From Croceicoccus sp. Ery15 (GTDB lineage: Bacteria; Pseudomonadota; Alphaproteobacteria; Sphingomonadales; Sphingomonadaceae): 64,000 bases of DNA. The stretch lies in the NCBI RefSeq assembly GCF_020985305.1, contig NZ_CP087588.1, positions 806,001 through 870,000 of the forward strand, read 5' to 3'. The position numbers and the translations under genes are program-made. The notes beneath the pieces are model-generated. The model saw only the letters and a program-made list of their open reading frames with translations, did no database searches and had not been told where the DNA came from. Below are positions 1 to 64,000 of the stretch, one piece after another (position 1 is the stretch's first letter; every line of letters starts with the position of its first letter).

Positions 1-338
1 AGCTGGCGATCGACCATGGCCGCCTGTTCGGCATGGATGTGAACGACAATTTCCGCAGCTGGGACGACGATCTGATCGCCGGTTCGGTGCATCCGATCGA
101 ATTGTTCGAATTCTTCTACACGCTGCGCAAGAACAATTGGGAAGGCGTCTGGCAACTCGACCAGTTCCCCTTCCGCGAGGACAGCGTGGCGGCGGCCAAT
201 TCGGCGATCACTTTCCTGAAAGCGATCGAGACCGCGCTCGACCGGCTGGACTTTGAGGCCATGCGTGAGGCGCAGTCGCGCCATGACGCGGTGGCGGCGC
301 TGAATCTGGCGCGCAAAGCGCTGTTTTCGACCTTTTAA
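1..338 (+). CDS. TIM-barrel sugar isomerase/epimerase, C-terminal part
   Basis: The gene enters from the left edge of the window; the open frame begins before base 3 and ends at TAA 336-338. The visible ~111 residues include [12 protein letters not shown], then an acidic patch [10 protein letters not shown] and HPIELFEFF, the pattern of the last strands of xylose-isomerase-like TIM barrels, where His, Asp and Glu side chains hold the divalent metal. The closing ~50 residues are helical, as usual in this superfamily. It lies 11 bp upstream of the L-lactate dehydrogenase gene in the same direction, so it is probably part of the L-rhamnose operon and may act on L-rhamnose or a related deoxy sugar. 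The exact substrate cannot be read from this fragment. Confidence 0.7.
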
Positions 339-349
339 AGGGCCGCAGC

Positions 350-1486
350 GTGATCATTTCCTCTGCCAATGACTTCAAGGAAGCCGCGCGCCGCCGCGTG
401 CCGCGCTTCCTGTTCGATTATGCCGACGGCGGCGCCTATGCAGAGCATACCATGCACCGCAATAGCGCCGATCTGGCCGAAATCGCGCTACGCCAGCGGG
501 TTCTGAAGGATGTCGCCAGCATCGACCTGAAAACGACCCTGTTCGGGCGCGAAATGGCCTTGCCGGTGGCGCTTGGCCCCGTCGGCATTTCGGGCATGTT
601 CGCCCGCCGCGGCGAGCTTCAGGCGGCACGCGCCGCGAAAAAGGCGGGCGTGCCGATGTGCCTGTCCACCGTCTCGATCTGCTCGATCGAAGAGGTGGCG
701 AAATGCGCCGATCCGTTCTGGTTCCAGCTTTACGTGATCCGCGACCGCGACTTCATGAAGGACCTGATCGCCCGCGCCAAGGCGGCAGGGGCAGAGGCGC
801 TGGTCTTCACGGTCGACATGCCGGTGCCGGGCGCGCGTTACCGGGACGCGCATTCAGGCATGTCCGGCCCCAATGCCGCGCTGCGCCGCTTTGTGCAGGC
901 CGCGTTCAAACCGCGATGGGCGTTCGATGTCGGGCTGTTCGGCCGTCCGCATATGCTGGGCAACCTGCTGCCCGTGCTGGGCAAGGATAGCGGGCTGAAC
1001 GATTACATGGGCTGGCTGGGCCGCAATTTCGATCCGTCTATCCAGTGGAAGGACCTCGACTGGATCAGGCAGGAATGGGACGGCCCGCTGATTATCAAGG
1101 GCATTCTGGACCCCGAAGACGCGCGCGAGGCGGCGGCCATCGGGGCCGATGGTATCGTCGTGTCGAACCATGGTGGCCGCCAGCTCGACGGCGTGTGGTC
1201 GAGCGCGCGGGCACTGCCCGCGATTGCCGATGCGGTGGCGGGCAGGCTGACGGTGCTGGCCGATGGCGGGGTGCGCAACGGGCTGGATGTGGTGCGCATG
1301 CTGGCGCTGGGCGCCGATGGCGTGCTGCTGGGTCGCGCATGGCTGTGGGCGCTGGCGGCGCAGGGAGAGGCTGGCGTGGCAAAGCTGCTGCAACTGATCG
1401 CTGCCGAGATGCATGTCGCCATGACGCTGACGGGTGTGAACCGGATCGACGCGATCGACCGCTCGATCCTTGCGGAGGCTGTGTGA
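350..1486 (+). CDS. lldD: FMN-dependent L-lactate dehydrogenase (LldD family)
   Basis: Oxidises L-lactate to pyruvate, passing electrons to the respiratory chain. The 378-residue protein (GTG start) is full length for the FMN-dependent alpha-hydroxyacid oxidase family. Visible active-site elements are Tyr24 in FDYADGG, Lys250 in PLIIKG and [10 protein letters not shown] at 272-281, where His274 is the proton acceptor and Arg277 binds the carboxylate; the phosphate-binding part follows as ADGGVRNG and GADGVLLGR. It overlaps the next gene by one base (TGATG). The neighbouring diketo-hydrolase pathway for L-rhamnose releases pyruvate plus L-lactate, so this enzyme fits as the consumer of that L-lactate. 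Related oxidases for mandelate or glycolate share the fold, but the context favours lactate. Confidence 0.9.
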
Positions 1487-2250
1487 TGCGGCTGCTTGAA
1501 GGAAAAATCGTGCTGGTGACCGGCGGGTCGACCGGCATCGGCAGGGCTACCGCCATCGGCGCGGCCCGCCATGGCGCGCATGTCGCCATCAATTACGCCT
1601 CCAGCGACGACAGGGCGCAAAGCTGCGTGGAAGAGATCGAGGCGCTGGGTCAGCGCGCCATTGCGGTAAAGGGCGATGTGGCCGATCCGGCAACAGCGGG
1701 TGAGTTCGTGTCCCGCGCAGTCGAGGCGTTCGGGCGGGTCGATGTGATGGTGTCCAACGCGGGCATCTGCCCGTTCCACGCCTTTCTCGACATGCCGGTC
1801 GAAACTGTGGACCGCACCTTCCGCGTCAATCTTCACGGCGCCTATTACATGGTGCAGGCCGCTGCCCGACAGATGGTCCATCAGGGCGAGGGCGGGGCTA
1901 TCGTTGCCGTCTCGTCGATCAGCGCGCTGGTGGGGGGCGAATTCCAGACCCATTACACGCCGACCAAGGCGGGCGTCCATTCGCTGATGCAGTCGGCGGC
2001 GATCGCGCTGGGCAAGCATGGGATCCGTTGCAATTCGGTTCTGCCAGGCACGATCCTGACCGAGATCAACAAGGACGATCTGGCCGACGCGGAAAAGCGC
2101 GATTATATGGAAAGCCGCACGCCGCTGGGCCGTCTGGGCCAGCCAGAGGATCTGGCGGGGCCGATCGTGTTTCTTGCTTCCGACATGGCGGATTATGTCA
2201 CCGGAGCGGCATTGCTCGTCGATGGCGGCATGTTCGTGAACCTGCAATGA
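1486..2250 (+). CDS. L-rhamnose 1-dehydrogenase (SDR), first pathway step
   Basis: A 254-residue classical short-chain dehydrogenase. It has the cofactor motif TGGSTGIG at 12-19, NAG at 91-93, catalytic Ser144 and the Tyr157-x3-Lys161 pair (YTPTK). It most resembles bacterial L-rhamnose 1-dehydrogenases (LRA1 type), which oxidise L-rhamnose to L-rhamnono-lactone with NAD(P)+. Asn37 rather than an acidic residue follows the second strand (VAINYAS), which suggests that NADP can be used. Its stop overlaps the start of the next gene as ATGA. All other enzymes of the route to pyruvate and L-lactate follow within 5 kb, which makes the substrate call much stronger than sequence alone would. Confidence 0.85.
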   Translation: MRLLEGKIVLVTGGSTGIGRATAIGAARHGAHVAINYASSDDRAQSCVEEIEALGQRAIAVKGDVADPATAGEFVSRAVEAFGRVDVMVSNAGICPFHAFLDMPVETVDRTFRVNLHGAYYMVQAAARQMVHQGEGGAIVAVSSISALVGGEFQTHYTPTKAGVHSLMQSAAIALGKHGIRCNSVLPGTILTEINKDDLADAEKRDYMESRTPLGRLGQPEDLAGPIVFLASDMADYVTGAALLVDGGMFVNLQ

Positions 2251-3635
2251 TCGGACGGCACGTCCTTTGGTCGGCCGCTGCCGCCGCGCTTTCGTTCTCG
2301 CCGGTTGCCCTGGCGAACGAGCGTCCTGCAACGCTATCGGTTTCGGAAAACCAGCGCTTTCTGGAAGCAGGCGGCGAGCCGTTCTTCTGGATGGGCGACA
2401 CCGCGTGGCTGCTGCTCAGCCGTCTGAACCGCGAAGAGACCGAGCATTACCTGGCCACGCGTCAGGCGCAGGGTTTCAATGTGGTGCAGGTGATGATCCT
2501 GCACACCGCGCAGATGGAAAGCCGCAACGGATCGCCCGCATTGATTGATGACGATCCGGGACGGCCCCTGACGACACCGGGTGCGGACCCTGCGAAAGCG
2601 GGGGAGTATGATTACTGGGACCACCTTGACTGGGTGGTCGAACGCGCGGCCGCGCACGGCATCTATCTCGCTATGGTGCCCGCATGGGGCGACATCGCCG
2701 ACCAGCGCGTGTTGAATTTCGAAAACGCGGGCAGCTATGGCCGGTTTCTGGCCGAACGTTATGGCGACAAGCCCAATGTGATCTGGCTCAACGGCGGCGA
2801 CACGCGGGCCGAGAACCGGACAAAGGTCTGGGAAGAGCTGGGCAGCACGATCAAGCGCATTGCGCCCGACCAGCTGATGACCTTTCACCCGATCGGCCGG
2901 ACGGCATCGTCGTGGCAATATCACGAAGCGCCATGGCTGGATTTTAACATGTTCCAGTCGGGCCATCGCTCCTATGCGCAGGAAGGGCCGCATGCCCGTG
3001 CCGAGGATAACTGGCGCTATGTGGCCGAAGATTATGGGCGCACGCCGGTCAAGCCGACCATCGATGGCGAGCCGTCCTATGAGAATATCCCGCACGGGCT
3101 GCATGAAGAAAACCAGCCCCGCTGGCAGGCCGAAGATGCGCGCCGCTATGCGTGGTGGGCGGTTATGGCGGGCGCGTTCGGCCACACCTATGGCGAGAAC
3201 AATGTCATGCAGATGTATGTCGCAGGCGCACCGACCGCGAATTTCGAGGCGGATACGCGCTGGGACAAGGCACTGCTCGCCCCCGGGGCGTTGCAGATGC
3301 ATCATTTGCGCGCGCTGATCGAGGCCTATCCGATGCTGGAACGCGTTCCCGACCAGTCGCTGATCGTCGATAACGGCATCCGATACGGCCGTGTTCTGGC
3401 CAGTCGCGGCGAAGGCTATCTGTTTGCCTATAGCTATACCGGCGCCCCCTTTACCGTGTCGATGGGCAAGACGCGCGGCGATCAGCTCCGTGCCCGCTGG
3501 TATTCGCCGCGCGACGGCAGCTGGCAGACCATCGGACGGATCCGCAACAGCGGCACCCGCCTGTTCGACCCGCCCGGCGAAACGGCCAACGGCAATGACT
3601 GGGTTCTGGTGATCGACGAAGGAAACGGGGCATGA
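2247..3635 (+). CDS. Secreted apiosidase-like glycoside hydrolase (DUF4038, GH140-like)
   Basis: A 462-residue exported protein with an N-terminal signal peptide ending near ALA-NE (residue 23). The DUF4038 (apiosidase-like) domain begins with [12 protein letters not shown] and contains [11 protein letters not shown] with Asp185 and TIDGEPSYE with Glu275. These sit close to where GH140 enzymes carry their catalytic Asp/Glu pair. The last ~90 residues form a small beta-domain typical of this architecture ([16 protein letters not shown] then SPRDGSW). GH140 members release D-apiose from rhamnogalacturonan II; other DUF4038 proteins have unknown targets. It sits between two L-rhamnose catabolic genes with ATGA overlaps on both sides, so it is translated with them. 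The substrate is inferred. Confidence 0.75.
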
Positions 3636-4840
3636 GCGTGACCTCTTTCAAAGGCCTACCGAAGATCAAACACGTTCGTGCGTATGTGGCGCGCGGGGCT
3701 GGTGCGGATTACCATGACCAGGGGGCTGGTCACTGGATCGACGATCATATTGCGACGCCGATGTCGCGTTATCCGGACTATCGCCAGTCGCGGCAGAGTT
3801 TCGGGATCAATGTGCTGGGCACGTTGGTGGTGGAGCTTGAAGCCGAGGACGGGACGATCGGTTTTGCGGTGACGACGGGCGGTGAGCCTGCGTGTTTTAT
3901 CGTCGAAAAGCATCTGTCGCGTTTCCTGATCGGCCGCAGCCCTGCGGAATACGAGAAGATCTGGGACCAGATGTATTTCTCGAGCCAGTATTACGGGCGC
4001 AAGGGGCTGGTGGTGAACGCCATCTCGGGCGTGGACCTTGCGATCTGGGATTTGCTGGGCAAGCTGCGCGGCGAGCCGGTGTATCACATGCTGGGCGGCG
4101 CGGTGCGCGACGAATTGCAGTTCTATGCCACTGGCGCGCGGCCCGATCTGGCCAAGGACATGGGCTTTATCGGCGGCAAGCTGCCGCTGCACCACGGCCC
4201 TGCCGAAGGGCTGGAGGGGATGGAGAAGAACATCGCCCTTCTGGCCGACATGCGCAGCAAGTGCGGCGACGATTTCTGGCTGATGTACGATTGCTGGATG
4301 TCGCTCGACATCGATTACGCGACGCGTCTGGCGCACCGTGCGTGGGACGAATGCGGGCTGAAGTGGATCGAGGAGGCACTGAGCCCCGACGATTACTGGG
4401 GCTATGCCGCGCTGAAGAAGAACGCGCCCAAGGGGCTGCTGGTGACCACGGGCGAGCACGAGGCGACGCGCTGGGGTTTCCGCATGCTGATGGACATGGA
4501 CTGCTGCGACATCATCCAGCCCGATGTGGGCTGGTGCGGCGGCGTGACCGAACTGATCAAGATCGCGAACTATGCCGACAGCCGCGGCGTAATGATGGTG
4601 CCGCACGGATCGAGCGTTTACAGCTATCACTTCGTCATCACGCGCCACAACTCGCCCTTTGCCGAGTTCCTGATGATGCATCCCGGGCCGAGCGAGGTGG
4701 TGCCGATGTTCGCGCCGCAATTGCTGGGCGAGCCGGTGCCGGTGAACGGGCGCATCCGCGCCAGCGAGCTTGACCGGCCGGGCTTTGGCGTGACGCTCAA
4801 CCCGGAAATCGCGCTGCACCGGCCCTTTCCCAACGACTGA
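3632..4840 (+). CDS. rhmD: L-rhamnonate dehydratase
   Basis: Enolase-superfamily enzyme of 402 residues that dehydrates L-rhamnonate to 2-keto-3-deoxy-L-rhamnonate (L-KDR). The N-terminal stretch with [14 protein letters not shown] is characteristic of rhamnonate dehydratases and covers the active site. The barrel carries metal ligands in [15 protein letters not shown] and TTGEHEAT, then the [11 protein letters not shown] strand and VPHGSS, which supply the Asp-His dyad. Length and motif order match the family closely. It overlaps the upstream glycosidase by 4 bp and is followed 39 bp later by the hydrolase gene. Among the enolase paralogues in this window this one is complete and canonical, unlike the one at 14855-16012. 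Confidence 0.93.
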
Positions 4841-4879
4841 CTGGCCCAACGACTGATATTTGAACGAGGACCCATTCCC

Positions 4880-5731
4880 ATGAAACTGTGCAGATACGGC
4901 AATCCCGGCGCCGAAAAGCCCGGCCTGATCGATGCGGACGGCAAGATCCGCGACCTGTCGGCCCATGTGGCCGATATCGGACCCGACGCGCTGGGCGCCG
5001 GTGCGCTGGCAAAGCTGGCCGCGATCGACCCGGCCTCGCTGCCGCTGGTCGAAGGCGATGTACGCTATGGTCCCTGCGTTGGCGGCACGCGCCAGTTCGT
5101 GGCGATCGGCCTCAACTATGCCGACCATGCCGCCGAATCGAACCTGCCGATCCCCGAAGAGCCGGTGGTGTTCCAGAAATGGGTCAGCTGCATCCAGGGG
5201 CCGAACGATCCGGTGACGATCCCGAAGGATTCGAAGAAGACCGACTGGGAAGTCGAGCTGGGCATCGTGATCGGGACCGAGGCGTCCTATGTGTCCGAGG
5301 GGGATGCGCTGGATTACGTGGCGGGCTATTGCGTGATCAACGACGTGTCCGAACGCCACTGGCAGACCGAGCGCGGCGCGACCTGGGACAAGGGCAAGGG
5401 CTTTCCCACGTTCGGCCCCGTCGGCCCGTGGATGGTAACCGCCGACGAGGTGGGCGATCCGCAGCAGCTGTCGATGTGGCTGGAAGTCAACGGCAAGCGC
5501 GTGCAGGACGGGTCGACCTCGACCATGATCTTCACCGTGGCGCATATCGTGTCCTATCTCTCGCAGTTCATGGTGCTGCTGCCCGGCGACATCATCACCA
5601 CCGGCACGCCCCCGGGCGTAGGCATGGGCCAGCAGCCCGAGCCCTGGTATCTGAAGGCGGGCGACGTCGTCGAACTGGGCATCGAAAAGCTGGGCCGCCA
5701 GCGCCAGGACTTTGTGGCGCATCAGGCATGA
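4880..5731 (+). CDS. 2,4-diketo-3-deoxy-L-rhamnonate hydrolase (FAH family)
   Basis: A 283-residue fumarylacetoacetate-hydrolase-fold enzyme. It shows the N-terminal cap, then GLNYADHAAES, the metal site WEVELGIVIG (Glu124, Glu126), NDVSERHWQ with Asp155, and GTPPGVGMG near the end. In the L-rhamnose diketo-hydrolase route the LRA6-type member cleaves 2,4-diketo-3-deoxy-L-rhamnonate to pyruvate and L-lactate. FAH proteins are promiscuous as a family, so the call rests on the direct neighbours: rhamnonate dehydratase upstream and the KDR dehydrogenase-type SDR overlapping its 3' end by 4 bp. L-lactate as product explains lldD in the same operon. Confidence 0.87.
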   Translation: MKLCRYGNPGAEKPGLIDADGKIRDLSAHVADIGPDALGAGALAKLAAIDPASLPLVEGDVRYGPCVGGTRQFVAIGLNYADHAAESNLPIPEEPVVFQKWVSCIQGPNDPVTIPKDSKKTDWEVELGIVIGTEASYVSEGDALDYVAGYCVINDVSERHWQTERGATWDKGKGFPTFGPVGPWMVTADEVGDPQQLSMWLEVNGKRVQDGSTSTMIFTVAHIVSYLSQFMVLLPGDIITTGTPPGVGMGQQPEPWYLKAGDVVELGIEKLGRQRQDFVAHQA

Positions 5732-6477
5732 GCGGTTTTGCAGGACGCTTCGAAGGGCGCTGCGCCGTCGTAACCGGCGGCGCGTCGGGCCTTGGCAAGG
5801 CCGTCGCGCAGCGCATCGTGGCCGAAGGCGGCCGCGTGGCGCTGTGGGACATCGGCGCGGATGCGCTGGCCGCCGCAAAGGCCGAGACCGGCGCGCACGA
5901 TACGCAAACGCTTGACGTGTCGGACGCCGCTCAGGTGGCCGCGGCCGCCGCGGCCAGCCATGCGGCGCTGGGGCGGGTCGATATTCTGGTCTGTTCGGCG
6001 GGCATCACGGGCGCGACCGCGCCGGTGCATGAATATCCGGTCGACAGCTGGCTGCGCGTGTTCGACATCAATGTGAACGGGCTGTTCTATTGCAACCGCG
6101 CGCTGGTGCCGATGATGCTGGCGAACGGCTATGGCCGGATCGTCAATGTGGCATCGGTCGCGGGCAAGGAAGGCAATCCCAACGCCAGCGCCTATTCCGC
6201 GTCGAAGGCGGCGGTGATCGGCCTGACCAAGTCGCTGGGCAAGGAACTGGCCGGACAGGGCGTGATCGCCAATGCGCTGACCCCTGCCACCTTCGAAAGC
6301 CCGATCCTGGCGCAGCTGCCGCAAAGCCAGGTCGATTACATGCGTTCCAAGATCCCGATGGGCCGTCTGGGCGAAATTGCCGAAAGCGCCGCCATGGTCT
6401 GCTTCATGGCCAGCGAGGAGTGCAGTTTTACCACCGCGTCGACCTTCGACACATCGGGCGGGCGCACCACCTTCTGA
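5728..6477 (+). CDS. 2-keto-3-deoxy-L-rhamnonate 4-dehydrogenase (SDR)
   Basis: A 249-residue short-chain dehydrogenase. The Rossmann motif TGGASGLG lies at 16-23, Asp41 after strand 2 (LWDIGAD) points to NAD, and the catalytic residues are Ser143, Tyr156 and Lys160 (YSASK). LRA5-type enzymes oxidise C4 of L-KDR to give 2,4-diketo-3-deoxy-L-rhamnonate, the substrate of the hydrolase encoded just upstream with an ATGA overlap. Coupled translation of this pair supports the role. The C-terminus SGGRTTF differs from the usual DGG ending of many SDRs. Specificity for L-KDR rather than L-KDF is inferred from the rest of the operon. Confidence 0.85.
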   Translation: MSGFAGRFEGRCAVVTGGASGLGKAVAQRIVAEGGRVALWDIGADALAAAKAETGAHDTQTLDVSDAAQVAAAAAASHAALGRVDILVCSAGITGATAPVHEYPVDSWLRVFDINVNGLFYCNRALVPMMLANGYGRIVNVASVAGKEGNPNASAYSASKAAVIGLTKSLGKELAGQGVIANALTPATFESPILAQLPQSQVDYMRSKIPMGRLGEIAESAAMVCFMASEECSFTTASTFDTSGGRTTF

Positions 6478-6494
6478 TCCGGAGCCCGTAACGC

Positions 6495-7448
6495 ATGTCC
6501 AAACGCCCCGCATCCCGGCCCGTTCTGGTCGATCCGCACGTCCATCTGTGGGACCTGTCGCATATCCGCTATCCGTGGCTGACGCCGCCTTTCGATACGG
6601 ATAATCCCAATGGCAGCGTCGAACCGATCGCCGTCGACTATCCGCTCGATGCCTATCTGGCGGATGCGGGCGGCCAGGATGACGGCCAGGATGAGGGGCA
6701 GGGCTGGGACGTGCGGGGCATCGTGCATATCGATGCCGGTGCGCATGCGGACGATGCGCTGAAGGAAACGCATTGGCTGCAGGCCATGGCCGACGCGCGC
6801 GGCCTGCCCAGCGGCATCGTCGCCTTTGCCGCATTGCACGAGGACGGGGTGGAAGGCCTGCTGGAACGGCACGCCGCCCACCCCAATGTCCGCGGCATCC
6901 GCCACATCATCAACTGGCACCCCGATCCCGCGCGCAGCTATGGCGGAGAGGATCTGACCCTGCTGCCCGTATGGGAACGCGGCTTTGCGCTGCTGGCCCG
7001 CCATGGGCTCAGCTTCGACCTGCAGCTCTATCCCGGGCAAATGGCGCATATGGCCGCACTGATCGCGCGCCATCCCGACGTGCAGGTGATCGTCAACCAT
7101 ACCGGCATGGCAATCCCCTCTGATCCCAAGGGATGGGACATTTGGCGCAAGGGCATGCAGGTCCTTGCCGCGCTGCCCAATGTCGCAGTCAAAATCTCGG
7201 GCATGGGCTTTACCTATCGCCCCTGGACCACCGATCTGGTCCGCCCCTATGTGCTGGAAACCATCGAAACATTCGGCACAAACCGCGCGATGTTCGCCAG
7301 CAACTTTCCCACCGACAAGCTCTTCGACAGCTTCCAGGCACACTTCAATGCCTACGACACCATCACCCGGCAATTCTCCCAAACAGAACGACACGCATTG
7401 TTCGCTCAAAATGCAAACCGTCTCTACCGGTTGGGGTTAAATATTTAA
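6495..7448 (+). CDS. L-rhamnono-1,4-lactonase (amidohydrolase family 2)
   Basis: A 317-residue TIM-barrel amidohydrolase with the first metal motif DPHVHLWD (His15, His17) directly at the N-terminus, then IRHIINWHPDP, SFDLQLYP and VIVNHTGM. The terminal strand reads MFASNFPTDK, where many amidohydrolases have SDWP; an Asn in this place is common in sugar-lactonase members. It would hydrolyse L-rhamnono-lactone to L-rhamnonate, linking the dehydrogenase at 1486 to the dehydratase at 3632. It is the seventh gene of the operon, 17 bp after the SDR and 5 bp before the rhamnosidase. Lactonases for L-fuconate or galactonate are close relatives. Confidence 0.83.
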   Translation: MSKRPASRPVLVDPHVHLWDLSHIRYPWLTPPFDTDNPNGSVEPIAVDYPLDAYLADAGGQDDGQDEGQGWDVRGIVHIDAGAHADDALKETHWLQAMADARGLPSGIVAFAALHEDGVEGLLERHAAHPNVRGIRHIINWHPDPARSYGGEDLTLLPVWERGFALLARHGLSFDLQLYPGQMAHMAALIARHPDVQVIVNHTGMAIPSDPKGWDIWRKGMQVLAALPNVAVKISGMGFTYRPWTTDLVRPYVLETIETFGTNRAMFASNFPTDKLFDSFQAHFNAYDTITRQFSQTERHALFAQNANRLYRLGLNI

Positions 7449-7453
7449 GATAT

Positions 7454-10400
7454 ATGCTGATTATCGATCTTCGCGCCGAATATATCGTCGAACTTCTGGG
7501 GACGCAGGAGCGTCATCCTCGCCTGTCATGGCGGATGGAAAGCGCGCGAGAGGGCAGCATGCAGCGCGCCTATCGCATTCGCGCCGCGACCAGTGCGCAA
7601 GCTTTGTCCGGCGGGCCGCTGCATTGGGATAGCGGAACGGTCGAAACGGCGCAAAGCTTCGATATCCGCTATGACGGTCCGCCATTGCAATGCGGCCAGC
7701 GCATCTGGTGGCAGGTCGAGGTCACCGACGACGCAGGCGAAACTACCGTTTCCGGGGCAAGCTGGTTCGAAGGCGGCCTGATGGACCCTGCCGACTGGCA
7801 GGCAGGCTGGATCGTGGCCGAGGATGAGAAGGCCGCCGCCGACCGCGCGGCAGGGATTCCGTGGGTATGGAGCGAAACCGCGCTTGACCCGCGACCCCAT
7901 GCGTTCCGGATCGATTTTGACGCACCAGCGGACATGACTGACTGCGAAATCATGGTTTCGGGCAAGGATCATTTGCGCGGCGTCTGGATCAATGGGGAGG
8001 CGTGCCAACCCGAATGGCCGATCGGTTGGGACAGCCATTTGCCGTTCTGGGGCGTGTTGGGGCGCTATTCCGGCGCCACTAAGCCCGGCAGAAACCGCAT
8101 TTGCGCGCTGGTTGAGGCAGATACGGAAGGGTTTTTTCCCGTCGATGGCGGCGCATTTGCGGCATTGATCCGCATCCGGCGCGCTGATGGCAGCGTGGAG
8201 CGGCTGACCGGCGAGCAATGGCAGGTTTTGCCCGATCCACCGCAAGACTGGCGCGATGCTGACGGGGATGCGGGCTGGCGCGATGTCGTGCCGAGCACGA
8301 GCTGGGCGCAGAATTATCCGCGTTCCAGCGAGCCCGCCATGATGCTGCGCCGCGAGTTCACACCGCGTGCGCCGGTGGTATCGGCACGGCTCTATGCGAC
8401 GGCGCTGGGCGCCTATCACGCGACGATCAATGGCAAGCCGGTATCGGACGCCTGTCTTGCGCCCGAAATCACGGTCGCCAGCGACCATGTGCTGACGCAG
8501 GCCTATGATGTCACCGGCCTGATCGAAAGCGGCGCAAATGCGATCGGCGCTTTGGTCGGCGATGGCTGGTATGCCAGCCCGTTCGGCTGGCGGATCGAGC
8601 GGTATGGTTTCGGTCCGCCGCCGCGCCGTTTCAGCGCCATGTTGCGCCTCGATTACTCCGACGGCAGCAGCGAAATCGTGGCAACGGGAGAGGGGTGGAA
8701 ATCTGCCGTTTCCTCCATTCTGAAATCCGAAATCTATGACGGCGAAACCCGCGATGCTCGTCTGGAGCAGCCGGGTTGGAACTGCGCCGGTTTCGACGAT
8801 AGCCAATGGGCCGATGCGCCATTGGGCGATGTGCCCGATACGCGGCTTGTGGCGCAGACCGCGCCTGCATTGAAGCATACGCGTAGCCTGCGCCCCGCAT
8901 CGATCAGCAAGCCGGTCGAAGGCCGCTATGTCCTCGATTTCGGGCAGAATTTTTCGGGCTGTGTGCGAATCGAGGTGGCGGGGCCGAGAGGGACCGAAAT
9001 CGCGCTGCGCTTTGCCGAATTGCTGAACGATGACGGCACGGCGGACCAGTCCAACCTGCGCCTTGCATGGGCGACCGACCGATTCATCCTTGCGGGCGAG
9101 GGGGTAGAGAGCTTCGAGCCCCGCTTTACCTATCACGGGTTCCGCTATGTCGAGATCGAGGGCTGGCCCGGCGTGCTGGACCCCGACGCGGTCGAGGGAA
9201 TCGTCGTGCACAGTGCCTGCCGCGAAACGGGCGAGATGCAGTTTCCCGATGCGCCGCTGCTACAACGCATCTGGAATAATGCATTGTGGAGCCAGCGCAG
9301 CAATTTCTTTGCCGTTCCCACCGATTGCCCCCAACGCGACGAGCGCATGGGCTGGATGGGCGATATTCAGGTCTTTCTGGACGCGGCGGCGTTCAATATG
9401 GAAGTCGATCCCTTCATCCGCCGATTTTTGCTGGAGGCGCGTGCCGCGCAGCGCGATGACGGGGCCTATCCGATCGTCGTGCCGCAACCGCAATCGTTTC
9501 CCGATGTCGCCACCGCCGGGTGGAGCGAGGCGGGGATTATCCTGCCGTGGCAGTTGTGGCAGCGATATGGCGACACTGCCGTTATCGACGAGAACTGGGA
9601 CGCGATGGTCCGCTGGATGGACCATCTGGAACGGCATAATCCCGATCTGGTGTGGCGCAACGAGCGCGGTCTGGATCTGGGCGATTGGCTATCAGTCGAT
9701 GCGATCCAGCCTGACGATGAAACAACGCCGCGCGTGCTGTGCGCCACGGCCTATTGGGCATGGTCGGCGCAACTGCTGGCCGAAATGGCACGGGCCACGG
9801 GGCGGGACGGCGATGCCGCGCGTTTCGCGGCGCTGCGCGAAGCCATCGGTGCAGGCTATGCGGCGGAATTCGTCGCTAACGACGGAAAATGCGGTAATGG
9901 CAGTCAGACCGGTCAGGTCCTGTCACTGGCCTTTGACCTTGTGCCGGAAACGCGGCGCGCCAAGGCGGCAGCCTTGCTGGCTGCCGATATACGTTCGCGC
10001 GGTATGACGCTGTCGACCGGCTTTCTCGGTACGCCCTATCTGCTGGATGTGCTGGTCGATGCGGGGCTGATGGAGGAGGTGTCGGGCCTGCTTTTGCAGA
10101 CGGCCTATCCCAGCTGGGGCTATATGCCGCGGCAGGGCGCGACGACGGTTTGGGAACGCTGGAACGGCGATACCGGCGATCTGGCGATGAACAGCTATAA
10201 CCATTACGCCTTCGGCGCTGTGGTCGGATTTTTCTATCGCCGCCTGGCCGGGATCGCCCCTGCCGCACCGGGGTTCGCGCGGATCGCGGTGCGTCCCGTG
10301 TGGCTTCCCGATGTGGGCCGCGTTTCGGCGCGATACGATTCTATCATGGGCCGGATCGAGGCGGCGACCGATGGTGACGGGGAAGGGCTGAAAAGCCTGT

Positions 10401-10567
10401 CGTTGGATATTCCGCCCAACACGTCGGCACAGGTCGAATTGCCCGAAGGCAACTGGCAGGTCGACGGTGCTGCGCTGTCCAGCCATGCCGCCGTTTCGTC
10501 GCTGAGAATTGCCGAAGGGCTAGTCCGGTTCGACCTTGCCAATGGGGCCTATCACTTCCAGCGCTGA
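7454..10567 (+). CDS. Alpha-L-rhamnosidase (GH78), apparently cytoplasmic
   Basis: A 1037-residue GH78 enzyme. Two N-terminal beta domains carry HPRLSW and WWQVEVTD, followed by a galactose-binding-like domain with MLRREF. The (alpha/alpha)6 catalytic domain has the acidic cluster DCPQRDERMGWMGD (624-637), SEAGIILPWQLW, and ATTVWERW with Glu901. A closing beta domain follows. GH78 enzymes remove terminal alpha-L-rhamnose by inversion. The start at ATG 7454, 5 bp after the lactonase, gives no signal peptide (MLIIDLRAEYIVEL), so rhamnose is probably released from imported oligosaccharides inside the cell. A longer open frame reaching back to 7133 lies inside the lactonase gene and is not a credible start. 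Last gene of the operon; a hairpin follows. Confidence 0.92.
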   Translation: MLIIDLRAEYIVELLGTQERHPRLSWRMESAREGSMQRAYRIRAATSAQALSGGPLHWDSGTVETAQSFDIRYDGPPLQCGQRIWWQVEVTDDAGETTVSGASWFEGGLMDPADWQAGWIVAEDEKAAADRAAGIPWVWSETALDPRPHAFRIDFDAPADMTDCEIMVSGKDHLRGVWINGEACQPEWPIGWDSHLPFWGVLGRYSGATKPGRNRICALVEADTEGFFPVDGGAFAALIRIRRADGSVERLTGEQWQVLPDPPQDWRDADGDAGWRDVVPSTSWAQNYPRSSEPAMMLRREFTPRAPVVSARLYATALGAYHATINGKPVSDACLAPEITVASDHVLTQAYDVTGLIESGANAIGALVGDGWYASPFGWRIERYGFGPPPRRFSAMLRLDYSDGSSEIVATGEGWKSAVSSILKSEIYDGETRDARLEQPGWNCAGFDDSQWADAPLGDVPDTRLVAQTAPALKHTRSLRPASISKPVEGRYVLDFGQNFSGCVRIEVAGPRGTEIALRFAELLNDDGTADQSNLRLAWATDRFILAGEGVESFEPRFTYHGFRYVEIEGWPGVLDPDAVEGIVVHSACRETGEMQFPDAPLLQRIWNNALWSQRSNFFAVPTDCPQRDERMGWMGDIQVFLDAAAFNMEVDPFIRRFLLEARAAQRDDGAYPIVVPQPQSFPDVATAGWSEAGIILPWQLWQRYGDTAVIDENWDAMVRWMDHLERHNPDLVWRNERGLDLGDWLSVDAIQPDDETTPRVLCATAYWAWSAQLLAEMARATGRDGDAARFAALREAIGAGYAAEFVANDGKCGNGSQTGQVLSLAFDLVPETRRAKAAALLAADIRSRGMTLSTGFLGTPYLLDVLVDAGLMEEVSGLLLQTAYPSWGYMPRQGATTVWERWNGDTGDLAMNSYNHYAFGAVVGFFYRRLAGIAPAAPGFARIAVRPVWLPDVGRVSARYDSIMGRIEAATDGDGEGLKSLSLDIPPNTSAQVELPEGNWQVDGAALSSHAAVSSLRIAEGLVRFDLANGAYHFQR

Positions 10568-10586
10568 TATTCCGGCGACACAACCG

Positions 10587-10623
10587 AAAGGGCGGGACCG
10601 CGTGGCCGGTTCCGTCCTTTTTC
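10587..10623 (+). terminator. Rho-independent terminator of the L-rhamnose operon
   Basis: An inverted repeat starts 20 bp after the rhamnosidase stop. Its 14-bp arms (10587-10600 and 10607-10620) pair with two G-U wobbles around a 6-base loop and run into five T residues in total. This fits intrinsic termination of the upstream operon. Confidence 0.75.
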
Positions 10624-10657
10624 ATGCGCTGCACACGCTGGTCGTTACTAAGTGAAA

Positions 10658-10689
10658 TGCCCCGGCCTGCCATGCGGCAGACCGGGGCA
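10658..10689 (-). terminator. Terminator hairpin of the TonB receptor gene
   Basis: An inverted repeat TGCCCCGG-c-CTGCC / GGCAG-a-CCGGGGCA lies 29 bp beyond the stop of the receptor gene, read on the minus strand. It has one internal mismatch, a 4-base loop, and a short TTT after the stem. Together with the hairpin at 10587 it separates two convergent transcription units. Confidence 0.65.
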
Positions 10690-10717
10690 ATGTTCCGCGT
10701 CCGGGGAGTGATACCGG

Positions 10718-13459
10718 TTAGAAGCGGACGCGAAGTCCTGTCGAAACGCGGCGACCGGTCTGACGATATTCCTTGGTCCGATCTTCCGAAACGGAGTAGA
10801 TGAACTCCTTCTCGTTGTTCAGGTTGATGACGTCGGCATAGACCGTCAGGTTCTCGAAAATGTCATAGGACAGGCTGGCATCCAGCTGACCATAGGCGTC
10901 GAAATATTCCGGTTCGCCATTACGACCCGATGCGACCTGAAGGAAATTGTCGCGGTAGGTATAGGCGAGACGGGCCTGAAAGCCGTATTTCTCGTAATAA
11001 CCCACCAGGCTGTAGGAATATTTGGACAGACCTTCGAGACCGAAGTTCACGCCAGCAACCTGGTTTGTATATTCGGCATTGGAGTCGGTGTAGTTGAAGC
11101 TGGTCTGGACGCCGAGACCGTCGAACGGAGCGGGCAGCCAGTCTTCGAACGACTGACGATAGCCGATTTCAAAGCCCTTGACTGTCGCGCCTTCGCCATT
11201 GTCGGGCACGGTGACCTGAAAGGTTACTTCGTCCACCACCTCGGGAGTAGTGACCAGCGTTACGAAGCTTTTGATGTCTTTGTAGAACGCAGCCGCCGAC
11301 AACAGGGAGTTGCTGGCGAAATACCACTCGGCGCCCACTTCGACCTGATTGGCGCGGAAGGGATCCAGATCGGGGTTGCCGCGACGGATCGTCTCGTTAC
11401 CCGGGTTGGTCTGGATCGACTGGCGGGGCGACAGGTCCGACAGGGTCGGGCGCGTCATCACCTTGGATGCGGCAAAGCGCAGCACCAGATCGTTGGTCAC
11501 GCCCAGCTTGACGTTAAGCGACGGCAGCCAGTCGTCATACTTGCCGCGGAAGCCGACAGGGATAATGTCGGACAGCACGATGATGTTCTGGCCCTGGCCG
11601 TTCGGTGCCGCGCTGAGCACCGTGCGCGAAGCGCCGGTCGAGGTATAATCGGTATTCTCGTAACGCAGGCCAAGATTGACCGCGAGGTCCATGCTGCCCA
11701 GCTGCGTTTCCCAATCGGCCATCAGATAGCCGCCCCAGACGTCCTCATCCACTTCGGATGAAGCCGATGCCGAAGGCACGGCAGGATCGAACGCGCGTCC
11801 ATCGGCTGCGGCGAAGGCGTCGACCTGCGCAACAACTTCCTGCGGGCTGTAATAGACCCAGTCCTTCAGGATATTTCCGTCATAGCTGGAGAAGAAATCA
11901 CGGTTCGTGGGTGAGAACAGCGATTCCGGCAGAACCCGATCCGATCCGCAATAGGCGCATTGCTGGCCGAACGGCATTTCGTCGGCAGTGATCGTCTTGG
12001 TCCGGTTATTCTTGAACAATCCGCCCGAAAAGGTGAGTGGTCCGAAGCCCGGGTTCCACTCGGCGTCGGCCTTATACTCCATGATCTCGTCATCGATGTT
12101 CGATCCGCCGCCCCAGATATAATAGTGGGCGGTGATCCCTTGCGAGTTCGTCGCGGCGTTGGAGTAGTTGGGACTGGTAAAGCCGTAGTCATAGATCGGG
12201 CTACCGCTGCGACGGTCGAACCAGTGGTCGATGTTCTTGCGGCGGATCGTGGTGAAGAGGTTGTTTTCCTTACCCCGTCGTTCAGCCTTGGAGTACGAAC
12301 CGTCAAGGCGGACGCGGAACGTATCGGTCGGCGCCCAGTCGAAGTTCAGACCGAGTTGATCGGTCGTGACATCTCGGTCGTCGTACTGGATGATCTGGTC
12401 AACAAAGCCGCCTTCGTAACGCTGATAGACGGCTTCGCCATCCTCGACCACCTGTTCGACCAGCGTGCCGCCCGAGAAGTCGTAGGCGAGGCCGATCTGC
12501 TGTTCGAGGAACTGCGCTTTGGCATGCAGCGCATCGATGGTGATCGTCATCGTATCGTCGGGCCGCATCTGGGCCGAACCATTGACGGCCCAACGCTTCA
12601 GGTCACGTTCGAAGAAGAACGGCGACAGGTTCGACGGCATCGAGACATTGGTAAAGGGTTCGACATCGGGGCCGATACGCGCACCGGCGACGCCGCCGGC
12701 ATTGTAATAGCTGTCGGTGCTGGAACGCTTCACATGGCCCGCGCGGATGGTGAATTCGTCGTTCCGGTTCTTCTGTTCGGCATAAACGCCCGAAAGTGCG
12801 AGGCCGAAAGTGCCCGATGTGTTCTTCCAGCTGGCCACGCCCGAAACCTCGGGGTTCCAGGTGTCGCGGATTTCCGACCACATGCCGTTGGCGCTGGCCA
12901 TCACAGTCAAATCGTCGCTCTGGTCCAGCGGGTGCAGCGTTTTCACGTCGACAGTCGCGCCGATGGACGAGCCGTTGAGGTTGGCCTGCGGCGATTTATA
13001 GACATCGGCACCCGAGATGATTTCGGACGGCAGCACGTCGAACGAGAATTCGCGGCCGTTATTGTCGGTGGCCAGCGTGCGGCCATTGACCGTAACGGCG
13101 TTGAACTTCGGTCCGAAGCCGCGAACGGTGACGAATCGGCCTTCGCCGCGGTTGCGTTCGATGGTGACGCCGGGAATGCGCTGCAGCGATTCGGCGACGT
13201 TCTGGTCGGGCAGCTTGCCCAGATCCTCAGCCACGATCGAATCGACCACGGCGACCGAATTGCGCTTGATGTCGATCGATGCCTGCTGCGAGGCGCGGAT
13301 GCCGGTGACGACGATAGCGTCGCCTGCTTCGGCTTCCTCTTCCTGCATGGCGGCAACCGGATCGGCGTCTTGCGCGAAAGCCGGCGTGGCGATGACGATG
13401 GTGGCGGTGCTGGCGGCGGCCAGCCAGGCCGAACGACGGATTGCGGACGTAATAACCAT
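10718..13459 (-). CDS. TonB-dependent outer-membrane receptor for carbohydrate
   Basis: A 913-residue TonB-dependent receptor. From the ATG at 13459, which has a strong GGGAGAGGG ribosome site, a signal peptide ends near TPAFA-QD. A TonB-box-like DAIVVTGI follows, then the plug with PDQNVAESLQRIPGV and VTVRGFGPKFNAVTVNGR. The C-terminus GLRVRF ends in Phe, as outer-membrane barrels do. The pattern is that of the large sphingomonad/Caulobacter family of sugar receptors, which take up oligosaccharides with TonB-ExbB energy. An operator-like palindrome lies 69 bp upstream of the start, and the MFS gene lies just beyond it. No SusD partner is present. The substrate is inferred to be a pectin-derived oligosaccharide. 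An upstream in-frame ATG (13531) would run through the operator and is unlikely. Confidence 0.93.
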   Translation of the reverse strand: MVITSAIRRSAWLAAASTATIVIATPAFAQDADPVAAMQEEEAEAGDAIVVTGIRASQQASIDIKRNSVAVVDSIVAEDLGKLPDQNVAESLQRIPGVTIERNRGEGRFVTVRGFGPKFNAVTVNGRTLATDNNGREFSFDVLPSEIISGADVYKSPQANLNGSSIGATVDVKTLHPLDQSDDLTVMASANGMWSEIRDTWNPEVSGVASWKNTSGTFGLALSGVYAEQKNRNDEFTIRAGHVKRSSTDSYYNAGGVAGARIGPDVEPFTNVSMPSNLSPFFFERDLKRWAVNGSAQMRPDDTMTITIDALHAKAQFLEQQIGLAYDFSGGTLVEQVVEDGEAVYQRYEGGFVDQIIQYDDRDVTTDQLGLNFDWAPTDTFRVRLDGSYSKAERRGKENNLFTTIRRKNIDHWFDRRSGSPIYDYGFTSPNYSNAATNSQGITAHYYIWGGGSNIDDEIMEYKADAEWNPGFGPLTFSGGLFKNNRTKTITADEMPFGQQCAYCGSDRVLPESLFSPTNRDFFSSYDGNILKDWVYYSPQEVVAQVDAFAAADGRAFDPAVPSASASSEVDEDVWGGYLMADWETQLGSMDLAVNLGLRYENTDYTSTGASRTVLSAAPNGQGQNIIVLSDIIPVGFRGKYDDWLPSLNVKLGVTNDLVLRFAASKVMTRPTLSDLSPRQSIQTNPGNETIRRGNPDLDPFRANQVEVGAEWYFASNSLLSAAAFYKDIKSFVTLVTTPEVVDEVTFQVTVPDNGEGATVKGFEIGYRQSFEDWLPAPFDGLGVQTSFNYTDSNAEYTNQVAGVNFGLEGLSKYSYSLVGYYEKYGFQARLAYTYRDNFLQVASGRNGEPEYFDAYGQLDASLSYDIFENLTVYADVINLNNEKEFIYSVSEDRTKEYRQTGRRVSTGLRVRF

Positions 13460-13527
13460 GATATTCCCTCTCCCTAATTCTTGATTTCGATCTTCATGCG
13501 TCGAAATTGCGACGATGTCAAATGACA

Positions 13528-13542
13528 TCATACGTATTATGA
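13528..13542. promoter_or_regulatory. Operator palindrome 1 (TonB receptor promoter)
   Basis: TCATACGTATTATGA is a perfect TCATA/TATGA inverted repeat with a 5-base spacer, 69 bp upstream of the receptor start and 6 bp after the MFS stop. It is one of six related sites in the locus, assigned here to the GntR regulator encoded at 16149-16901. Confidence 0.7.
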
Positions 13543-13548
13543 ATAAAA

Positions 13549-14808
13549 TTAGCGGACCGATCGGATCGGCAGCACGCAGAAGGCCGAGCCGAAGACGAAC
13601 ACCACCGCTGCCCAGAAGATGACGCTGTAGTCATTGGCGAACAGGCTGAGCAGCACGGCAGCCATGATCGGGCTCAGGATCTGGGGGATGTTGACCGCGG
13701 TGGTCAGAATGCCGAGGTCCTTGCCTTCATCGCCCAGCGCGCTTTTGGGCAGGACCTGCGTCATCAATGCCATGTCGATCGACATGAACATGCCGTATCC
13801 CACGCCGATGATCGCGGCATAGGCCCACATGCCGTCCATATTCGGCGCCAGCAGCGGGGCCGACATCGCGCAGCCCATGATCAGGCTGCCCAGAATGACG
13901 AAGAGCTTGCGGCGCTGGAACTTGTCGGAAAGCCAGCCCGAAATCAGCGAGGAAGTGACGAGGCAGACGAGGGTGACCATGGCCAGATTGGCGATGGCGA
14001 TATTCGATTCCTCGTTCCCCAGGCCGATATAGTCGCGCAGGATATACAGCATATAGGCCGCAACCGCCTGATATCCCATATAGATCAGAAAACGGCTGCC
14101 GAATGCCCATGCAAAGTCCGGATGCTCTTTCGGAGAAATCCAGAACCCCTTGAAGAACTCGCCCCAGATCATCGGGCGTCGCGGCATCTCGTCGCTCGGC
14201 GGTTCGCGGTTGATCGCGATAAAGGCAAGGCAGGACACCAGGATCGCACCGGCAAACAGCCCGTATGCCAGCACCTGCTCGCCAGCGAGATAGCCCGCGA
14301 CGACGGTGCCTGCGGTGAGGCCGCCGGTCATCCCCGCGCCGACCATGCCGGACACGGCACCGCGCGATTCGGGTTCGAACCGGTCGGCGATCAGCGTGGT
14401 CATGGCAGGCTGCATCGAGTTATAGGCGACGGCGGCCATCACCCACAGCACCATCAGCGACCAGAAGCTGGTCATCCACGACACGCCGAACAGCGCCATG
14501 GACCCGATCAGCGAACCGATGGCGATCCAGGGCGAGCGGCGACCCCAACGGCTGCGCGTGCGATCGGACAGCGCGCCGGCAATCGGTGTGGCCAGCGTCG
14601 AAAAGATCGAGGTGATCGCGAACAGCAGCGCCAGATTATTCGCTTTCGACCCTTCGTCGAGTTCCGCGATCTGGTTGGGCAGCAACACGCCCAGAACGCC
14701 GCTGTAAAGCGCCATCAGCAGAAAGAAATTGACCATCAGCGACAGCTGAAGCTTCAGCCGCTGTGGCCCCAGCACGTAATTGTCAGCCGGTGCCATCGTC
14801 GTGGCCAT
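13549..14808 (-). CDS. MFS transporter, probable sugar or sugar-acid importer
   Basis: A 419-residue inner-membrane protein with about twelve hydrophobic segments. The MFS signature loop between helices 2 and 3 is visible as GALSDRTRSRWGRRSP (conserved Asp and Arg), with a shorter echo GWLSDKFQRRK in the second half. It lies 46 bp downstream of the enolase-family gene on the same strand, so the two are probably one unit started from the operator at 16047. Its place between the outer-membrane receptor and the catabolic genes suggests that it carries the same sugar across the inner membrane. It has the look of GPH/oligosaccharide-type symporters, but the substrate cannot be read directly. Confidence 0.85.
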   Translation of the reverse strand: MATTMAPADNYVLGPQRLKLQLSLMVNFFLLMALYSGVLGVLLPNQIAELDEGSKANNLALLFAITSIFSTLATPIAGALSDRTRSRWGRRSPWIAIGSLIGSMALFGVSWMTSFWSLMVLWVMAAVAYNSMQPAMTTLIADRFEPESRGAVSGMVGAGMTGGLTAGTVVAGYLAGEQVLAYGLFAGAILVSCLAFIAINREPPSDEMPRRPMIWGEFFKGFWISPKEHPDFAWAFGSRFLIYMGYQAVAAYMLYILRDYIGLGNEESNIAIANLAMVTLVCLVTSSLISGWLSDKFQRRKLFVILGSLIMGCAMSAPLLAPNMDGMWAYAAIIGVGYGMFMSIDMALMTQVLPKSALGDEGKDLGILTTAVNIPQILSPIMAAVLLSLFANDYSVIFWAAVVFVFGSAFCVLPIRSVR

Positions 14809-14854
14809 TCGCCTCTCCCGTTATCGTTTGATCTGCCCCGTTTCGCATGGGTGC

Positions 14855-16012
14855 TTATGATTGTTTGCGGTTCAGAACGGCGAGCTGCAATCCGGCCTGC
14901 CGCGCCCGGCGATGCGGGCCGCCCGTTACGCCCCAGCCATCGGCGGGCGCGGCGAGGGCGCTTTCATCGACTTCTATGCCAAGACCCGGTGCTTCGCCCA
15001 GCATGATGCCGCCATTTTCGATCCGCTGGTCGACGTTAAGGCCGGTGGGCCAGCCGAAGTCCTGCACCTCGATCCCGATCATATTCGGCAGCGCCGCCGC
15101 CGCATGGGCGATCGGGTTGGCATCGAAACCGACAGGCGACACGGGCAGATTGCGCGACAATGCCGCCATGGCAACGCGCATGAAATGGGTAATGCCCCAC
15201 ACGCTGCCCGCCTGCACCACGTCCAGCGCGCCTGCCGCGAACAGCGGGGCATATTGGTCAAGACCGGTCAGGTTCTCGCCCGAGGCGACCGCCGCGCGGC
15301 CCGACGCGGAAACGCGCGCCAGCCCTTCGGCATCCCAGCGGCGCACCGGCTCCTCGATCCACGTCAGGTCGAGCTTTTCCTCGATCTCGTGCAGATGGCG
15401 GATCGCCTGTTTGGCGTTCCACGATTCGTTGACGTCCAGCATCATGGCGGGGCGCGGGCTGTTGGCCGCCATGATTTCGCGCGCCGTCAGCAGGCGTTCG
15501 ATATCGCGTCCCAGATCGCTGCCGCCCTTGATCTTGGCAGAGGAAAATCCGCGGTCGGCCCATGACTGGTAGTGGCTGGAGAATTCGCTGTCCGACAGGC
15601 CATAGCACAGGCCCGAGGCATAGCCGGGCACAAAGCTGTCGGCCGCGCCAAGAGTGCGCCACAGCGGCTCGCCGGCCATCTTCGCCTTCAGGTCCCACAA
15701 GGCCATATCGACCGCTGCAATGGCGCCGAATGTCGCGCCTGCGTGTCCGCTTTTGAAAACCTGGGACAGCATCGCGTCGTAAATGGCTGTCACGCTGCGC
15801 GGGTCCTTGCCCTCGACCGCAGGAAACACGCGCGCGATATCGGTATGCTGGCCAAGACCCACGCCGGTCAGCCCGCTGTCGGTTTCCAGCAGCAGAATCG
15901 GCACTTCGGTCACGCCGCTTTGGACGATGCCGTTTACATCGCCGACCGGACGGCCCCAATCATGGGTCGTTACCAGCGAGCGATATCCCGTGACTTTCAT
16001 GCCGTTTCGCAT
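14855..16012 (-). CDS. Enolase-superfamily protein lacking the usual His-Asp dyad
   Basis: A 385-residue mandelate-racemase/muconate-lactonizing-like protein (start ATG 16012; ATG 16000 is also possible). The cap domain (residues 1-120) is followed by the barrel with a Lys-x-Lys motif AKIKGG (Lys160, Lys162), metal ligands in LDVNESW (Asp193), IEEPV (Glu220/221) and ASGENL (Glu246). In the canonical rhamnonate dehydratase of this window the next strands read QPDVGWCGG and VPHG. Here they read QAGSVWGI and SPVG, so the catalytic Asp and His appear replaced by Gly269 and Val294. The chemistry may therefore differ from ordinary acid-sugar dehydration. It is transcribed divergently from the GntR gene, with an operator between, and is followed by the MFS gene. 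Confidence 0.8.
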   Translation of the reverse strand: MRNGMKVTGYRSLVTTHDWGRPVGDVNGIVQSGVTEVPILLLETDSGLTGVGLGQHTDIARVFPAVEGKDPRSVTAIYDAMLSQVFKSGHAGATFGAIAAVDMALWDLKAKMAGEPLWRTLGAADSFVPGYASGLCYGLSDSEFSSHYQSWADRGFSSAKIKGGSDLGRDIERLLTAREIMAANSPRPAMMLDVNESWNAKQAIRHLHEIEEKLDLTWIEEPVRRWDAEGLARVSASGRAAVASGENLTGLDQYAPLFAAGALDVVQAGSVWGITHFMRVAMAALSRNLPVSPVGFDANPIAHAAAALPNMIGIEVQDFGWPTGLNVDQRIENGGIMLGEAPGLGIEVDESALAAPADGWGVTGGPHRRARQAGLQLAVLNRKQS

Positions 16013-16046
16013 CCTATTATCGTTACGTTCCACCTCGGGTCCCGAA

Positions 16047-16061
16047 ACATAGTATGTATTA
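16047..16061. promoter_or_regulatory. Operator palindrome 2 (enolase/gntR intergenic)
   Basis: On the minus strand TAATACATACTATGT matches the consensus TCATACATCATATGA at 11 of 15 positions. It lies 35 bp upstream of the enolase-family start and 88 bp upstream of the divergent regulator gene, a place suited to autoregulation. It is the weakest but one of the six sites. Confidence 0.5.
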
Positions 16062-16148
16062 TCTTTCGAAGTTCGCAACCCCTTGACGCAATTTTCTTCG
16101 AAAGCCAAGCGTGAAGCGAAGATTCTTACCCTGAGGGGGACATCGACG

Positions 16149-16901
16149 ATGAATAAGGAAACCGCCGCACCACCTCCTCCCGCAACGCCCCCGCGCGCAA
16201 GGCGCAGGCCGCGTTTGTCCGCGGCGGTGGTCGAAGATCTCGTGAATATGATCGTCGCCGGTTCCTATCCGGTGGGCACCGCGCTGCCGCCCGAAAACAT
16301 GCTGTGCGAAATGTATGGCGTCAGCCGGACGGTCGTGCGCGAGGCGACGACCGCCATGATCGAGAAGGGGCTGGTCGTTACCCAGCAGGGACGCGGCACC
16401 ATCGTGCGGGAGGATACGGCGTGGAACATGCTCGATCCGGTCATCCTGTCTGCGCTGTTCAAGGGTGAGGACGGGCTGCGCTATCTCGACAATCTGTCCA
16501 AGGTGCGCGTGCTGCTCGAATCGGAAATGGCGGCCGAGGCAGCGGAAGAAGGGACCGAGGAGCAACGCGCCGAACTGGCGGAGCAGATCGACAGGCTGGA
16601 AGGTCTGGTCGAAACGCCCGCGGCCTACGGGCACGAGGATTTGCGCTTTCACGATATCATCATGCGCATGTCAGGCAACCGGCTGAGCAAGGCGATCATC
16701 GATGGCATCCAGTCCGAAGCTTTGCGTACCCACGCCTATTCGGGCAAGCCCAGCATTGACCATGTAAAGGCGACGCAGGCCTCCCACCGCAAGGTTTATG
16801 ATGCGATCATGGCGCGCGACGCCGATGCGGCGGGCGATGCCATGCGCGAACATATTTCCGGTTCGTGGGACCGCCGCCGCGCACGGCCCAAGGGGTATTA
16901 G
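16149..16901 (+). CDS. GntR-family regulator, FadR/FCD subfamily
   Basis: A 250-residue transcription factor. After a Pro/Arg-rich tail, residues 25-95 form the winged helix, with the GntR pattern LPPENMLCEMYGVSRTVVREATTAM and the wing QQGRGTIV. The C-terminal FCD domain holds the metal-site pattern EDLRFHDIIMRMSGN, then SHRKVYDAI and MREHI, which supply Asp and three His; such domains bind carboxylic acids or sugar acids. The start at ATG 16149 is preceded by GAGGGGG; an upstream frame start at 16083 has no ribosome site. It lies in the middle of the sugar-acid locus, and six similar palindromes flank the surrounding genes. It is therefore the likely local repressor, lifted by a pathway intermediate. 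Its stop overlaps the convergent mutarotase stop by 4 bp. Confidence 0.9.
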   Translation: MNKETAAPPPPATPPRARRRPRLSAAVVEDLVNMIVAGSYPVGTALPPENMLCEMYGVSRTVVREATTAMIEKGLVVTQQGRGTIVREDTAWNMLDPVILSALFKGEDGLRYLDNLSKVRVLLESEMAAEAAEEGTEEQRAELAEQIDRLEGLVETPAAYGHEDLRFHDIIMRMSGNRLSKAIIDGIQSEALRTHAYSGKPSIDHVKATQASHRKVYDAIMARDADAAGDAMREHISGSWDRRRARPKGY

Positions 16902-17254
16902 AGCTGTTCCGACAGGGCGTAAATCCGCTCCATTTCCACCCATGTCTGGCCGGGATGTGATGGCAGCGGCTTTTGCATCGATGCCATCAGCCGGTCCCAT
17001 GCGGCCACATCGGGGTTGGCACCGTCCCGTTCGCGCTTCTCTTCGACGGAAGGTGCGCGTGCCATGTCCTGTTCCATGATCATGAACAGCCGGTCGCCGG
17101 TCAGCCAGATTTGCAGTTCGGTCACCCCGTCGGCGCGAATCGCGGCGGATACAGTGGCGGGCGGGCCGCCCGGTTCGTGCCAGCGGCGATAGGCGGCGAT
17201 CACATCGGCGTCATCGTTCAGGTCCACGGCGAAACAGCGGCGTACGACAGTCAT
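16898..17254 (-). CDS. RhaM/DUF718-type sugar mutarotase (L-rhamnose or L-fucose)
   Basis: A 118-residue small alpha/beta-barrel protein of the L-rhamnose mutarotase (DUF718) family, which interconverts the alpha and beta anomers of 6-deoxy-hexoses before an anomer-specific enzyme acts. Recognisable parts are the first strand RRCFAVDLN, the helix YRRWHEP with its His, and the RLFMIME strand followed by the WVEMERIY end. The sequence leans to the version found in L-fucose clusters as much as to E. coli RhaM, so the sugar is left open. The gene runs against gntR (4-bp tail overlap) and shares its upstream region with the DUF4432 operon, with an operator at 17320 between the two starts. Confidence 0.8.
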   Translation of the reverse strand: MTVVRRCFAVDLNDDADVIAAYRRWHEPGGPPATVSAAIRADGVTELQIWLTGDRLFMIMEQDMARAPSVEEKRERDGANPDVAAWDRLMASMQKPLPSHPGQTWVEMERIYALSEQL

Positions 17255-17319
17255 TTCATTCTCCCATCCGGTTCAATTGCGGACAGCGATTGACGCCGCC
17301 CCGAATCCTGCTTTAAACA

Positions 17320-17334
17320 TCATACATCGTATGA
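17320..17334. promoter_or_regulatory. Operator palindrome 3 (mutarotase/DUF4432 divergent promoters)
   Basis: TCATACATCGTATGA is a perfect inverted repeat (TCATAC-ATC-GTATGA). It lies 66 bp upstream of the mutarotase start and 24 bp upstream of the DUF4432 start, so it could control both directions. It is the best-formed of the six sites together with that at 24185. Confidence 0.75.
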
Positions 17335-17357
17335 ATTAAAAATGGCAGGAGAGGAAT

Positions 17358-18542
17358 GTGCCACAGCTTTATGGCGAGGCCATCACCCGCCCCGACCTGG
17401 CATCAAGGTCGGGGGCGCTTTCGCAATTTGCAGGGGTGCGCCTGTCCACGCTTGGCGACGGGGTAGAGCGGGGCAACCGCCAGCTGGAATTCCGCACCGG
17501 CAGCGGGCTGCGCTTTACCGTGCTGGTCGACCGCGCCATGGATATTGCCGAATGCGACCATAACGGCCGGGCCGTGGGCTGGCATTCGCCATCGGGCTTC
17601 CGCAACCCTGCCTTGCACGAATATGAGGGTGAGGGCGGTCTGGGCTGGTTCCGGTCGATGTCGGGCCTGCTGATTACCTGCGGGCTGGACCATGTGCTGT
17701 TCATGGATGACGATCCGGCAGGGCATTACCACTATGGCCCACGCGAAAAGGTGTCGTCATCGCTCCACGGACGCATCGGCACCATCCCTGCGCGCCTCAC
17801 GGGCTATGGCGAGGAATGGCGCGGCGATGAATGCGTGCTCTGGGCCGAAGGAATCGTCCAGCAATCGACGGTGTTCGGAGAGGATCTCCACCTGATCCGC
17901 CGGATCGAGGCCGATGTGGGCGGGAACGAGATTCGCCTGCACGACCGCGTGGTCAATCACGGTTTTTACCGCACTCCGCACATGTATTGCTATCACATCA
18001 ATGTCAGCCATCCGGTGGTGGCCGAAGGGTCGCGCTATGTTGCGCCTGTGCGCGATGTGATCTGGGCAGCGCATGCGGATAACTATCGGGCGCAGGAAAC
18101 CGGATATCGACACCTCCCCGCACCGATTACGAACTTCCACGAACAGGTCTGGCAGCACGAGATGGCACCCGACGACAAGGGCCGCGTCAATGTTGCCATC
18201 GTGAACGAGGAGATGGGCTTCGGTTTCGAGGTCGAGACGCTGAAATCGCAGTTTCCTGCCATGTACGAATGGCAGAACCTGCACGCGGGCCATTATGCGG
18301 TGGGGATCGAACCTTCGACCAATCACGTGCTGGGCAAGGATTTCGCGCGCGAACGCGGCGAGCTGATCTGGCTGGAGCATGGCGAGGAGCGCCGCTACGA
18401 CAGCATCTTCCGCATCCTGCCCGATGGCGATGCGGTCGGCGATGCCGTCCGGCGGATCGAGGCGACCTGCCGCCAGCCGGAGGAGGATTATCCCGCGCCC
18501 TCGGGCCATTACCCGCCGATTCCGGCAGGGGGTGCGGCATGA
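17358..18542 (+). CDS. DUF4432 family aldose-1-epimerase-like protein
   Basis: A 394-residue predicted cytoplasmic protein (GTG start after AGGAGAGG). The fold is that of galactose-mutarotase-like beta-sandwich proteins: an early LEFRTGSGLRFTVLVDRAMDI, a His-rich centre LITCGLDHVLF and YHYGP, then LHDRVVNHGF, MYCYHINVSHP and GIEPSTNHVLG. DUF4432 proteins are found next to sugar-acid genes, and their reactions are mostly undetermined; an epimerase or mutarotase role is inferred from the fold. It is the first gene of a seven-gene operon and overlaps the SDR that follows by ATGA. Confidence 0.8.
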   Translation: MPQLYGEAITRPDLASRSGALSQFAGVRLSTLGDGVERGNRQLEFRTGSGLRFTVLVDRAMDIAECDHNGRAVGWHSPSGFRNPALHEYEGEGGLGWFRSMSGLLITCGLDHVLFMDDDPAGHYHYGPREKVSSSLHGRIGTIPARLTGYGEEWRGDECVLWAEGIVQQSTVFGEDLHLIRRIEADVGGNEIRLHDRVVNHGFYRTPHMYCYHINVSHPVVAEGSRYVAPVRDVIWAAHADNYRAQETGYRHLPAPITNFHEQVWQHEMAPDDKGRVNVAIVNEEMGFGFEVETLKSQFPAMYEWQNLHAGHYAVGIEPSTNHVLGKDFARERGELIWLEHGEERRYDSIFRILPDGDAVGDAVRRIEATCRQPEEDYPAPSGHYPPIPAGGAA

Positions 18543-19285
18543 AGGATCGTGTCGTCCTCTACACCGGCGCTGCAGGCGGGCTGGGTTTCGAAACCAGCCT
18601 GCTGATGATCGATCGCGGCGCGACGGTCGTGGCCATCGACTACAATCCCGACAAGCTGGCCGCGCTGACCGAAGCGGCGAAGGATCGCGGGCCCGGCAGG
18701 CTCATCACCTCGGGCGCCGACATGGGCGATCTGCCCGCCTATCGCACTGTGCTGGAGGATCTGGCATCGCAGACGGGCGGCTTCGACGTGGTCATCAACA
18801 ATGCCGGCATCTATCCGGCCAAGCCCTTCGAAGAGTTCACCATCGAGGAATATCAGGCGGTCCAGCGCGTCAATGTCGATGCCCATGTGCTGACCGTGCA
18901 GGTCGTCTTGCCCTTCATGCGGCAGCGCGGCTTCGGGCGCATCATCAATATCTCCAGCATCACTATGTCGGGCGCGTGGGACAATCTGTACCCCTATGTG
19001 TCGTCCAAGATGGCGCTGGTGGGTCTGACGCGGGCATGGGCGCGCGAATTCGGCCCGATGGGCGTGACCGTCAATGCCATCGCGCCGGGCGCATTCCCGA
19101 CCGATGCCGAGAAAATCCACCCCGATCCCGAAGGCTATGAACGCATGGTGCTGCACGCACAGGCGGTCAAGCGGCGCGGGCACGCGGGGGACATCGCCAA
19201 TGCCATCGCCTTTTTCGTCAGCGAGGATGCCGGTTTCATCACCGGCCAGACGCTGCACGTGAACGGCGGATGGACCATGAACTGA
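18539..19285 (+). CDS. Short-chain dehydrogenase/reductase of the CoA-module operon
   Basis: A 248-residue SDR with TGAAGGLG at 9-16, Asp34 after strand 2 (VAIDYN, indicating NAD), NNAG at 87-90, Ser140 and Tyr153-x3-Lys157 (YVSSK), and the DGG-like ending HVNGGW. It is a complete, apparently active NAD-dependent alcohol dehydrogenase. It differs from both other SDRs assigned to the L-rhamnose route. It is coupled to DUF4432 by overlap and lies 19 bp before the CoA-transferase gene, so it probably oxidises a sugar or sugar acid on the way to the CoA-dependent steps. The substrate is unknown. Confidence 0.85.
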   Translation: MKDRVVLYTGAAGGLGFETSLLMIDRGATVVAIDYNPDKLAALTEAAKDRGPGRLITSGADMGDLPAYRTVLEDLASQTGGFDVVINNAGIYPAKPFEEFTIEEYQAVQRVNVDAHVLTVQVVLPFMRQRGFGRIINISSITMSGAWDNLYPYVSSKMALVGLTRAWAREFGPMGVTVNAIAPGAFPTDAEKIHPDPEGYERMVLHAQAVKRRGHAGDIANAIAFFVSEDAGFITGQTLHVNGGWTMN

Positions 19286-19304
19286 TCGTGCAGAAAGCAA
19301 GACA

Positions 19305-20495
19305 ATGAAGATCCTCGAAGGAATTCGCGTTCTCGATTGCTCCATCGCCATGGCAGGGCCATTCGCGGCCCAGCGCATGGGCGACATGGGCGCCGATGTC
19401 GTCAAGGTAGAGCCGACCAGCGGCGAATGGCAGCGCCATGCCTCGGCAGGCGGGGCGACGGGGAACAAGATCAATGTCTCGTTCCTGTCGCTCAACCGCA
19501 ACAAGCGCTCGCTGGCGGTCGATCTGAAAGCGCCCGAGGGTAAGGCGCTGCTGATCGACATGGTGAAGAATGCCGATGTGTTCCTGCAAAACTATCGTCC
19601 CGGTGTCGCCGAGCGCCTCGGCGTCGATTACGCGACTTTGTCGGCCATCAATCCGCGCCTGATCTATGTGTCGATGTCAGGTTATGGTGAGGACGGCCCC
19701 TATCGCGACTATCCAGGGCAGGATTTGCTGCTGCAGGGCATGTCGGGCGCGATGATGTCGACGGGCGCTGCGGGCACGCCGCCCACGGCGGCGGGGCAAT
19801 ATCTGGTCGATGCGATCACCGCCTATACCGCTTTCGAAGGAGCGCTGGCGGCGCTGTTCCACCGCGAACGCACGGGCGAGGGGCAGCTGGTCCAGATCAA
19901 CATGCTGGACGCTATCGCCACGATCCAGATGCAGGAATTGTCGGTCTATACGGTCGGTAACAAGCCGCAGGCCCGCTCGGCCGAACCACATGCCCATTCC
20001 TATATTCGCGCGCCCTATGGCGTGTTCGCGACCGCTGACGGCTATATCACCGTTGCCATGGCCTCGCTGGCAAGGCTGGGCGAATTGTTCGAGGACGATT
20101 TCTTTGCGGGCCTCGACGACGAGCGCGACAGCTGGAGCAAGCGTGACGAGATATTTGCGCGGGTGAAAGCCCATCTGCTGGACCGCAAGAGCGAGGACTG
20201 GCTGAAGGAGATGCGCGCCCGCGACATCTGGGCGGGGCCGGTCTATGGTTACGAAGAGCTGATCAACGATCCGCAGATCAGGCATAACGGCACTTTCATC
20301 GAATATGACCACCCGACCGAGGGGCGGATCAAGGTGCCCGGCTTCCCCATCCGCTTCAGCCGCACGCCCTGCGAAGTCGAACGCGGCGCGCCGCTGGTGG
20401 GCGAACATAGCCGCGAGGTGATGCGCGAGGCGGGGCTGGACGATGGCGCGATCGAGGCGCTGATCGAATCCGGCGTGGTCCGGCAGCACGCATGA
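19305..20495 (+). CDS. Family III CoA-transferase (CaiB/BaiF)
   Basis: A 396-residue class III CoA-transferase, full length. Features are the N-terminal LDCSIAMAGPFAAQRMGDMGADVVKVE, NRNKRSLAVDLK, SGYGEDGPY and GEGQLVQINMLDA, in which Asp202 corresponds to the acyl-enzyme aspartate of this family. The C-terminus has APLVGEHSREV. Such enzymes move CoA from an acyl-CoA donor to a carboxylic acid. In a pectin locus the acid could be a ketodeoxy or branched sugar acid; this is inference. The gene overlaps the following solute-binding-fold gene by 4 bp, implying tightly matched production. Confidence 0.9.
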   Translation: MKILEGIRVLDCSIAMAGPFAAQRMGDMGADVVKVEPTSGEWQRHASAGGATGNKINVSFLSLNRNKRSLAVDLKAPEGKALLIDMVKNADVFLQNYRPGVAERLGVDYATLSAINPRLIYVSMSGYGEDGPYRDYPGQDLLLQGMSGAMMSTGAAGTPPTAAGQYLVDAITAYTAFEGALAALFHRERTGEGQLVQINMLDAIATIQMQELSVYTVGNKPQARSAEPHAHSYIRAPYGVFATADGYITVAMASLARLGELFEDDFFAGLDDERDSWSKRDEIFARVKAHLLDRKSEDWLKEMRARDIWAGPVYGYEELINDPQIRHNGTFIEYDHPTEGRIKVPGFPIRFSRTPCEVERGAPLVGEHSREVMREAGLDDGAIEALIESGVVRQHA

Positions 20496-21628
20496 CCGTG
20501 ATGGCCGAGCTTGAACTGCCTGCCTACACTGGCCTGACATGGGATCATCCGCGCGGCTATAACGCGCTGGCCCGTGCCGCCGTGGATGCCAAGGGGCTGA
20601 CCCTGCAATGGGACCGCCACTCGCTGGAGGGGTTCGAATCCGCCCCTATCGGTGAATTATGCGACCGTTACGATCTGGTGGTGCTGGACCATCCGCATGT
20701 GGGAGAGGCGATTGCCGCCGATTGCCTGATCCCGGTCGAGGAATTGTTCGGCGCGGACGAGATCGCCGCCTGGCAGGATGCGATCGCTGGGCCGTCGCTG
20801 GCAAGCTATCATTACGCGGGCAAGCACTGGGCCCTGCCGCTCGATGCCGCGACGCAGGTGATGGCGTGGCGTGCCGACCGGATCGTGGAGGCGCCGACCA
20901 CATGGGCCGAACTGCCGAAGCTGGCCGAAGGCCGCGCGGTGGCGCTGTCGCTGGCCGGGCCGCATGCGATCCTGAGCTTCCAGTCGATCTGCGGCGCTTT
21001 GGGAGCAGAGCACGCCAATCCGCGCGACCATTTCATGGACCGCGCCACCGCGCGTGAGGCATTCGCCATCATGCAGGCGCTGACCGGCGATGCGACGCGG
21101 GCGGCAGTGGCGATGAACCCCATCGCCATGCTGGATGCCATGGCGGCGGGCGAGGGGCCCGATCTTGTCCCGCTGATCTATGGCTATGTGAACTATGCCA
21201 CGCGCGGCGTGCGTTTCGGCGATGCGCCTCGCGGGCCGACCGGCAGGATCGGGTCTATACTGGGCGGCACCGGTATCGGCGTATCGCGCCGCTGCAAGGT
21301 CACCCCTGCCTTGCTCGATCATATCCGCCTGCTGATGTCGGAAAGCGTGCAGCGCGGCTTTATCCCGTTTCAGGACGGCCAGCCTGCCTTCCGTTCCGCA
21401 TGGCACGATCCGGCCGTCAACGGGGCCACCGGGAAGTTCTTTGCCGATACGCTGCAGAGCATCGAGCAGGCCCAATTGCGCCCCCGCCATAATGGCGCGA
21501 TCGCGTTTCAGACAGAGGCATCGACCCTGCTGCGCGCCGCGCTGATCGACGGCGGCGACGCCGGAAGCACACTCGACGCGATCGAGCGGAGCTATCGTGA
21601 CCACCATCCGGCCGGAGCCGAGACATGA
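20492..21628 (+). CDS. Solute-binding-protein fold, no export signal
   Basis: A 378-residue protein resembling family 1 carbohydrate ABC solute-binding proteins: YDLVVLDHPHVGEA, a hinge region YHYAGKHWALPLDAATQVMAWRAD, then WAELPKLAEGR and a C-terminal helical lobe. Its N-terminus, MTVMAELELPAYTGLTWD, has no signal peptide or lipobox, and no ABC permease or ATPase gene is in the window. It overlaps the CoA-transferase upstream and the crotonase downstream by 4 bp each, so it is made together with two cytoplasmic CoA enzymes. A cytoplasmic binding or assembly role, or an enzyme on a binding-protein scaffold, is more likely than transport. Function unknown. Confidence 0.75.
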   Translation: MTVMAELELPAYTGLTWDHPRGYNALARAAVDAKGLTLQWDRHSLEGFESAPIGELCDRYDLVVLDHPHVGEAIAADCLIPVEELFGADEIAAWQDAIAGPSLASYHYAGKHWALPLDAATQVMAWRADRIVEAPTTWAELPKLAEGRAVALSLAGPHAILSFQSICGALGAEHANPRDHFMDRATAREAFAIMQALTGDATRAAVAMNPIAMLDAMAAGEGPDLVPLIYGYVNYATRGVRFGDAPRGPTGRIGSILGGTGIGVSRRCKVTPALLDHIRLLMSESVQRGFIPFQDGQPAFRSAWHDPAVNGATGKFFADTLQSIEQAQLRPRHNGAIAFQTEASTLLRAALIDGGDAGSTLDAIERSYRDHHPAGAET

Positions 21629-22395
21629 CCGACGAACTGATCTTTACCGTGGCGGACCATGTCGCCACGATCACTTTCAACCGCCCCGCCAAGCTGAATG
21701 CGCTGACGCCCGCCATGGCGGCGGCGCTGATTGCGGCGGTCAGCGAATGCAACACCAGCGATGCGGTGCGCTGCGTGGTGGTGACGGGTGCGGGGGAAAA
21801 GGCCTTCTCGGCGGGGTCGGATATCTCGACCCTCGATGCCTATGCGACGCCGTGGGATTTCCGTAATCGCGACGATTATTGCGATGCCTTGCGCGCCTGC
21901 CGCAAGCCGGTGATCGCGGCGGTGAACGGCTATGCACTGGGTGGCGGGCTGGAAACCGCCATGGCCGCCGACATCCGCATCGCCAGCGCCAATGCCCGCT
22001 TCGCCGCGCCCGAAATCAAGCTGGGCTGGATCGGCGGCGGGGGCATGGCAGCCGGGCTGTCATACTGCGCCGGTTCGTCGAACGCCGCGATGATGGTGCT
22101 GACCGGCGACATGATCGATGCGGCGCAGGCCCGCGACTGGGGCATCGTCAGCGAGGTGCACGAGGCAGAGGCGCTGATGCCGCGCGCCATGGAGCTGGCG
22201 GCAACCATTGCCAGCAGGGCGCCCATCGCGGCGGAAACCGCCAAGCTCAACCTGCGCGCGGCCCATGTCATGCCATGGGACAAGGCCATCGAATACGAAC
22301 GCGACCTGCAGGCGATCTGCTTCGCCACCGAGGACGCCGCCGAGGGGCGCGCCGCCTTTGCCGAAAGGCGTGACCCGCAGTTCCGCAGGCGCTAG
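21625..22395 (+). CDS. Enoyl-CoA hydratase/isomerase (crotonase) family protein
   Basis: A 256-residue crotonase-fold enzyme with ITFNRPAKLNALT, the first oxyanion-hole strand KAFSAGSDIS and the second in GYALGGGLETAMAADI. Both acidic positions used by true hydratases appear kept (Glu in GGGLET and in APEIKLGW). The usual GAGGTQRL turn is replaced by GGGGMAAGL, so the substrate pocket is likely special. It would act on the CoA thioester made by the neighbouring transferase by hydration, dehydration or C-C cleavage. Fourth CoA-module gene, 4-bp overlap upstream and 9 bp to the dehydrogenase. Confidence 0.87.
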   Translation: MTDELIFTVADHVATITFNRPAKLNALTPAMAAALIAAVSECNTSDAVRCVVVTGAGEKAFSAGSDISTLDAYATPWDFRNRDDYCDALRACRKPVIAAVNGYALGGGLETAMAADIRIASANARFAAPEIKLGWIGGGGMAAGLSYCAGSSNAAMMVLTGDMIDAAQARDWGIVSEVHEAEALMPRAMELAATIASRAPIAAETAKLNLRAAHVMPWDKAIEYERDLQAICFATEDAAEGRAAFAERRDPQFRRR

Positions 22396-22404
22396 GAACA
22401 CCCC

Positions 22405-23361
22405 ATGTCCAAACCCAAAATTCTCCTCTCGCGCCGCTGGCCCGAGGCGGTCGAGGCGCGGCTTGCACAAAGCTATGACGTCACCATCAACGAGGCGGAC
22501 GTGCCGCTGGATGTGGACGGGCTGGCAGCGGCCATGCGCGAATATGATGCCGTGTGCCCGACGGTCACCGACAGACTGCCCGCCTCGGTCTTCGCGCAGG
22601 ATGGCATACGCGCCCGCATCATCGGTAATTACGGGGCGGGGGTGGAACATATCGATCTTGAAGCCGCGCAATCTGCGGGGTTGATCGTCACCAACACGCC
22701 CGATGTGCTGACCGATGCGACCGCCGATATCGCCATGACCCTGCTGCTGATGGCCACGCGCCGTGCGGGCGAGGGAGAGCGGGAACTGCGCGCCGGGGAA
22801 TGGACCGGCTGGCGGCCTACCCATCTGCTGGGCCGGTCGCTGTCGGGCAAGGTGCTGGGGCTGGTCGGATTTGGCCGCATCGCCCGCGCCATGGCCGAGC
22901 GCGCGCAGGCGTTCGGTATGCGGATCGCCTATCACAGCCGCTCGGCCAAGGACGACATACCTGCCGATGCCTATCACGCCGAGCTTGCCGATCTGCTGGC
23001 GGTGTCGGATGTCGTGTCGCTGCATGCGCCGGGCGGGGCGGAGACGCATCACATGATCGATGCCGCCATGCTGCAACGGATGAAGCCGGGCGCGGTCCTG
23101 ATCAACACCGGACGCGGAACCCTGATCGACGAGGCCGCGCTGGCAGCCGCTTTGCGCGACGGGGTGATCGCATCGGCAGGGCTGGACGTGTTCGAGCAGG
23201 AGCCGACGGTGCATCCTGAATTGCTCGCGCTGTCTAATGTGGTGCTGTTGCCCCATTTGGGTTCCGCCACGCTGGAAACGCGTGAGGCGATGGGGATGAA
23301 GGTTGCCGACAATCTCGACCATTTCTTCGCCGGAGAGCCATTGATTGACCGCGTCGTCTGA
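22405..23361 (+). CDS. D-2-hydroxyacid dehydrogenase, hydroxypyruvate/glyoxylate reductase-like
   Basis: A 318-residue NAD(P)-linked dehydrogenase. It has the substrate-domain motif GNYGAGVEHID, the Rossmann motif GLVGFGRIA (152-160), HSRS after strand 2 (no acidic residue, so NADPH is plausible), and the catalytic triad Arg237 (NTGRG), Glu266 (DVFEQEP) and His284 (LPHLGSAT). Family members reduce glyoxylate, hydroxypyruvate or other 2-keto acids to D-2-hydroxyacids. Because the next gene, overlapping by 17 bp, encodes D-glycerate 3-kinase, hydroxypyruvate to D-glycerate is the most likely reaction. Confidence 0.85.
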   Translation: MSKPKILLSRRWPEAVEARLAQSYDVTINEADVPLDVDGLAAAMREYDAVCPTVTDRLPASVFAQDGIRARIIGNYGAGVEHIDLEAAQSAGLIVTNTPDVLTDATADIAMTLLLMATRRAGEGERELRAGEWTGWRPTHLLGRSLSGKVLGLVGFGRIARAMAERAQAFGMRIAYHSRSAKDDIPADAYHAELADLLAVSDVVSLHAPGGAETHHMIDAAMLQRMKPGAVLINTGRGTLIDEAALAAALRDGVIASAGLDVFEQEPTVHPELLALSNVVLLPHLGSATLETREAMGMKVADNLDHFFAGEPLIDRVV

Positions 23362-24181
23362 CCTTGTCGCGGCTGCGGTCCGCGAATGGCTGGTTAATGC
23401 CCCGCACCCGCTGGTGCTGGGCATTTGCGGATCGCAAGGCAGCGGCAAATCGACGTTGGCGCGCGCATTGGAGCAGACGCTGGGTGAGGATGGGCTGAGC
23501 ATCGCCTCGCTCTCGCTCGACGATCTCTATCTCGGCACGCAGGCCCGGCGGAAGCTGGCGGCGGAGGTCCACCCGCTCTTCGCCACGCGCGGCGTGCCGG
23601 GCACGCATGATTTGGAACTCGGGCTATCGGTGATTCAGGCGGTGCGCGACGGGAAGGCCGTGGCATTGCCGCGATTCGACAAGGCGAGCGATGAACCTTT
23701 GCCGCGTGACGCATGGCCGATGGCGCCCCAAGGTCTGGACGTGCTGATCTTCGAAGGCTGGTGCGTGGGTGCGCGCCCCGAAGCGGTTGAGGCGCTGTCC
23801 GGGCCTGTCAACGCGCTCGAACGCGAAGAGGATGGCGACGGGCGCTGGCGTCGCGCGGTCAATGACTTCCTCGCAGGTCCCTATCAGGCGCTTTTCGAGC
23901 AGATCGACCGGCTGGTGTTTCTGGCTGCGCCCGGCTTCGAGGTCGTCCACGGCTGGCGCCTGCAGCAGGAACGGGACTTGCGCGAAAGCCTGAAGGCCCA
24001 AGGGCGCGATCCGGCGCTGGCGATGACGGACGAGCAGATTTCCCGCTTTATCAGCCATTATGAGCGGATAACCCGGCACATTCTGCATTCCATGCCCTCG
24101 CAAGCGGCGCTGACGCTGCGTCTGGGAAGGGATCGCGAAATAATCGGAATCGCGGCTTCGGCGGGGTTGTCTTCCAGTTAA
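23345..24181 (+). CDS. D-glycerate 3-kinase (plant-type GLYK)
   Basis: A 278-residue P-loop kinase with Walker A GICGSQGSGKST (26-37), LDDLYLG, the PGTHDLELG segment characteristic of plant/fungal-type glycerate kinases, LPRFDKASDEPLP, and the second strand LIFEGWCVGARP. It phosphorylates D-glycerate to 3-phosphoglycerate, feeding glycolysis. The start appears to be TTG at 23345, inside the end of the dehydrogenase gene; no nearer ATG or GTG gives the N-terminal helix. As the last gene of the operon it marks the exit of the proposed pathway. The next gene starts behind its own operator 3 bp downstream of the stop. Confidence 0.88.
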   Translation: MTASSDLVAAAVREWLVNAPHPLVLGICGSQGSGKSTLARALEQTLGEDGLSIASLSLDDLYLGTQARRKLAAEVHPLFATRGVPGTHDLELGLSVIQAVRDGKAVALPRFDKASDEPLPRDAWPMAPQGLDVLIFEGWCVGARPEAVEALSGPVNALEREEDGDGRWRRAVNDFLAGPYQALFEQIDRLVFLAAPGFEVVHGWRLQQERDLRESLKAQGRDPALAMTDEQISRFISHYERITRHILHSMPSQAALTLRLGRDREIIGIAASAGLSSS

Positions 24182-24184
24182 TCA

Positions 24185-24199
24185 TCATACATCATATGA
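24185..24199. promoter_or_regulatory. Operator palindrome 4 (GH28 promoter)
   Basis: TCATACATCATATGA, equal to the derived consensus, lies 22 bp upstream of the TTG start of the first GH28 gene and just after the glycerate kinase stop. It shows that the GH28 gene has its own regulated promoter even though it follows the CoA-module operon in the same direction. Confidence 0.75.
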
Positions 24200-24221
24200 T
24201 GAAACATATGGGAGACTGAAA

Positions 24222-25856
24222 TTGCCTGAAGGTTTTGCCGAATTCAGCCGCCGTACCGCGCTCTACGGGCTGGGGGCCGCCTTTGCCGCCAGCGCGGTGC
24301 CGGTGCGCGCCACGGGAAGCCTGACCGGCTTTCACGATATTCGCGATTATGGCGCGCTCGGTGATGGCAAATCTATCGATTCCCATGCCATCAATCGCGC
24401 CATCGAAGCCGCCAGTGCCAAGGGCGGCGGCACCATCGTCGTCCCTCCGGGTGAATATCTGTGCTTCTCGATCCGGTTGAAGAGCCACATCACGCTGGTG
24501 CTGTCGCCCGGATCGATGATCGTCGCCGCCGACCCCGACAAGCACGAAGGGCAATATGATCTGCCCGAAGGCGTGTTCGAGGAGCAGCTGGTCGATTACG
24601 GCCTCGCCCATTTCCACAACAGCCTGATCTATGGCGACGGGGTTACCGATATCGCGATTGTCGGCAGTGGTCTGATCTATGGTCCCGGCCTCGACCGCGA
24701 AGGCCCGCCGCCGCGCTGGCACGGGATCGAGGGGTGGAAGTCCCCATCCGAACTGGGAATGACGGCGGACGAGGCACGCCGCGCCATCCCGCTGGAGATG
24801 AAATATGAAGGTCGCGGCAACAAGGCCATCGGTCTGACCGGATGCCGCAATGTGGTTTTGCAGGATTTCTCGATCCTGCAGGGCGGCCATTTCGCCTGTT
24901 ACGTACTGGGCTGCACCAATGTGCGGATCGAGGGGATTATCGTCGACACCGACCGCGACGGTATCGACCTTGATTGTTGCCGCGATGCCAAGGTCGTCAA
25001 TTGCACCGTCAACGCGCCCAAGGACGATGCCATCGTGTTGAAGAGCAGCTATGCCCTGCAGGAAGCACGTTTTTGCGAGGATATCCAGATACTTGGCTGC
25101 AAGACCAGCGGCTATCTGCTGGGCACGCTGCTGGACGGAACCTATCAGAAATCGCCCTATATGGCGCCCGACGATGTCGGTGTGCTGGGGCGGATCAAGC
25201 TGGGCACCGATTCCGTCGCGGGTTTCCGCAGGGTGCTGATCGCCGATTGCTTGTGCGAGAATTCGCGCGGCTTACAGATGGGCGCGATTGACGGTGGCGT
25301 GCTGGAAGATGTGACGGTGCGCGACGTGACCTTGCGCAATCCGGTGAACCATCCCCTGTTCGTCCGCCTCTCGGCTCGTAACCGCGCGCCACGCGGGGCA
25401 GGGGTGGCCAGCGTCCGGCGTGTCCGCTTTTCCGATATCCAGGTTTCGGGTGCGCGCATGGAGTATCCGTGCGGCGTCGTCGGGATCGAGGACGGCATCA
25501 TCGAGGATGTGAGCTTCAGCGGCCTGCATGTCAGCGCCGCGGGCGGAGGCACGGCCGAGGATGCGGCGCGCGTGGTGCCCGAACGGCGCACTTCCAGCCT
25601 TGAGCCGAGCTTTATGAAAACGCTGCCTGCACATGGGCTTTACGCACGCCACGTGCGTAATCTGGGCATGTCGGACGTGCGCTTTGATGTGGAGGCGGCC
25701 GATGCACGACCGGCGATTGCGCTGGAGAACGTCAATGGCGCGGTGATCGACGGGCTGACATCGACCAAGGCCAAACAGAACGCAGTCCGCGCGGCGCAGG
25801 ATTGTCGCAATATCGCGATTGGCCAGATTGAAACCTTTTCGGGAGAGAATGCATGA
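24222..25856 (+). CDS. GH28 glycosidase, rhamnogalacturonan/polygalacturonase type (copy 1)
   Basis: A 544-residue right-handed beta-helix enzyme of GH28. The start is TTG 24222 with GGAG seven bases upstream; an earlier ATG meets a stop. A Tat-like leader, FSRRTALYGLGAAFAASAVP, indicates export of a folded protein. FHDIRDYGALGDGKSID is the family N-terminus. Catalytic-region motifs are DTDRDGIDLDCC (near 242-252), KDDAIVLKS (Asp268-Asp269) and GRIKLG (Arg324-Lys326). The GHG of true polygalacturonases is not evident (TSGYLLG), as in many rhamnogalacturonan-active or exo-acting members. It is paralogous to the protein at 29948-31576. Probably cleaves galacturonate linkages of pectin; the exact bond is unknown. 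Confidence 0.87.
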   Translation: MPEGFAEFSRRTALYGLGAAFAASAVPVRATGSLTGFHDIRDYGALGDGKSIDSHAINRAIEAASAKGGGTIVVPPGEYLCFSIRLKSHITLVLSPGSMIVAADPDKHEGQYDLPEGVFEEQLVDYGLAHFHNSLIYGDGVTDIAIVGSGLIYGPGLDREGPPPRWHGIEGWKSPSELGMTADEARRAIPLEMKYEGRGNKAIGLTGCRNVVLQDFSILQGGHFACYVLGCTNVRIEGIIVDTDRDGIDLDCCRDAKVVNCTVNAPKDDAIVLKSSYALQEARFCEDIQILGCKTSGYLLGTLLDGTYQKSPYMAPDDVGVLGRIKLGTDSVAGFRRVLIADCLCENSRGLQMGAIDGGVLEDVTVRDVTLRNPVNHPLFVRLSARNRAPRGAGVASVRRVRFSDIQVSGARMEYPCGVVGIEDGIIEDVSFSGLHVSAAGGGTAEDAARVVPERRTSSLEPSFMKTLPAHGLYARHVRNLGMSDVRFDVEAADARPAIALENVNGAVIDGLTSTKAKQNAVRAAQDCRNIAIGQIETFSGENA

Positions 25857-26959
25857 TCTGTAAGTTTGGCACCGCGCTGGCGGCACTACTCGCGACGACT
25901 CCGCTCGCCGCGCAGAACTACGACCTCGACCAGCGCGACGATGATTTCAGCGAACGTCTGACCGTGATCGAGGAGCCGGCCGAACCGGTGATCGGGCCGG
26001 AAGATGTGCGGCGCGCCGATAACCGTTCTGGCTTTGAAACGGGCATGACGCTCAAGATCGATGGCACCTATCATCTGTTCATTTCGGAAATGTTCGAACG
26101 CCCGCACCTCGATATGCGGATCGCCCACTGGACCAGCCCGGACGCGGTCAGGTGGACCCGTCAGGGCACCGTCGTCGACAGCGTGCCGGGCCGTTCGGCA
26201 AAGAACCCCAAATCTGAGGTATGGTTGCAGGGCGTTATCTTCGACGACGAGGCCGATCGCTGGAACCTGTTCTACATCGCCTATCGCGGGGGCAACAGCG
26301 AACAGGGCGAAGGGCTCAACCTCGACTATGAAGGCACGGCGCGGCGGGCCGTTTCGCAAACCCCGGGCAAAGCCGGTATCGGCGGCCCGTATGAAGATGT
26401 CGGGGTCGCCATGGCACCGGGCGGTCCGGATGCGGCGGTATGGGAGGGGCAGCAGGGGCTGGACAGCTTCTTCCCTTATAAGGTCGGCGATCAATGGGTC
26501 GCGCTGCATGGCAGCCACAACCATTTTCCCGCGTCGCCCTGGCAAGTGGGCGTGGCAACCGGCTCCAGCCTGACAAGCAGCGAATGGACGCGCGTGCCGA
26601 GCGAGCAGCCGTCCCCCATGGAAGGGCTGTTCATCGAAAATCCGATCGTCGAAAAGCTGCCCAATGGCCATTACATTGCGCTTTACGATGCCAATCACTT
26701 CGCACCCGTTCAGCCCGACATGCCGGTGCGGCCGAACAATTCGGTCGGCTATAGTGTTTCAGAAGACGGGATACGCTGGCATCAGGGCCGTTCGCTTGTC
26801 GTTCAGAGCGACGACAACAACTGGGCATCGGACCTGCGCACTCCATTGGGTCTGGTTGCGGAGGGCGACGGGATATACACCCTGCTCTATACGGCCCGCA
26901 TGAAGGACCAGCCCTTTTGGGCCATCGGCCGCGTCAAGGTGAAGCTGACGACCGACTGA
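25853..26959 (+). CDS. Secreted GH43-like five-bladed propeller protein
   Basis: A 368-residue exported protein (signal peptide ending near PLAAQ-NY), coupled by ATGA to the GH28 gene. The sequence repeats blade-like units: GMTLKIDGTYHLFISEM, MRIAHWTSPDAVRWTRQG, GVIFDDEADRWNLFYIAYR, EGLFIENPIVEKLPNGHYIALYD, VGYSVSEDGIRWHQG. These are typical of GH43/GH32/GH117-like propellers that act as arabinosidases, xylosidases or galactosidases. The acidic catalytic residues cannot be fixed without alignment. Given the partner, a side-chain-trimming role on pectin is likely. It is followed by a strong terminator. Confidence 0.7.
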   Translation: MICKFGTALAALLATTPLAAQNYDLDQRDDDFSERLTVIEEPAEPVIGPEDVRRADNRSGFETGMTLKIDGTYHLFISEMFERPHLDMRIAHWTSPDAVRWTRQGTVVDSVPGRSAKNPKSEVWLQGVIFDDEADRWNLFYIAYRGGNSEQGEGLNLDYEGTARRAVSQTPGKAGIGGPYEDVGVAMAPGGPDAAVWEGQQGLDSFFPYKVGDQWVALHGSHNHFPASPWQVGVATGSSLTSSEWTRVPSEQPSPMEGLFIENPIVEKLPNGHYIALYDANHFAPVQPDMPVRPNNSVGYSVSEDGIRWHQGRSLVVQSDDNNWASDLRTPLGLVAEGDGIYTLLYTARMKDQPFWAIGRVKVKLTTD

Positions 26960-27003
26960 GGCTGTTCGGCAGCCCCCTTTTTCAGATCTGGTCATTAACG
27001 AGT

Positions 27004-27040
27004 TGGGGGAGCCTGTGTTTTACAGGCTCCCCCATTCTTT
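27004..27040. terminator. Bidirectional terminator, perfect 13-bp stem
   Basis: TGGGGGAGCCTGT (27004-27016) pairs perfectly with ACAGGCTCCCCCA (27022-27034) around a 5-base loop, with T-rich sequence to the right and AT-rich sequence to the left. It lies between the convergent GH43-like gene and the beta-helix gene and can serve both. Confidence 0.85.
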
Positions 27041-27091
27041 GTAAGTGCGACTAGAAGCCCGACCGGTGCTTCGATCAGGAGGCGTTCCGGC

Positions 27092-29101
27092 TCAGGGACG
27101 AACGCCCGCAGCCTCGATCACCTTGCGCGCTTCTTCGGGCCAGTCGCTGCCCGGAACCAGGAAATTGCCGCGCGGGTCGTTGCCATATTGGGGCAGCCAG
27201 CGCCCGCCGGTCTTCATCGAATTATGCCAGTTTCCGACCGCGCGATTGTCGGTCGAGATGCCCTGATCGTACATCTTGCCGGCGGTATTGATGTTCAGCC
27301 ACGTTCCGCTCGACGTTTCAACGACATTGCCGGTAACGGTGAAGTGCTTGCTGCCTTCGTCCAGATAGATCGCGATTTTGTGATCGATGTCGAAGATATG
27401 GTTGTTCCGTATCACCGAATTGGGATTGGCGGAAAGGTTATAGATAGCCCCGCCGTCCATATACCATTGTTTCACCCCGTGAATCCGGTTCCCCTCGACC
27501 AGAGTGTTGCGCAGCGTCGTGGGCGTGGTGAATTTGGGATTGTGGACATATCCCTGCTGGTTCTGGTCGTAATTGGGATTGCCGCCTTCGTCGTTGTAAC
27601 CCCAACCCCAACCGGTTGCGATCCCGTCATAGGGGGCATCGCTGATATCGTTGTGCACGATGCTGGCCCCGTCGATATAGGTCGTCAGGATCGCGGCATT
27701 ATCCTTGTAATCCTGACTGACGGTGACGACCACATTATCCGCGATGGTCAGGTCGCGGTTGACAAGGTTCGGGTCCGACGGGTGATGCGCGTCGGTGCGT
27801 ACACCGCCCGCCATGATCGCGCTGCCCGACAATACGGTAAAGCGGTTGCGCGAGACGGTGATATTGCCGGTCGCCAGACCCACGCCGGTCAGATGGGCCT
27901 GCGGCTCGTTTCCGATGCCCAGCGCGACCTGCCCCAGCTGGCTGAAGACATTGCCCTCAAAAGTGATGTCGCGCGCGGCGGACACCTGCACGGCAGCGGG
28001 GATCTGGTGCCATTTCAGGCGCATGGATTCGAATTCGACGCAGCCCCAGCCGCATTTTTCCCATGCGTCTTCAGGGTGCAACGGCGATTCGTCGCTCAGA
28101 TAGGCACCGCTCTGCTGGTTGGCATAGCCCGTGTTTCGCGAAGGGCCGAGCCATGATGTGTGCGAAAATTGCAGCCCGCGAAAATTGAGTTTTTCGACCG
28201 GCTTGTCGGGCGTTCCGCTGATCGAAACCAGCGCTTCCAGCGTGGGCACGACGACGTCGAGATCGGCGATATCCTCGTCCAGACCCGTGCGCAGATAGAG
28301 CTTGCCTGCTTCGGGATCGATCACCCACTGGTGCCAGTTCGAATGCCACTGGCCGACCTTGCCAATGAATTCGGGCGCCCCGCGCAGGAAAAAGCGCGAT
28401 TCTTCTGGAAACAGCGGTTTGCTCGCCGTGTCATAGCCCCAGGTGTTATTGTCCCACGCCGGCTGCGACATGGTGAATTCCACGCCGCCATCCGATTTCG
28501 CGATCGTTTCCACGGGCGAATAACGGTCGGTGAAAATGCCCGTCGCCTCGATCTCCATCCGGTCGGGCCGGGCGATATCGGCCAGCCATGCGTAATCGGG
28601 ATTGGCGATGGTAAAACCGGTCCCGCTGAATTTCAGGTCGTGGAGCGCGATTTCGACGAAGGGCGATTCTGCGACCGTGCCGTTCACCCAGATCTGCCGC
28701 GTATCCAGCCCCTTGGGCGTGTCCGCGACATAGAGGTGGCGTTCCTCGTCATACGATTTGAAACCGGTGATGTGGATGCCCGATGTGATGACCGGCCGTG
28801 CATCGGGGGCGGCGCGCCATTCGACCGTATGGCCGTTCTGGCCGCCATCGGCCTGTCGGAACACCAGTGGCTTGGTCAGGCGATAGGTGCCATCGGCCAG
28901 CAGGACGGTGACATCCCCCTTCTTGTTGCTGGCCCGCACCAGTTCCTGCGCCTTTTCCAGCGTCCGGACCGGTTTCGCAGAGGTACCCGCATTGCGGTCG
29001 CTGCCCGATGGCGAGACATGGACGGTCACCTGCGCGAATGCCGATGTGGCGCACAGCAGACCTGCCGCGAATGTCGCCGTGCGAACGGCTTTGCCGATCA
29101 T
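27092..29101 (-). CDS. Secreted parallel beta-helix carbohydrate-active protein
   Basis: A 669-residue exported protein (signal peptide ending near SAFA-QV). It opens with VTVHVSPSGSDRNAGTSAKPVRTLEKA, the hallmark start of large beta-helix glycosidases, then a beta-sandwich-like insert and many helix coils such as ITFEGNVFSQLG, ITVSRNRF, LTIADNVVVTVS and VIRNNHIFDIDHKIAIYLDEGS. Architecture and length recall GH141, GH120 and related families; GH141 includes alpha-L-fucosidase and 2-O-methyl-xylosidase-type activities on rhamnogalacturonan II and xylanase. Family assignment needs a search. It is 36 bp downstream of an SDR gene and shares its operator-controlled promoter at 29934. Confidence 0.72.
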   Translation of the reverse strand: MIGKAVRTATFAAGLLCATSAFAQVTVHVSPSGSDRNAGTSAKPVRTLEKAQELVRASNKKGDVTVLLADGTYRLTKPLVFRQADGGQNGHTVEWRAAPDARPVITSGIHITGFKSYDEERHLYVADTPKGLDTRQIWVNGTVAESPFVEIALHDLKFSGTGFTIANPDYAWLADIARPDRMEIEATGIFTDRYSPVETIAKSDGGVEFTMSQPAWDNNTWGYDTASKPLFPEESRFFLRGAPEFIGKVGQWHSNWHQWVIDPEAGKLYLRTGLDEDIADLDVVVPTLEALVSISGTPDKPVEKLNFRGLQFSHTSWLGPSRNTGYANQQSGAYLSDESPLHPEDAWEKCGWGCVEFESMRLKWHQIPAAVQVSAARDITFEGNVFSQLGQVALGIGNEPQAHLTGVGLATGNITVSRNRFTVLSGSAIMAGGVRTDAHHPSDPNLVNRDLTIADNVVVTVSQDYKDNAAILTTYIDGASIVHNDISDAPYDGIATGWGWGYNDEGGNPNYDQNQQGYVHNPKFTTPTTLRNTLVEGNRIHGVKQWYMDGGAIYNLSANPNSVIRNNHIFDIDHKIAIYLDEGSKHFTVTGNVVETSSGTWLNINTAGKMYDQGISTDNRAVGNWHNSMKTGGRWLPQYGNDPRGNFLVPGSDWPEEARKVIEAAGVRP

Positions 29102-29137
29102 ATCTTCCTCTCCTTATATTATTTTCGGGGCGGCAGG

Positions 29138-29866
29138 TCAGTTGACCCAGCCGCCGTCGATCACATTGATCGTGCCGGTGGTAAAGGCGCTCTCGTCCGA
29201 TCCCAGATAGACGGCGAGGGCGGCCAGTTCTTCCACACGGCCAAAGCGGCCCATGGCCTGACGCGCGGTGAATTCGGCATAGGCCTTGTCGAAATCGCCC
29301 GTATCGCGCAGCCGTTGCAGCAGCGAAGGGGTTTCGACCGTACCCGGACAGATCGCATTGCACCGGATGCCCTGGGTCACGAAATCGACCGCGACCGATT
29401 TGGTCAGTCCGATCACTGCCGCCTTGGTCGCTCCATAGGCAAACCGGTTGGGCACGGCCTTGATGCTGCCCGCGACCGAGGACATGTTGATGATCGACCC
29501 GCCGCCGTTTTCGATCATGTTGGGCATGATGGCGCGGATCATGCGGTATTGCGCGGTCACGTTCAGCGTGTTGGAAAATGCCCAGTCATCCTCGTCACAA
29601 TCGAGGATGGTGCCCGCATGGACGAAACCCGCACAATTGAACAGGACGTTCACATCGGTGAATTCAGCCGCGATGGCCTTGACCGCCTGCGGATCGGTTA
29701 CGTCAAGAGCGCGGCATTCGGCGCCTTCCAGCCCTTCCAGCGTTTCGGCGCGCACGTCGGTTGCGATCACGCGCGCGCCTTCACGAACGAAGGCTTCGGC
29801 AGTGGCGCGACCGATGCCCTGGCCGGCTGCGGTGATCAGGGCGGTTTTGCCCTTCAGGCGATTCAT
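29138..29866 (-). CDS. SDR, 2-keto-3-deoxy-L-fuconate dehydrogenase-like
   Basis: A 242-residue SDR (start ATG 29866 behind GGGAGA; the frame opens earlier at 29959 but has no ribosome site there). MNRLKGKTALITAAGQGIGRATAEAF and the Asp after strand 2 (VIATDVRAE, NAD-type) resemble the BDH2/DHRS6-like group. That group includes bacterial 2-keto-3-deoxy-L-fuconate dehydrogenases as well as hydroxybutyrate dehydrogenases. Catalytic Ser (NMSSVAGS) and YGATK are present. With the L-fucose-type aldose dehydrogenase at 31576 and the mutarotase it would fit an L-fucose diketo-hydrolase route, whose hydrolase could be shared with the L-rhamnose operon. This is inferred from family resemblance. Confidence 0.75.
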   Translation of the reverse strand: MNRLKGKTALITAAGQGIGRATAEAFVREGARVIATDVRAETLEGLEGAECRALDVTDPQAVKAIAAEFTDVNVLFNCAGFVHAGTILDCDEDDWAFSNTLNVTAQYRMIRAIMPNMIENGGGSIINMSSVAGSIKAVPNRFAYGATKAAVIGLTKSVAVDFVTQGIRCNAICPGTVETPSLLQRLRDTGDFDKAYAEFTARQAMGRFGRVEELAALAVYLGSDESAFTTGTINVIDGGWVN

Positions 29867-29933
29867 GCATTGTCTCCCAACGGGTTGGCCCTGAAAATGG
29901 GCAATATTCGGCATGGACAGGCCATGGATGAAT

Positions 29934-29948
29934 TCATATGATGTCGTA
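29934..29948. promoter_or_regulatory. Operator palindrome 5 (SDR/GH28 divergent promoters)
   Basis: Read on the minus strand, TACGACATCATATGA keeps the centre and right half of the consensus, while the left half is degenerate. It sits between the divergent SDR and second GH28 gene, and its last base is the A of the GH28 ATG, so a bound protein would also cover the translation start. Confidence 0.5.
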
Positions 29949-31576
29949 TGTTTAATCACGGCGCAAGCGCAGACTTACCCCTCAACCGAAGAACCGCAAT
30001 AGGGCTGATGGCCGCACTGGCGGCCAGCCCCTTTGCCGCATCGCAGGCCATGGCGACCGGAGTGGTCGAGGATATTCGCAATCATGGCGCGAAAGGGAAC
30101 GGCTATTCGGTCGACAGCGCCGCGATCAATGCTGCCATTGCCGCCGCCGCCCGTCGTGGTGGGGGCGTCGTAGCCGTACCGCCGGGGCGTTACCTGTGCT
30201 TTTCGATCCGGCTGCTCGACAACATCACATTGGCCCTGTCACCGGGCGCGGTGATCGAGGCTGCGGACCCCAGCGCCTATGGCGCGAATTACGATCATCC
30301 CGAAAACTATATGGAACAGCAGTTTCAGGATTTCGGCATCACCCATGTGCACAACAGCCTGATCTATGCCGACGGGGCCAGCAATATCGCGGTCGTTGGG
30401 CGGGGGCTGATCTATGGTGCGGGGCTGGACCGTGCGGGGCCGGGTGATTTCTGGTGGAAACGCGATCAATGGCAATCGGCGGCCAGGCTGGGCATCACGC
30501 CGAAAGAGCTGATGCTGCGTAACCCGCACGAAGCGGCCATGGTGGGGCGCGCGAACAAGACATTCGGCCTGATGAACTGCCGCAGCGTGCAATTGCAGGA
30601 TTTTACCATCCTGCAAGGCGGCCATTTCGGCATCATCGCCCACGGTTGCTCCAATATGCGGATCGAAGGGGTGGTGGTCGATACCGACCGCGACGGCATC
30701 GACATCGATTGCTGCCGCGACGTCCGGGTCAGCAATTGCACCGTCAACGCGCCCAAGGATGACGCCATCGTGCTGAAAAGCAGCCACGCGCTGGGCCGGA
30801 ATGTGGTGTGCGAGGATATCCAGATACGCGGCTGCAAGACCAGCGGTTACCAGATGGGATCGCTGCTGGACGGCACCTATCGCAAATCGGATTACGGATC
30901 GCCCGACAAGATCGGCGTGCTGGGCCGGATCAAGATGGGCACCGAAACGACCGGCGGGTTCCGCAATGTGCAGATCAGCGATTGCATCTGCACCAATTCG
31001 CGCGGCATCCTTGTCGGCATCGTCGATGGCGGAGTGATGGAGGATGTGACGATTTCGGGCATCACCATCCGCGATCCGGTGAACCATCCGCTGTTCGTTC
31101 ATCACGGTGCCCGCATGCGCGCGCCAAAGGGGGCGCCGATACAGGGCATACGCCGCGTCCGGTTCGAAGATGTGCAGATTTCGGGTGCCGACCCGCGCTA
31201 TCCCTGCGGGGTCGAGGGCATTGCCGACAGCCCGGTTGAGGATGTCAGCTTTACCGGCATCGACATGCAATCGGCAGGCGGCGGCACGAAAGAGGATGCG
31301 GCGCGCGATCCCGAATATCGGCGCGAAACCAGCCTTGAAGTCAGCTATCTGAAAACCTTGCCCGCGCAGGGCATCTGGGCGCGCCATGCGAAGCGGCTGA
31401 CGGTGCGCGATTGCCGCTTTTCGACTGAAGCGCCCGATGCGCGTCCCGCCGTAGCGCTCCGCCATGTCGACGGGGCGCTGATCGACGGGGTGACTTCGTC
31501 GATGTCGGGCAAACAGGCGGTATCGCAGCGCGACAGCAGCCATGTGATGGTGAAAAATACGGGAGCGTTCAGCTGA
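29948..31576 (+). CDS. GH28 glycosidase, rhamnogalacturonan/polygalacturonase type (copy 2)
   Basis: A 542-residue beta-helix GH28 protein, clearly paralogous to the one at 24222 (shared VPPGRYLCFSIRL, ILQGGHF, VDTDRDGID, CTVNAPKDDAIVLKSS, CKTSGY, GVLGRIK and long colinear stretches). A Tat-type leader, LNRRTAIGLMAALAASPFAA, indicates export. The active-site segments DTDRDGIDID, KDDAIV and GRIKMG are all kept. An in-frame stop at 29939 leaves ATG 29948 as the only upstream start. It has no clear ribosome site and overlaps operator 5, so it may be translated with little or no leader. The AKR gene follows with a TGATG junction. Divergence between the copies suggests different pectin linkages. 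Confidence 0.85.
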   Translation: MFNHGASADLPLNRRTAIGLMAALAASPFAASQAMATGVVEDIRNHGAKGNGYSVDSAAINAAIAAAARRGGGVVAVPPGRYLCFSIRLLDNITLALSPGAVIEAADPSAYGANYDHPENYMEQQFQDFGITHVHNSLIYADGASNIAVVGRGLIYGAGLDRAGPGDFWWKRDQWQSAARLGITPKELMLRNPHEAAMVGRANKTFGLMNCRSVQLQDFTILQGGHFGIIAHGCSNMRIEGVVVDTDRDGIDIDCCRDVRVSNCTVNAPKDDAIVLKSSHALGRNVVCEDIQIRGCKTSGYQMGSLLDGTYRKSDYGSPDKIGVLGRIKMGTETTGGFRNVQISDCICTNSRGILVGIVDGGVMEDVTISGITIRDPVNHPLFVHHGARMRAPKGAPIQGIRRVRFEDVQISGADPRYPCGVEGIADSPVEDVSFTGIDMQSAGGGTKEDAARDPEYRRETSLEVSYLKTLPAQGIWARHAKRLTVRDCRFSTEAPDARPAVALRHVDGALIDGVTSSMSGKQAVSQRDSSHVMVKNTGAFS

Positions 31577-32571
31577 TGGGACCGCAGGATCTGGGTTTTG
31601 GTGCGGCATCGATCGGCAATCTCTATCGCGCGGTGCCCGATGCAGATGCCCGCGCCGTGGTCGCCCGCGCGTGGCAGGCGGGGGTTCGCTATTACGACAC
31701 CGCCCCGCATTACGGTTTCGGCCTTAGCGAAAAGCGCCTCGGCGCGGCGCTGGCGGAACTGGACCCGCAGGAAAGCGCCGTCGTTTCCACCAAGATCGGT
31801 CGCAGGCTGGACCCGCGCCCCGATGCCGATCTGACGGCGGTGCGGCAGGCATTCGTCTCGCCCGAACCGTTCGAAAGCGTGTTCGATTACAGCTATGACG
31901 CGGTCATGCGCAGCTATGAAAGCAGCCTGAAACGCCTGCAACGCAGCCGTATCGATATCCTTTACGCGCACGATATCGGCAGCTTTGCCCATGGCGCGGA
32001 GCATCCCCGCCGTTTCACCGAATTCATGGATGGCGGCTATCGCGCGCTGCGTGAGTTGCGCGATGCGGGCGATGTGGCGCAAATCGGCATCGGCGTGAAC
32101 GAAATCGCCGTGTGCGAGGAAATGATCCATGCTGGCGAGATCGACATCATCATGCTGGCAGGCCGCTATACGCTGCTGGAGCAGGATCCGGTCGACAGCC
32201 TGTTGACGTTGTGCGCGCAGCGCGGCGTGAAACTGGTGGTCGCCGCCCCCTATAATTCGGGCATTCTGGCCAAGGGCGTGCGCGGGGACGGCCCTGTTCC
32301 CAATTTCAATTACGAACCCGCGCCGCCTGCCATCATCGAACGCGTCGGCGCGATCGAGGATATTTGCGCGCGCCATAATGTGCCCCTTGCCGCGGCGGCA
32401 CTGCAATTTCCGCTGGCACATCCGCAGGTTTCCGCCGTCATCCCGGGCATGGGATCGGTGCGGCAAGTAGATGCGGCGATCGAACTGATCGGCGTACCCA
32501 TACCGGAAGCGATGTGGAGCGAATTGCGCGCGGCAGGCCTGCTGCGCGGCGATGCACCGGCCGCGGCCTGA
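31576..32571 (+). CDS. Aldo-keto reductase, L-fucose/D-threo-aldose 1-dehydrogenase type
   Basis: A 331-residue aldo-keto reductase. The N-terminus LGFGAASIGNLYRAV and the catalytic Asp41-Tyr46-Lys73 set (YYDTAPHYGFG, STKIG), followed by DILYAHDIG with the His position, match the D-threo-aldose 1-dehydrogenase family. This family oxidises L-fucose (and D-arabinose, L-xylose) to the lactone with NAD(P). Its one-base overlap with the GH28 gene ties it to pectin breakdown. L-fucose occurs in rhamnogalacturonan II and xyloglucan. A related family member is pyridoxal 4-dehydrogenase, which does not fit the context. Confidence 0.82.
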   Translation: MGPQDLGFGAASIGNLYRAVPDADARAVVARAWQAGVRYYDTAPHYGFGLSEKRLGAALAELDPQESAVVSTKIGRRLDPRPDADLTAVRQAFVSPEPFESVFDYSYDAVMRSYESSLKRLQRSRIDILYAHDIGSFAHGAEHPRRFTEFMDGGYRALRELRDAGDVAQIGIGVNEIAVCEEMIHAGEIDIIMLAGRYTLLEQDPVDSLLTLCAQRGVKLVVAAPYNSGILAKGVRGDGPVPNFNYEPAPPAIIERVGAIEDICARHNVPLAAAALQFPLAHPQVSAVIPGMGSVRQVDAAIELIGVPIPEAMWSELRAAGLLRGDAPAAA

Positions 32572-32615
32572 GATAGAGACGGACCCGCAAGCAGCGGGCC
32601 ATATGGGAGAGTAGC

Positions 32616-34190
32616 GTGACGATTACCCGACGGGCGGTTTTCGCCAATGCCATGGCGCTGGGGGCAGCCGGAGTGGCGCGCCCCGCCATCGCCGCCACCC
32701 AAACCCGTGTCGAACGCTGGGGCGTGTTCGAACTGGCGCTGGCGGGACCATCGGCGGGCAATCCGTTTCGCGACACGCTGTTTTCGGCAGTTCTGGAAGG
32801 GGCAGGGCAGACGATCGAAGTCCCCGGCTTCTACGATGGGGACGGGCTCTATCGCCTTCGTTTCAGCCCGCCCGAGACCGGCGGATGGCGTTGGACCACG
32901 CGCAGCAATGCTCCCGCGCTGAGTGGCAAGAGCGGCCGCTTTACCGCCACCGCGCCGACGCAGGGCAATCACGGGCCGGTTCAGGTCAGCAAGGACGGGT
33001 TCCACTTTACATATGCCGACGGCACGCCGTTCCGCCAGATCGGCACCACCTGCTATTCATGGGCGCTGCAATCGGAAGAGAAATGCCGCCAGACGCTGAA
33101 AACCCTGTCTGCCGCACCGTTCAACAAGATGCGCATGCTGGTTTTTCCCAATGTCGCATCGGTCGCGACCGACCCCTTCGTCCGCAAGGGAGAAGGGCCT
33201 GGAAACTGGGACGCCACGCGTTTCGACCCGGCCTATTTCCGCCGCTACGAAGATCGCATCATCCGGCTGGGCGAGCTGGGGATAGAGGCCGATGTGATCC
33301 TCTATCAGCCCTATGACCCCAAGCGCGGCTATTCCGACATGAAGCGCGAGGATGACGAGCATTACATCCGCTATGTCGCCGCGCGTTTCGGGGCCTATCG
33401 CAATGTGTGGTGGTCGATGGCGAACGAATTCGACCTGATCGAAAGCAAGACAGATGCGGACTGGGACCATTTGTTCACCGTGCTTGCCGATGCCGATCCG
33501 CACAGCAGGCTGCGTTCGATCCACAACATCCACCGCTATTACGACCAGCGCAAACCGTGGATCACCCATGCCAGCGTGCAGAACGGGGCGGCGGTGCTCG
33601 ATCCGATCCGCGCCGAACTGCACCGCGCCTTTGCCGAAAAACCGGTCATCTTTGACGAGGTGGTTTACGAGGGCAATATCGACAAGCGCTGGGGCAATCT
33701 GACCGGCGAGGAAATGGTCGAACGGTTCTGGCACGGGCTGATCGGCGGGACCTATGTGGGGCATAGCGAAACCTATGCGCAGGATCGCAACCCCGATCAT
33801 TCATGGCTGGGGCAGGGCGGCACCTTGCAAGGGACCAGCGCGCCGCGCCTCGCTTTCCTGAAGCGCATTATGGAGGAAGGACCGGCACCCGGGATCGATG
33901 CGGTCCAGCCATGGTGGAACTATCGCGTGGCAGGGAAAGAGGGGGCGTATTACCTCCTCTATTTCGGGACCGAATCGCCCGCGGAATGGGAAATCCGTTT
34001 CCCGTCCAAATCCGACGATGCGATCCGCGATTACGAAATTGACGTGATCGACACATGGAACATGACGGTCGAACCGCAAGGACGATTCCGCATGGCGCGC
34101 AAGGATGAATACGACATCCATTCGCCCGTCCGCCCCGCGATCGCCCTGCCGGGGCGCCCCTATATGGCGGTAAGGTTGCGGGCAGCATGA
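32616..34190 (+). CDS. Exported DUF5060/DUF4038 glycoside hydrolase-like protein
   Basis: A 524-residue protein (GTG start after GGGAGAG) with a Tat-type leader ITRRAVFANAMALGAAG. Residues 30-115 form the DUF5060 beta-sandwich (RWGVFELAL, GLYRLRFSPPETGGWRW). A DUF4038 TIM barrel follows: FRQIGTTCYSW, FNKMRMLVFPN, NVWWSMANEFDLI with the Asn-Glu pair of clan-A acid/base strands, and PVIFDEVVYEGN with the likely nucleophile Glu. A small C-terminal beta domain (YYLLYFGTESPAEW) completes it. It is distinct from the shorter apiosidase-like protein at 2247. Activity is unknown; it is encoded behind GH28 and the fucose-type dehydrogenase. Confidence 0.75.
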   Translation: MTITRRAVFANAMALGAAGVARPAIAATQTRVERWGVFELALAGPSAGNPFRDTLFSAVLEGAGQTIEVPGFYDGDGLYRLRFSPPETGGWRWTTRSNAPALSGKSGRFTATAPTQGNHGPVQVSKDGFHFTYADGTPFRQIGTTCYSWALQSEEKCRQTLKTLSAAPFNKMRMLVFPNVASVATDPFVRKGEGPGNWDATRFDPAYFRRYEDRIIRLGELGIEADVILYQPYDPKRGYSDMKREDDEHYIRYVAARFGAYRNVWWSMANEFDLIESKTDADWDHLFTVLADADPHSRLRSIHNIHRYYDQRKPWITHASVQNGAAVLDPIRAELHRAFAEKPVIFDEVVYEGNIDKRWGNLTGEEMVERFWHGLIGGTYVGHSETYAQDRNPDHSWLGQGGTLQGTSAPRLAFLKRIMEEGPAPGIDAVQPWWNYRVAGKEGAYYLLYFGTESPAEWEIRFPSKSDDAIRDYEIDVIDTWNMTVEPQGRFRMARKDEYDIHSPVRPAIALPGRPYMAVRLRAA

Positions 34191-34211
34191 CAATCTCCAC
34201 CCGCTTTCGGC

Positions 34212-35741
34212 CTAATTTACAGTCAGTTTGCCGTCGATCAATCGGGGCAAACCGTCACCGCTTGCATCGTCCCGCAATTCGGGCGGTAGAAGCGACTGTG
34301 CGAGGTTCTGGTAGCTGACCGGACGCAGGAACCGGTCGATGGCAAGGCTGCCGACCGATGTGGTGCGCGGATCGCTGGTGGACGGGAAGGGTCCGCCGTG
34401 CACCATGGCGGGGCAAACCTCGACACCGGTCGGCCAGCCATTGGCAAGGATACGCCCGACGCGGCGTTCCAGCACGGGCATCAGCGTGGCGGCCATGGCC
34501 TCGTCCTCGCCGTCCATGTGCAGCGTGGCGGTCAGCTGGCCTTCCAGCGATTCCAGAACGGCCTTCAACTCGCCTTCGTCGGCGCAGCGCACGATGACCG
34601 AGGCCGAGCCGAACACTTCATGCCCGATCGCGTTCTCGGCAATAAACTGCTGTGCCGTGGTCTGGAACAGCGCGGTGCCGCCGGTGGTGACGCTGCCTTC
34701 CTCGCCCTTGGCCAGCGTATCGACGCCGGGCAGGCCCGACAGCATTTCGATGCCCTTGGCATAGGCTGCGGCAATGCCCTTGGTCAGCATGGTCTGCGGC
34801 TTGGCTTCGGCCACGCCGCCGCTGGCCGCGGTGACGAAATCGTCGATGCCGTCACCGTCGACGGCCAGCACAAGGCCGGGATTGGTGCAGAACTGGCCTG
34901 CGCCCATCGTCAGCGAACCGACGAATGCCGTGCCCAGTGCCGCACCGCGCGCCTTGAGCGCATGGGGCAGCAGGATGACGGGATTGATGCTCGACATTTC
35001 GGCATAGACGGGGATCGGCACGGCGCGCGCCTGTGCAAGCTTGCTCAGCGCAAGGCCGCCTGCGCGCGAACCGGTAAAGCCCACCGCCATGATGCGCGGG
35101 TCCTGTACCAATGCGGCACCCAGCTCGTTCGAGGGACCCGACAGATGCTGGAACACGCCAGCAGGCAGGCCGCTGTCGGCCACGGCCTTGGCGATGGCCT
35201 GTGCCACCAGCCCGCCGGTGACGGGATGGGCGGGGTGGCCCTTGACCACTACCGGGCAGCCTGCGGCCAGCGCCGATGCGGTATCGCCGCCTCCGGTCGA
35301 GAAGGCGAGCGGGAAGTTCGACGCGCCGAATACGGCGACAGGGCCGACAGGGATCATGCGCAGGCGCAGATCGGGGCGCGGCAGCGGTTGACGGTCGGGC
35401 ATGGCGGGGTCGATGCGGATCTGTTCCCACTGGCCCATGCGGACAACATCGGCGAACATTTTAAGCTGGCCGCAAGTCCGGCCGCGTTCACCCTCTGCAC
35501 GGCCGCGGGGCAGGCCGCTCTCGCGCATATAGGCTTCGATCAGCGGTTCGCCGATGGCCATGATCTCGTCCGCGATCCGCGTCAGAAATGCCGCGCGTTC
35601 CAGGTTCCCGGTCGCGCGATAGATGTCGAAGGCCGCATCGGCTGCGGCGCAGGCTGCCGCGACATCTTCGGGTCCGTGAACGGTAAGCGGATCGCCGTGG
35701 GCTTCGCCGGTCTCGGCGGTCACGGAGCGGAATTCGGTCAT
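34212..35741 (-). CDS. 2,5-dioxovalerate (alpha-ketoglutarate semialdehyde) dehydrogenase
   Basis: A 509-residue aldehyde dehydrogenase of the KGSADH group (start ATG 35741 behind AAGGGAGA; the frame opens at 35900 but that would run through the operator). Motifs are VAVFGASNFPLAFST (Asn142), VKGHPAHP (Lys167), GFTGSRAGG, catalytic Glu248 in YAEMSSINP and Cys285 in GQFCTNPG, all typical of enzymes completing L-arabinose, D-xylose, galacturonate or galactarate oxidation to alpha-ketoglutarate. The dehydratases that produce its substrate are not obvious in the window; the non-canonical enolase or genes elsewhere may supply it. Operator 6 lies 23 bp upstream. Confidence 0.87.
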   Translation of the reverse strand: MTEFRSVTAETGEAHGDPLTVHGPEDVAAACAAADAAFDIYRATGNLERAAFLTRIADEIMAIGEPLIEAYMRESGLPRGRAEGERGRTCGQLKMFADVVRMGQWEQIRIDPAMPDRQPLPRPDLRLRMIPVGPVAVFGASNFPLAFSTGGGDTASALAAGCPVVVKGHPAHPVTGGLVAQAIAKAVADSGLPAGVFQHLSGPSNELGAALVQDPRIMAVGFTGSRAGGLALSKLAQARAVPIPVYAEMSSINPVILLPHALKARGAALGTAFVGSLTMGAGQFCTNPGLVLAVDGDGIDDFVTAASGGVAEAKPQTMLTKGIAAAYAKGIEMLSGLPGVDTLAKGEEGSVTTGGTALFQTTAQQFIAENAIGHEVFGSASVIVRCADEGELKAVLESLEGQLTATLHMDGEDEAMAATLMPVLERRVGRILANGWPTGVEVCPAMVHGGPFPSTSDPRTTSVGSLAIDRFLRPVSYQNLAQSLLPPELRDDASGDGLPRLIDGKLTVN

Positions 35742-35763
35742 TGGAATCTCCCTTTCAGAGTTA

Positions 35764-35778
35764 TTGTATGATGTATGA
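35764..35778. promoter_or_regulatory. Operator palindrome 6 (KGSADH promoter)
   Basis: On the minus strand TCATACATCATACAA matches the consensus at 13 of 15 positions and lies 23 bp upstream of the dehydrogenase start. It is the last site of the series and marks the right edge of the co-regulated locus. Confidence 0.65.
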
Positions 35779-36170
35779 TCTATCTGCACAACCATGATAG
35801 TTGCGCCAAAACCAGTGTCTTCTGTTTCAGAGTTGAAACGACTGTCCCGCTCCGTAGCTGGGCGGTTCGCCGAACATGGCGGAACGATGGCGTAAGCCAT
35901 GCACTCTCTCCGGCTAAAGCGAGGAGTGCCCGGTGATCGTCAGATTACCGAGGACCTCCAAACCGGCCTGACCATAGACCGCATCGGAATGGACTGGGCG
36001 GGCAATCCGTGCCCCGGTTCGCCATCAGGCGCGGCATCCATGTTTCCTCCACATTTGCTGCCTAGCCCCGCGTTATGGATGGGCGCTCCCCCCCGCGCTC
36101 ACGGCCAATGCGCCGCATCAGGAAACCGCCGGCCTCCCCGTCCGGCGTCCCCCGATAGAGAGAGAATTGC
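35779..36170. other. Intergenic region before the autotransporter
   Basis: About 390 bp between operator 6 and the autotransporter start. It holds the presumed promoter and leader of the autotransporter, with a ribosome site GAGAGAGAA just before ATG 36171. A 91-codon frame here has no ribosome site and a composition unlike a gene. No other structure is evident. Confidence 0.5.
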
Positions 36171-39100
36171 ATGACGCCTGTACCTTTCAAGCGAGCCCTT
36201 CTGTGCTCGACTTGCGCGGCCATGGCCCTCGCGTCGCCCGCATGGGCCGATGTGACGGTCGATGACGAAAGCGATACCGCCCTTGCCACCTCGGCCGATG
36301 GCAATATCACGATCGATACCGATGCCACGCTGGAAGTGGACGGCGCCGATCCGCTGACCATAGACAGCAATGGTACGATCACCATCAACGAGGACGGTGT
36401 GGTGCTGGCCGACGATGCGGACGGGCGTAACGGCCTGTATATCGCCAGCGGGACCAACGGCACATTCTTCAACGACGAAGGCGGCATCTATGTGCTGGAA
36501 GATTTCGTTCCCGATGACGACGACGGCAATGGCACCCCCGACGGCGCCGTAGCCGAAGCATCGGGGCGCACCGGCATTCTGGTCGATTCGACCACGGGCA
36601 CGATCCAGAACGACGGCACAATCTATGTCGAGGGTCTGAATTCCGCCGGTATCCGTTTTGCCGACGGCTGGGCGGGCAGTTTCGACAATACCGATGCGAT
36701 CTATGTCGTCGGGGATTACAGCACCGGCATCGCGACCGGAGACATTGCCACGGACTTCTCGGTCGGCGGAACGGTCACCACGGTCGGGCGGGGAACGCAG
36801 GCCTTGTTGGTCGATGGCGATGTCGATGGCAGCCTGGTGATCGATGGCACGCTGACCAAGGCGCTGAGCTATACCAATGACGACGGTACGACCTACACGC
36901 TGTCCCGCTCGCAATTGCGCGAATCCGTGGCGGCGGTTCAGGTGAAGGGCGATGTCGCCAATGGCGTGCTGGTCGATGCGCGGCCGCTGGAACTCGATTC
37001 CGACAATGACGATGAAGACGGCGACGGCATCGACGATGCGGACGAAACCAACGGCTCGATCACCAGCTATGGCGAATCCCCCGCGCTGCTGATCGGCAGC
37101 GACCGGGATATCACCATCGGCGGCGGACAGACACGCGATGGCACCTATTCGCTGGGCGTCGACGGTTCGGTCACGGCCTCGGGCTATTACAGCACTTTCG
37201 ACGCGACCGCCGTCGTGATCGGGGGAGAGGGCGGCACGGTCGATCTGACCGACGGCATATCGGTTGGTGGGACAGTCGCGGCGACGACGCCCGACAGCAG
37301 CGCGGTGGCGATTTTGATCGACGAAGGCGCCACCGTCCCCGATCTTTACGTCAGCGGCACGGTGCGCGCCAATATCACTTCACAGGGCGAGGGTTCCGCC
37401 GTGGCGATCCGCGACCTTTCGGGCACGCTGAGCCAGATCGACAATACCGGCCTCATCACGACTTCGGGCGCGAGCGAGGACGAGACGATTGCTCTGGACC
37501 TCAGCCACAACACGAGCGGCGTGACCATCGCGCAATATCTGAACGATGTAGATGCGGCCGATTACGCCGAAGAGTTGGAGGACGAGGATTACGATCCGGA
37601 CGATCCGACCATCTATGCCCGCATCACCGGGGACATCATGACCGGCACGGGCAACGATCTGCTCACCGCTTCGACCGGCATCATCGACGGCGACGTCTAT
37701 TTCGCCGCGGGCGACGATGCGATGAGCCTGTCGGGTAATGCCGTCTATGGCGGTACGGTCTACTCGGGTGGTGGCAGCTTCGATCTTGCCATGGCCGACA
37801 CGTCCGAATTCTATGGCACGCTGGATTCTGGATCGGATATCGCCACCGTCACGCTGAACGGCGACAGCTATTTCTATGGCACGATCGAAAACGGCGTGAA
37901 TACGTCGGTCACCGTCAATGGAGGGCTGTTCACAATTACCGACGGCGAAACGGCCAGCTTCGACAGCCTGACCGTGGGTGCGGACGGTTCCTTCGGCGTG
38001 GTGATCGATGGAGAGGCAGGCACAACCTCCCGCTTCGACGTCAACACCGCGGAATTTGCCGATGGCGCGACGCTGGATCCGGTCATCACCCATTTTCTCG
38101 AAGCGGACGGCTCCTATACTGTCCTGACCGCCGATCAGATGACGGGGCAGGATACGCTCACACTCAATATCGACGACCTGCCGCTGATCTACGGCGCAAG
38201 CCTGACAAGCGACGAGAATTCGGTCACGGTCGACGTCGAGCTTTACACGCCGGAAGAGCTGGGGCTGAACAGCGCGGCCTCGTCCGCCTATAGCGCGCTG
38301 CTGCAGACGGCGGGCGAAAATGCCTATCTGGAAGCGAGCATCCTGCAGGCCGAGGACATGGATTCGCTGGAGGGTCAGTTCGCGCAGATGCTGCCCGAAT
38401 ACGAAGGCGGGGTATTCGATTTCATCACCCGCAGTTCGCGCCAGTCGTCGAAACGCATATCCGACAATATCGCGCATTTCGACGAATGGCCGGTCGGCAT
38501 CTGGCTTGAACCCTTTTACGTGACCGGCAGCAAGGACAAGGGCGACACCGCCGGTTACGACGTATCGGGCTGGGGCATGTCCGGCGGATGGGAAAAGCGG
38601 CTGGGTAACAATTATCTCGGCGTATCGGGATCGTGGTCAAGCGGCACTTCTTCTACCGGCGACTATCGTGATGTCGACATCACGAAATACGAAGTTGCTG
38701 CGCACTGGCGCGCCAGTCTCGGGAATTTCTACGGCTTTGCCCGGGCAGGCTATTTCTGGGCGAACATGGACGGGTCGAACACTTTCACCGGCACTGTGTC
38801 AGACAGCGAATTTACCTATGACAGCACGGGCGAATGGAAGGGGACCGGCTATACCGGCATGATCGGCGGTTCCTATGACTACCGCGTCAACCGTACGCTG
38901 ACCTTGCGACCCAAGATCATGCTCGATCACTATCGTCTGGATGAGAAGGGTTACGAGACCAGTGCCGATATCGACGCGCTGGCCCTGACGGTGGACAAGC
39001 GCTCCAGCGACGTCACCGCGCTGACCCCCTCGCTTGTCGGCAGCTTCCGGCTGGACCGGCAGAACATCCGCGACAATCCGCTGACTGCCGAATTCGAAGC

Positions 39101-39326
39101 GGGCTACCGCTCGGTTCTGGCAGGCGACATCGGATCGCTGACCGCAAGTTTCGAGGAAAGCGACAGTTTCACCCTGCTGCCGTCCTCGCTGCAAGGCGGC
39201 TGGACGACCGAGGTGCGGCTGAAAGGCGGCGGATGGGACCATGCATGGCTGATCGGTATCGGCGCCGAACAGACCAGCGGAAATATCGACCTCAGCGCGC
39301 GAGCCTCTCTCAATATCGCGTTCTGA
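36171..39326 (+). CDS. Classical autotransporter (type Va) with Asp-rich passenger
   Basis: A 1051-residue secreted surface protein. The signal peptide ends near SPAWA-DV. The passenger (about 30-750) is low-complexity beta-helix material with many short GTI/DGT-type turns, such as GNITIDTDATLEVDG, IQNDGTIYVEG and TGDIMTGTGNDLLTASTG. Two Asp-rich loops, DDDDGNGTPDG and DNDDEDGDGIDDADE, resemble calcium-binding loops. A linker SSAYSALLQTAGENAYLEASILQAEDMDSLEGQF precedes a 12-strand autotransporter barrel (about 790-1051) with EWPVGIWLEPFYVTGSKDKG and the terminal LNIAF ending in Phe. No catalytic passenger domain was recognised, so adhesin or surface-layer function is likely. It is transcribed alone. 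Confidence 0.88.
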   Translation: MTPVPFKRALLCSTCAAMALASPAWADVTVDDESDTALATSADGNITIDTDATLEVDGADPLTIDSNGTITINEDGVVLADDADGRNGLYIASGTNGTFFNDEGGIYVLEDFVPDDDDGNGTPDGAVAEASGRTGILVDSTTGTIQNDGTIYVEGLNSAGIRFADGWAGSFDNTDAIYVVGDYSTGIATGDIATDFSVGGTVTTVGRGTQALLVDGDVDGSLVIDGTLTKALSYTNDDGTTYTLSRSQLRESVAAVQVKGDVANGVLVDARPLELDSDNDDEDGDGIDDADETNGSITSYGESPALLIGSDRDITIGGGQTRDGTYSLGVDGSVTASGYYSTFDATAVVIGGEGGTVDLTDGISVGGTVAATTPDSSAVAILIDEGATVPDLYVSGTVRANITSQGEGSAVAIRDLSGTLSQIDNTGLITTSGASEDETIALDLSHNTSGVTIAQYLNDVDAADYAEELEDEDYDPDDPTIYARITGDIMTGTGNDLLTASTGIIDGDVYFAAGDDAMSLSGNAVYGGTVYSGGGSFDLAMADTSEFYGTLDSGSDIATVTLNGDSYFYGTIENGVNTSVTVNGGLFTITDGETASFDSLTVGADGSFGVVIDGEAGTTSRFDVNTAEFADGATLDPVITHFLEADGSYTVLTADQMTGQDTLTLNIDDLPLIYGASLTSDENSVTVDVELYTPEELGLNSAASSAYSALLQTAGENAYLEASILQAEDMDSLEGQFAQMLPEYEGGVFDFITRSSRQSSKRISDNIAHFDEWPVGIWLEPFYVTGSKDKGDTAGYDVSGWGMSGGWEKRLGNNYLGVSGSWSSGTSSTGDYRDVDITKYEVAAHWRASLGNFYGFARAGYFWANMDGSNTFTGTVSDSEFTYDSTGEWKGTGYTGMIGGSYDYRVNRTLTLRPKIMLDHYRLDEKGYETSADIDALALTVDKRSSDVTALTPSLVGSFRLDRQNIRDNPLTAEFEAGYRSVLAGDIGSLTASFEESDSFTLLPSSLQGGWTTEVRLKGGGWDHAWLIGIGAEQTSGNIDLSARASLNIAF

Positions 39327-39775
39327 CAAGGGAAAGCGATCCCCCGGTCGATAGACGCCGGACGCAGCCCCATACGGCGTCCGGCAGGCCGTCATGTCCT
39401 GTGTCTTGGCACAGGGCATGGCGGCCATCATGCTTGCAAAGGGTTCGGTAAAACGGGTCGGTGAAGAGCTGGCTGTACGGGGCAGGGGGGCATGCCCTCG
39501 CGATCAGCGGGTTAACCCTGATTGTCCGCATCGCTGGGCATGGCAGATTTTCGCATGCGTACGGCTTTCGCATGCGGGTGCCCACCGGCTTTCCCCCACT
39601 GGCTTTTCCCTTGAAGCCAGCACGATCGCCCCGACTGCCTGTTCGGCCCTGACCGACCGGCGGGCGGGGCGTTCTGGTCGGTGGCACGCGGGGCGGGCCA
39701 TATGTATCGACGCGCGGGATCATTGGCGCGCAGACGGCGGCGCACGGGGTGCCGCCATATCGGGAGATACGGGCG
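39327..39775. other. Intergenic region between autotransporter and aquaporin
   Basis: About 450 bp. The only structure seen is an inverted repeat GCCGGACGC / GCGTCCGGC (39357-39365 and 39377-39385) shortly after the autotransporter stop. It may act in termination although it lacks a T tract. Short open frames here show no ribosome sites or recognisable protein features. Confidence 0.5.
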
Positions 39776-40501
39776 ATGGTGCGTAATCTGGCAGCCGAGT
39801 TTTTCGGCACATTCTGGCTGGTATTCGGGGGTTGCGGCGCGGCTGTGCTGGCTGCGGGCTTTCCGGAGCTGGGCATCGGTTTCGTGGGCGTTTCCATGGC
39901 ATTCGGGTTAACCGTGCTGACCATGGCCTATGCCGTGGGCGGCATTTCGGGCGGCCATTTCAATCCGGCAGTCTCGCTTGGCCTTGCCGTGGCGGGCCGG
40001 TTCCGCTGGCAGCATCTTGCCCCCTACTGGGCGGCGCAAGTCGTGGGCGCGGTGATCGCGGCGGCCGTGCTGTTCGTGATTGCATCGGGTCAGGTTGGCT
40101 GGGAACCGGGCGGTTTTGCGACCAATGGCTTCGGCACGCTGTCACCGGGCGGCTATGCGATGGCATCGGCTCTGCTGATCGAAATCGTGCTGACGGCGGG
40201 TTTCCTGATCGTGATCCTTGGCGCGACGAGCACGGCTGTACCGGGCGGCTTTGCCCCCATCGCCATCGGCCTCGCACTGACCTTGATTCACCTGATTTCC
40301 ATTCCGGTGACCAATACCTCGGTCAATCCGGCGCGTTCGACCGGCGTGGCGCTGTTCGCGGACACGGCGGCCATGGGGCAGCTGTGGATGTTCTGGGTGG
40401 CACCGCTGATCGGCGGCGCAATCGGCGCGGTGATCTGGCGCTATATCCTGATGCCGGGCGAATCGCTGGAAGGGATAGCAGGTGAGGGCGAGATCGCCTG
40501 A
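39776..40501 (+). CDS. aqpZ: Aquaporin Z, water channel
   Basis: A 241-residue inner-membrane channel with six membrane spans and the two NPA boxes HFNPAVS (63-65) and SVNPARS. The start [21 protein letters not shown] matches AqpZ, and the water-selective filter residues Phe43, the His of LIHLISIP, the Thr of VTNTSVNPA and the Arg after the second NPA are all present. It allows rapid water flow during osmotic shifts. The start is set at ATG 39776, because the longer frame from 39749 adds residues not found in the family. It is followed by a bidirectional terminator. Confidence 0.94.
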
Positions 40502-40540
40502 CGAACCTATGAATGCAGGCCCGTTTCTGCGGGATTCAAA

Positions 40541-40575
40541 AAAGGGGCCCGACGCCGTAGTGTCGGGCCCCTTTT
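40541..40575. terminator. Bidirectional terminator between aqpZ and small membrane gene
   Basis: AAAGGGGCCCGAC (40541-40553) pairs with GTCGGGCCCCTTT (40562-40574), a perfect 13-bp stem with an 8-base loop, flanked by runs of A on the left and T on the right. It can stop transcription from both convergent genes. Confidence 0.9.
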
Positions 40576-40593
40576 ATCTAACTGAAAGCGTGA

Positions 40594-40806
40594 TCAGGCG
40601 CTCACAGGTTCGTCGTCTTTGTCGTCGCCAGCGGCAATGACGATAACAGCCAGGAAAGCGACCAGCGCAGCAGCGGCCAGAAGGGGAGTGCCTTCCAGCT
40701 GGCTTGCTTCGTTCGCAGGTGCACTAGTCCGTGCGTTTTCGACTGCCATAGCTGGGCCTGCAGCAAGCAGGGATGCAGCAGCGACTGTAAGCATGATTTT
40801 CTTCAT
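40594..40806 (-). CDS. Small exported protein with one C-terminal membrane helix
   Basis: A 70-residue protein from ATG 40806 (GGAGAAG ribosome site; an in-frame start nine codons earlier is less likely). Residues 1-22 look like a signal peptide (KKIMLTVAAASLLAAGPAMA-VE), and residues ~43-60 (LLAAAALVAFLAVIVIAA) form a second hydrophobic segment followed by an acidic tail DDKDDE. Such tiny proteins are common in Erythrobacteraceae and Sphingomonadaceae; their function is unknown. It is monocistronic, with the shared terminator at its end. Confidence 0.7.
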   Translation of the reverse strand: MKKIMLTVAAASLLAAGPAMAVENARTSAPANEASQLEGTPLLAAAALVAFLAVIVIAAGDDKDDEPVSA

Positions 40807-41079
40807 CGGCTTCTCCGGTCTCTTGGCCCTCATTATGGCCGGTTCTCCGCGACTTATGCGGAACAGTGCCGAGGCCCGCCAATATGAAGGACCCCACGGA
40901 TTGCGTCATCGAGAAACCATTGTGACAAAAAAATGGGGTCAGTCATAGCCCTGGACGACGAATATTTTTGCATTGCACAATAATATCGTGGTCGGTCTTG
41001 AAAGGAAAATGTAAATATTTGCTTTTGCAGCAAAGCAAGCTTCACTGGTCCGTCAATCCATGGATCCTGTGAGAGCCTT

Positions 41080-41757
41080 TTAAAACGGCGGTGCGCCGTT
41101 CCATATCCACCCCGCGAAACCCACCGCGATGGCAAGGCAAAGCAGCGCGCGCCATGCGGAGGCGGGCGCCATGCCGACGGTTCCGGCAGGGGCAGGGCGC
41201 GATCCGGTGACCATTGGGCGCACCAGATTGTCTCGTTTGACCGTTAGATAAAGCAATACAGCCATAACATGCAGCGCGATCAGCGCGACCAGCACCCAGA
41301 AGAAACCTTCGTGCCATTCGGTGAGGCTGTCCGCCGTCATCACGCCGACAAGCCCGTTCAGCGGGCCGGTCGCTCCGTCGTAGGGATCGCCCGCGAAAAG
41401 CCCCATGCCCAGTTGCAAAAGCATTGCACCCAATAGCGCCATCACGCTCCATCCGCCGGCAGGGTTATGGCCAATAATTGGTGCGTGGCCGCCGCCCAGC
41501 GAACGGAAATAGGCTAACACCGCGCCGGGGCCGCGAAGGAAAGAGACGAAACGCGCGGTGGAGCTTCCGAAAAAGCCCCACAACACGCGAAACGTCAGCA
41601 GCACCAGCAGGATCAGTCCCAGCCGCATGTGCCAGCCCATTTCGTTGTTTTCCGCCGTCCACCACATGGCGGGAATCAACAGAACAAAGCTCCAGTGGCA
41701 AATTCGGACAGGGAGGTCCCACAGCTTCACCGGTGCTGCAGCGGTCGCTTCGGTCAA
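41080..41757 (-). CDS. Cytochrome b561-type membrane cytochrome
   Basis: About 225 residues, read from TTG 41757 with GGAG eight bases upstream; the frame could also start at ATG 41814, which would overlap the upstream gene. Four membrane helices carry the haem-binding His residues: DLPVRICHWSFVLL, MGWHMRLGL, and EWHEGFFWVLVALIALHVMAVL. It is the di-haem cytochrome b561/Ni-Fe-hydrogenase cytochrome-b-like family. It lies 14 bp downstream of a cytochrome c' gene, a common pairing in which the b-type protein passes electrons between the quinone pool and a periplasmic c-type haem. Confidence 0.85.
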   Translation of the reverse strand: MTEATAAAPVKLWDLPVRICHWSFVLLIPAMWWTAENNEMGWHMRLGLILLVLLTFRVLWGFFGSSTARFVSFLRGPGAVLAYFRSLGGGHAPIIGHNPAGGWSVMALLGAMLLQLGMGLFAGDPYDGATGPLNGLVGVMTADSLTEWHEGFFWVLVALIALHVMAVLLYLTVKRDNLVRPMVTGSRPAPAGTVGMAPASAWRALLCLAIAVGFAGWIWNGAPPF

Positions 41758-41771
41758 GGAATCGGCTCCGC

Positions 41772-42302
41772 TCAGTCGTCCTTCTCGCGAAACTGGTCGT
41801 GACAGTTCTTGCACGCACCGCCCAATTCCTTGACTGCCTCGCCAACGGCAGCAGCTTCACCCGAATTGGCTGCGGCCAGCATGGTCGCGCTGGCAGCGGT
41901 CAGTTTCTCATGCGCAGCGGTGAATTCGGCGGGCTTTTCCCAGATCGCGTCCAGCGCTTCGGTATCGGCGCCCGATGCCGGGCCAGTGCCTTCGGGGAAA
42001 TGGCCCGAAACCTTCTGCGCATTGGTATCGATGATCTGGGCATTGGTCTGGATCACGGCAAACTCGGGAGAGCCTTTCTCAAGCTCGCCACGGATCGCTT
42101 TGAAAGCGTCGCCGATTTCCTCGAAATTATCGTGGCGAACCTTAACGATATCCAGATCGGCCGCAGGCTCGGTCGCGGCGGTTTCGCCTTCGGCGGGGGC
42201 ATCGCCGGCGGTTTCGCCGCAAGCCGCCAGCGAAAGCGAGAGGGCAATGGCGGCGATCGCGGTGGTGGCACGCGCAGTATGGATAGGGCGGTTCGAGGCC
42301 AT
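41772..42302 (-). CDS. Cytochrome c', predicted lipoprotein
   Basis: A 176-residue protein with a lipoprotein signal (ALSLSLAAC-GE, Cys28), an Ala/Glu-rich linker, then a four-helix cytochrome c' domain ending in CKNCHDQFREKDD. The CxxCH haem site close to the C-terminus is the mark of the family. Other recognisable parts are RHDNFEEIGDAFKAIRGEL, which starts helix A, and FPEGTG before the middle helices. Cytochromes c' bind NO or CO and can shuttle electrons with the membrane cytochrome b561 encoded next. A lipid anchor is less usual than the soluble periplasmic form. Confidence 0.87.
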   Translation of the reverse strand: MASNRPIHTARATTAIAAIALSLSLAACGETAGDAPAEGETAATEPAADLDIVKVRHDNFEEIGDAFKAIRGELEKGSPEFAVIQTNAQIIDTNAQKVSGHFPEGTGPASGADTEALDAIWEKPAEFTAAHEKLTAASATMLAAANSGEAAAVGEAVKELGGACKNCHDQFREKDD

Positions 42303-42480
42303 GAGGGAGTCTCCCGTTTGGATAAATCCGGTAAAAGAGTGAAATCGGGCAAATCCGGAACGGTTCCTTCATCGCCAGCTTTCGCCATCAGCGTCAAGAG
42401 ACGAGATTTTTTGTACGATTGTTGCGGTGCGGGTTCAATCGCGCAATATCGTACGTGATTGCGTTTTTTGGGGTGTCCGC

Positions 42481-43041
42481 GTGGCTTTGATTATTCCGGT
42501 TCGTTCGGTCGTTCTGACGTTTGCAGCGATGGCGCTTGCCTCATGCGGCTCCGCACCGGAGGAAGAGGCGGCTGACGTGGGGGAAGAGGCAGTCGCTGTT
42601 ATGGACGCAGAGCCGGACGATATGGTCGAACCGATAGCCGATCCTGTGGAAGTAACTGCCGAACCCGAACCCGAACTCGCCGAAACGGCCTCGGATTCTG
42701 AAGCGGCGCCCGTCGCGCCCGCAGCGATGCCGGTCGCCGCGGTGGCTTTACCCGAACCGGCGTCACTGGCGCAGTGTAAATCCTGCCACAGCTTTGGCGA
42801 GGGCGAATCGGCGCGGATCGGGCCGAACCTGCATGGCATTTACGGGAACAAGGCCGCATCGGTCGCGGGATTCAATTATTCCCCCGCGCTGAAATCGTCC
42901 GGTCTGGTGTGGGACGAAAAGACGCTGGACGAATATCTGGCGGCGCCCACAAAGTTGGTGCCGGGCGGGCGCATGCCGATGGGGCAGACGAACCCCGACA
43001 AGCGCAAGGACATCATCGAATATATGAAGTCGCAGGGGTAA
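42481..43041 (+). CDS. Lipoprotein c-type cytochrome (cytochrome c2-like)
   Basis: A 186-residue protein read from GTG 42481; the frame opens at 42427, but the shorter form gives a clean lipoprotein signal VVLTFAAMALASC-GS. A long Glu/Pro/Ala-rich spacer (about 25-95) sets the haem domain away from the membrane. The domain has CKSCH (Cys99-His103), GPNLHGIYGNKAA and the Met-ligand segment PGGRMPMGQT, ending IIEYMKSQG, a class I cytochrome c of the c2/c552 type. It is divergent from the cytochrome c' gene across a 178-bp promoter region and probably donates electrons to a terminal oxidase. Confidence 0.85.
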   Translation: MALIIPVRSVVLTFAAMALASCGSAPEEEAADVGEEAVAVMDAEPDDMVEPIADPVEVTAEPEPELAETASDSEAAPVAPAAMPVAAVALPEPASLAQCKSCHSFGEGESARIGPNLHGIYGNKAASVAGFNYSPALKSSGLVWDEKTLDEYLAAPTKLVPGGRMPMGQTNPDKRKDIIEYMKSQG

Positions 43042-43047
43042 CGCCGG

Positions 43048-43197
43048 TCAGGCGATCCACAGCCTGATTACCCAGCCGACCGCGCCCAGCACGGCGACGC
43101 TGGCCGTCCAGATCGCCGCCATCCACACCAGCCGCCGCCACAGCGGCTGCGCCTCCGCCGCCTTGCCGGGGGGGAGGGGGGTATTACGCCCGCTCAA
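43048..43197 (-). CDS. DUF2474 small subunit-like peptide of the bd-type oxidase
   Basis: A 49-residue peptide starting with TTG 43197, overlapping the cydB stop (ATTGA junction). It has a Pro-rich start, PLWRRLVWMAAIWTASVAVL and one membrane helix, the DUF2474 pattern regularly found behind cydB of the cyanide-insensitive subtype. By analogy with CydX it may stabilise the oxidase. Confidence 0.75.
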   Translation of the reverse strand: MSGRNTPLPPGKAAEAQPLWRRLVWMAAIWTASVAVLGAVGWVIRLWIA

Positions 43198-44201
43198 TGA
43201 TATCCCTCGTCCGCGACCTTGCCGCGAAATACCCAATATGCCCAGAACGTGTAGCCAAGAATCAGCGGCATGGTGATCGCCACGCCCACCAGCATGAAGA
43301 TCTGGCTGCGTTCTGGCGCGGCGGCATCCCATATGGTCAGCGAGGGCGGGATGACATTCGGCCAGATCGTCACGCCCAGACCGGCCATTCCCATCAGGAA
43401 CAGAGCGATGGAGAGCCAGAACGGCAGCGCCTCGCGCCCCTGCATCAGCGCGCGGATCAGCCAGATCGCCAGCACGCCGGTCACCAACGGCACTGGTGCG
43501 ACGTAATAGATTTCCGGTGCAGACAACCAGCGGTCGGCATATTCGGGCCGCAGCGCTAGATTATACAGGCTGACCGCGGCCATCAGCGCAAAGGTCGCCA
43601 ATGCGGTCATTTTTGCCATGCGAAAGGCATGGGTCTGGCAGGGTCCGTCGGTCTTCCATACCAGCCATGTGGAACCTAGCAGCGCAAAGCCCGCCACCGT
43701 GCCCACGCCGGTCAGCAGCGTATAGGGCGTCAGCCAGTCGAACCAGCTGCCGGCATAGGCGCGGTCCACCACGGTCACGCCCTGCAGCATCGCGCCAAGG
43801 ATCATGCCCTGCGACATTGCCGCCACCAGCGATCCGCCGAAAAATGCCCAGTCCCAGAATGCGCGGTGGCGCGGATCGCGCCAGCGAAATTCAAACGCGA
43901 CACCGCGAAACACCAGCCCCAGCAGCATGGCGATGATCAGCGGATAGGTCGCGGGCAGCAAGATCGCATAGGCCAGCGGAAACGCCGCCAGCAATCCGCC
44001 GCCGCCCAGCACCAGCCATGTCTCGTTCCCGTCCCAAACGGGCGCGATGGCGTTCATCGCGCGGTCGCGCTCTGGCCCGGCTGCGATGGTGGGGAACAAT
44101 ATGCCGATGCCCAGATCGAACCCGTCCATTACCACATAGGCGAATACGGCAAAGGCAATGATAAAGGCCCAGATGGTGGTAAGGTCGATACTGACAGCCA
44201 T
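43194..44201 (-). CDS. cydB: Cytochrome bd-type quinol oxidase subunit II
   Basis: A 335-residue membrane protein with MDGFDLGIGILFP near the N-terminus, GNETWLVLGGGGLLAAFP, and FRWRDPRHRAFWDW, all typical of CydB. It has about eight to nine hydrophobic segments and an ending GYTFWAYWVFRGKV. It lies directly behind cydA (TGATG junction) and before the DUF2474 peptide. Together with CydA it forms a quinol oxidase of high oxygen affinity that does not pump protons. The combination of short CydA, CydB and DUF2474 points to the cyanide-insensitive oxidase (CioAB) branch rather than the E. coli CydABX branch. Confidence 0.93.
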   Translation of the reverse strand: MAVSIDLTTIWAFIIAFAVFAYVVMDGFDLGIGILFPTIAAGPERDRAMNAIAPVWDGNETWLVLGGGGLLAAFPLAYAILLPATYPLIIAMLLGLVFRGVAFEFRWRDPRHRAFWDWAFFGGSLVAAMSQGMILGAMLQGVTVVDRAYAGSWFDWLTPYTLLTGVGTVAGFALLGSTWLVWKTDGPCQTHAFRMAKMTALATFALMAAVSLYNLALRPEYADRWLSAPEIYYVAPVPLVTGVLAIWLIRALMQGREALPFWLSIALFLMGMAGLGVTIWPNVIPPSLTIWDAAAPERSQIFMLVGVAITMPLILGYTFWAYWVFRGKVADEGYH

Positions 44202-45613
44202 CAGCCTTCTCCGTCCTGCGGAATGCCGCCCGATGCGATGCCCGCCGTGCGGATCGGCCCTTCGGCCTGCCGCTGCATTGCGGCCTCCTTATCGTGCGGA
44301 GTGGCCGACATCAGGCGCAGGATGTACCAGACGCCCACGCCGAACACCGCGAAATAGACGACGATGAACGCCAGCAGCGATGCGCCAAGGGCCGGGGCAT
44401 CCAGCGGGCTGGCGGAATCGGCGGTGCGCAGCAGACCATAAACGGTCCACGGCTGGCGGCCCACCTCGGTAGTGAACCAGCCTGCGATCACCGCGACGAA
44501 GCCCGCAGGCCCCATCGCCAACGCCGCGCGGTGTAGCCACGACCAGTCGTATAATTTGCCGCGCAGCCGCGCCAGCAGGCTCCACGCGCCAAGCCCCAGC
44601 ATCGCAAAGCCCAGCCCAACCATGATACGAAACGCCCAGAACACCACGCCGACGGGCGGATGATCTTTCTTGGGAACGGTGTCGAGGCCGTCCAGCGGCG
44701 CATCCCATTCATGTTTCAGGATCAGCGAGGAGAGCTTCGGGATCTCTACTGCGTAATGCACCGTCTCTTGCTCGCTGTCGGGAATGCCGAACAGGATCAG
44801 CGGCGCGCCGTCGGGGTGGCTCTGGAAATGGCCTTCCATGGCCATAACTTTGGCGGGCTGGTGTTCCAGAGTGTTCAGCCCGTGCATGTCGCCGACGAAA
44901 ATCTGGATCGGGGCGACCACCATGACCATGCCCATCGCCATGGAGAACATGGTGCGCGCCTGCTTGTTCGTCCTGTCCGTCAGCAAATGCCACGCGCCCA
45001 CGCCGCCCACGGCCAGCGCCGTCGTCAGATAGGCTGCCGTCGCCGTATGGACGAGGCGGAAGGGAAAGCTGGGGTTGAAGATGATGTCGATCCAGCTGTC
45101 GCCCGGCAGGAACTGTCCGTTTGCGCCGATGAGATAGCCGGTGGGCGTATGCATCCAGCTGTTGACCGACAGGATCCAGAACGCGCTGATGAATGTGCCC
45201 ACGGCCACCATCAATGTTGCGGCGAAATGCAGCTTGCGTCCCACGCGTTCCATGCCGAACAGCATCACGCCCAGAAAGCCCGCTTCCAGAAAGAACGCGG
45301 TCAGCACCTCATAAGCCATCAGCGGTCCGATCACCGGTCCGGCCTTGTCGGAAAACACCGACCAGTTGGTGCCGAACTGGTAGCTCATCACGATGCCCGA
45401 TACGACGCCCATGGCAAAGGCGATGGCAAAGATTTTCAGCCAGTATCGGAACAGATCGAGATAGCGTTCCCGCCCGGTCCACAGCCACATGCCTTCCAAT
45501 ACGGCAAGATAGCTGGCCAACCCGATCGAAAATGACGGGAAGATGAAATGGAAGCTGACCGTGAACGCGAATTGCGCGCGGGCCAGAAACAGCGCGTCGA
45601 GTCCTTCGAACAT
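44201..45613 (-). CDS. cydA: Cytochrome bd-type quinol oxidase subunit I (CioA-like)
   Basis: A 470-residue multi-span protein. Haem-ligand regions are visible: FTVSFHFIFPSFSIG (His22), NPSFPFRLVHTATAAY (His189), and the GRQPWTVYGLLRT loop near the end. The quinone loop between helices 6 and 7 is short (IPKLSSLILKHEWDAPLDGLD), as in the CIO subtype. EVLTAFFLEAGFLGVMLFG carries the conserved Glu residues. First gene of the cydAB-DUF2474 operon. In an aerobic sphingomonad it supports respiration at low oxygen or in the presence of respiratory poisons. No obvious FNR-type palindrome was seen upstream. Confidence 0.94.
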   Translation of the reverse strand: MFEGLDALFLARAQFAFTVSFHFIFPSFSIGLASYLAVLEGMWLWTGRERYLDLFRYWLKIFAIAFAMGVVSGIVMSYQFGTNWSVFSDKAGPVIGPLMAYEVLTAFFLEAGFLGVMLFGMERVGRKLHFAATLMVAVGTFISAFWILSVNSWMHTPTGYLIGANGQFLPGDSWIDIIFNPSFPFRLVHTATAAYLTTALAVGGVGAWHLLTDRTNKQARTMFSMAMGMVMVVAPIQIFVGDMHGLNTLEHQPAKVMAMEGHFQSHPDGAPLILFGIPDSEQETVHYAVEIPKLSSLILKHEWDAPLDGLDTVPKKDHPPVGVVFWAFRIMVGLGFAMLGLGAWSLLARLRGKLYDWSWLHRAALAMGPAGFVAVIAGWFTTEVGRQPWTVYGLLRTADSASPLDAPALGASLLAFIVVYFAVFGVGVWYILRLMSATPHDKEAAMQRQAEGPIRTAGIASGGIPQDGEG

Positions 45614-45698
45614 GGGCTGCGCTTCTAGACCCGATTGTCAGTAGCTTGAAGAGCGTATTCGGCAAATCCGATTGCGTGTGATGCAAGTCTGGATGGAT

Positions 45699-46262
45699 TC
45701 AATCCCCTTCGAATGCGATCAGGGACTGAACGCTAACGCCTGCCTCGCGCAGCCGGTCCGCGCCGCCCAGATCGGGCAGGTCGATCACGAACAGGGCCTG
45801 TTCGACATGCGCGCCGCGCGATGTCAGCAGCTCCACTGCGGCCAGCGCCGTGCCGCCGGTGGCGATCAGGTCGTCGACCAGCACGATCGAGGCGCCGGGG
45901 CCGCAGGCATCGTCATGCATTTCCAGCATGTCGGTGCCATATTCCAGCGCATATTCGACCGACACGCGCGGACCGGGCAGTTTGCCCCGCTTGCGCAGCA
46001 TCAGCACGCCGCAGCCAAGGCGATAGGCCAGGGCGGAAGCGAATACGAAACCGCGCGCCTCTATCCCCGCGATCAGTTCGGGCGGATCGCCTTCGTTTCC
46101 ATTGGCCAGCGCATCGGCCAGCCGGTCGATCGTCGCGGCAAAGGCCCCGCCGTCAAGCATCAGGGTGGAGATATCGCGGAACATAATCCCCGGCTTGGGA
46201 TAATCGGGGATCGTGCGGATCAGCTCTGCCAGATCGGCATTGGGCGCTTCGTGCTTGCTCAT
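45699..46262 (-). CDS. apt: Adenine phosphoribosyltransferase
   Basis: A 187-residue purine-salvage enzyme that converts adenine and PRPP to AMP. It starts with ELIRTIPDYPKPGIMFRDISTLM and carries GIEARGFVFASALAYRLG for base binding and the PRPP loop SIVLVDDLIATGGTA. Length is normal. It is transcribed away from efp with a ~180-bp intergenic region between, and toward nothing else in its direction until cydA, so it is probably monocistronic. Confidence 0.95.
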   Translation of the reverse strand: MSKHEAPNADLAELIRTIPDYPKPGIMFRDISTLMLDGGAFAATIDRLADALANGNEGDPPELIAGIEARGFVFASALAYRLGCGVLMLRKRGKLPGPRVSVEYALEYGTDMLEMHDDACGPGASIVLVDDLIATGGTALAAVELLTSRGAHVEQALFVIDLPDLGGADRLREAGVSVQSLIAFEGD

Positions 46263-46444
46263 ATCGTGGACCGTAGCTGCTTGTGCCGCATGCCACCAGC
46301 CTCGCGACGCTCGAAGCGCCGCGGGCAGGATTGCGCTTGCAGCGGGCAGGCGCTAAGGGCGCGCTCAACTCTTTCTCATCAATGTAACCGGACGCCTGCG
46401 ACCATGCTGTCGGCACGCGATCCCCAATGGCAGGTAATCGGCAT

Positions 46445-47008
46445 ATGAAGATCAGCGGCGTGGATATCCGTCCCGGCAATATCCTGGAATATGAAGGCGG
46501 CATCTGGAAGGTCGCCAAGATCCAGCACACCCAGCCCGGCAAGGGCGGAGCCTATATGCAGGTCGAGATGAAGAACCTGCAGGACGGTCGCAAGACCAAC
46601 GTCCGTTTCCGCAGCGCCGATACGATCGAACGCGTGCGCCTCGACACCAAGGACTTCCAGTTCCTGTATGCCGAGGGCGACATGCTGGTGTTCATGGACA
46701 CCGAAACCTATGAACAAATCAACCTGCCCGCCGACCTTCTGGGCGATGCTGCGGCTTTCCTTGAAGACGGCATGCAGGTGATGCTGGAACTGTGGGAAGA
46801 AAAGCCCATTTCGGTCCAGCTTCCCGAACAGGTCGAAGCGACCATTGTCGAGGCCGACGCCGTCGTAAAGGGCCAGACCGCTTCGTCCAGCTATAAGCCT
46901 GCCGTTCTGGAAAACGGTGTGCGTGTAATGGTGCCGCCGCATATCGAAAGCGGCACGCGCATCGTCGTCGATGTTTACGAACGCACCTATGTAGGGAAGG
47001 CGGGCTAA
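46445..47008 (+). CDS. efp: Translation elongation factor P
   Basis: A 187-residue EF-P with three beta-barrel domains. It relieves ribosome stalling at proline stretches. The first-domain loop reads [12 protein letters not shown], with Lys33 at the tip, the position modified in many bacteria, so a lysine-type rather than an arginine-rhamnosylated factor. The end [16 protein letters not shown] matches the family. The start is ATG 46445; the frame extends six codons further without family support. The inositol-phosphatase family gene follows after 25 bp and is probably co-transcribed. Confidence 0.95.
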
Positions 47009-47033
47009 GGCCCCCTTTAGCTAGGCAAAGACA

Positions 47034-47855
47034 ATGGCAGTTTCCGGTATCATTCGCGTGTTGGAACGCGCCGCCCGCAAGGCGGGTTCGCGCCTGCGCC
47101 GCGATTTCGGCGAGGTCGAGCATCTGCAGGTCAGCCGCAAGGGGCCTGCCGATTTCGTGTCAAAGGCGGATGAGGCGGCAGAGCGCATCCTGTGGGACGA
47201 ATTGCGCGCCGCGCGCCCCGACTGGGGCTTCCTGCTGGAAGAAGCGGGGGAGATCGAGGGCGACCCCACCAAACCGCGCTTCATCATCGATCCGCTGGAT
47301 GGCACGACCAATTTCCTTCATGGCATGCCGCATTTCGCGATTTCCATCGCGGTGCAGGAACCCAAGCTGGGTGGCGGCGGATGGGGCGAGGTGACCGCCG
47401 CGCTGGTCTATCAGCCGATCACCGACGAAAGCTTCTGGGCGGAAAAAAGCCGCGGCGCATGGTTGCACGATGCGCGGCTTCGCGTTTCGGCGCGGCGCGA
47501 ATTATCCGAATCGCTCATTGCGACGGGCATTCCCTTCGGCGGGCACGGCAATTTCCCCGAATGGCAGAAGATCGCGGGCGCCATCGGCCCGCGCGTCGCC
47601 GGTATCCGCCGCTTTGGCGCGGCCTCGCTCGACCTCGCTTGGGTGGCGGCGGGCCGTTACGAAGGCTTTTGGGAAGCAGGGCTGAAGCCGTGGGACAGCG
47701 CGGCCGGCTGCCTGCTGATCCGCGAGGCGGGCGGCTTCGTTTCCGACTGGCGCGGCCGCTCGCTGCCGATCTGCGACCAGACCATCCTTGCCGGTAACGA
47801 TACGCTGCATTCGCGCCTGCACAAGCTGCTGGTCGGTGCGCTGAAAGGGGATTGA
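47034..47855 (+). CDS. suhB: Inositol monophosphatase family protein (SuhB-like)
   Basis: A 273-residue phosphatase with both metal motifs: EEAGEIEGD followed by IIDPLDGTTNFLHG (Asp86, Asp89), and KPWDSAAGCLLIREAGG near the end. This matches bacterial SuhB/IMPase enzymes, which hydrolyse myo-inositol-1-phosphate and, in some species, assist rRNA transcription. Its association with efp is common in alphaproteobacteria. A hairpin follows before the tRNA gene. A histidinol-phosphatase function within the same superfamily cannot be excluded. Confidence 0.88.
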   Translation: MAVSGIIRVLERAARKAGSRLRRDFGEVEHLQVSRKGPADFVSKADEAAERILWDELRAARPDWGFLLEEAGEIEGDPTKPRFIIDPLDGTTNFLHGMPHFAISIAVQEPKLGGGGWGEVTAALVYQPITDESFWAEKSRGAWLHDARLRVSARRELSESLIATGIPFGGHGNFPEWQKIAGAIGPRVAGIRRFGAASLDLAWVAAGRYEGFWEAGLKPWDSAAGCLLIREAGGFVSDWRGRSLPICDQTILAGNDTLHSRLHKLLVGALKGD

Positions 47856-47876
47856 TCGTTTTCCCTGCTTGATAGC

Positions 47877-47906
47877 GGAGCAGTCCCTGACTAAAGGGCC
47901 TGCTCC
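47877..47906 (+). terminator. Hairpin between suhB and tRNA-Leu
   Basis: GGAGCAG-t-CCCT / AGGG-c-CTGCTCC forms an 11-bp interrupted stem with a 6-base loop, 22 bp after the suhB stop. The T stretch is short (TTTT nine bases later), so termination efficiency is uncertain. Confidence 0.5.
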
Positions 47907-47931
47907 ACGACGTTTTGCAACCGCAAGGCGT

Positions 47932-48015
47932 GCCCCTGTGGCGGAATGGTAGACGCGAACGACTCAAAATCGTTTGTCTTCGGACGTGCCCGTTCGAGTC
48001 GGGCCAGGGGCACCA
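47932..48015 (+). tRNA. tRNA-Leu (anticodon CAA)
   Basis: A full cloverleaf can be drawn. The acceptor arm GCCCCTG pairs with CAGGGGC, and the D arm is GCGGAATGGTAGACGC. The anticodon arm is AACGA-CTCAAAA-TCGTT, with CAA at 47965-47967. A long class II variable arm TGTCTTCGGACGT is present, and the T arm is GCCCG-TTCGAGT-CGGGC. Discriminator A and an encoded CCA (48013-48015) follow. The long variable arm and anticodon identify a leucine tRNA reading UUG. Confidence 0.97.
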
Positions 48016-48091
48016 TCGTCGCAACAAAAGTCGTTCATCTGGGCGCAATCTTGCTGGCGTGGCGACGAAACCGCTGTTATCTGCCAGCATA

Positions 48092-49882
48092 ATGCCCGGT
48101 TTTCCTACATATCACGCGCTGGGCGCCATGGTCTTGACCTTGGGCATGTTCATCGCATTCGCCCGCGGTCGCATCGCGACAGAGATCGTCAGCCTGGTCA
48201 CCATTGCGATCATCGCGCTTGGCCTGTTCTTCTTCCCGCTCGACCTGCAAAAGCCGACAGACGGGCTGATGCTGGCCTTTGCCGGGTTCGGCCATCCGGC
48301 GCTGATTACCATTTGCGCGCTGATGATCATGGGGCGCGGCCTGGTCGTGACCGGCGCACTGGAACCGGCGACCCGCTTCCTCGACAGCGTGTGGAAGATC
48401 GACACCCGCCTCGGCATGCTTGTCTCGCTGCTGATGGCAATGGGGCTGTCGATGATGGTGAACGACACACCGGTGCTGGTGCTGTTGTTGCCGATTTTCG
48501 TCGCCTTGGCCGAACGCGGGGCGATGGCGGCATCGAAAACGCTGATCCCGCTGAATGCCGCAGTTTTGATCGGCGGCATGGCCACCACTATCGGCACATC
48601 GACCAACCTGCTGGTCGTTTCCATCGCCGAAGATCTGGGCATGGACCATATTCGCGTGTTTGATTTCACGCCCATCGTCGCCATCGCCGCGCTGATCGCG
48701 CTGCCCTATCTATGGCTGGTGATGCCGCGTCTGTTGCCCGATAACGGCACCGCAAACCTGCGCCAGCGCCGGGCGTTCGCTGCGACCTTGCGGTTCGACG
48801 ATAATTCCGAACTGATAGGAATGACCCCGCGCGATCTGGAAGAAAGGCTGCCTGACGGTTTCCGATTCGAAGGGCCGCTCGACCGCCAGATCACCGCCAA
48901 TTCGCGCCTGCCCGTCAGCGGTTCGCACCACGCATTGGAAGAGGCGATGCGCGTGTTCAAGGCCCGCGTTGCGCCTGCATGGGTGATCGAGCGGCTGAAT
49001 GCCGCCGCCCATTCGCAGCAGGCCGATGTCGTGGTCGTCGAAATGGCGATCACGGCGGAATCGCGGCTTGTCGGCCTTACCATCCCGTCATCGGGCGTGG
49101 CGGGGCAATTCGGCGTGGCCGTGCTGGGCATTCACCAGCAGGAACGTGGGCCCGACAAGGGACGGCACGAATATTCCGAACTGCAGCTTAAAGCAGGAGA
49201 CGTGCTGCTGGTGATGGGCCCCATGGCAGAGATCGAGGAATTTGCCGAAACCGACCGGCTGCTATTGCTGGAGGGGGTCAAGGAAGTTCCCCGCCGGTCC
49301 AAGGCCGTGCTGGCAGGCGCGATCATGATCGGTTCGGTCGCTACGGCCAGTTTCGGCCTGTGGCCCATCGCCATTGCCGCGCTGGGTGGGGCGATCGCGA
49401 TGTTCGTTACCGGGTGCGTCAAGTTCGACCGCGTGGGCAGGGCGCTGTCCGCCAATGTCATCGTGCTGGTCGCGGCCAGCATTGCGGTCGGGCGACTTAT
49501 TCTGGAAAGCGGGGCAGCCGAATGGCTGGGCGCGATCATGGCGGCAGGGCTTCAATTTCTGCCCCCTGCGGCGGTGCTGGCGGCGATCATGCTGTTCGTG
49601 ACGTTGCTGACCAATTTTGCGTCTAACGCTGCGGCCGCCACGGTCGGCACGCCGATTGCGTTCAATATCGCCAATACGCTAGGCATCCCTCCAGAGCCGA
49701 TGATCCTGGCGGTGCTGTTCGGTTGCAACCTGTGTTACGCCACGCCGATTGCATACCAAACCAACATGCTGATCATGGAAGAGGGCGGTTACAACTTCCG
49801 TGACTATATCCGAACCGGGGTCCCGCTGGTGATGCTGATGGCGACCACGCTGTCGGTGCTGCTGGTGATGTTTTACATGTAG
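48092..49882 (+). CDS. SLC13-family permease with RCK_C regulatory domain
   Basis: A 596-residue inner-membrane transporter. The start is ATG 48092; the frame opens earlier only because it crosses the tRNA gene. The first membrane half includes MGLSMMVNDTPVLVLLLP and IGGMATTIGTSTNLLVVS, a sodium-dependent anion-symporter signature. The central soluble part (about 230-400) has an RCK_C/TrkA-C-like segment LQLKAGDVLLVMGPMAEIEEFAE. The second half ends with TLLTNFASNAAAATVGTPIAFNIA and LFGCNLCYATPIAYQTNMLI. Such proteins carry sulfate, di- or tricarboxylates, or related anions. The substrate is not evident and no pathway gene adjoins. Confidence 0.88.
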   Translation: MPGFPTYHALGAMVLTLGMFIAFARGRIATEIVSLVTIAIIALGLFFFPLDLQKPTDGLMLAFAGFGHPALITICALMIMGRGLVVTGALEPATRFLDSVWKIDTRLGMLVSLLMAMGLSMMVNDTPVLVLLLPIFVALAERGAMAASKTLIPLNAAVLIGGMATTIGTSTNLLVVSIAEDLGMDHIRVFDFTPIVAIAALIALPYLWLVMPRLLPDNGTANLRQRRAFAATLRFDDNSELIGMTPRDLEERLPDGFRFEGPLDRQITANSRLPVSGSHHALEEAMRVFKARVAPAWVIERLNAAAHSQQADVVVVEMAITAESRLVGLTIPSSGVAGQFGVAVLGIHQQERGPDKGRHEYSELQLKAGDVLLVMGPMAEIEEFAETDRLLLLEGVKEVPRRSKAVLAGAIMIGSVATASFGLWPIAIAALGGAIAMFVTGCVKFDRVGRALSANVIVLVAASIAVGRLILESGAAEWLGAIMAAGLQFLPPAAVLAAIMLFVTLLTNFASNAAAATVGTPIAFNIANTLGIPPEPMILAVLFGCNLCYATPIAYQTNMLIMEEGGYNFRDYIRTGVPLVMLMATTLSVLLVMFYM

Positions 49883-49916
49883 CAGGATCGGGCGGAGGCT
49901 GTGGGGCTGTAAAAAG

Positions 49917-50543
49917 TCACTCGATGCCTGCGACCAGCCGGTAACCGATAGCCGCTTCGCTTAACAGATAGCGCGGCATGTCTGGCTCGGGCTCGATCCG
50001 GCGTCTCAGCTTGCCGATTGCGACGCGCAGATATTGCGGTTCGTAAGCGTGGCGGCCCCACAGCGCTAACAGTTCGTCGTGGACAACAAAACGACCTTTC
50101 GCGGCAATCAAAAGTGTCATGATCTCGACCTCGCGATCGGTCAGCTCGTGCTCCACCTGTCCGATCTGCAATTGCTTGCCCGAAAGCATCGTCCCTTTCG
50201 GAAGTGCGCTACCCGTCTCGATCAATCGCAACCGCGCGGATAATTCGGCGGCATCGACCGGACCGGTCGACAGGAATTCATACGCACCGGCGGCAAGGGC
50301 GTGTTGCCTTTGCGCGGTCCATGCCCGCCCAGCCAGCACAATGACGCGCTCTTGCCGGGATATATGCGCGCTCAGATTTTCGATGAAGGCATCGTGACTG
50401 GCGCTAAGCCATACGGCTCCCGACGGCGGATTTGTTCGTCCCAGATTCGAAAGCGCTGCATACCATTCTTCGCGGTCCGGATCGGTCAACCCTGCCAGTG
50501 CGCCGGAATCGTCCGAAAACTTGCTTGCGCAATCATGCATCAC
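49917..50543 (-). CDS. OmpR-like winged-helix regulator with degenerate receiver
   Basis: A 208-residue protein. The C-terminal ~95 residues are an OmpR/PhoB-type winged helix (VEHELTDREVEIMTLLIAAKGRFVVHDELLALWG, then YLRVAIGKLRRRIEPE and AAIGYRLVAG). The N-terminal part resembles the later half of a receiver (RVIVLAGRAWTAQRQHALAAGAYEFL), but the acidic pocket and a phospho-acceptor Asp are not visible. No histidine kinase adjoins. It probably responds by protein contact or ligand rather than standard phosphorylation. Its target genes are unknown. Confidence 0.75.
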   Translation of the reverse strand: MMHDCASKFSDDSGALAGLTDPDREEWYAALSNLGRTNPPSGAVWLSASHDAFIENLSAHISRQERVIVLAGRAWTAQRQHALAAGAYEFLSTGPVDAAELSARLRLIETGSALPKGTMLSGKQLQIGQVEHELTDREVEIMTLLIAAKGRFVVHDELLALWGRHAYEPQYLRVAIGKLRRRIEPEPDMPRYLLSEAAIGYRLVAGIE

Positions 50544-50700
50544 CGCGAGTCCTGTCTGTAGAAACAGGAAATATTCGGTCGCATATTTGGATACAAATGA
50601 TCATTCATTTCGTTTTCGTGACAATGTTTCTGATCTATTGACAACTCTGTCAAATCTGCAATTTTCTGGCTCATCCGCTCGGTATGGAATGAGGGCGAGC

Positions 50701-50856
50701 ATGAAACAGATGTATGCGCAAGTGCATGAACACAATGCGCTCAACGATAATGACGGTATTGGCGATATCGCTGCATGGCTGGACGGTTTGAAACGTCCCG
50801 CTGACGGCGGCGCGCGCGGTTTCCGGCGTACCATTGATTCGCTGATGAACGGTTGA
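50701..50856 (+). CDS. Small soluble protein of 51 residues
   Basis: Starts at ATG 50701 behind GAGGGCGAG and ends just before a strong terminator. The sequence is acidic-to-basic (MYAQVHEHNALNDNDGIGDIAAWLDGLKRP, then RGFRRTIDSLMNG). It has no signal or membrane segment and no known domain that I recognise. A start with a good ribosome site plus a dedicated terminator argue for a real gene. Confidence 0.55.
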   Translation: MKQMYAQVHEHNALNDNDGIGDIAAWLDGLKRPADGGARGFRRTIDSLMNG

Positions 50857-50863
50857 CGAACGA

Positions 50864-50889
50864 ACGGCGGGGTAACTCCCCGCCGTTTT
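50864..50889 (+). terminator. Rho-independent terminator after the 51-residue gene
   Basis: ACGGCGGGG (50864-50872) pairs perfectly with CCCCGCCGT (50878-50886) around TAACT, followed by TTT. It begins 8 bp after the stop codon. Confidence 0.88.
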
Positions 50890-50988
50890 CGTTTCGTACA
50901 TCGATCTCGGACTGTTTGGCCCCAATCACTGGGGGGCGATCGCTTGTGCGGCCAGTTTGCCAGTCAAGGTATGGGCAGCGGAACAGGC

Positions 50989-51014
50989 GGAACCGTTTTG
51001 CGCGCACCAGCGTT
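50989..51014 (+). promoter_or_regulatory. EcfG-type general stress promoter
   Basis: GGAAC (50989-50993), a 17-base spacer and CGTT (51011-51014) match the alphaproteobacterial sigma-EcfG consensus (GGAAC-N16-17-CGTT). It lies 31 bp upstream of the small membrane protein gene at 51045, which would place that gene in the general stress response. Confidence 0.65.
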
Positions 51015-51044
51015 TCCTCTTCATTATTTCAAGGGGATTTTCGC

Positions 51045-51329
51045 ATGACAGAAGAACGTATTACGCGCGTCGAAACGCCCGAAGGCAACACGCATACGAC
51101 CACCGAAGTGATCCGCGACACCGAACCGCAACGATCCTCTGGCAAGGGGATGATGCTGCTGGTGCTGGTGGTGATCATCGCGCTGGTTGGCGGCTTTGTC
51201 CTGATGCAGGGACAGGATGCCGAAATCGCCAAGGATAACGCCATCGCCAATGCAGCGGACAGCGTTGGCAATGCAGCCGATTCCATCGGCAATGCCGCGG
51301 ACAAGGCGGCGGACAAGATCGCCAACTGA
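51045..51329 (+). CDS. Small single-pass membrane protein with Asn-Ala-Ala-Asp repeats
   Basis: A 94-residue protein starting at ATG 51045 behind AAGGGGA. The N-terminal 33 residues are polar, a membrane helix follows (GMMLLVLVVIIALVGGFVLM), and the C-terminal tail repeats a short unit: NAIANAADSVGNAADSIGNAADKAADKIAN. The repeat probably forms an amphipathic helix in the periplasm. No enzymatic domain is visible. With the EcfG-type promoter just upstream it is a candidate general-stress envelope protein. A strong terminator follows. Confidence 0.75.
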   Translation: MTEERITRVETPEGNTHTTTEVIRDTEPQRSSGKGMMLLVLVVIIALVGGFVLMQGQDAEIAKDNAIANAADSVGNAADSIGNAADKAADKIAN

Positions 51330-51350
51330 ACCCGACCATCCGGCGCAAAG

Positions 51351-51390
51351 GGCGCGGCAGGCGGCAAAGACCCGCCTGCCGCGCCTTTTT
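51351..51390 (+). terminator. Rho-independent terminator, 14-bp perfect stem
   Basis: GGCGCGGCAGGCGG (51351-51364) and CCGCCTGCCGCGCC (51372-51385) pair without mismatch around a 7-base loop and lead into TTTTT. It terminates the small membrane protein gene. Confidence 0.93.
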
Positions 51391-51494
51391 GCGTTCCGCT
51401 TTACGCCGCGTTTACCATGGTGCCGCTAGGCTGCCTTCATGGCCCGATCCCTCCGACAAAGCTGGCGCTTTCCCGTATCTGAGGGACGTGACGC

Positions 51495-53660
51495 ATGACC
51501 GGTCTGGTCTGGCAAGACTGGCTTTCTCCTGACTGGCCATCTTCCGGTTGGACGGCCTTCGCAAGCGTAACGGCGGCCCTGGGCGCTTTCGCCTGTTTGT
51601 GCGCCCCTCTGCTGCTGTGGAACCGCGGGCGCAGCCTTGCCCTGCGCGCGATGGTGGTCACGGCTTTGGGCGCGGCGGGGATCACGCTGGTCACCGGTGT
51701 CGCGCCTGCCATCGATCCGCGTCTTGCATGGCTGGTCGAAACATTGCGCAATCTGGCCTTTCTGGCGCTGATCGGCGCGCTTTTGTCGGCAGAGGGCCGG
51801 CATGGCAGCCTGACATTGCTGCGCCCCGTCCTGTTCGCGCTGGCTCTGGCAGAGCTGGCGCAATTGCCGTTGATGATGCTGACCGAATGGTTCCGCCATC
51901 CCGATGCACTCGTGCTGATCATGAATGTCGCCGCGCTGATCCGCATGTTGTTCGTGGTGGGCATGCTGGTGTTGATCCATAATCTTCTTGCCGGTGCAGA
52001 GCCCGAACAGCGATCCCGGCTTGGCCCTGTCGTCACGGCGCTGGTGCTGGGCTGGGGGTTCGAGCTGAATTTCTATGCCTTCACCTATCTGTCGGGCCAT
52101 GCGCCTCCTGCTATGGTCGCGGTACGGGGGCTTGCATGGGGGGCGGTGGCGGTGCTGCTGTATCGCGACGGGCGGGCACTGCCCGAACGCCGTTTCGCGC
52201 CGTCGCGTTCGGTAACGTTCCAGTCGTTGTCCCTGCTGGTTATCGCCCTTTACCTGCTGGGCATATTCGCGCTGGATACGATCTTGCAGGCGTTCGATAT
52301 CGACATGGGTGTGGCCAGCCAGTTCATGGCGATCGTGCTGACCATGATGATCGGGCTCCTGCTCGCTTCGCCGGGCCTGCGGGCGATGATCCGCGAGGGG
52401 ATATCGCGCAATCTGTTCCGGCACCGTTTCGATTATCGCGCCGAATGGCTGCGCTTTGCCGGCAGGATGGGTGCGCAAGGCGGCGGGGCCGCGCCGCTGG
52501 CCGTGCGCGCGGTGGAGGCTCTGGCAGAGATTCCCGACAGCCGCGGGGGACTTTTACTGACGCCCGACGACGATGGCCTTGGCAATGGGCAAGGACATCT
52601 GACCCTCTCCGCGCGATGGCAATGGCCCGATATCGACGTACCCGCCATCGCCCTGCCGCAACAATCCCTGCGCGCGATGGAAGAGGCCGAGGATGTGCTT
52701 GCGCTCGATGCTTTGCGGGGCAGCGATGCTGCTGCGATTGCCGTCCATTTGCCGGCATGGCTGCTTGACGATCAAAACGCGTGGGCGCTGGTGCCCCTGA
52801 TGCTCGACGGGCGGATGGCGGGGGCCGTGGTGCTGGCCCGGCCTGCCTTTGCGCGCAAGCTGGATTGGGAAGATCACGATCTGCTGCGCATCATCGGCCA
52901 GCAACTGGCGGTGCATCTGTCCGAACAGGCTGCGCAGCGCCAATTGCTGGAGGCAGCGAGGTTCGACGAATTCAATCGCCGCATGGCCTTTGTGATGCAT
53001 GACATCAAGAACCTTGCCAGCCAGCTGGGGCTGACGGTCAGCAATGCTGAAAAGCACATCGAAAACCCCGCATTTCGCGCCGACATGCTGATCACGCTGC
53101 GCAATGCGACCGGCAGGATGGAGGCGCTGCTGGCCCGATTGTCGCGTTATGGTGCCGGAAGCGGTTCGGGCAACGGATTTCGCGGCGATTGCAGTGTGGA
53201 GGAAATCTGTGCGCAGGATCTGGCGTGGCAGATATTCGGCGCTCTACCGTTCAGGGACCGGGTTGTTATCGAACGTGCGCCCGTAGCAACCGCCATGGCC
53301 AACCGCGAAGGGCTGGAGCAGGTGATGCGCCATCTGGTGCAAAACGGGCTGGATGCCAGCGCGCCCGATGCCACGGTCGTGATTTCCTTCCGCCATGACG
53401 GGGAGCAGACGGTGATCGAGATTGCGGACAAGGGCGGCGGCATGTCGGCAGAATTCGTGCGCAACGGGCTGTTCGCGCCCTTCGTTTCGACCAAGAACGA
53501 CGGTTTCGGCATTGGCGCGTTCGAAGCACGCGAGACATTGCGCGCGATGGGTGGAACGCTCGACGTCGTTTCGCGCGAAGGGGAGGGGACGCGCTTTACC
53601 ATCCGCCTGCCCTTGGCCGCCGACACTCCCAAGGCCGATACGGCAAGAAAGGTCGCCTGA
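51495..53660 (+). CDS. prsK: PEP-CTERM/XrtA-type histidine kinase PrsK
   Basis: A 721-residue membrane kinase. About eight helices occupy residues 20-280, a GAF-like region follows (320-480), and then comes the dimerisation segment RRMAFVMHDIKNLASQLGL with phospho-acceptor His502 and AEKHIENPAFRADMLITLRNATGRMEALL, which is diagnostic for PrsK. The ATPase domain has QVMRHLVQNGLDAS (N box), IEIADKGGGMS (G1) and FVSTKNDGFGIGAFEARET. PrsK/PrsR pairs control exopolysaccharide and exosortase-linked genes. No such genes are in the window, so the targets lie elsewhere. Its stop overlaps the prsR start (TGATG). Confidence 0.9.
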   Translation: MTGLVWQDWLSPDWPSSGWTAFASVTAALGAFACLCAPLLLWNRGRSLALRAMVVTALGAAGITLVTGVAPAIDPRLAWLVETLRNLAFLALIGALLSAEGRHGSLTLLRPVLFALALAELAQLPLMMLTEWFRHPDALVLIMNVAALIRMLFVVGMLVLIHNLLAGAEPEQRSRLGPVVTALVLGWGFELNFYAFTYLSGHAPPAMVAVRGLAWGAVAVLLYRDGRALPERRFAPSRSVTFQSLSLLVIALYLLGIFALDTILQAFDIDMGVASQFMAIVLTMMIGLLLASPGLRAMIREGISRNLFRHRFDYRAEWLRFAGRMGAQGGGAAPLAVRAVEALAEIPDSRGGLLLTPDDDGLGNGQGHLTLSARWQWPDIDVPAIALPQQSLRAMEEAEDVLALDALRGSDAAAIAVHLPAWLLDDQNAWALVPLMLDGRMAGAVVLARPAFARKLDWEDHDLLRIIGQQLAVHLSEQAAQRQLLEAARFDEFNRRMAFVMHDIKNLASQLGLTVSNAEKHIENPAFRADMLITLRNATGRMEALLARLSRYGAGSGSGNGFRGDCSVEEICAQDLAWQIFGALPFRDRVVIERAPVATAMANREGLEQVMRHLVQNGLDASAPDATVVISFRHDGEQTVIEIADKGGGMSAEFVRNGLFAPFVSTKNDGFGIGAFEARETLRAMGGTLDVVSREGEGTRFTIRLPLAADTPKADTARKVA

Positions 53661-55039
53661 TGCCCGCGAAACCCGACATGGCGGACAAGCCCAAGCTGCT
53701 TGTGGTCGAGGACGACCCCGGCCTTGCAACTCAGCTGAAATGGGCATGGGACGAATTCGACGTGATCTGTACCGGTGACCGTGAAAGCGCCATTGCCGCG
53801 CTGCGTCAGCACGAACCCGACGTGGTGACACTGGACCTTGGCCTGCCGCCCGATCCCGACGGCACGACCGAAGGTTTCGTCGTGCTGGACGCGATCATGG
53901 CGCTCAGGCCAGAAACCAAGGTGATCGTTGCCAGCGGGCATGGCGCGGCGGAAAGCGCGATGCGCGCGATCGAGCAGGGGGCGTATGACTTTTATCGCAA
54001 GCCGGTAAAGATCGAGGAACTGGCCCTGATCGTGCGCCGCGCATTGCATCTGGCGGGGATAGAGGCGGAAAACCGCCGCCTTGCCGCCCGCAGCGGTGCG
54101 GATTCGACCGTGCTGGGCAGCATCGTTACCGCAGCGCCCGAAATGATCCGGACCGCCCGGACGGTCGAGCGTGTGGCCGCCACCGAAGTATCGGTCATGC
54201 TGATCGGCGCCAGCGGCACGGGCAAGGAATTGCTGGCGCGCGGTCTGCATGCCGCCAGCAGACGGGCGGGCGCGTCCTTTGTGGCGATCAATTGCGCCGC
54301 GATTCCCGATCATCTGCTGGAACAGGAATTGTTCGGCTACGAAGCCGGAGCCTTTGATGGCGCGCATTCGGCCCGCGAAGGTCGGATCGAGATGGCGAGT
54401 GGCGGCACTTTGTTTCTTGACGAGATGGGCGATCTGCCACCCGCGATACAGTCACGCCTGCTGCGTTTCATCGAAACCCGCGCTGTCGAACGCATGGGCA
54501 GCGCACAGGCCATCCCCGTCGACGCGCGCGTCGTTTGCGCCACCACGCGCGATCTGCCCGCCATGGTTGCCGAAGGGGATTTCCGCGAAGACCTCTATTT
54601 CCGGCTGGCCGAAGTGGTGGTTGCGATCCCCGCACTCGCCGAACGCGCGGGCGATGCGCCCTTGCTCGCCCGTCATTTCTTGTCGCGTTTCGCGGCCGAG
54701 ATGAATCCGCAGATCAAGGGCTTTGCTCCCGACGCGCTGACCGCGATCGATACGTGGCACTGGCCCGGCAATGTCCGTGAGCTGGAAAACAGGGTCAAGC
54801 GTGCGGTAATCATGGCTGATGGCAGGCTGGTTAGCGCCGAAGACCTCGACCTTGCTGAACCCGATGAGGAACTGGCACAGGCGCTGAACTTGAAGGCGGC
54901 GCGCGAACAGGCGGATCGCAAGTTGATTCGCCATGCGCTGGCGCGCAGCGAAGGTAATATATCGTCTACCGCGCGCATGCTGGGCATTAGCCGGCCAACA
55001 CTTTATGACTTGATGAAGCAATACGATCTTACGACTTGA
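53660..55039 (+). CDS. prsR: PrsR, sigma-54-type response regulator with GAFDGA motif
   Basis: A 459-residue regulator. The receiver (12-130) has VVEDDPG and the phospho-acceptor Asp59. The AAA+ domain has Walker A GASGTGKE (183-190) and Walker B LFLDEMGD (251-258), with arginine-finger-region residues in FREDLYFRL. The Fis-type helix-turn-helix is EGNISSTARMLGISRPTLYD (431-450). The sigma-54-contacting loop, normally GAFTGA, reads GAFDGA here (Asp233 in place of Thr), which would be expected to impair classical sigma-54 activation. It may act in a changed manner. It is co-transcribed with prsK. Confidence 0.9.
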   Translation: MPAKPDMADKPKLLVVEDDPGLATQLKWAWDEFDVICTGDRESAIAALRQHEPDVVTLDLGLPPDPDGTTEGFVVLDAIMALRPETKVIVASGHGAAESAMRAIEQGAYDFYRKPVKIEELALIVRRALHLAGIEAENRRLAARSGADSTVLGSIVTAAPEMIRTARTVERVAATEVSVMLIGASGTGKELLARGLHAASRRAGASFVAINCAAIPDHLLEQELFGYEAGAFDGAHSAREGRIEMASGGTLFLDEMGDLPPAIQSRLLRFIETRAVERMGSAQAIPVDARVVCATTRDLPAMVAEGDFREDLYFRLAEVVVAIPALAERAGDAPLLARHFLSRFAAEMNPQIKGFAPDALTAIDTWHWPGNVRELENRVKRAVIMADGRLVSAEDLDLAEPDEELAQALNLKAAREQADRKLIRHALARSEGNISSTARMLGISRPTLYDLMKQYDLTT

Positions 55040-55132
55040 CGTCCATCGGACCAATTCTTCCGCTGGTCGAACAGCGCAATGGGATTATGTGGATAAGTAT
55101 GCTATGGCGCTCTCGAGAGAGGGAGAGCGAGC

Positions 55133-55318
55133 GTGGAAGACATTCTTGAGAGATGTATGCTCGATGGATTGCGATATTATCGCGACGAAACGAAGCAGAT
55201 GCTAGCCATGGCCACCGACACGGGCGACAGGACCGATGCGGCACGGCTGGAACGCAGGATGCACAGGCTGGAGGACCGGATCCGTGACTGGGATCTGACC
55301 AGCCGCCAGATGCACTGA
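55133..55318 (+). CDS. Small helical protein of 61 residues
   Basis: Starts with GTG 55133, preceded by a purine-rich GAGAGAGGGAGAGCGAGC. The protein MEDILERCMLDGLRYYRDET continues with charged helical sequence (RLERRMHRLEDRIRDWDL). No signal peptide or known domain is seen. It follows prsR by 93 bp; the joint transcription is uncertain. Confidence 0.5.
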   Translation: MEDILERCMLDGLRYYRDETKQMLAMATDTGDRTDAARLERRMHRLEDRIRDWDLTSRQMH

Positions 55319-55532
55319 ACGCGGGCAGTGGCCTCAACATAGCCGAAAACGGCCCTCCGATCCGCGTAGGGCGGGTTCGGAAGGCCAGGGGTGTGGGGTC
55401 TTCAGTGTGTGGCCGGTTTTCCGGCTCTTGGCCGACCGTCCGGTCGGCATCATGCCTCGCGGTACAAGCATGCGGGCATGATATCGTGGCGGGCCGCCCG
55501 ACCGCAACGGCCGGGCGACCCGCGATCGTCGA

Positions 55533-57959
55533 TCAGAAGGCGAAACCTGCGCCCGCGCTGATCCCTGCATGGCCGCGTGTATTGACCGAGCCGTTGAACT
55601 TGGCCACGCCGCGCCCGTCGTTAAAGGCTGCTGACGCACCCAGCGCAAAGGCGGTTTGCCCGCGATAGTGCCCGACCGAACCGGCCAGCATGCGCCCGTC
55701 GCTTTCGATCACTTGCGGCAGGCCCGCTGCGGCCAGCGCATTTGCTGTGCCCGCATTGCTGTCGCGGCTCAGCTTTTGCAGGTCATAGCTGAAGGATTCG
55801 AACATGGTGTTGGTGTAATCCATTACCATGGCGAGCCCGTCCTGCATCTGCTGCACGTTCACCGCATCGTTGGGAAGCACGCCCGCGGCCACATTATGCA
55901 TCACTACCGGAGCCGAACTGTCCGCACCGATCAGCGTGACGTCGTTCGTTATGGTGCCGCCATTGCTGACGGTCGGGTTGTCGGGGTCGGAATACTGGAC
56001 CGCGACGACCGTGCTGCCGGCATAGTTGTTCTGGATATTGGTGATTGCATTCGTGTTGTTGTCGATATCGGTGCGGTTGTTGGCGATGGCCACCGTATTG
56101 GCATCGATATCGGTACGGTTGTTGTCGATATCGACGCGGTTCGCTGCCACCTGCTGGTTCGTGGCATACAGCTGCGCCCCGTTTACGGCATCGGTCGAGG
56201 TAGCATTCAGCGCGGCCGGTGCCACATTAGTCAGCGTGACCGGCGCCGAGGTATCAGCCCCGATCATGGCCGCCGTCTGGGTCGGCGTGGCGCTGGCAAT
56301 CGACGGATCGGCATCGCTGACATAGCCCAGCGGCACGTTGTCGACCTGGGCCTGGATATTGTTGATCGTCGTCGTGTTGTCGGTAACCCGCACGTCAAGA
56401 TCGTTGATATCCCCTTCGTTCACGGTCACGCGGCTGTCGATATTGGCGATATCGCCTTCATTGACGGTCACGCGATTATCCAGGTTCGCAATGTCACCTT
56501 CGTTCACTGTGACGCGGTTGTCGATATTGGCGATATCGCCCTCGTTCACCGTGACGCGATTGTCGAGATTGGCGATATCGGTCTCGTTCGTGGTGACACG
56601 ATTGTCGAGGTTGATGATATCCCCCTCGTTCGTCGTCACCCGCGCATCGATATTGGCGATATCGGTGGTGTTCTGGTCCACCTGCTGGTTGGTCGCGAAC
56701 AATTGCGCGCCGTTCACCGCCTCGCTCGACGTGGCCGACAATTCGCCATCTGCCACGTTGGAGATGGTGGTGCCGCCCGCACCGCCCAGCGCCACTTCGG
56801 TCTGGGTGGCGTCGGTATATTGCACCGACAACGCCTGCGCATCCTGAAGATCGGCGATATCGCCTTCGTTCACGGTTACGCGATTGTCGATATTGGTGAT
56901 ATTGGTCTCGGCTGTCGTCACCCGCGTATCGATATCGGTGATCGCGGTGGTATTGGCATCGACCTGCTGGTTGGTGGCAAACAATTGCGCCCCGTTCACC
57001 GCTTCTGCCGACGTGGCCGAAACCTCGCCGTCGGCGACGTTGCCGATGGTCGTGCCGCCGGCACCCGCCAGCGTGACCGACGCCTTGGTGCCGTCGTCAT
57101 ACAGGACCGCATCGTCGGCCAGTTCGGCCACTGCACCGGTTACCTGCCCGACCGTGGCGGCATCGCTATCCTGCGTGCCGGGGGCGACATTGGTGATCTG
57201 GCGCAGATTGCCCGCACTGCCGACCGATACGGTGCCCACGCTGTCGAACGTGCCCGACAGGCCGGGGGCGGTATAGCCCGCGAGCGCGCCGCGATCGGCC
57301 AGCGATCCGCTGCCCAGCGCAACGCTGTTGGCCGCAGTCACGGTCGCATCGGCACCCAGCGCGAGCGAACCGGTCGCGCCGACATCGGCCAGCGCACGGT
57401 TGCCGATGGCAATTGCATCGACGTCATTGGCCAGCGCCACTTCGCCGTCGTCGCCAAGGCCGGTAATCTGGTTGCCACCGATAGTGATGCCGCCAGACGT
57501 GTTCAGCGAATATCCGTCTGCCGCCAGGTTACAGTCGCTGCCCGGTGCCAGCAGGTTGCCATCGGTGTCCAGCACCTGAAGGCTGATCGGTTCACCCGCA
57601 GCGATACCGGCGAGAATGCCGTTGATGTCGGTATTGACGTCGGGAACGTTCAGCAAATCTCCCGGCCCGAAAATCGATCCGATCAGGTCGCCCACGACAG
57701 GCAGGCTGACGGCATCGAGCGTTGCGTCGATCTGGATCAGATTGTTGGTCAGCGTTTCAAGCGATCCGATGATTGGATCGTTTGCTGCATCGATAATATC
57801 GGTGACGGCTGATGGCGGCAGAGAAACGCCGGTGCAGACATCGACCACCGGCTGAAGTGCCTGTGCTTTGGCTTCCTGTGCGTTCAGCGCAATGGCTAGC
57901 GCGCTGACGGCGACGGCCCCTGCAAGCATGGTTCTGGACTGTGAAAAAACCCCGTTCAT
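55533..57959 (-). CDS. YadA-like trimeric autotransporter adhesin
   Basis: An 808-residue type Vc protein. The signal peptide ends near EAKA-QA. A non-repetitive N-terminal domain (about 35-170) precedes a YadA head (TGSLALGADATVTAANSVALGSGSLADRGA) and neck-type units (NLRQITNVAPGTQDSDAATVGQV; the motif EAVNGAQLFATNQQVDANTT occurs repeatedly). A long coiled-coil stalk of 14-residue units RVTVNEGDIANLDN follows. The last ~75 residues are the YadA anchor (LAGSVGHYRGQTAFALGASAAFNDG, ending GAGFAF). It binds surfaces, host cells or other cells. It is transcribed alone from an AT-rich upstream region. Confidence 0.92.
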   Translation of the reverse strand: MNGVFSQSRTMLAGAVAVSALAIALNAQEAKAQALQPVVDVCTGVSLPPSAVTDIIDAANDPIIGSLETLTNNLIQIDATLDAVSLPVVGDLIGSIFGPGDLLNVPDVNTDINGILAGIAAGEPISLQVLDTDGNLLAPGSDCNLAADGYSLNTSGGITIGGNQITGLGDDGEVALANDVDAIAIGNRALADVGATGSLALGADATVTAANSVALGSGSLADRGALAGYTAPGLSGTFDSVGTVSVGSAGNLRQITNVAPGTQDSDAATVGQVTGAVAELADDAVLYDDGTKASVTLAGAGGTTIGNVADGEVSATSAEAVNGAQLFATNQQVDANTTAITDIDTRVTTAETNITNIDNRVTVNEGDIADLQDAQALSVQYTDATQTEVALGGAGGTTISNVADGELSATSSEAVNGAQLFATNQQVDQNTTDIANIDARVTTNEGDIINLDNRVTTNETDIANLDNRVTVNEGDIANIDNRVTVNEGDIANLDNRVTVNEGDIANIDSRVTVNEGDINDLDVRVTDNTTTINNIQAQVDNVPLGYVSDADPSIASATPTQTAAMIGADTSAPVTLTNVAPAALNATSTDAVNGAQLYATNQQVAANRVDIDNNRTDIDANTVAIANNRTDIDNNTNAITNIQNNYAGSTVVAVQYSDPDNPTVSNGGTITNDVTLIGADSSAPVVMHNVAAGVLPNDAVNVQQMQDGLAMVMDYTNTMFESFSYDLQKLSRDSNAGTANALAAAGLPQVIESDGRMLAGSVGHYRGQTAFALGASAAFNDGRGVAKFNGSVNTRGHAGISAGAGFAF
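56383..56676. repeat. 42-bp tandem repeats encoding the adhesin stalk
   Basis: Seven units of 42 bp, each coding one RVTxNExDIxNxDx stretch; the Arg-Val-Thr codons recur at 56383, 56425, 56467, 56509, 56551, 56593 and 56635. Units differ at several bases, so they are not recent perfect copies, but unequal recombination could still change their number and thus the stalk length. Confidence 0.88.
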
Positions 57960-58418
57960 CGCTTGTACCTCTCATTTGCGTCGAGTTTTCAACTGCTTCG
58001 AGGGTCAGGGCATGGGATGAAGAAAAAGTTACTCGATTATTGACGTCAATGTTAATTGAAACGGTTTGTTTACCGACAAATGTTTGTCATGATTGTATCA
58101 GTTCAAATTTGTAATTTTTTTTTGCATTTTATGTTAGTTTTATAACAGATGCCTTTATGGAAATCGACTATCACCGGAATTTAATTTTAACAGAGTGAAA
58201 TTCCTGGAACAAAATAATATCTAGTAACATGTTTATTCCGTCCGTCGGCATGAAAAATTACGCCATGTCACTCACGGAACAGAGAATCGGGCAGAATGAT
58301 CGGTCGGGCCAGAGATATCCTCGACGTGATCCGAAGCGCTGTCCGGCACATGCTGTTGAACGGGGACAGGATGCTCCCCAAATGGCGGACAACCGGTGCC
58401 GTGCATCTTGACGCGGCG
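57960..58418. other. AT-rich divergent promoter region, adhesin/uvrA
   Basis: About 460 bp between the adhesin start and the SOS box. The part 58030-58230 is strikingly AT-rich, with runs such as TTTTTTTTT, against a GC-rich background. This is typical of a silenced or strongly regulated promoter, perhaps of the adhesin. Short frames here lack ribosome sites and are not called as genes. Confidence 0.55.
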
Positions 58419-58433
58419 GAACATCTGCGGAAC
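58419..58433. promoter_or_regulatory. LexA-type SOS box of uvrA
   Basis: GAAC-ATCTGCG-GAAC is a direct repeat with a 7-base spacer, the reverse complement of the alphaproteobacterial LexA site GTTC-N7-GTTC. It ends 11 bp before the uvrA ATG, so LexA binding would block initiation at a promoter lying just upstream. Confidence 0.8.
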
Positions 58434-58444
58434 ATCCATTCTCC

Positions 58445-61366
58445 ATGAGCCTTACCACCATTTCCGTCCGCGGCGCGCGTGAGCATAATCTCAAAGGGAT
58501 CGACATCGATCTGCCGCGTGACGCGCTCATCGTGATTACGGGCCTGTCCGGTTCGGGGAAATCCAGCCTTGCCTTCGACACGATCTATGCCGAGGGGCAG
58601 CGCCGCTATGTCGAGAGTCTGAGCGCCTATGCGCGGCAGTTTCTGGAAATGATGCAAAAGCCCGATGTGGAACATATCGACGGGCTGAGCCCCGCGATTT
58701 CCATCGAGCAGAAGACGACCAGCCGGAACCCGCGTTCCACCGTGGCGACGGTGACCGAAATCTATGACTATATGCGTCTGTTATGGGCGCGCGTGGGGGT
58801 GCCCTACAGCCCCGCGACCGGCCTGCCGATCGAGGCGCAGACCGTGTCGAACATGGTCGACCGCGTGATTGCGCTGCCCGAAGGGACTCGTGCCTATCTG
58901 CTGGCACCCGTGGTGCGCGGTCGAAAGGGCGAATATCGTAAGGAACTGGCCGAATGGCAAAAGGCGGGCTTTACCCGCGTGCGCATCGACGGCGAAATCT
59001 ATCCGATCGAGGAAGCGCCCGCGCTCGACAAGAAATACAAGCATGACATCGAAGTGGTGGTGGACCGGCTCGCCGTTCGCCCAAGTAAAGACGGACAAGG
59101 TGGGATCGAAACGCGGCTTGCGGATTCGTTCGAAACGGCTTTGCGTCTGGCCGACGGGCTGGCCTATGTCGATCTGGCCGATGGTGTCGTGCCGGGGCGC
59201 GAGGGCGAGGGGCAGTCGGCCAATGCGCGTGGCGGCAATCTGAAGGGCGCGGGCATTCCGGCGAACCGGATCGTCTTTTCCGAACGTTTCGCTTGTCCCG
59301 TCAGCGGCTTTACCATCGAAGAGATCGAGCCGCGCCTGTTCTCCTTCAACGCACCGCAAGGCGCGTGTCCGGTTTGCGACGGTCTGGGCGAAAAGCTGCT
59401 GTTCGATCCGCAACTGGTGGTCCCGAATGAGCAATTGAGCCTGAAGAAGGGCGCAGTCGTGCCATGGGCCAAATCGAACCCGCCATCGCCCTATTACATG
59501 CAGGTGCTGGCCAGCCTTGCCAACCATTACGGTTTCGAGTTGGAGACGCCGTGGGAGGAACTGGCGCAGGAACACCGCGATGCGATCCTGTATGGCACCA
59601 AGGGCAAGCCGGTGCCGCTAACCTTCAAGGACGGGCGCAAAAGCTATACGGTGAACAAGCCGTTCGAGGGCGTGATCGGCAATCTCAATCGCCGCATGCT
59701 GCAGACCGAAAGCGCGTGGATGCGCGAGGAACTGGGCAAGTTCCAGACCGCGCAGCCCTGTGAAGCCTGTGGCGGCGCGCGCCTGAACGAGAAAGCATTG
59801 GCCGTGAAGGTGGCGGGCAGCGACATCGCGGGTCCGGTCCGTCTGTCGGTCAGCGATGCCAAGGCGTGGTTCCTGGGCCTTGAGGAGAAGCTGGGCGACC
59901 AGCAGAAGCAGATCGCCAAGGCCATCCTGAAAGAGATCAACGAACGGCTCGGTTTTCTCGACAATGTCGGGCTCGACTATCTCAACCTCGACCGCACCAG
60001 CGGCACGCTTTCGGGCGGAGAGAGCCAGCGCATCCGCCTTGCCAGCCAGATTGGCAGCGGCCTGTCGGGCGTGCTCTACGTTCTCGACGAACCTTCCATC
60101 GGCCTGCACCAGCGCGATAACGACCGGCTGCTCGAAACGCTGAAACGCCTGCGCGATCTGGGCAATACGGTCATCGTTGTCGAACATGACGAGGATGCGA
60201 TCCGCGCTGCCGACCATGTGGTCGACCTTGGCCCCGGCGCAGGCGTGCATGGCGGCGAAGTCGTCGCGCAGGGCACGCTGAAACAGGTGCTGAAGTCGAA
60301 GAACTCGCTCACCGCTGCCTATCTTAACGGCACGCGCGCGATCGAGGTGCCGGCAAAGCGCCGCAAGGGGAACGGCAAGAAGCTGACCGTGCACGGCGCC
60401 ACCGCCAATAATCTGAAAAACGTCACGGGCGAGATTCCGCTGGGCACCTTCACCTGTATCACCGGCGTGTCCGGATCGGGGAAGTCCAGCTTTACTATCG
60501 ACACGCTCTATGCCGGCGCCGCCCGCGCATTGAACGGCGCGCGTGTCATCGCGGGTCCGCATGAGAAGATCACGGGCCTCAACCACTGCGACAAGGTGAT
60601 CGAAATCGACCAGTCGCCCATCGGTCGCACCCCCCGCAGCAATCCGGCCACCTATACCGGTGCCTTCACCAATATCCGCGACTGGTTCGCCGGCCTGCCC
60701 GAAGCGCAAGCGCGCGGGTACAAGCCGGGGCGTTTCAGCTTTAACGTCAAGGGCGGACGGTGCGAGGCGTGTCAGGGCGACGGCCTTATCAAGATCGAGA
60801 TGCACTTCCTGCCCGACGTCTATGTCACGTGCGAGGAATGCGGTGGCAAACGCTATAACCGCGAGACACTGGAGGTGAAGTTCAAGGGTAAATCCATCGC
60901 CGACGTGCTCGACATGACGATCGAGGATGCGGAGGAATTCTTTGGCGCCGTGCCCCCGATCCGCGACAAGATGCACATGTTGAACGAGGTGGGGCTGGGC
61001 TATGTGAAGGTGGGCCAGCAGGCCACCACGCTATCAGGGGGCGAGGCGCAGCGGGTAAAGCTGGCCAAGGAACTTTCGCGCCGTTCGACCGGACAGACGC
61101 TCTATATTCTGGACGAGCCGACGACCGGCCTGCATTTCGAGGATGTGCGCAAGCTCCTCGAAGTGCTCCACCGTCTTGTCGATCAAGGCAATAGCGTGGT
61201 GGTGATCGAACATAATCTCGACGTCATCAAGACGGCGGATTGGGTGATCGACCTTGGCCCCGACGGCGGCGTGCGGGGGGGCGAGATCGTGGCGACCGGC
61301 ACGCCCGAGGATGTGGCCAGGGTCGCGCGCAGCCATACGGGACACTACCTCAAATCCATGCTCTAG
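58445..61366 (+). CDS. uvrA: Excinuclease ABC subunit A
   Basis: A 973-residue DNA-damage recognition ATPase of nucleotide excision repair, working with UvrB. It holds two ABC modules: Walker [10 protein letters not shown] near residue 32 with signature [15 protein letters not shown] and [11 protein letters not shown], and Walker [10 protein letters not shown] near 675 with [15 protein letters not shown] and [11 protein letters not shown]. Zinc modules CPVC...CEACGG and CEACQGDG...CEECGG are present, along with [20 protein letters not shown] of the UvrB-interaction region. Length and order are normal. Regulation by LexA is indicated by the box just upstream. Confidence 0.97.
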
Positions 61367-61467
61367 CGCGGGTTCAACCCGATCTTAACCGTACCGCGCC
61401 AAGCTGACGTGCGGAGCGTCAGGTTGTCAGCCCAGGACGACCGGCCATCGGGATCGGGAGTTTGCGC

Positions 61468-61761
61468 ATGAAAATGCTGGTGATGATCGTGGCGGGAATA
61501 ATCGGCTTTGTGGCTGCGTTTTCCTTTACCGCCAGCGACGAAATCGGCGCCGAAGTCGACCGACGTCTGGACGAGGACTTCATCCCCCAATGCGTCGCTC
61601 GCGCGCGCTTCCCCGCCGAACTGGAGGCCAAAGCCCCCGCGATCTGCGGCTGCATGAAACGCGAATTCGACAATCGCGGCTTCAAGTTGACCGACGCATT
61701 CGGCGCCAAACAGGCCGAGATGCAGGAGTTCACGCAGGCTTGTGCGCAGGTTTATGGGTGA
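61468..61761 (+). CDS. Small exported protein with conserved Cys residues
   Basis: A 97-residue protein from ATG 61468 (GGGAG seven bases upstream). An uncleaved or cleaved N-terminal hydrophobic segment MLVMIVAGIIGFVAAFSF is followed by a soluble helical part with four cysteines (IPQCVAR, AICGCMKREF, TQACAQ). The paired Cys pattern suggests disulfide-bonded periplasmic hairpins. No family name is recognised. It is transcribed alone about 100 bp after uvrA. Confidence 0.7.
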   Translation: MKMLVMIVAGIIGFVAAFSFTASDEIGAEVDRRLDEDFIPQCVARARFPAELEAKAPAICGCMKREFDNRGFKLTDAFGAKQAEMQEFTQACAQVYG

Positions 61762-62004
61762 GAGGCGCTAACCGGCCATTCTAAGAGGACAAGTAGGTTG
61801 CGATTTTTCGCAACCGAAACCCGCGCATGTCCACCCGCTTTGGCACTATCGGGGCAAGGCGACAGCGCGTGTAGGACATGTCGCCTGTGTCAACCGTAGC
61901 CTTTTCGAGGCTTTCTGGTGGAAACCCCCGATATGGCAGCGCCGCGCACGGCCGCATTCTTGCGCAACGGACGGTCGGACATGCTCGCAAGAATGGAGAC
62001 GATC

Positions 62005-62373
62005 ATGACGACATTTTGGAGAAAGACGAAACTGGCGGCTGTTGCGTCGGTCTGTCTTGCCATTTCAAGTTTCGCGGCACCTGCTGCGGCGGAAATCCCG
62101 CAGGTGGATGGCAAGCTCTGGGTGGAGTCCACGACTGAGCAGAAACAGGCCTATCTGGTCGGTGTGGTCAATCTGCTGGCCGTCAGCCAGGCGCTACGCG
62201 AAAAGCGCGGCACCGCAGATGCCAGCGATCCCATGGCCCGCTATCTGGCGGCGGCGGATACGCAATCCATCGCCCAGATTCAGGCGCGGCTCGACAGCTA
62301 TTACGCCAATTCGGCCAATTTGTCGGTTCCGGTGTTGGGCGCCCTGTGGCGCGCATCGGTCGCAGCGAGATAA
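62005..62373 (+). CDS. Exported protein of 122 residues, unknown function
   Basis: From ATG 62005 (GGAG upstream), a Lys-rich signal peptide KTKLAAVASVCLAISSFAAPAAA-EI is followed by a mature part of ~90 residues, mostly helical: VDGKLWVESTTEQKQAYLVGVVNLLAVSQALREK, then MARYLAAADTQSIAQIQARLDSYY. The first mature segment (LW...S...KQAYLVG) recalls small periplasmic proteins found near glycine-zipper lipoproteins in sphingomonads. It lies 19 bp upstream of such a lipoprotein gene and is probably co-transcribed with it. Confidence 0.75.
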   Translation: MTTFWRKTKLAAVASVCLAISSFAAPAAAEIPQVDGKLWVESTTEQKQAYLVGVVNLLAVSQALREKRGTADASDPMARYLAAADTQSIAQIQARLDSYYANSANLSVPVLGALWRASVAAR

Positions 62374-62392
62374 GGCGGGAAAGGATCGGATC

Positions 62393-62572
62393 ATGACCAC
62401 GAAGAGAAACAGCCGGATCGCAATCGTTGCCATGCTGGCCATCGTCATCGCGGCCTGCGCCACCACCAAGGGCGCAGCGGTCGGCGCAGGCATTGGCGCG
62501 GTTGCAGGCGATGCAGGCAAGGGTGCCGCCATTGGCGCTTCGGCAGGCGCGGTGATCGACATCATCGACTGA
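62393..62572 (+). CDS. Small glycine-zipper lipoprotein
   Basis: A 59-residue protein with the lipobox MLAIVIAAC-AT and a mature part made of a glycine zipper (KGAAVGAGIGAVAGDAGKGAAIGASAGAVI), which typically inserts in or across membranes. ATG 62393 follows GGGAAAGGATC. It is the second gene of the pair beginning at 62005. A strong terminator follows 24 bp after its stop. Similar peptides occur in envelope-stress regulons; the role here is unknown. Confidence 0.78.
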   Translation: MTTKRNSRIAIVAMLAIVIAACATTKGAAVGAGIGAVAGDAGKGAAIGASAGAVIDIID

Positions 62573-62596
62573 CCGGCACAGGAAACATCCCCCGGA

Positions 62597-62630
62597 GCGG
62601 TGCAGGTTTTGCCACGGCCTGCACCGCTTT
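62597..62630 (+). terminator. Terminator after the glycine-zipper gene
   Basis: GCGGTGCAGG (62597-62606) pairs perfectly with CCTGCACCGC (62618-62627) around an 11-base loop, followed by TTT. Confidence 0.8.
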
Positions 62631-62839
62631 CCGTTTGGCAGGTTTGAACAGACTGTCGAACCGGAATCGGACTTGGCAGCGCATGGGTTTGGGGTGACGG
62701 ATGCATCGGTTCGTCGCTGGTCAGGCACAAGTGCCTCATTTCGGCCCCGATTAAGGCACGAGGCAGCCGTCAGGGCGTTGAAAACGGGGCAGGGCAGCGG
62801 AATTTCTTGTCGTGTAGTTGCGACAAGGAGTTCGAGATT

Positions 62840-63226
62840 ATGAAAAAGACGACTTTATTCGCCGCCGCCATGGCCACCGCCATCGCCGCCCCCGCCATGG
62901 CCCAGGAAGCGACCGATCACGCAAGCCAGGCCATGGATGCTCCGGCTGAATCCGCACCGGCCGCACCGGCCCCCGCGCAAGCCGCTACGGCGGTCACCGA
63001 TGCCGAGGTAGACAGCTTTGCGGCTGCCGTGGTCGACATCCAGAAGATCGACGCCGATGCGACAATCGCGGACGAGGAAAAGCAGGCGCAAATGGTGGCC
63101 ACGGTCGGCGAACACGGCCTGACCCCGCAGCGCTTTAACGAGATCAGCACCCAGACGCAGAGCGACCCGGCCCTGCAACAGCGGGTGCAGGTCGCGATGA
63201 GCGCTCTGGCGCCCCCGGCGGGCTAA
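62840..63226 (+). CDS. Exported DUF4168 domain protein
   Basis: A 128-residue protein from ATG 62840 with AAGGAG ten bases upstream. The signal peptide ends at APAMA-QE. An Ala/Pro-rich linker (24-50) precedes a helical DUF4168 domain (TDAEVDSFAAAVVDIQKI, then EEKQAQMVATVGEHGLTPQRFNEISTQTQSDPALQQRVQVAM). DUF4168 proteins are small periplasmic proteins of unknown role, sometimes stress-linked. A short inverted repeat TTGTCG/CGACAA (62807-62826) runs into the ribosome site and could affect its access. Confidence 0.85.
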   Translation: MKKTTLFAAAMATAIAAPAMAQEATDHASQAMDAPAESAPAAPAPAQAATAVTDAEVDSFAAAVVDIQKIDADATIADEEKQAQMVATVGEHGLTPQRFNEISTQTQSDPALQQRVQVAMSALAPPAG

Positions 63227-63307
63227 TCGGGACAATGCTTTTTGGAGCGCGGCCCCGCTCACACCGGCCCGCTCCAGCTTTCGCGAACCCAACCTTCGCG
63301 AAACCGA

Positions 63308-63340
63308 ACGGGCGTCCCGCCGATCAGGCGGGGCGTCCGT
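63308..63340. terminator. Hairpin between convergent genes
   Basis: ACGGGCGTCCCGCC (63308-63321) and GGCGGGGCGTCCGT (63327-63340) form a 14-bp stem with two G-U or mismatched positions and a 5-base loop. It lies between the DUF4168 gene and the convergent lipoprotein gene. T tracts are short. Confidence 0.55.
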
Positions 63341-63357
63341 TCCTTGCATTCGGAGAA

Positions 63358-63939
63358 TTAACCGGCGGGGACAGTGGAGGCCTGTTCGTTGATTTCCACC
63401 GCAGCGTCGCTGACAGGGGCAGCCTCGGCAGCAGGGAGTGCGACATTATACTCTGAAACGATCTTCCAAAGACCGTCGGTCTGGCGCTGCCAAACCGACT
63501 GGCTGGTGCTTTGGATGGAAACCGGATTGTCGGGACTGGTGCTGGTGAGTGAGATCTTGGCAGTGGTCACAGCAAAATCCGCGCCTGCCGATACCCAGGT
63601 CTGGGTGGGGATGACAACCATCGTCACGCTGTCATCGCCCAGCAGCGAGGCGTAGTTCGCGCGGATCGAGGCAAGGTCGGCCAAGGGGCCGGCATCGGGA
63701 ATGACTAGCGTGGCATTAGGCGCATAGACGGACACAGCCCCGTCCACATCGCGCTTGTTCAATGCGGCGATACGGGCGGCCTGTGCCTCCTTGATCGATG
63801 CGGCGGCCTTGGCCGGATCGGGCGCTTCCTTGGCCGGTTGTTCGAGGACGGTGACTTCATCGGCCTTATCGCATGCCGAAAGGGCCGTCAGCGACAGCCC
63901 CAAAACGCAGGCCAAGGCCATGCGGTTACCCAATGTCAT
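63358..63939 (-). CDS. SnoaL/DUF4440-like lipoprotein (NTF2 fold)
   Basis: A 193-residue protein with a lipoprotein signal (LGLSLTALSAC-DK, Cys23), an acidic linker, and an NTF2-like domain (about 45-170): QAARIAALNKRDVDGAVSVYAPNATLVIPDAGPL, IRANYASLL, and WQRQTDGLWKIVSEYNVAL, the classic YybH/DUF4440 layout of an alpha+beta cone. Catalytic function is rarely known in this group; ligand binding or a hydrolase/isomerase-type role is possible. Its upstream region is at the window edge. Confidence 0.82.
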   Translation of the reverse strand: MTLGNRMALACVLGLSLTALSACDKADEVTVLEQPAKEAPDPAKAAASIKEAQAARIAALNKRDVDGAVSVYAPNATLVIPDAGPLADLASIRANYASLLGDDSVTMVVIPTQTWVSAGADFAVTTAKISLTSTSPDNPVSIQSTSQSVWQRQTDGLWKIVSEYNVALPAAEAAPVSDAAVEINEQASTVPAG

Positions 63940-64000
63940 TCAAATCTCTCCTGCACGCCCCATCCCCGGCGGCGTTGCTGTCATAGGAAAGCGCCAAACG

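Follow-up and report, generated by a model that had tools for sequence, protein, structure and literature searches.

A run of seven close-packed genes in Croceicoccus sp. Ery15 carries a gene set that recurs in other bacteria and is apparently undescribed; a literature search limited to open-licence papers found no publication describing it. The protein families encoded support the view that a sugar acid is made into a CoA thioester that is then hydrated or dehydrated. The window examined here is a stretch of 64,000 nucleotides (contig NZ_CP087588.1, positions 806,001 to 870,000), and all coordinates refer to it. A preliminary description of this DNA had proposed a CoA-dependent pathway for a branched acid of rhamnogalacturonan II (RG-II) that ends in glycerate. 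The recurring set and the implied CoA thioester are retained from that proposal, whereas the RG-II acid and the glycerate exit are not.

Layout of the gene run and its active sites

The seven genes lie on the plus strand at 17358-24181. ORF and profile searches give each the family named in the preliminary description, and the close packing is likewise confirmed: the six junctions measure -4, +19, -4, -4, +9 and -17 bases, with overlaps at four of the six. A rhamnogalacturonidase gene continues the run after a gap of 40 bases. These and other relevant features are:

2247-3635 and 32652-34190: apiosidase-like genes
14855..16000, minus strand: enolase-superfamily dehydratase-like gene, divergent (PF13378, 141 bits)
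16227..16901, plus strand: GntR/FCD regulator, a candidate for the region (PF07729 and PF00392; start picked by codon score)
17358..18542, plus strand: DUF4432 aldose-1-epimerase-like protein (PF14486, 317 bits)
18539..19285, plus strand: classical SDR (PF13561/PF00106)
19305..20495, plus strand: family III CoA-transferase (CoA_transf_3, PF02515, 361 bits)
20492..21628, plus strand: solute-binding-protein (SBP) fold without a signal peptide (SBP_bac_8, 35.6 bits, cut-off 27)
21625..22395, plus strand: crotonase (ECH_1, PF00378, 201 bits)
22405..23361, plus strand: D-2-hydroxyacid dehydrogenase of the glyoxylate/hydroxypyruvate reductase type, accessory (PF02826/PF00389)
23345..24181, plus strand: D-glycerate 3-kinase-like P-loop kinase (GLYK), accessory (7xpc GLYK, 73 bits)
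24222..25856, plus strand: GH28 rhamnogalacturonidase, same gene run (NF049898, 542 bits, cut-off 500)
34212..35741, minus strand: aldehyde dehydrogenase (ALDH), separate transcript (61% identity to the ALDH encoded after FAH in Azospirillum operon L047)

The DUF4432 protein matches the solved structure 3ty1, a 'hypothetical aldose 1-epimerase', at 110 bits. For the reductase, the top NCBIfam match is glyoxylate reductase, at 301 bits and under the cut-off of 455. The kinase scores better against 7xpc, its closest solved relative, and 6ckg (66 bits) than against uridine kinases, a sequence relation that places it with plant-type D-glycerate 3-kinases.

The CoA-transferase aligns without a shift to formyl-CoA transferase (query residues 2-207 on chain residues 3-207). 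Because this alignment puts D169 at what we take to be the nucleophile position of that family, D169 is the fitting nucleophile Asp, and it is invariant in the window protein and 81 relatives (82 aligned). Asp202, which had been named as the key residue, is another Asp and is rejected as the nucleophile. Both crotonase Glu residues had been described as intact, and E110 and E130 are indeed invariant in the window protein and 74 relatives (75 aligned); judged by family motifs, these are presumably the two catalytic Glu. The run thus offers a family III CoA-transferase with a catalytic-type Asp and an adjoining hydratase with both acid/base-type residues.

This arrangement resembles carnitine metabolism, where CaiB is a family III CoA-transferase, CaiD is a crotonase, and CoA goes from the dehydrated product to fresh substrate. 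Both enzyme superfamilies adjoin here as well, and CoA might cycle in the same way. Unlike CaiB and CaiD, the core is surrounded by sugar enzymes and transporters, has an SBP-fold partner, and uses a hydratase that is interchangeable with MaoC.

Recurrence of the core and its partners

Loci were collected via relatives of the SBP, and every count out of 80 in this text refers to the best 80 of 135, with flanks of at most 10 kb a side (some short) and several loci from near-identical species, so that the counts are not independent. The neighborhood search called for in the preliminary description was clearly positive. CoA-transferase and a signal-less SBP occur together in all 80 loci and form a triad with crotonase in 78, which argues against a chance grouping. 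The two loci that lack crotonase (L040 and L075) both carry a MaoC hydratase, and a Streptomyces locus (L091) has CoA-transferase, SBP, FAH, ALDH and MaoC with no crotonase match. According to the available part of one report (PMC9007349), both kinds of hydratase use acid-base chemistry on CoA thioesters, with (3S) and (3R) products, and both are proposed to be able to hydrolyse oxepin-CoA. The hydratase swap is therefore no proof of dehydration.

DUF4432 proteins (56/80) and SDRs (66/80) are frequent partners, as are Gfo/Idh proteins, lactonases and sugar ABC systems. By record names (L049 was checked), the core spans Alpha-, Beta- and Gammaproteobacteria. A Streptomyces plasmid also holds the gene set, and a more distant version lies on a Bacteroidota plasmid. 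On annotated plasmids of Rhizobiales, Pseudosulfitobacter and Variovorax, the core is accompanied by sugar ABC transporters and not by pectin CAZymes.

The SBP has the fold of sugar-binding proteins. Unlike the sugar binders of CUT1 ABC transporters (LpqY, SmoF, and trehalose/maltose binders), it lacks a signal peptide, and its gene in the window overlaps the preceding CoA-transferase gene by 4 bases. Among 76 relatives, two without the GLTWDHPRG motif were left out; at most 15 residues precede the motif in 65 of the remaining 74 (median 7). A hydrophobic peak above 2.0 is found in 1 of these 74, versus 24 of 34 true SBPs from the same loci, whose first 70 residues were used. Neither an export signal nor a permease/ATPase of its own was found for the SBP; where sugar ABC systems are present, in L082 and L087, they come with a separate SBP. 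On sequence grounds, we propose that the protein might be a cytosolic sugar-acid-binding partner of the CoA-transferase.

FAH/XylX-type dehydratases are present in 37 of the 80 loci and ALDHs in 7. Six Azospirillum loci were compared. In five (L047, L060, L062, L072 and L074) the SDR, CoA-transferase, SBP, crotonase, FAH and ALDH genes form an unbroken run followed by a transporter, and these loci have no MR_MLE match; the sixth (L073) has no SDR match. The FAH and ALDH that end the most complete loci point to 2-oxoglutarate as the probable product. They do not point to the glycerate exit of a C3 piece, as first described, and the reductase and GLYK lie outside the core.

One in-locus FAH scores 423 bits to the solved structure 9kkt, which we take to be XylX, and 60 bits to 2q18, the 2-keto-3-deoxy-D-arabinonate dehydratase KdaD. 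In the FAH tree, two Sphingopyxis in-operon FAHs share a clade (support 100/99) with 9kkt, the Croceicoccus FAH, and a Novosphingobium FAH that adjoins an SDR, an SMP-30 lactonase and a sugar porter. The remaining in-operon FAHs fall outside this clade, which suggests repeated recruitment.

No IlvD/EDD match was found in any of the 80 loci. MR_MLE genes, the class of the gene at 14855..16000, occur in 26, and this gene is a candidate alternative dehydratase. Neither class is present in 26 of the 37 FAH loci. Of the CoA-transferase-bearing genomes behind 26 of the 80 loci, 22 contain at least three PF00920 matches, including a few fragments, so the route would not be a simple replacement of IlvD/EDD enzymes. 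In the fucose-type clusters L086 and L115, MaoC occurs together with an annotated L-fuconate dehydratase, which weakens the case for CoA chemistry as a replacement for that enzyme.

In the Croceicoccus genome, no AraA was found and no xylose isomerase scored above the cut-off. Its three PF00920 genes are, by eye, IlvD and two Edd. One FAH gene lies 6.5 kb left of the window at the end of an apiose-type operon, and could serve a different sugar. We propose that the ALDH at 34212..35741, which has weak NCBIfam matches to 2,5-dioxovalerate dehydrogenase and others, is a candidate 2-oxoglutarate-semialdehyde dehydrogenase for the pathway.

A possible CoA-cycling route for sugar acids

We see a nearly even chance that the core encodes an oxidative aldose pathway of the non-phosphorylative kind, with a pentose as the likeliest sugar, and that the sugar acid loses water while bound as a CoA thioester. 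The DUF4432 protein, as a mutarotase or isomerase, would supply the correct sugar form to the SDR. The SDR would act as an aldose 1-dehydrogenase to give the lactone or acid, with a lactonase taking part in some loci. Next, the SBP would hold the free sugar acid while the CoA-transferase turns it into an aldonyl-CoA, and this 2,3-dihydroxyacyl-CoA might lose water across C2-C3 on the crotonase to yield 2-keto-3-deoxyaldonyl-CoA. The transferase could then hand CoA on to the next sugar acid, in the manner of CaiB and CaiD. FAH of the XylX type would take off the second water, and ALDH would oxidize the semialdehyde to 2-oxoglutarate. Dehydration of a CoA thioester would thus stand where an IlvD/EDD dehydratase is expected.

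The Weimberg-type pentose pathway, encoded in Caulobacter by XylB-XylC-XylD-XylX-XylA, is a close parallel. Both combine an aldose dehydrogenase, an FAH-family 2-keto-3-deoxy-acid dehydratase and ALDH (with a lactonase in some loci), and the proposed end product is the same. An FAH is found in 37 of the 80 loci and in the Croceicoccus genome. The pentonate dehydratase of the IlvD/EDD family differs: it has no match in the 80 loci, where the CoA-transferase, cytosolic SBP and crotonase or MaoC take its place. Catabolism of deoxyribonate in Klebsiella michiganensis also handles a sugar acid as a CoA thioester, and its cluster likewise encodes a glycerate kinase and a CoA-transferase, for which glyceryl-CoA is the proposed substrate (PMC6365646). 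As described in the available part of that report, that route activates the acid with a CoA-synthetase and continues with a beta-hydroxyacyl-CoA dehydrogenase and a thiolase, three enzymes that the core lacks; neither an SBP nor a hydratase is named there.

In favor of CoA-thioester dehydration we count the recurrence of the core, the crotonase/MaoC swap, the FAH partners, the Azospirillum runs, and the lack of IlvD/EDD in the loci. From the Croceicoccus genome we add the lack of AraA and of a xylose isomerase above the cut-off, PF00920 proteins that by eye are of IlvD and Edd type only, an FAH, and an ALDH of the right kind. Against it, FAH and ALDH occur in just 37 and 7 of the 80 loci, MR_MLE enzymes could dehydrate the acid in 26, and the reductase and GLYK of pectin loci are left without explanation. 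The location of the Croceicoccus FAH in an apiose-type operon also counts against it, as does a distant SBP relative in Microvirga (L114, 34% identity) with no CoA-transferase annotated within 10 kb.

A broader reading, possible though doubtful, is that the core represents a scattered class of sugar-acid dehydratases built from a CoA-transferase and a captured cytosolic SBP. The stereochemistry would be set by an exchangeable hydratase, a crotonase in the case of 3S acids and MaoC in the case of 3R acids, with separate versions for pentoses (crotonase/FAH) and for L-fucose-like sugars (MaoC, also in Bacteroidota).

In known aldonic acid routes, the free acid is dehydrated by metal or Fe-S enzymes. 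If the CoA-thioester route is real, it would be a third chemical solution, for sugar acids that such enzymes cannot take. It would also give a function to DUF4432 proteins and to 'extracellular' SBPs that stay in the cell. The set is present in sphingomonads and rhizobia as well as Azospirillum and Streptomyces, and a Bacteroidota plasmid has a more distant version.

Pectin genes and competing explanations

None of the four pectin-type CAZyme families searched for occurs in the retrieved flanking DNA (up to 10 kb on each side) of 40 of the 80 loci, mostly from Rhizobiales and Azospirillum. Such CAZymes occur in 36 of 37 loci with the reductase or GLYK versus 4 of 43 with neither, a comparison confounded by taxonomy; the two accessory genes track pectin CAZymes and not the core. 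One exception lies outside this test: about 4-9 kb from the set, Streptomyces L084 encodes both an L-rhamnose mutarotase and a beta-helix protein.

The reductase (35/80) and GLYK (36/80) adjoin the core in more than one gene order, as might be expected if the crotonase cut glycolyl-CoA from an aldonyl-CoA (or its 3-keto form) and left an aldehyde or acid, with the C3 piece going to glycerate through GLYK and the C2 piece to glycolate/glyoxylate. We consider such cleavage unlikely. MaoC replaces crotonase in two loci, and we know of no MaoC enzymes that act as C-C lyases. Loci without the reductase and GLYK are equally common (43 vs. 37), and no role is left for FAH. One point in its favor is that published deoxyribonate routes, in the available part of the report proposed to run via glyceryl-CoA, require glycerate kinase (PMC6365646).

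Homologues of a rhaM-like mutarotase (31/80), GH28 (26/80), GH78 (14/80) and GH2 (17/80) are consistent with another known pectin monomer (D-galacturonate, L-rhamnose or D-galactose) being used by an alternative route. This is a still slimmer prospect, since genes of known routes for L-rhamnose and D-galacturonate already appear to be present. L-rhamnose route II appears near-complete in the window, with the dehydrogenase, dehydratase and lactate dehydrogenase above curated cut-offs and the hydrolase slightly below. For galacturonate, UxaC is encoded elsewhere in the genome beside genes that are, by eye, UxaB/UxaA. In addition, a C5 acid better fits the FAH and ALDH partners.

To our knowledge, the D-apiose pathway via apulose has no CoA step. 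Homologues of its E. coli genes aplK, aptA and aptB (PMC13001218) adjoin the set in the left flank (41-43% identity) as genes separate from the core. The dedicated route to glycerate for aceric or apionic acid of RG-II, as first suggested, is in line with the apiosidase-like genes, the rhamnogalacturonidase in the same run, and the GLYK that ends the set. We now regard it as very improbable, given the 40 loci without the tested pectin CAZymes, the isomerase/kinase/transketolase-type genes that would already serve apiose, and the rhamnose genes near the set.

Most family III CoA-transferases and crotonases serve non-sugar acids, but there is very little chance that the CoA-transferase, SBP and crotonase take such an acid, for instance an acyl or hydroxycinnamoyl substituent, that is freed from the polymer or imported together with it. 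The genes that usually accompany them encode enzymes and transporters for sugars, the SBP has a sugar-binding-protein fold, and the annotated recurring neighbors include no recognisable acyl-CoA dehydrogenase or thiolase.

Gene set and active sites

Gene and domain calls in the window bear out the gene order given in the preliminary description. The seven genes at 17358-24181 code for a DUF4432 protein, an SDR, a CoA-transferase (CoAT), a signal-less solute-binding protein (SBP), a crotonase, a reductase and a D-glycerate 3-kinase-like protein (GLYK). The successive junctions measure -4, +19, -4, -4, +9 and -17 bases; 40 bases downstream of the set lies a gene for a GH28 rhamnogalacturonidase. 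The genome is a single contig of 3,633,189 bases, in which the window spans C1:806001-870000. The closest named record to the SBP is from Croceicoccus mobilis (76%), and two other proteins are closer still.

The crotonase glutamate pair is indeed intact, with E110 and E130 invariant when the window protein is aligned with 74 relatives. The Asp202 previously named as the key CoAT residue is a different aspartate from the conserved one, which is D169 (invariant in the window protein and 81 relatives). Assignment of the kinase as a D-glycerate 3-kinase agrees with its closest match among solved structures, which is a D-glycerate 3-kinase.

Recurrence and distribution

A scan of named genomes identified 135 SBP relatives, and the best 80 of 135 loci were fetched with flanks of at most 10 kb.

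Gene counts in the 80 loci (identity thresholds set in the analysis script; FAH, XylX-type 2-keto-3-deoxy-acid dehydratase; ALDH, proposed 2-oxoglutarate-semialdehyde dehydrogenase)
CoAT: 80/80
SBP: 80/80
Crotonase: 78/80
SDR: 66/80
DUF4432: 56/80
FAH: 37/80
GLYK: 36/80
Reductase: 35/80
rhaM-like: 31/80
Lactate-dehydrogenase-like: 18/80
Lactonase: 11/80
ALDH: 7/80

CoAT, SBP and crotonase almost certainly constitute one functional unit. The reductase/GLYK pair tracks pectin use, or pectin-using taxa, rather than this core. Pectin-type CAZymes are found in 36 of the 37 loci with reductase or GLYK vs 4 of the 43 with neither, and the earlier proposal that a C3 piece leaves as glycerate thereby loses most of its basis.

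The distribution of the set is patchy, and SBP relatives are rare in even samples. With few candidates scored per genome, the class sample of 385 genomes yielded 6 with a relative (E up to 1e-30) and the order sample of 296 yielded 7 (E up to 1e-50), each count including the Croceicoccus genome itself. All other matches in these samples have only 36-42% identity, and close relatives are absent from them. The set is also present on plasmid records of Pararhizobium, Sinorhizobium, Streptomyces, Pseudosulfitobacter, Variovorax and Rhizobium, often flanked by Gfo/Idh and sugar-isomerase-like genes and sugar ABC transporters. The Gfo/Idh partner in Sinorhizobium resembles structure 5uhw only remotely (97 bits).

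More distant versions combine CoAT and SBP with a MaoC-type gene; L-rhamnose mutarotase and Gfo/Idh genes adjoin them, in some cases together with L-fuconate dehydratase or fucosidase. These clusters (loci L086, L088, L090, L111, L112 and L115) form a second branch of the system. Several adjoin fucose-type genes, and L112 lies within a Bacteroidota polysaccharide utilisation locus. Some distant SBP relatives depart from this pattern. Those in Sinorhizobium medicae and S. meliloti accompany CoAT without an annotated sugar enzyme alongside. One Microvirga SBP relative (L114) has no annotated CoA-transferase nearby; its neighbours are a lactonase, an SDR, an aldose epimerase, two mannonate dehydratases and RraA. 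For the neighbouring ABC systems, ligand transfer from solved SBP structures found no close match.

Proposed chemistry and downstream enzymes

We consider it somewhat more likely than not that the set hydrates or dehydrates a sugar acid as its CoA thioester. The entire route, from a pentose to 2-oxoglutarate, is more tentative, at slightly less than an even chance.

The crotonase is absent from just two of the 80 loci (L040 and L075), whose gene runs both include a MaoC-type gene. MaoC is present too in a Streptomyces locus (CoAT 62%, FAH 53%), and L042 has both hydratases. According to the available text of PMC9007349, enzymes of both superfamilies act on CoA thioesters by acid-base chemistry and give (3S) and (3R) products. 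This interchange and common chemistry favour water addition or removal over C-C cleavage. The argument is not strict, since the same text proposes oxepin-CoA hydrolysis for both hydratase kinds.

Applying the CIP rules ourselves, we assign 3S to L-arabinonate and D-xylonate and 3R to L-fuconate. The usual crotonase product is a (3S)-hydroxyacyl-CoA. The 3R configuration of L-fuconate fits the MaoC clusters adjoining fucose genes; however, L086 and L115 hold an annotated L-fuconate dehydratase besides.

Free-acid dehydratases of the IlvD/EDD family (PF00920) had no match in the 80 loci within flanks of at most 10 kb, and 26 of the 37 FAH loci lack both an IlvD/EDD and an enolase-type (MR_MLE) match. 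Whole-genome counts are mixed and speak against a simple replacement of IlvD/EDD by the set: among 26 CoAT genomes drawn from the 80 loci, four hold only two PF00920 matches and 22 hold at least three (three to six), a few of these being fragments. The Croceicoccus genome has three PF00920 genes, by eye IlvD and two Edd; AraA was not found in it, nor was xylose isomerase above the cut-off.

FAH follows the crotonase in many loci. The copy from one of these (L007) scores 423 bits against 9kkt (383 residues), probably Caulobacter XylX; its score against KdaD (2-keto-3-deoxy-D-arabinonate dehydratase) is 60 bits. Within open-licence literature (PMC CC-licensed), we found no paper for 9KKT and none on a XylX structure identifying it. 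In a tree of 46 sequences, one supported clade (100/99) unites 9kkt, the Croceicoccus FAH encoded 6.5 kb left of the window, two in-operon Sphingopyxis FAHs and a Novosphingobium FAH adjoining an SDR, an SMP-30 lactonase and a sugar porter. The remaining in-operon FAHs fall outside this clade, and the set has therefore probably acquired FAH on at least two occasions.

Five of six Azospirillum loci, which are not independent, have the order SDR-CoAT-SBP-crotonase-FAH-ALDH followed by a transporter, and the sixth (L073) lacks an SDR match. The window ALDH (34212-35741) shares 61% identity with its Azospirillum counterpart.

Searches of the same literature for the gene set or for CoA-dependent sugar-acid breakdown brought up no paper describing the set; by title and abstract, only the deoxyribonate paper (PMC6365646) seemed pertinent. 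The available text of a 2022 gap-filling study (PMC9007349) is silent on this route. Judging from the accessible part of PMC6365646, the closest CoA-based sugar-acid pathway found in the open-licence literature is deoxyribonate catabolism, whose Klebsiella cluster includes a CoA-synthetase, dehydrogenase, thiolase, CoA-transferase and glycerate kinase. That route differs from the one considered here.

Other sugar routes and neighbouring genes

The following features surround the set or lie elsewhere in the genome (G000).

G000:C1:798410-806338 (left flank and window 1-338): apiose-type operon with a sugar-isomerase-like TIM barrel, DeoR-type regulator, two-part transketolase, FGGY kinase, MFS-like transporter and XylX-like FAH
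350-7448: genes for an almost complete non-phosphorylative L-rhamnose route II, comprising LldD, an Lra1-type dehydrogenase, a rhamnonate dehydratase, a diketo-acid hydrolase, an SDR and a lactonase, with an apiosidase-like gene interspersed
16898-17254, opposite strand: small L-rhamnose-mutarotase-like gene, with homologues in 31/80 loci
G000:C1:3425715-3426530: the genome's sole GH43 match, some 6 kb away from UxaC

Both the L-rhamnose dehydrogenase (471 bits, cut-off 400) and the rhamnonate dehydratase (742 bits, cut-off 393) score above their cut-offs, and the diketo-acid hydrolase (461 bits) is slightly below its cut-off of 500. Apiosidase-like genes are present in the locus. The kinase and two transketolase subunits left of the window are 41-43% identical to E. 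coli SE15 genes, which the available text of PMC13001218 names aplK, aptA and aptB. UxaC is at 3.42 Mb, where its neighbours appear by eye to be UxaB and UxaA for galacturonate. With gene sets for rhamnose, apiose and galacturonate present, the CoA set is available for a different sugar. Because of the nearby GH43 match, there may be a second pectin or hemicellulose locus near UxaC.

Two secreted-looking proteins are also encoded in the window. The one at 25853-26959 has no Pfam match and no homologue in the 80 loci. That at 27092-29101 has no Pfam match at 1e-6, and its homologues in 33 of the 80 loci (up to 82% identity) are of the beta-helix/DUF1565 kind; it is a recurrent, unnamed partner of pectin loci. 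Right of the pectin genes, the window encodes an autotransporter (36222-39326) and a YadA-type trimeric adhesin-like protein (55533-57929).
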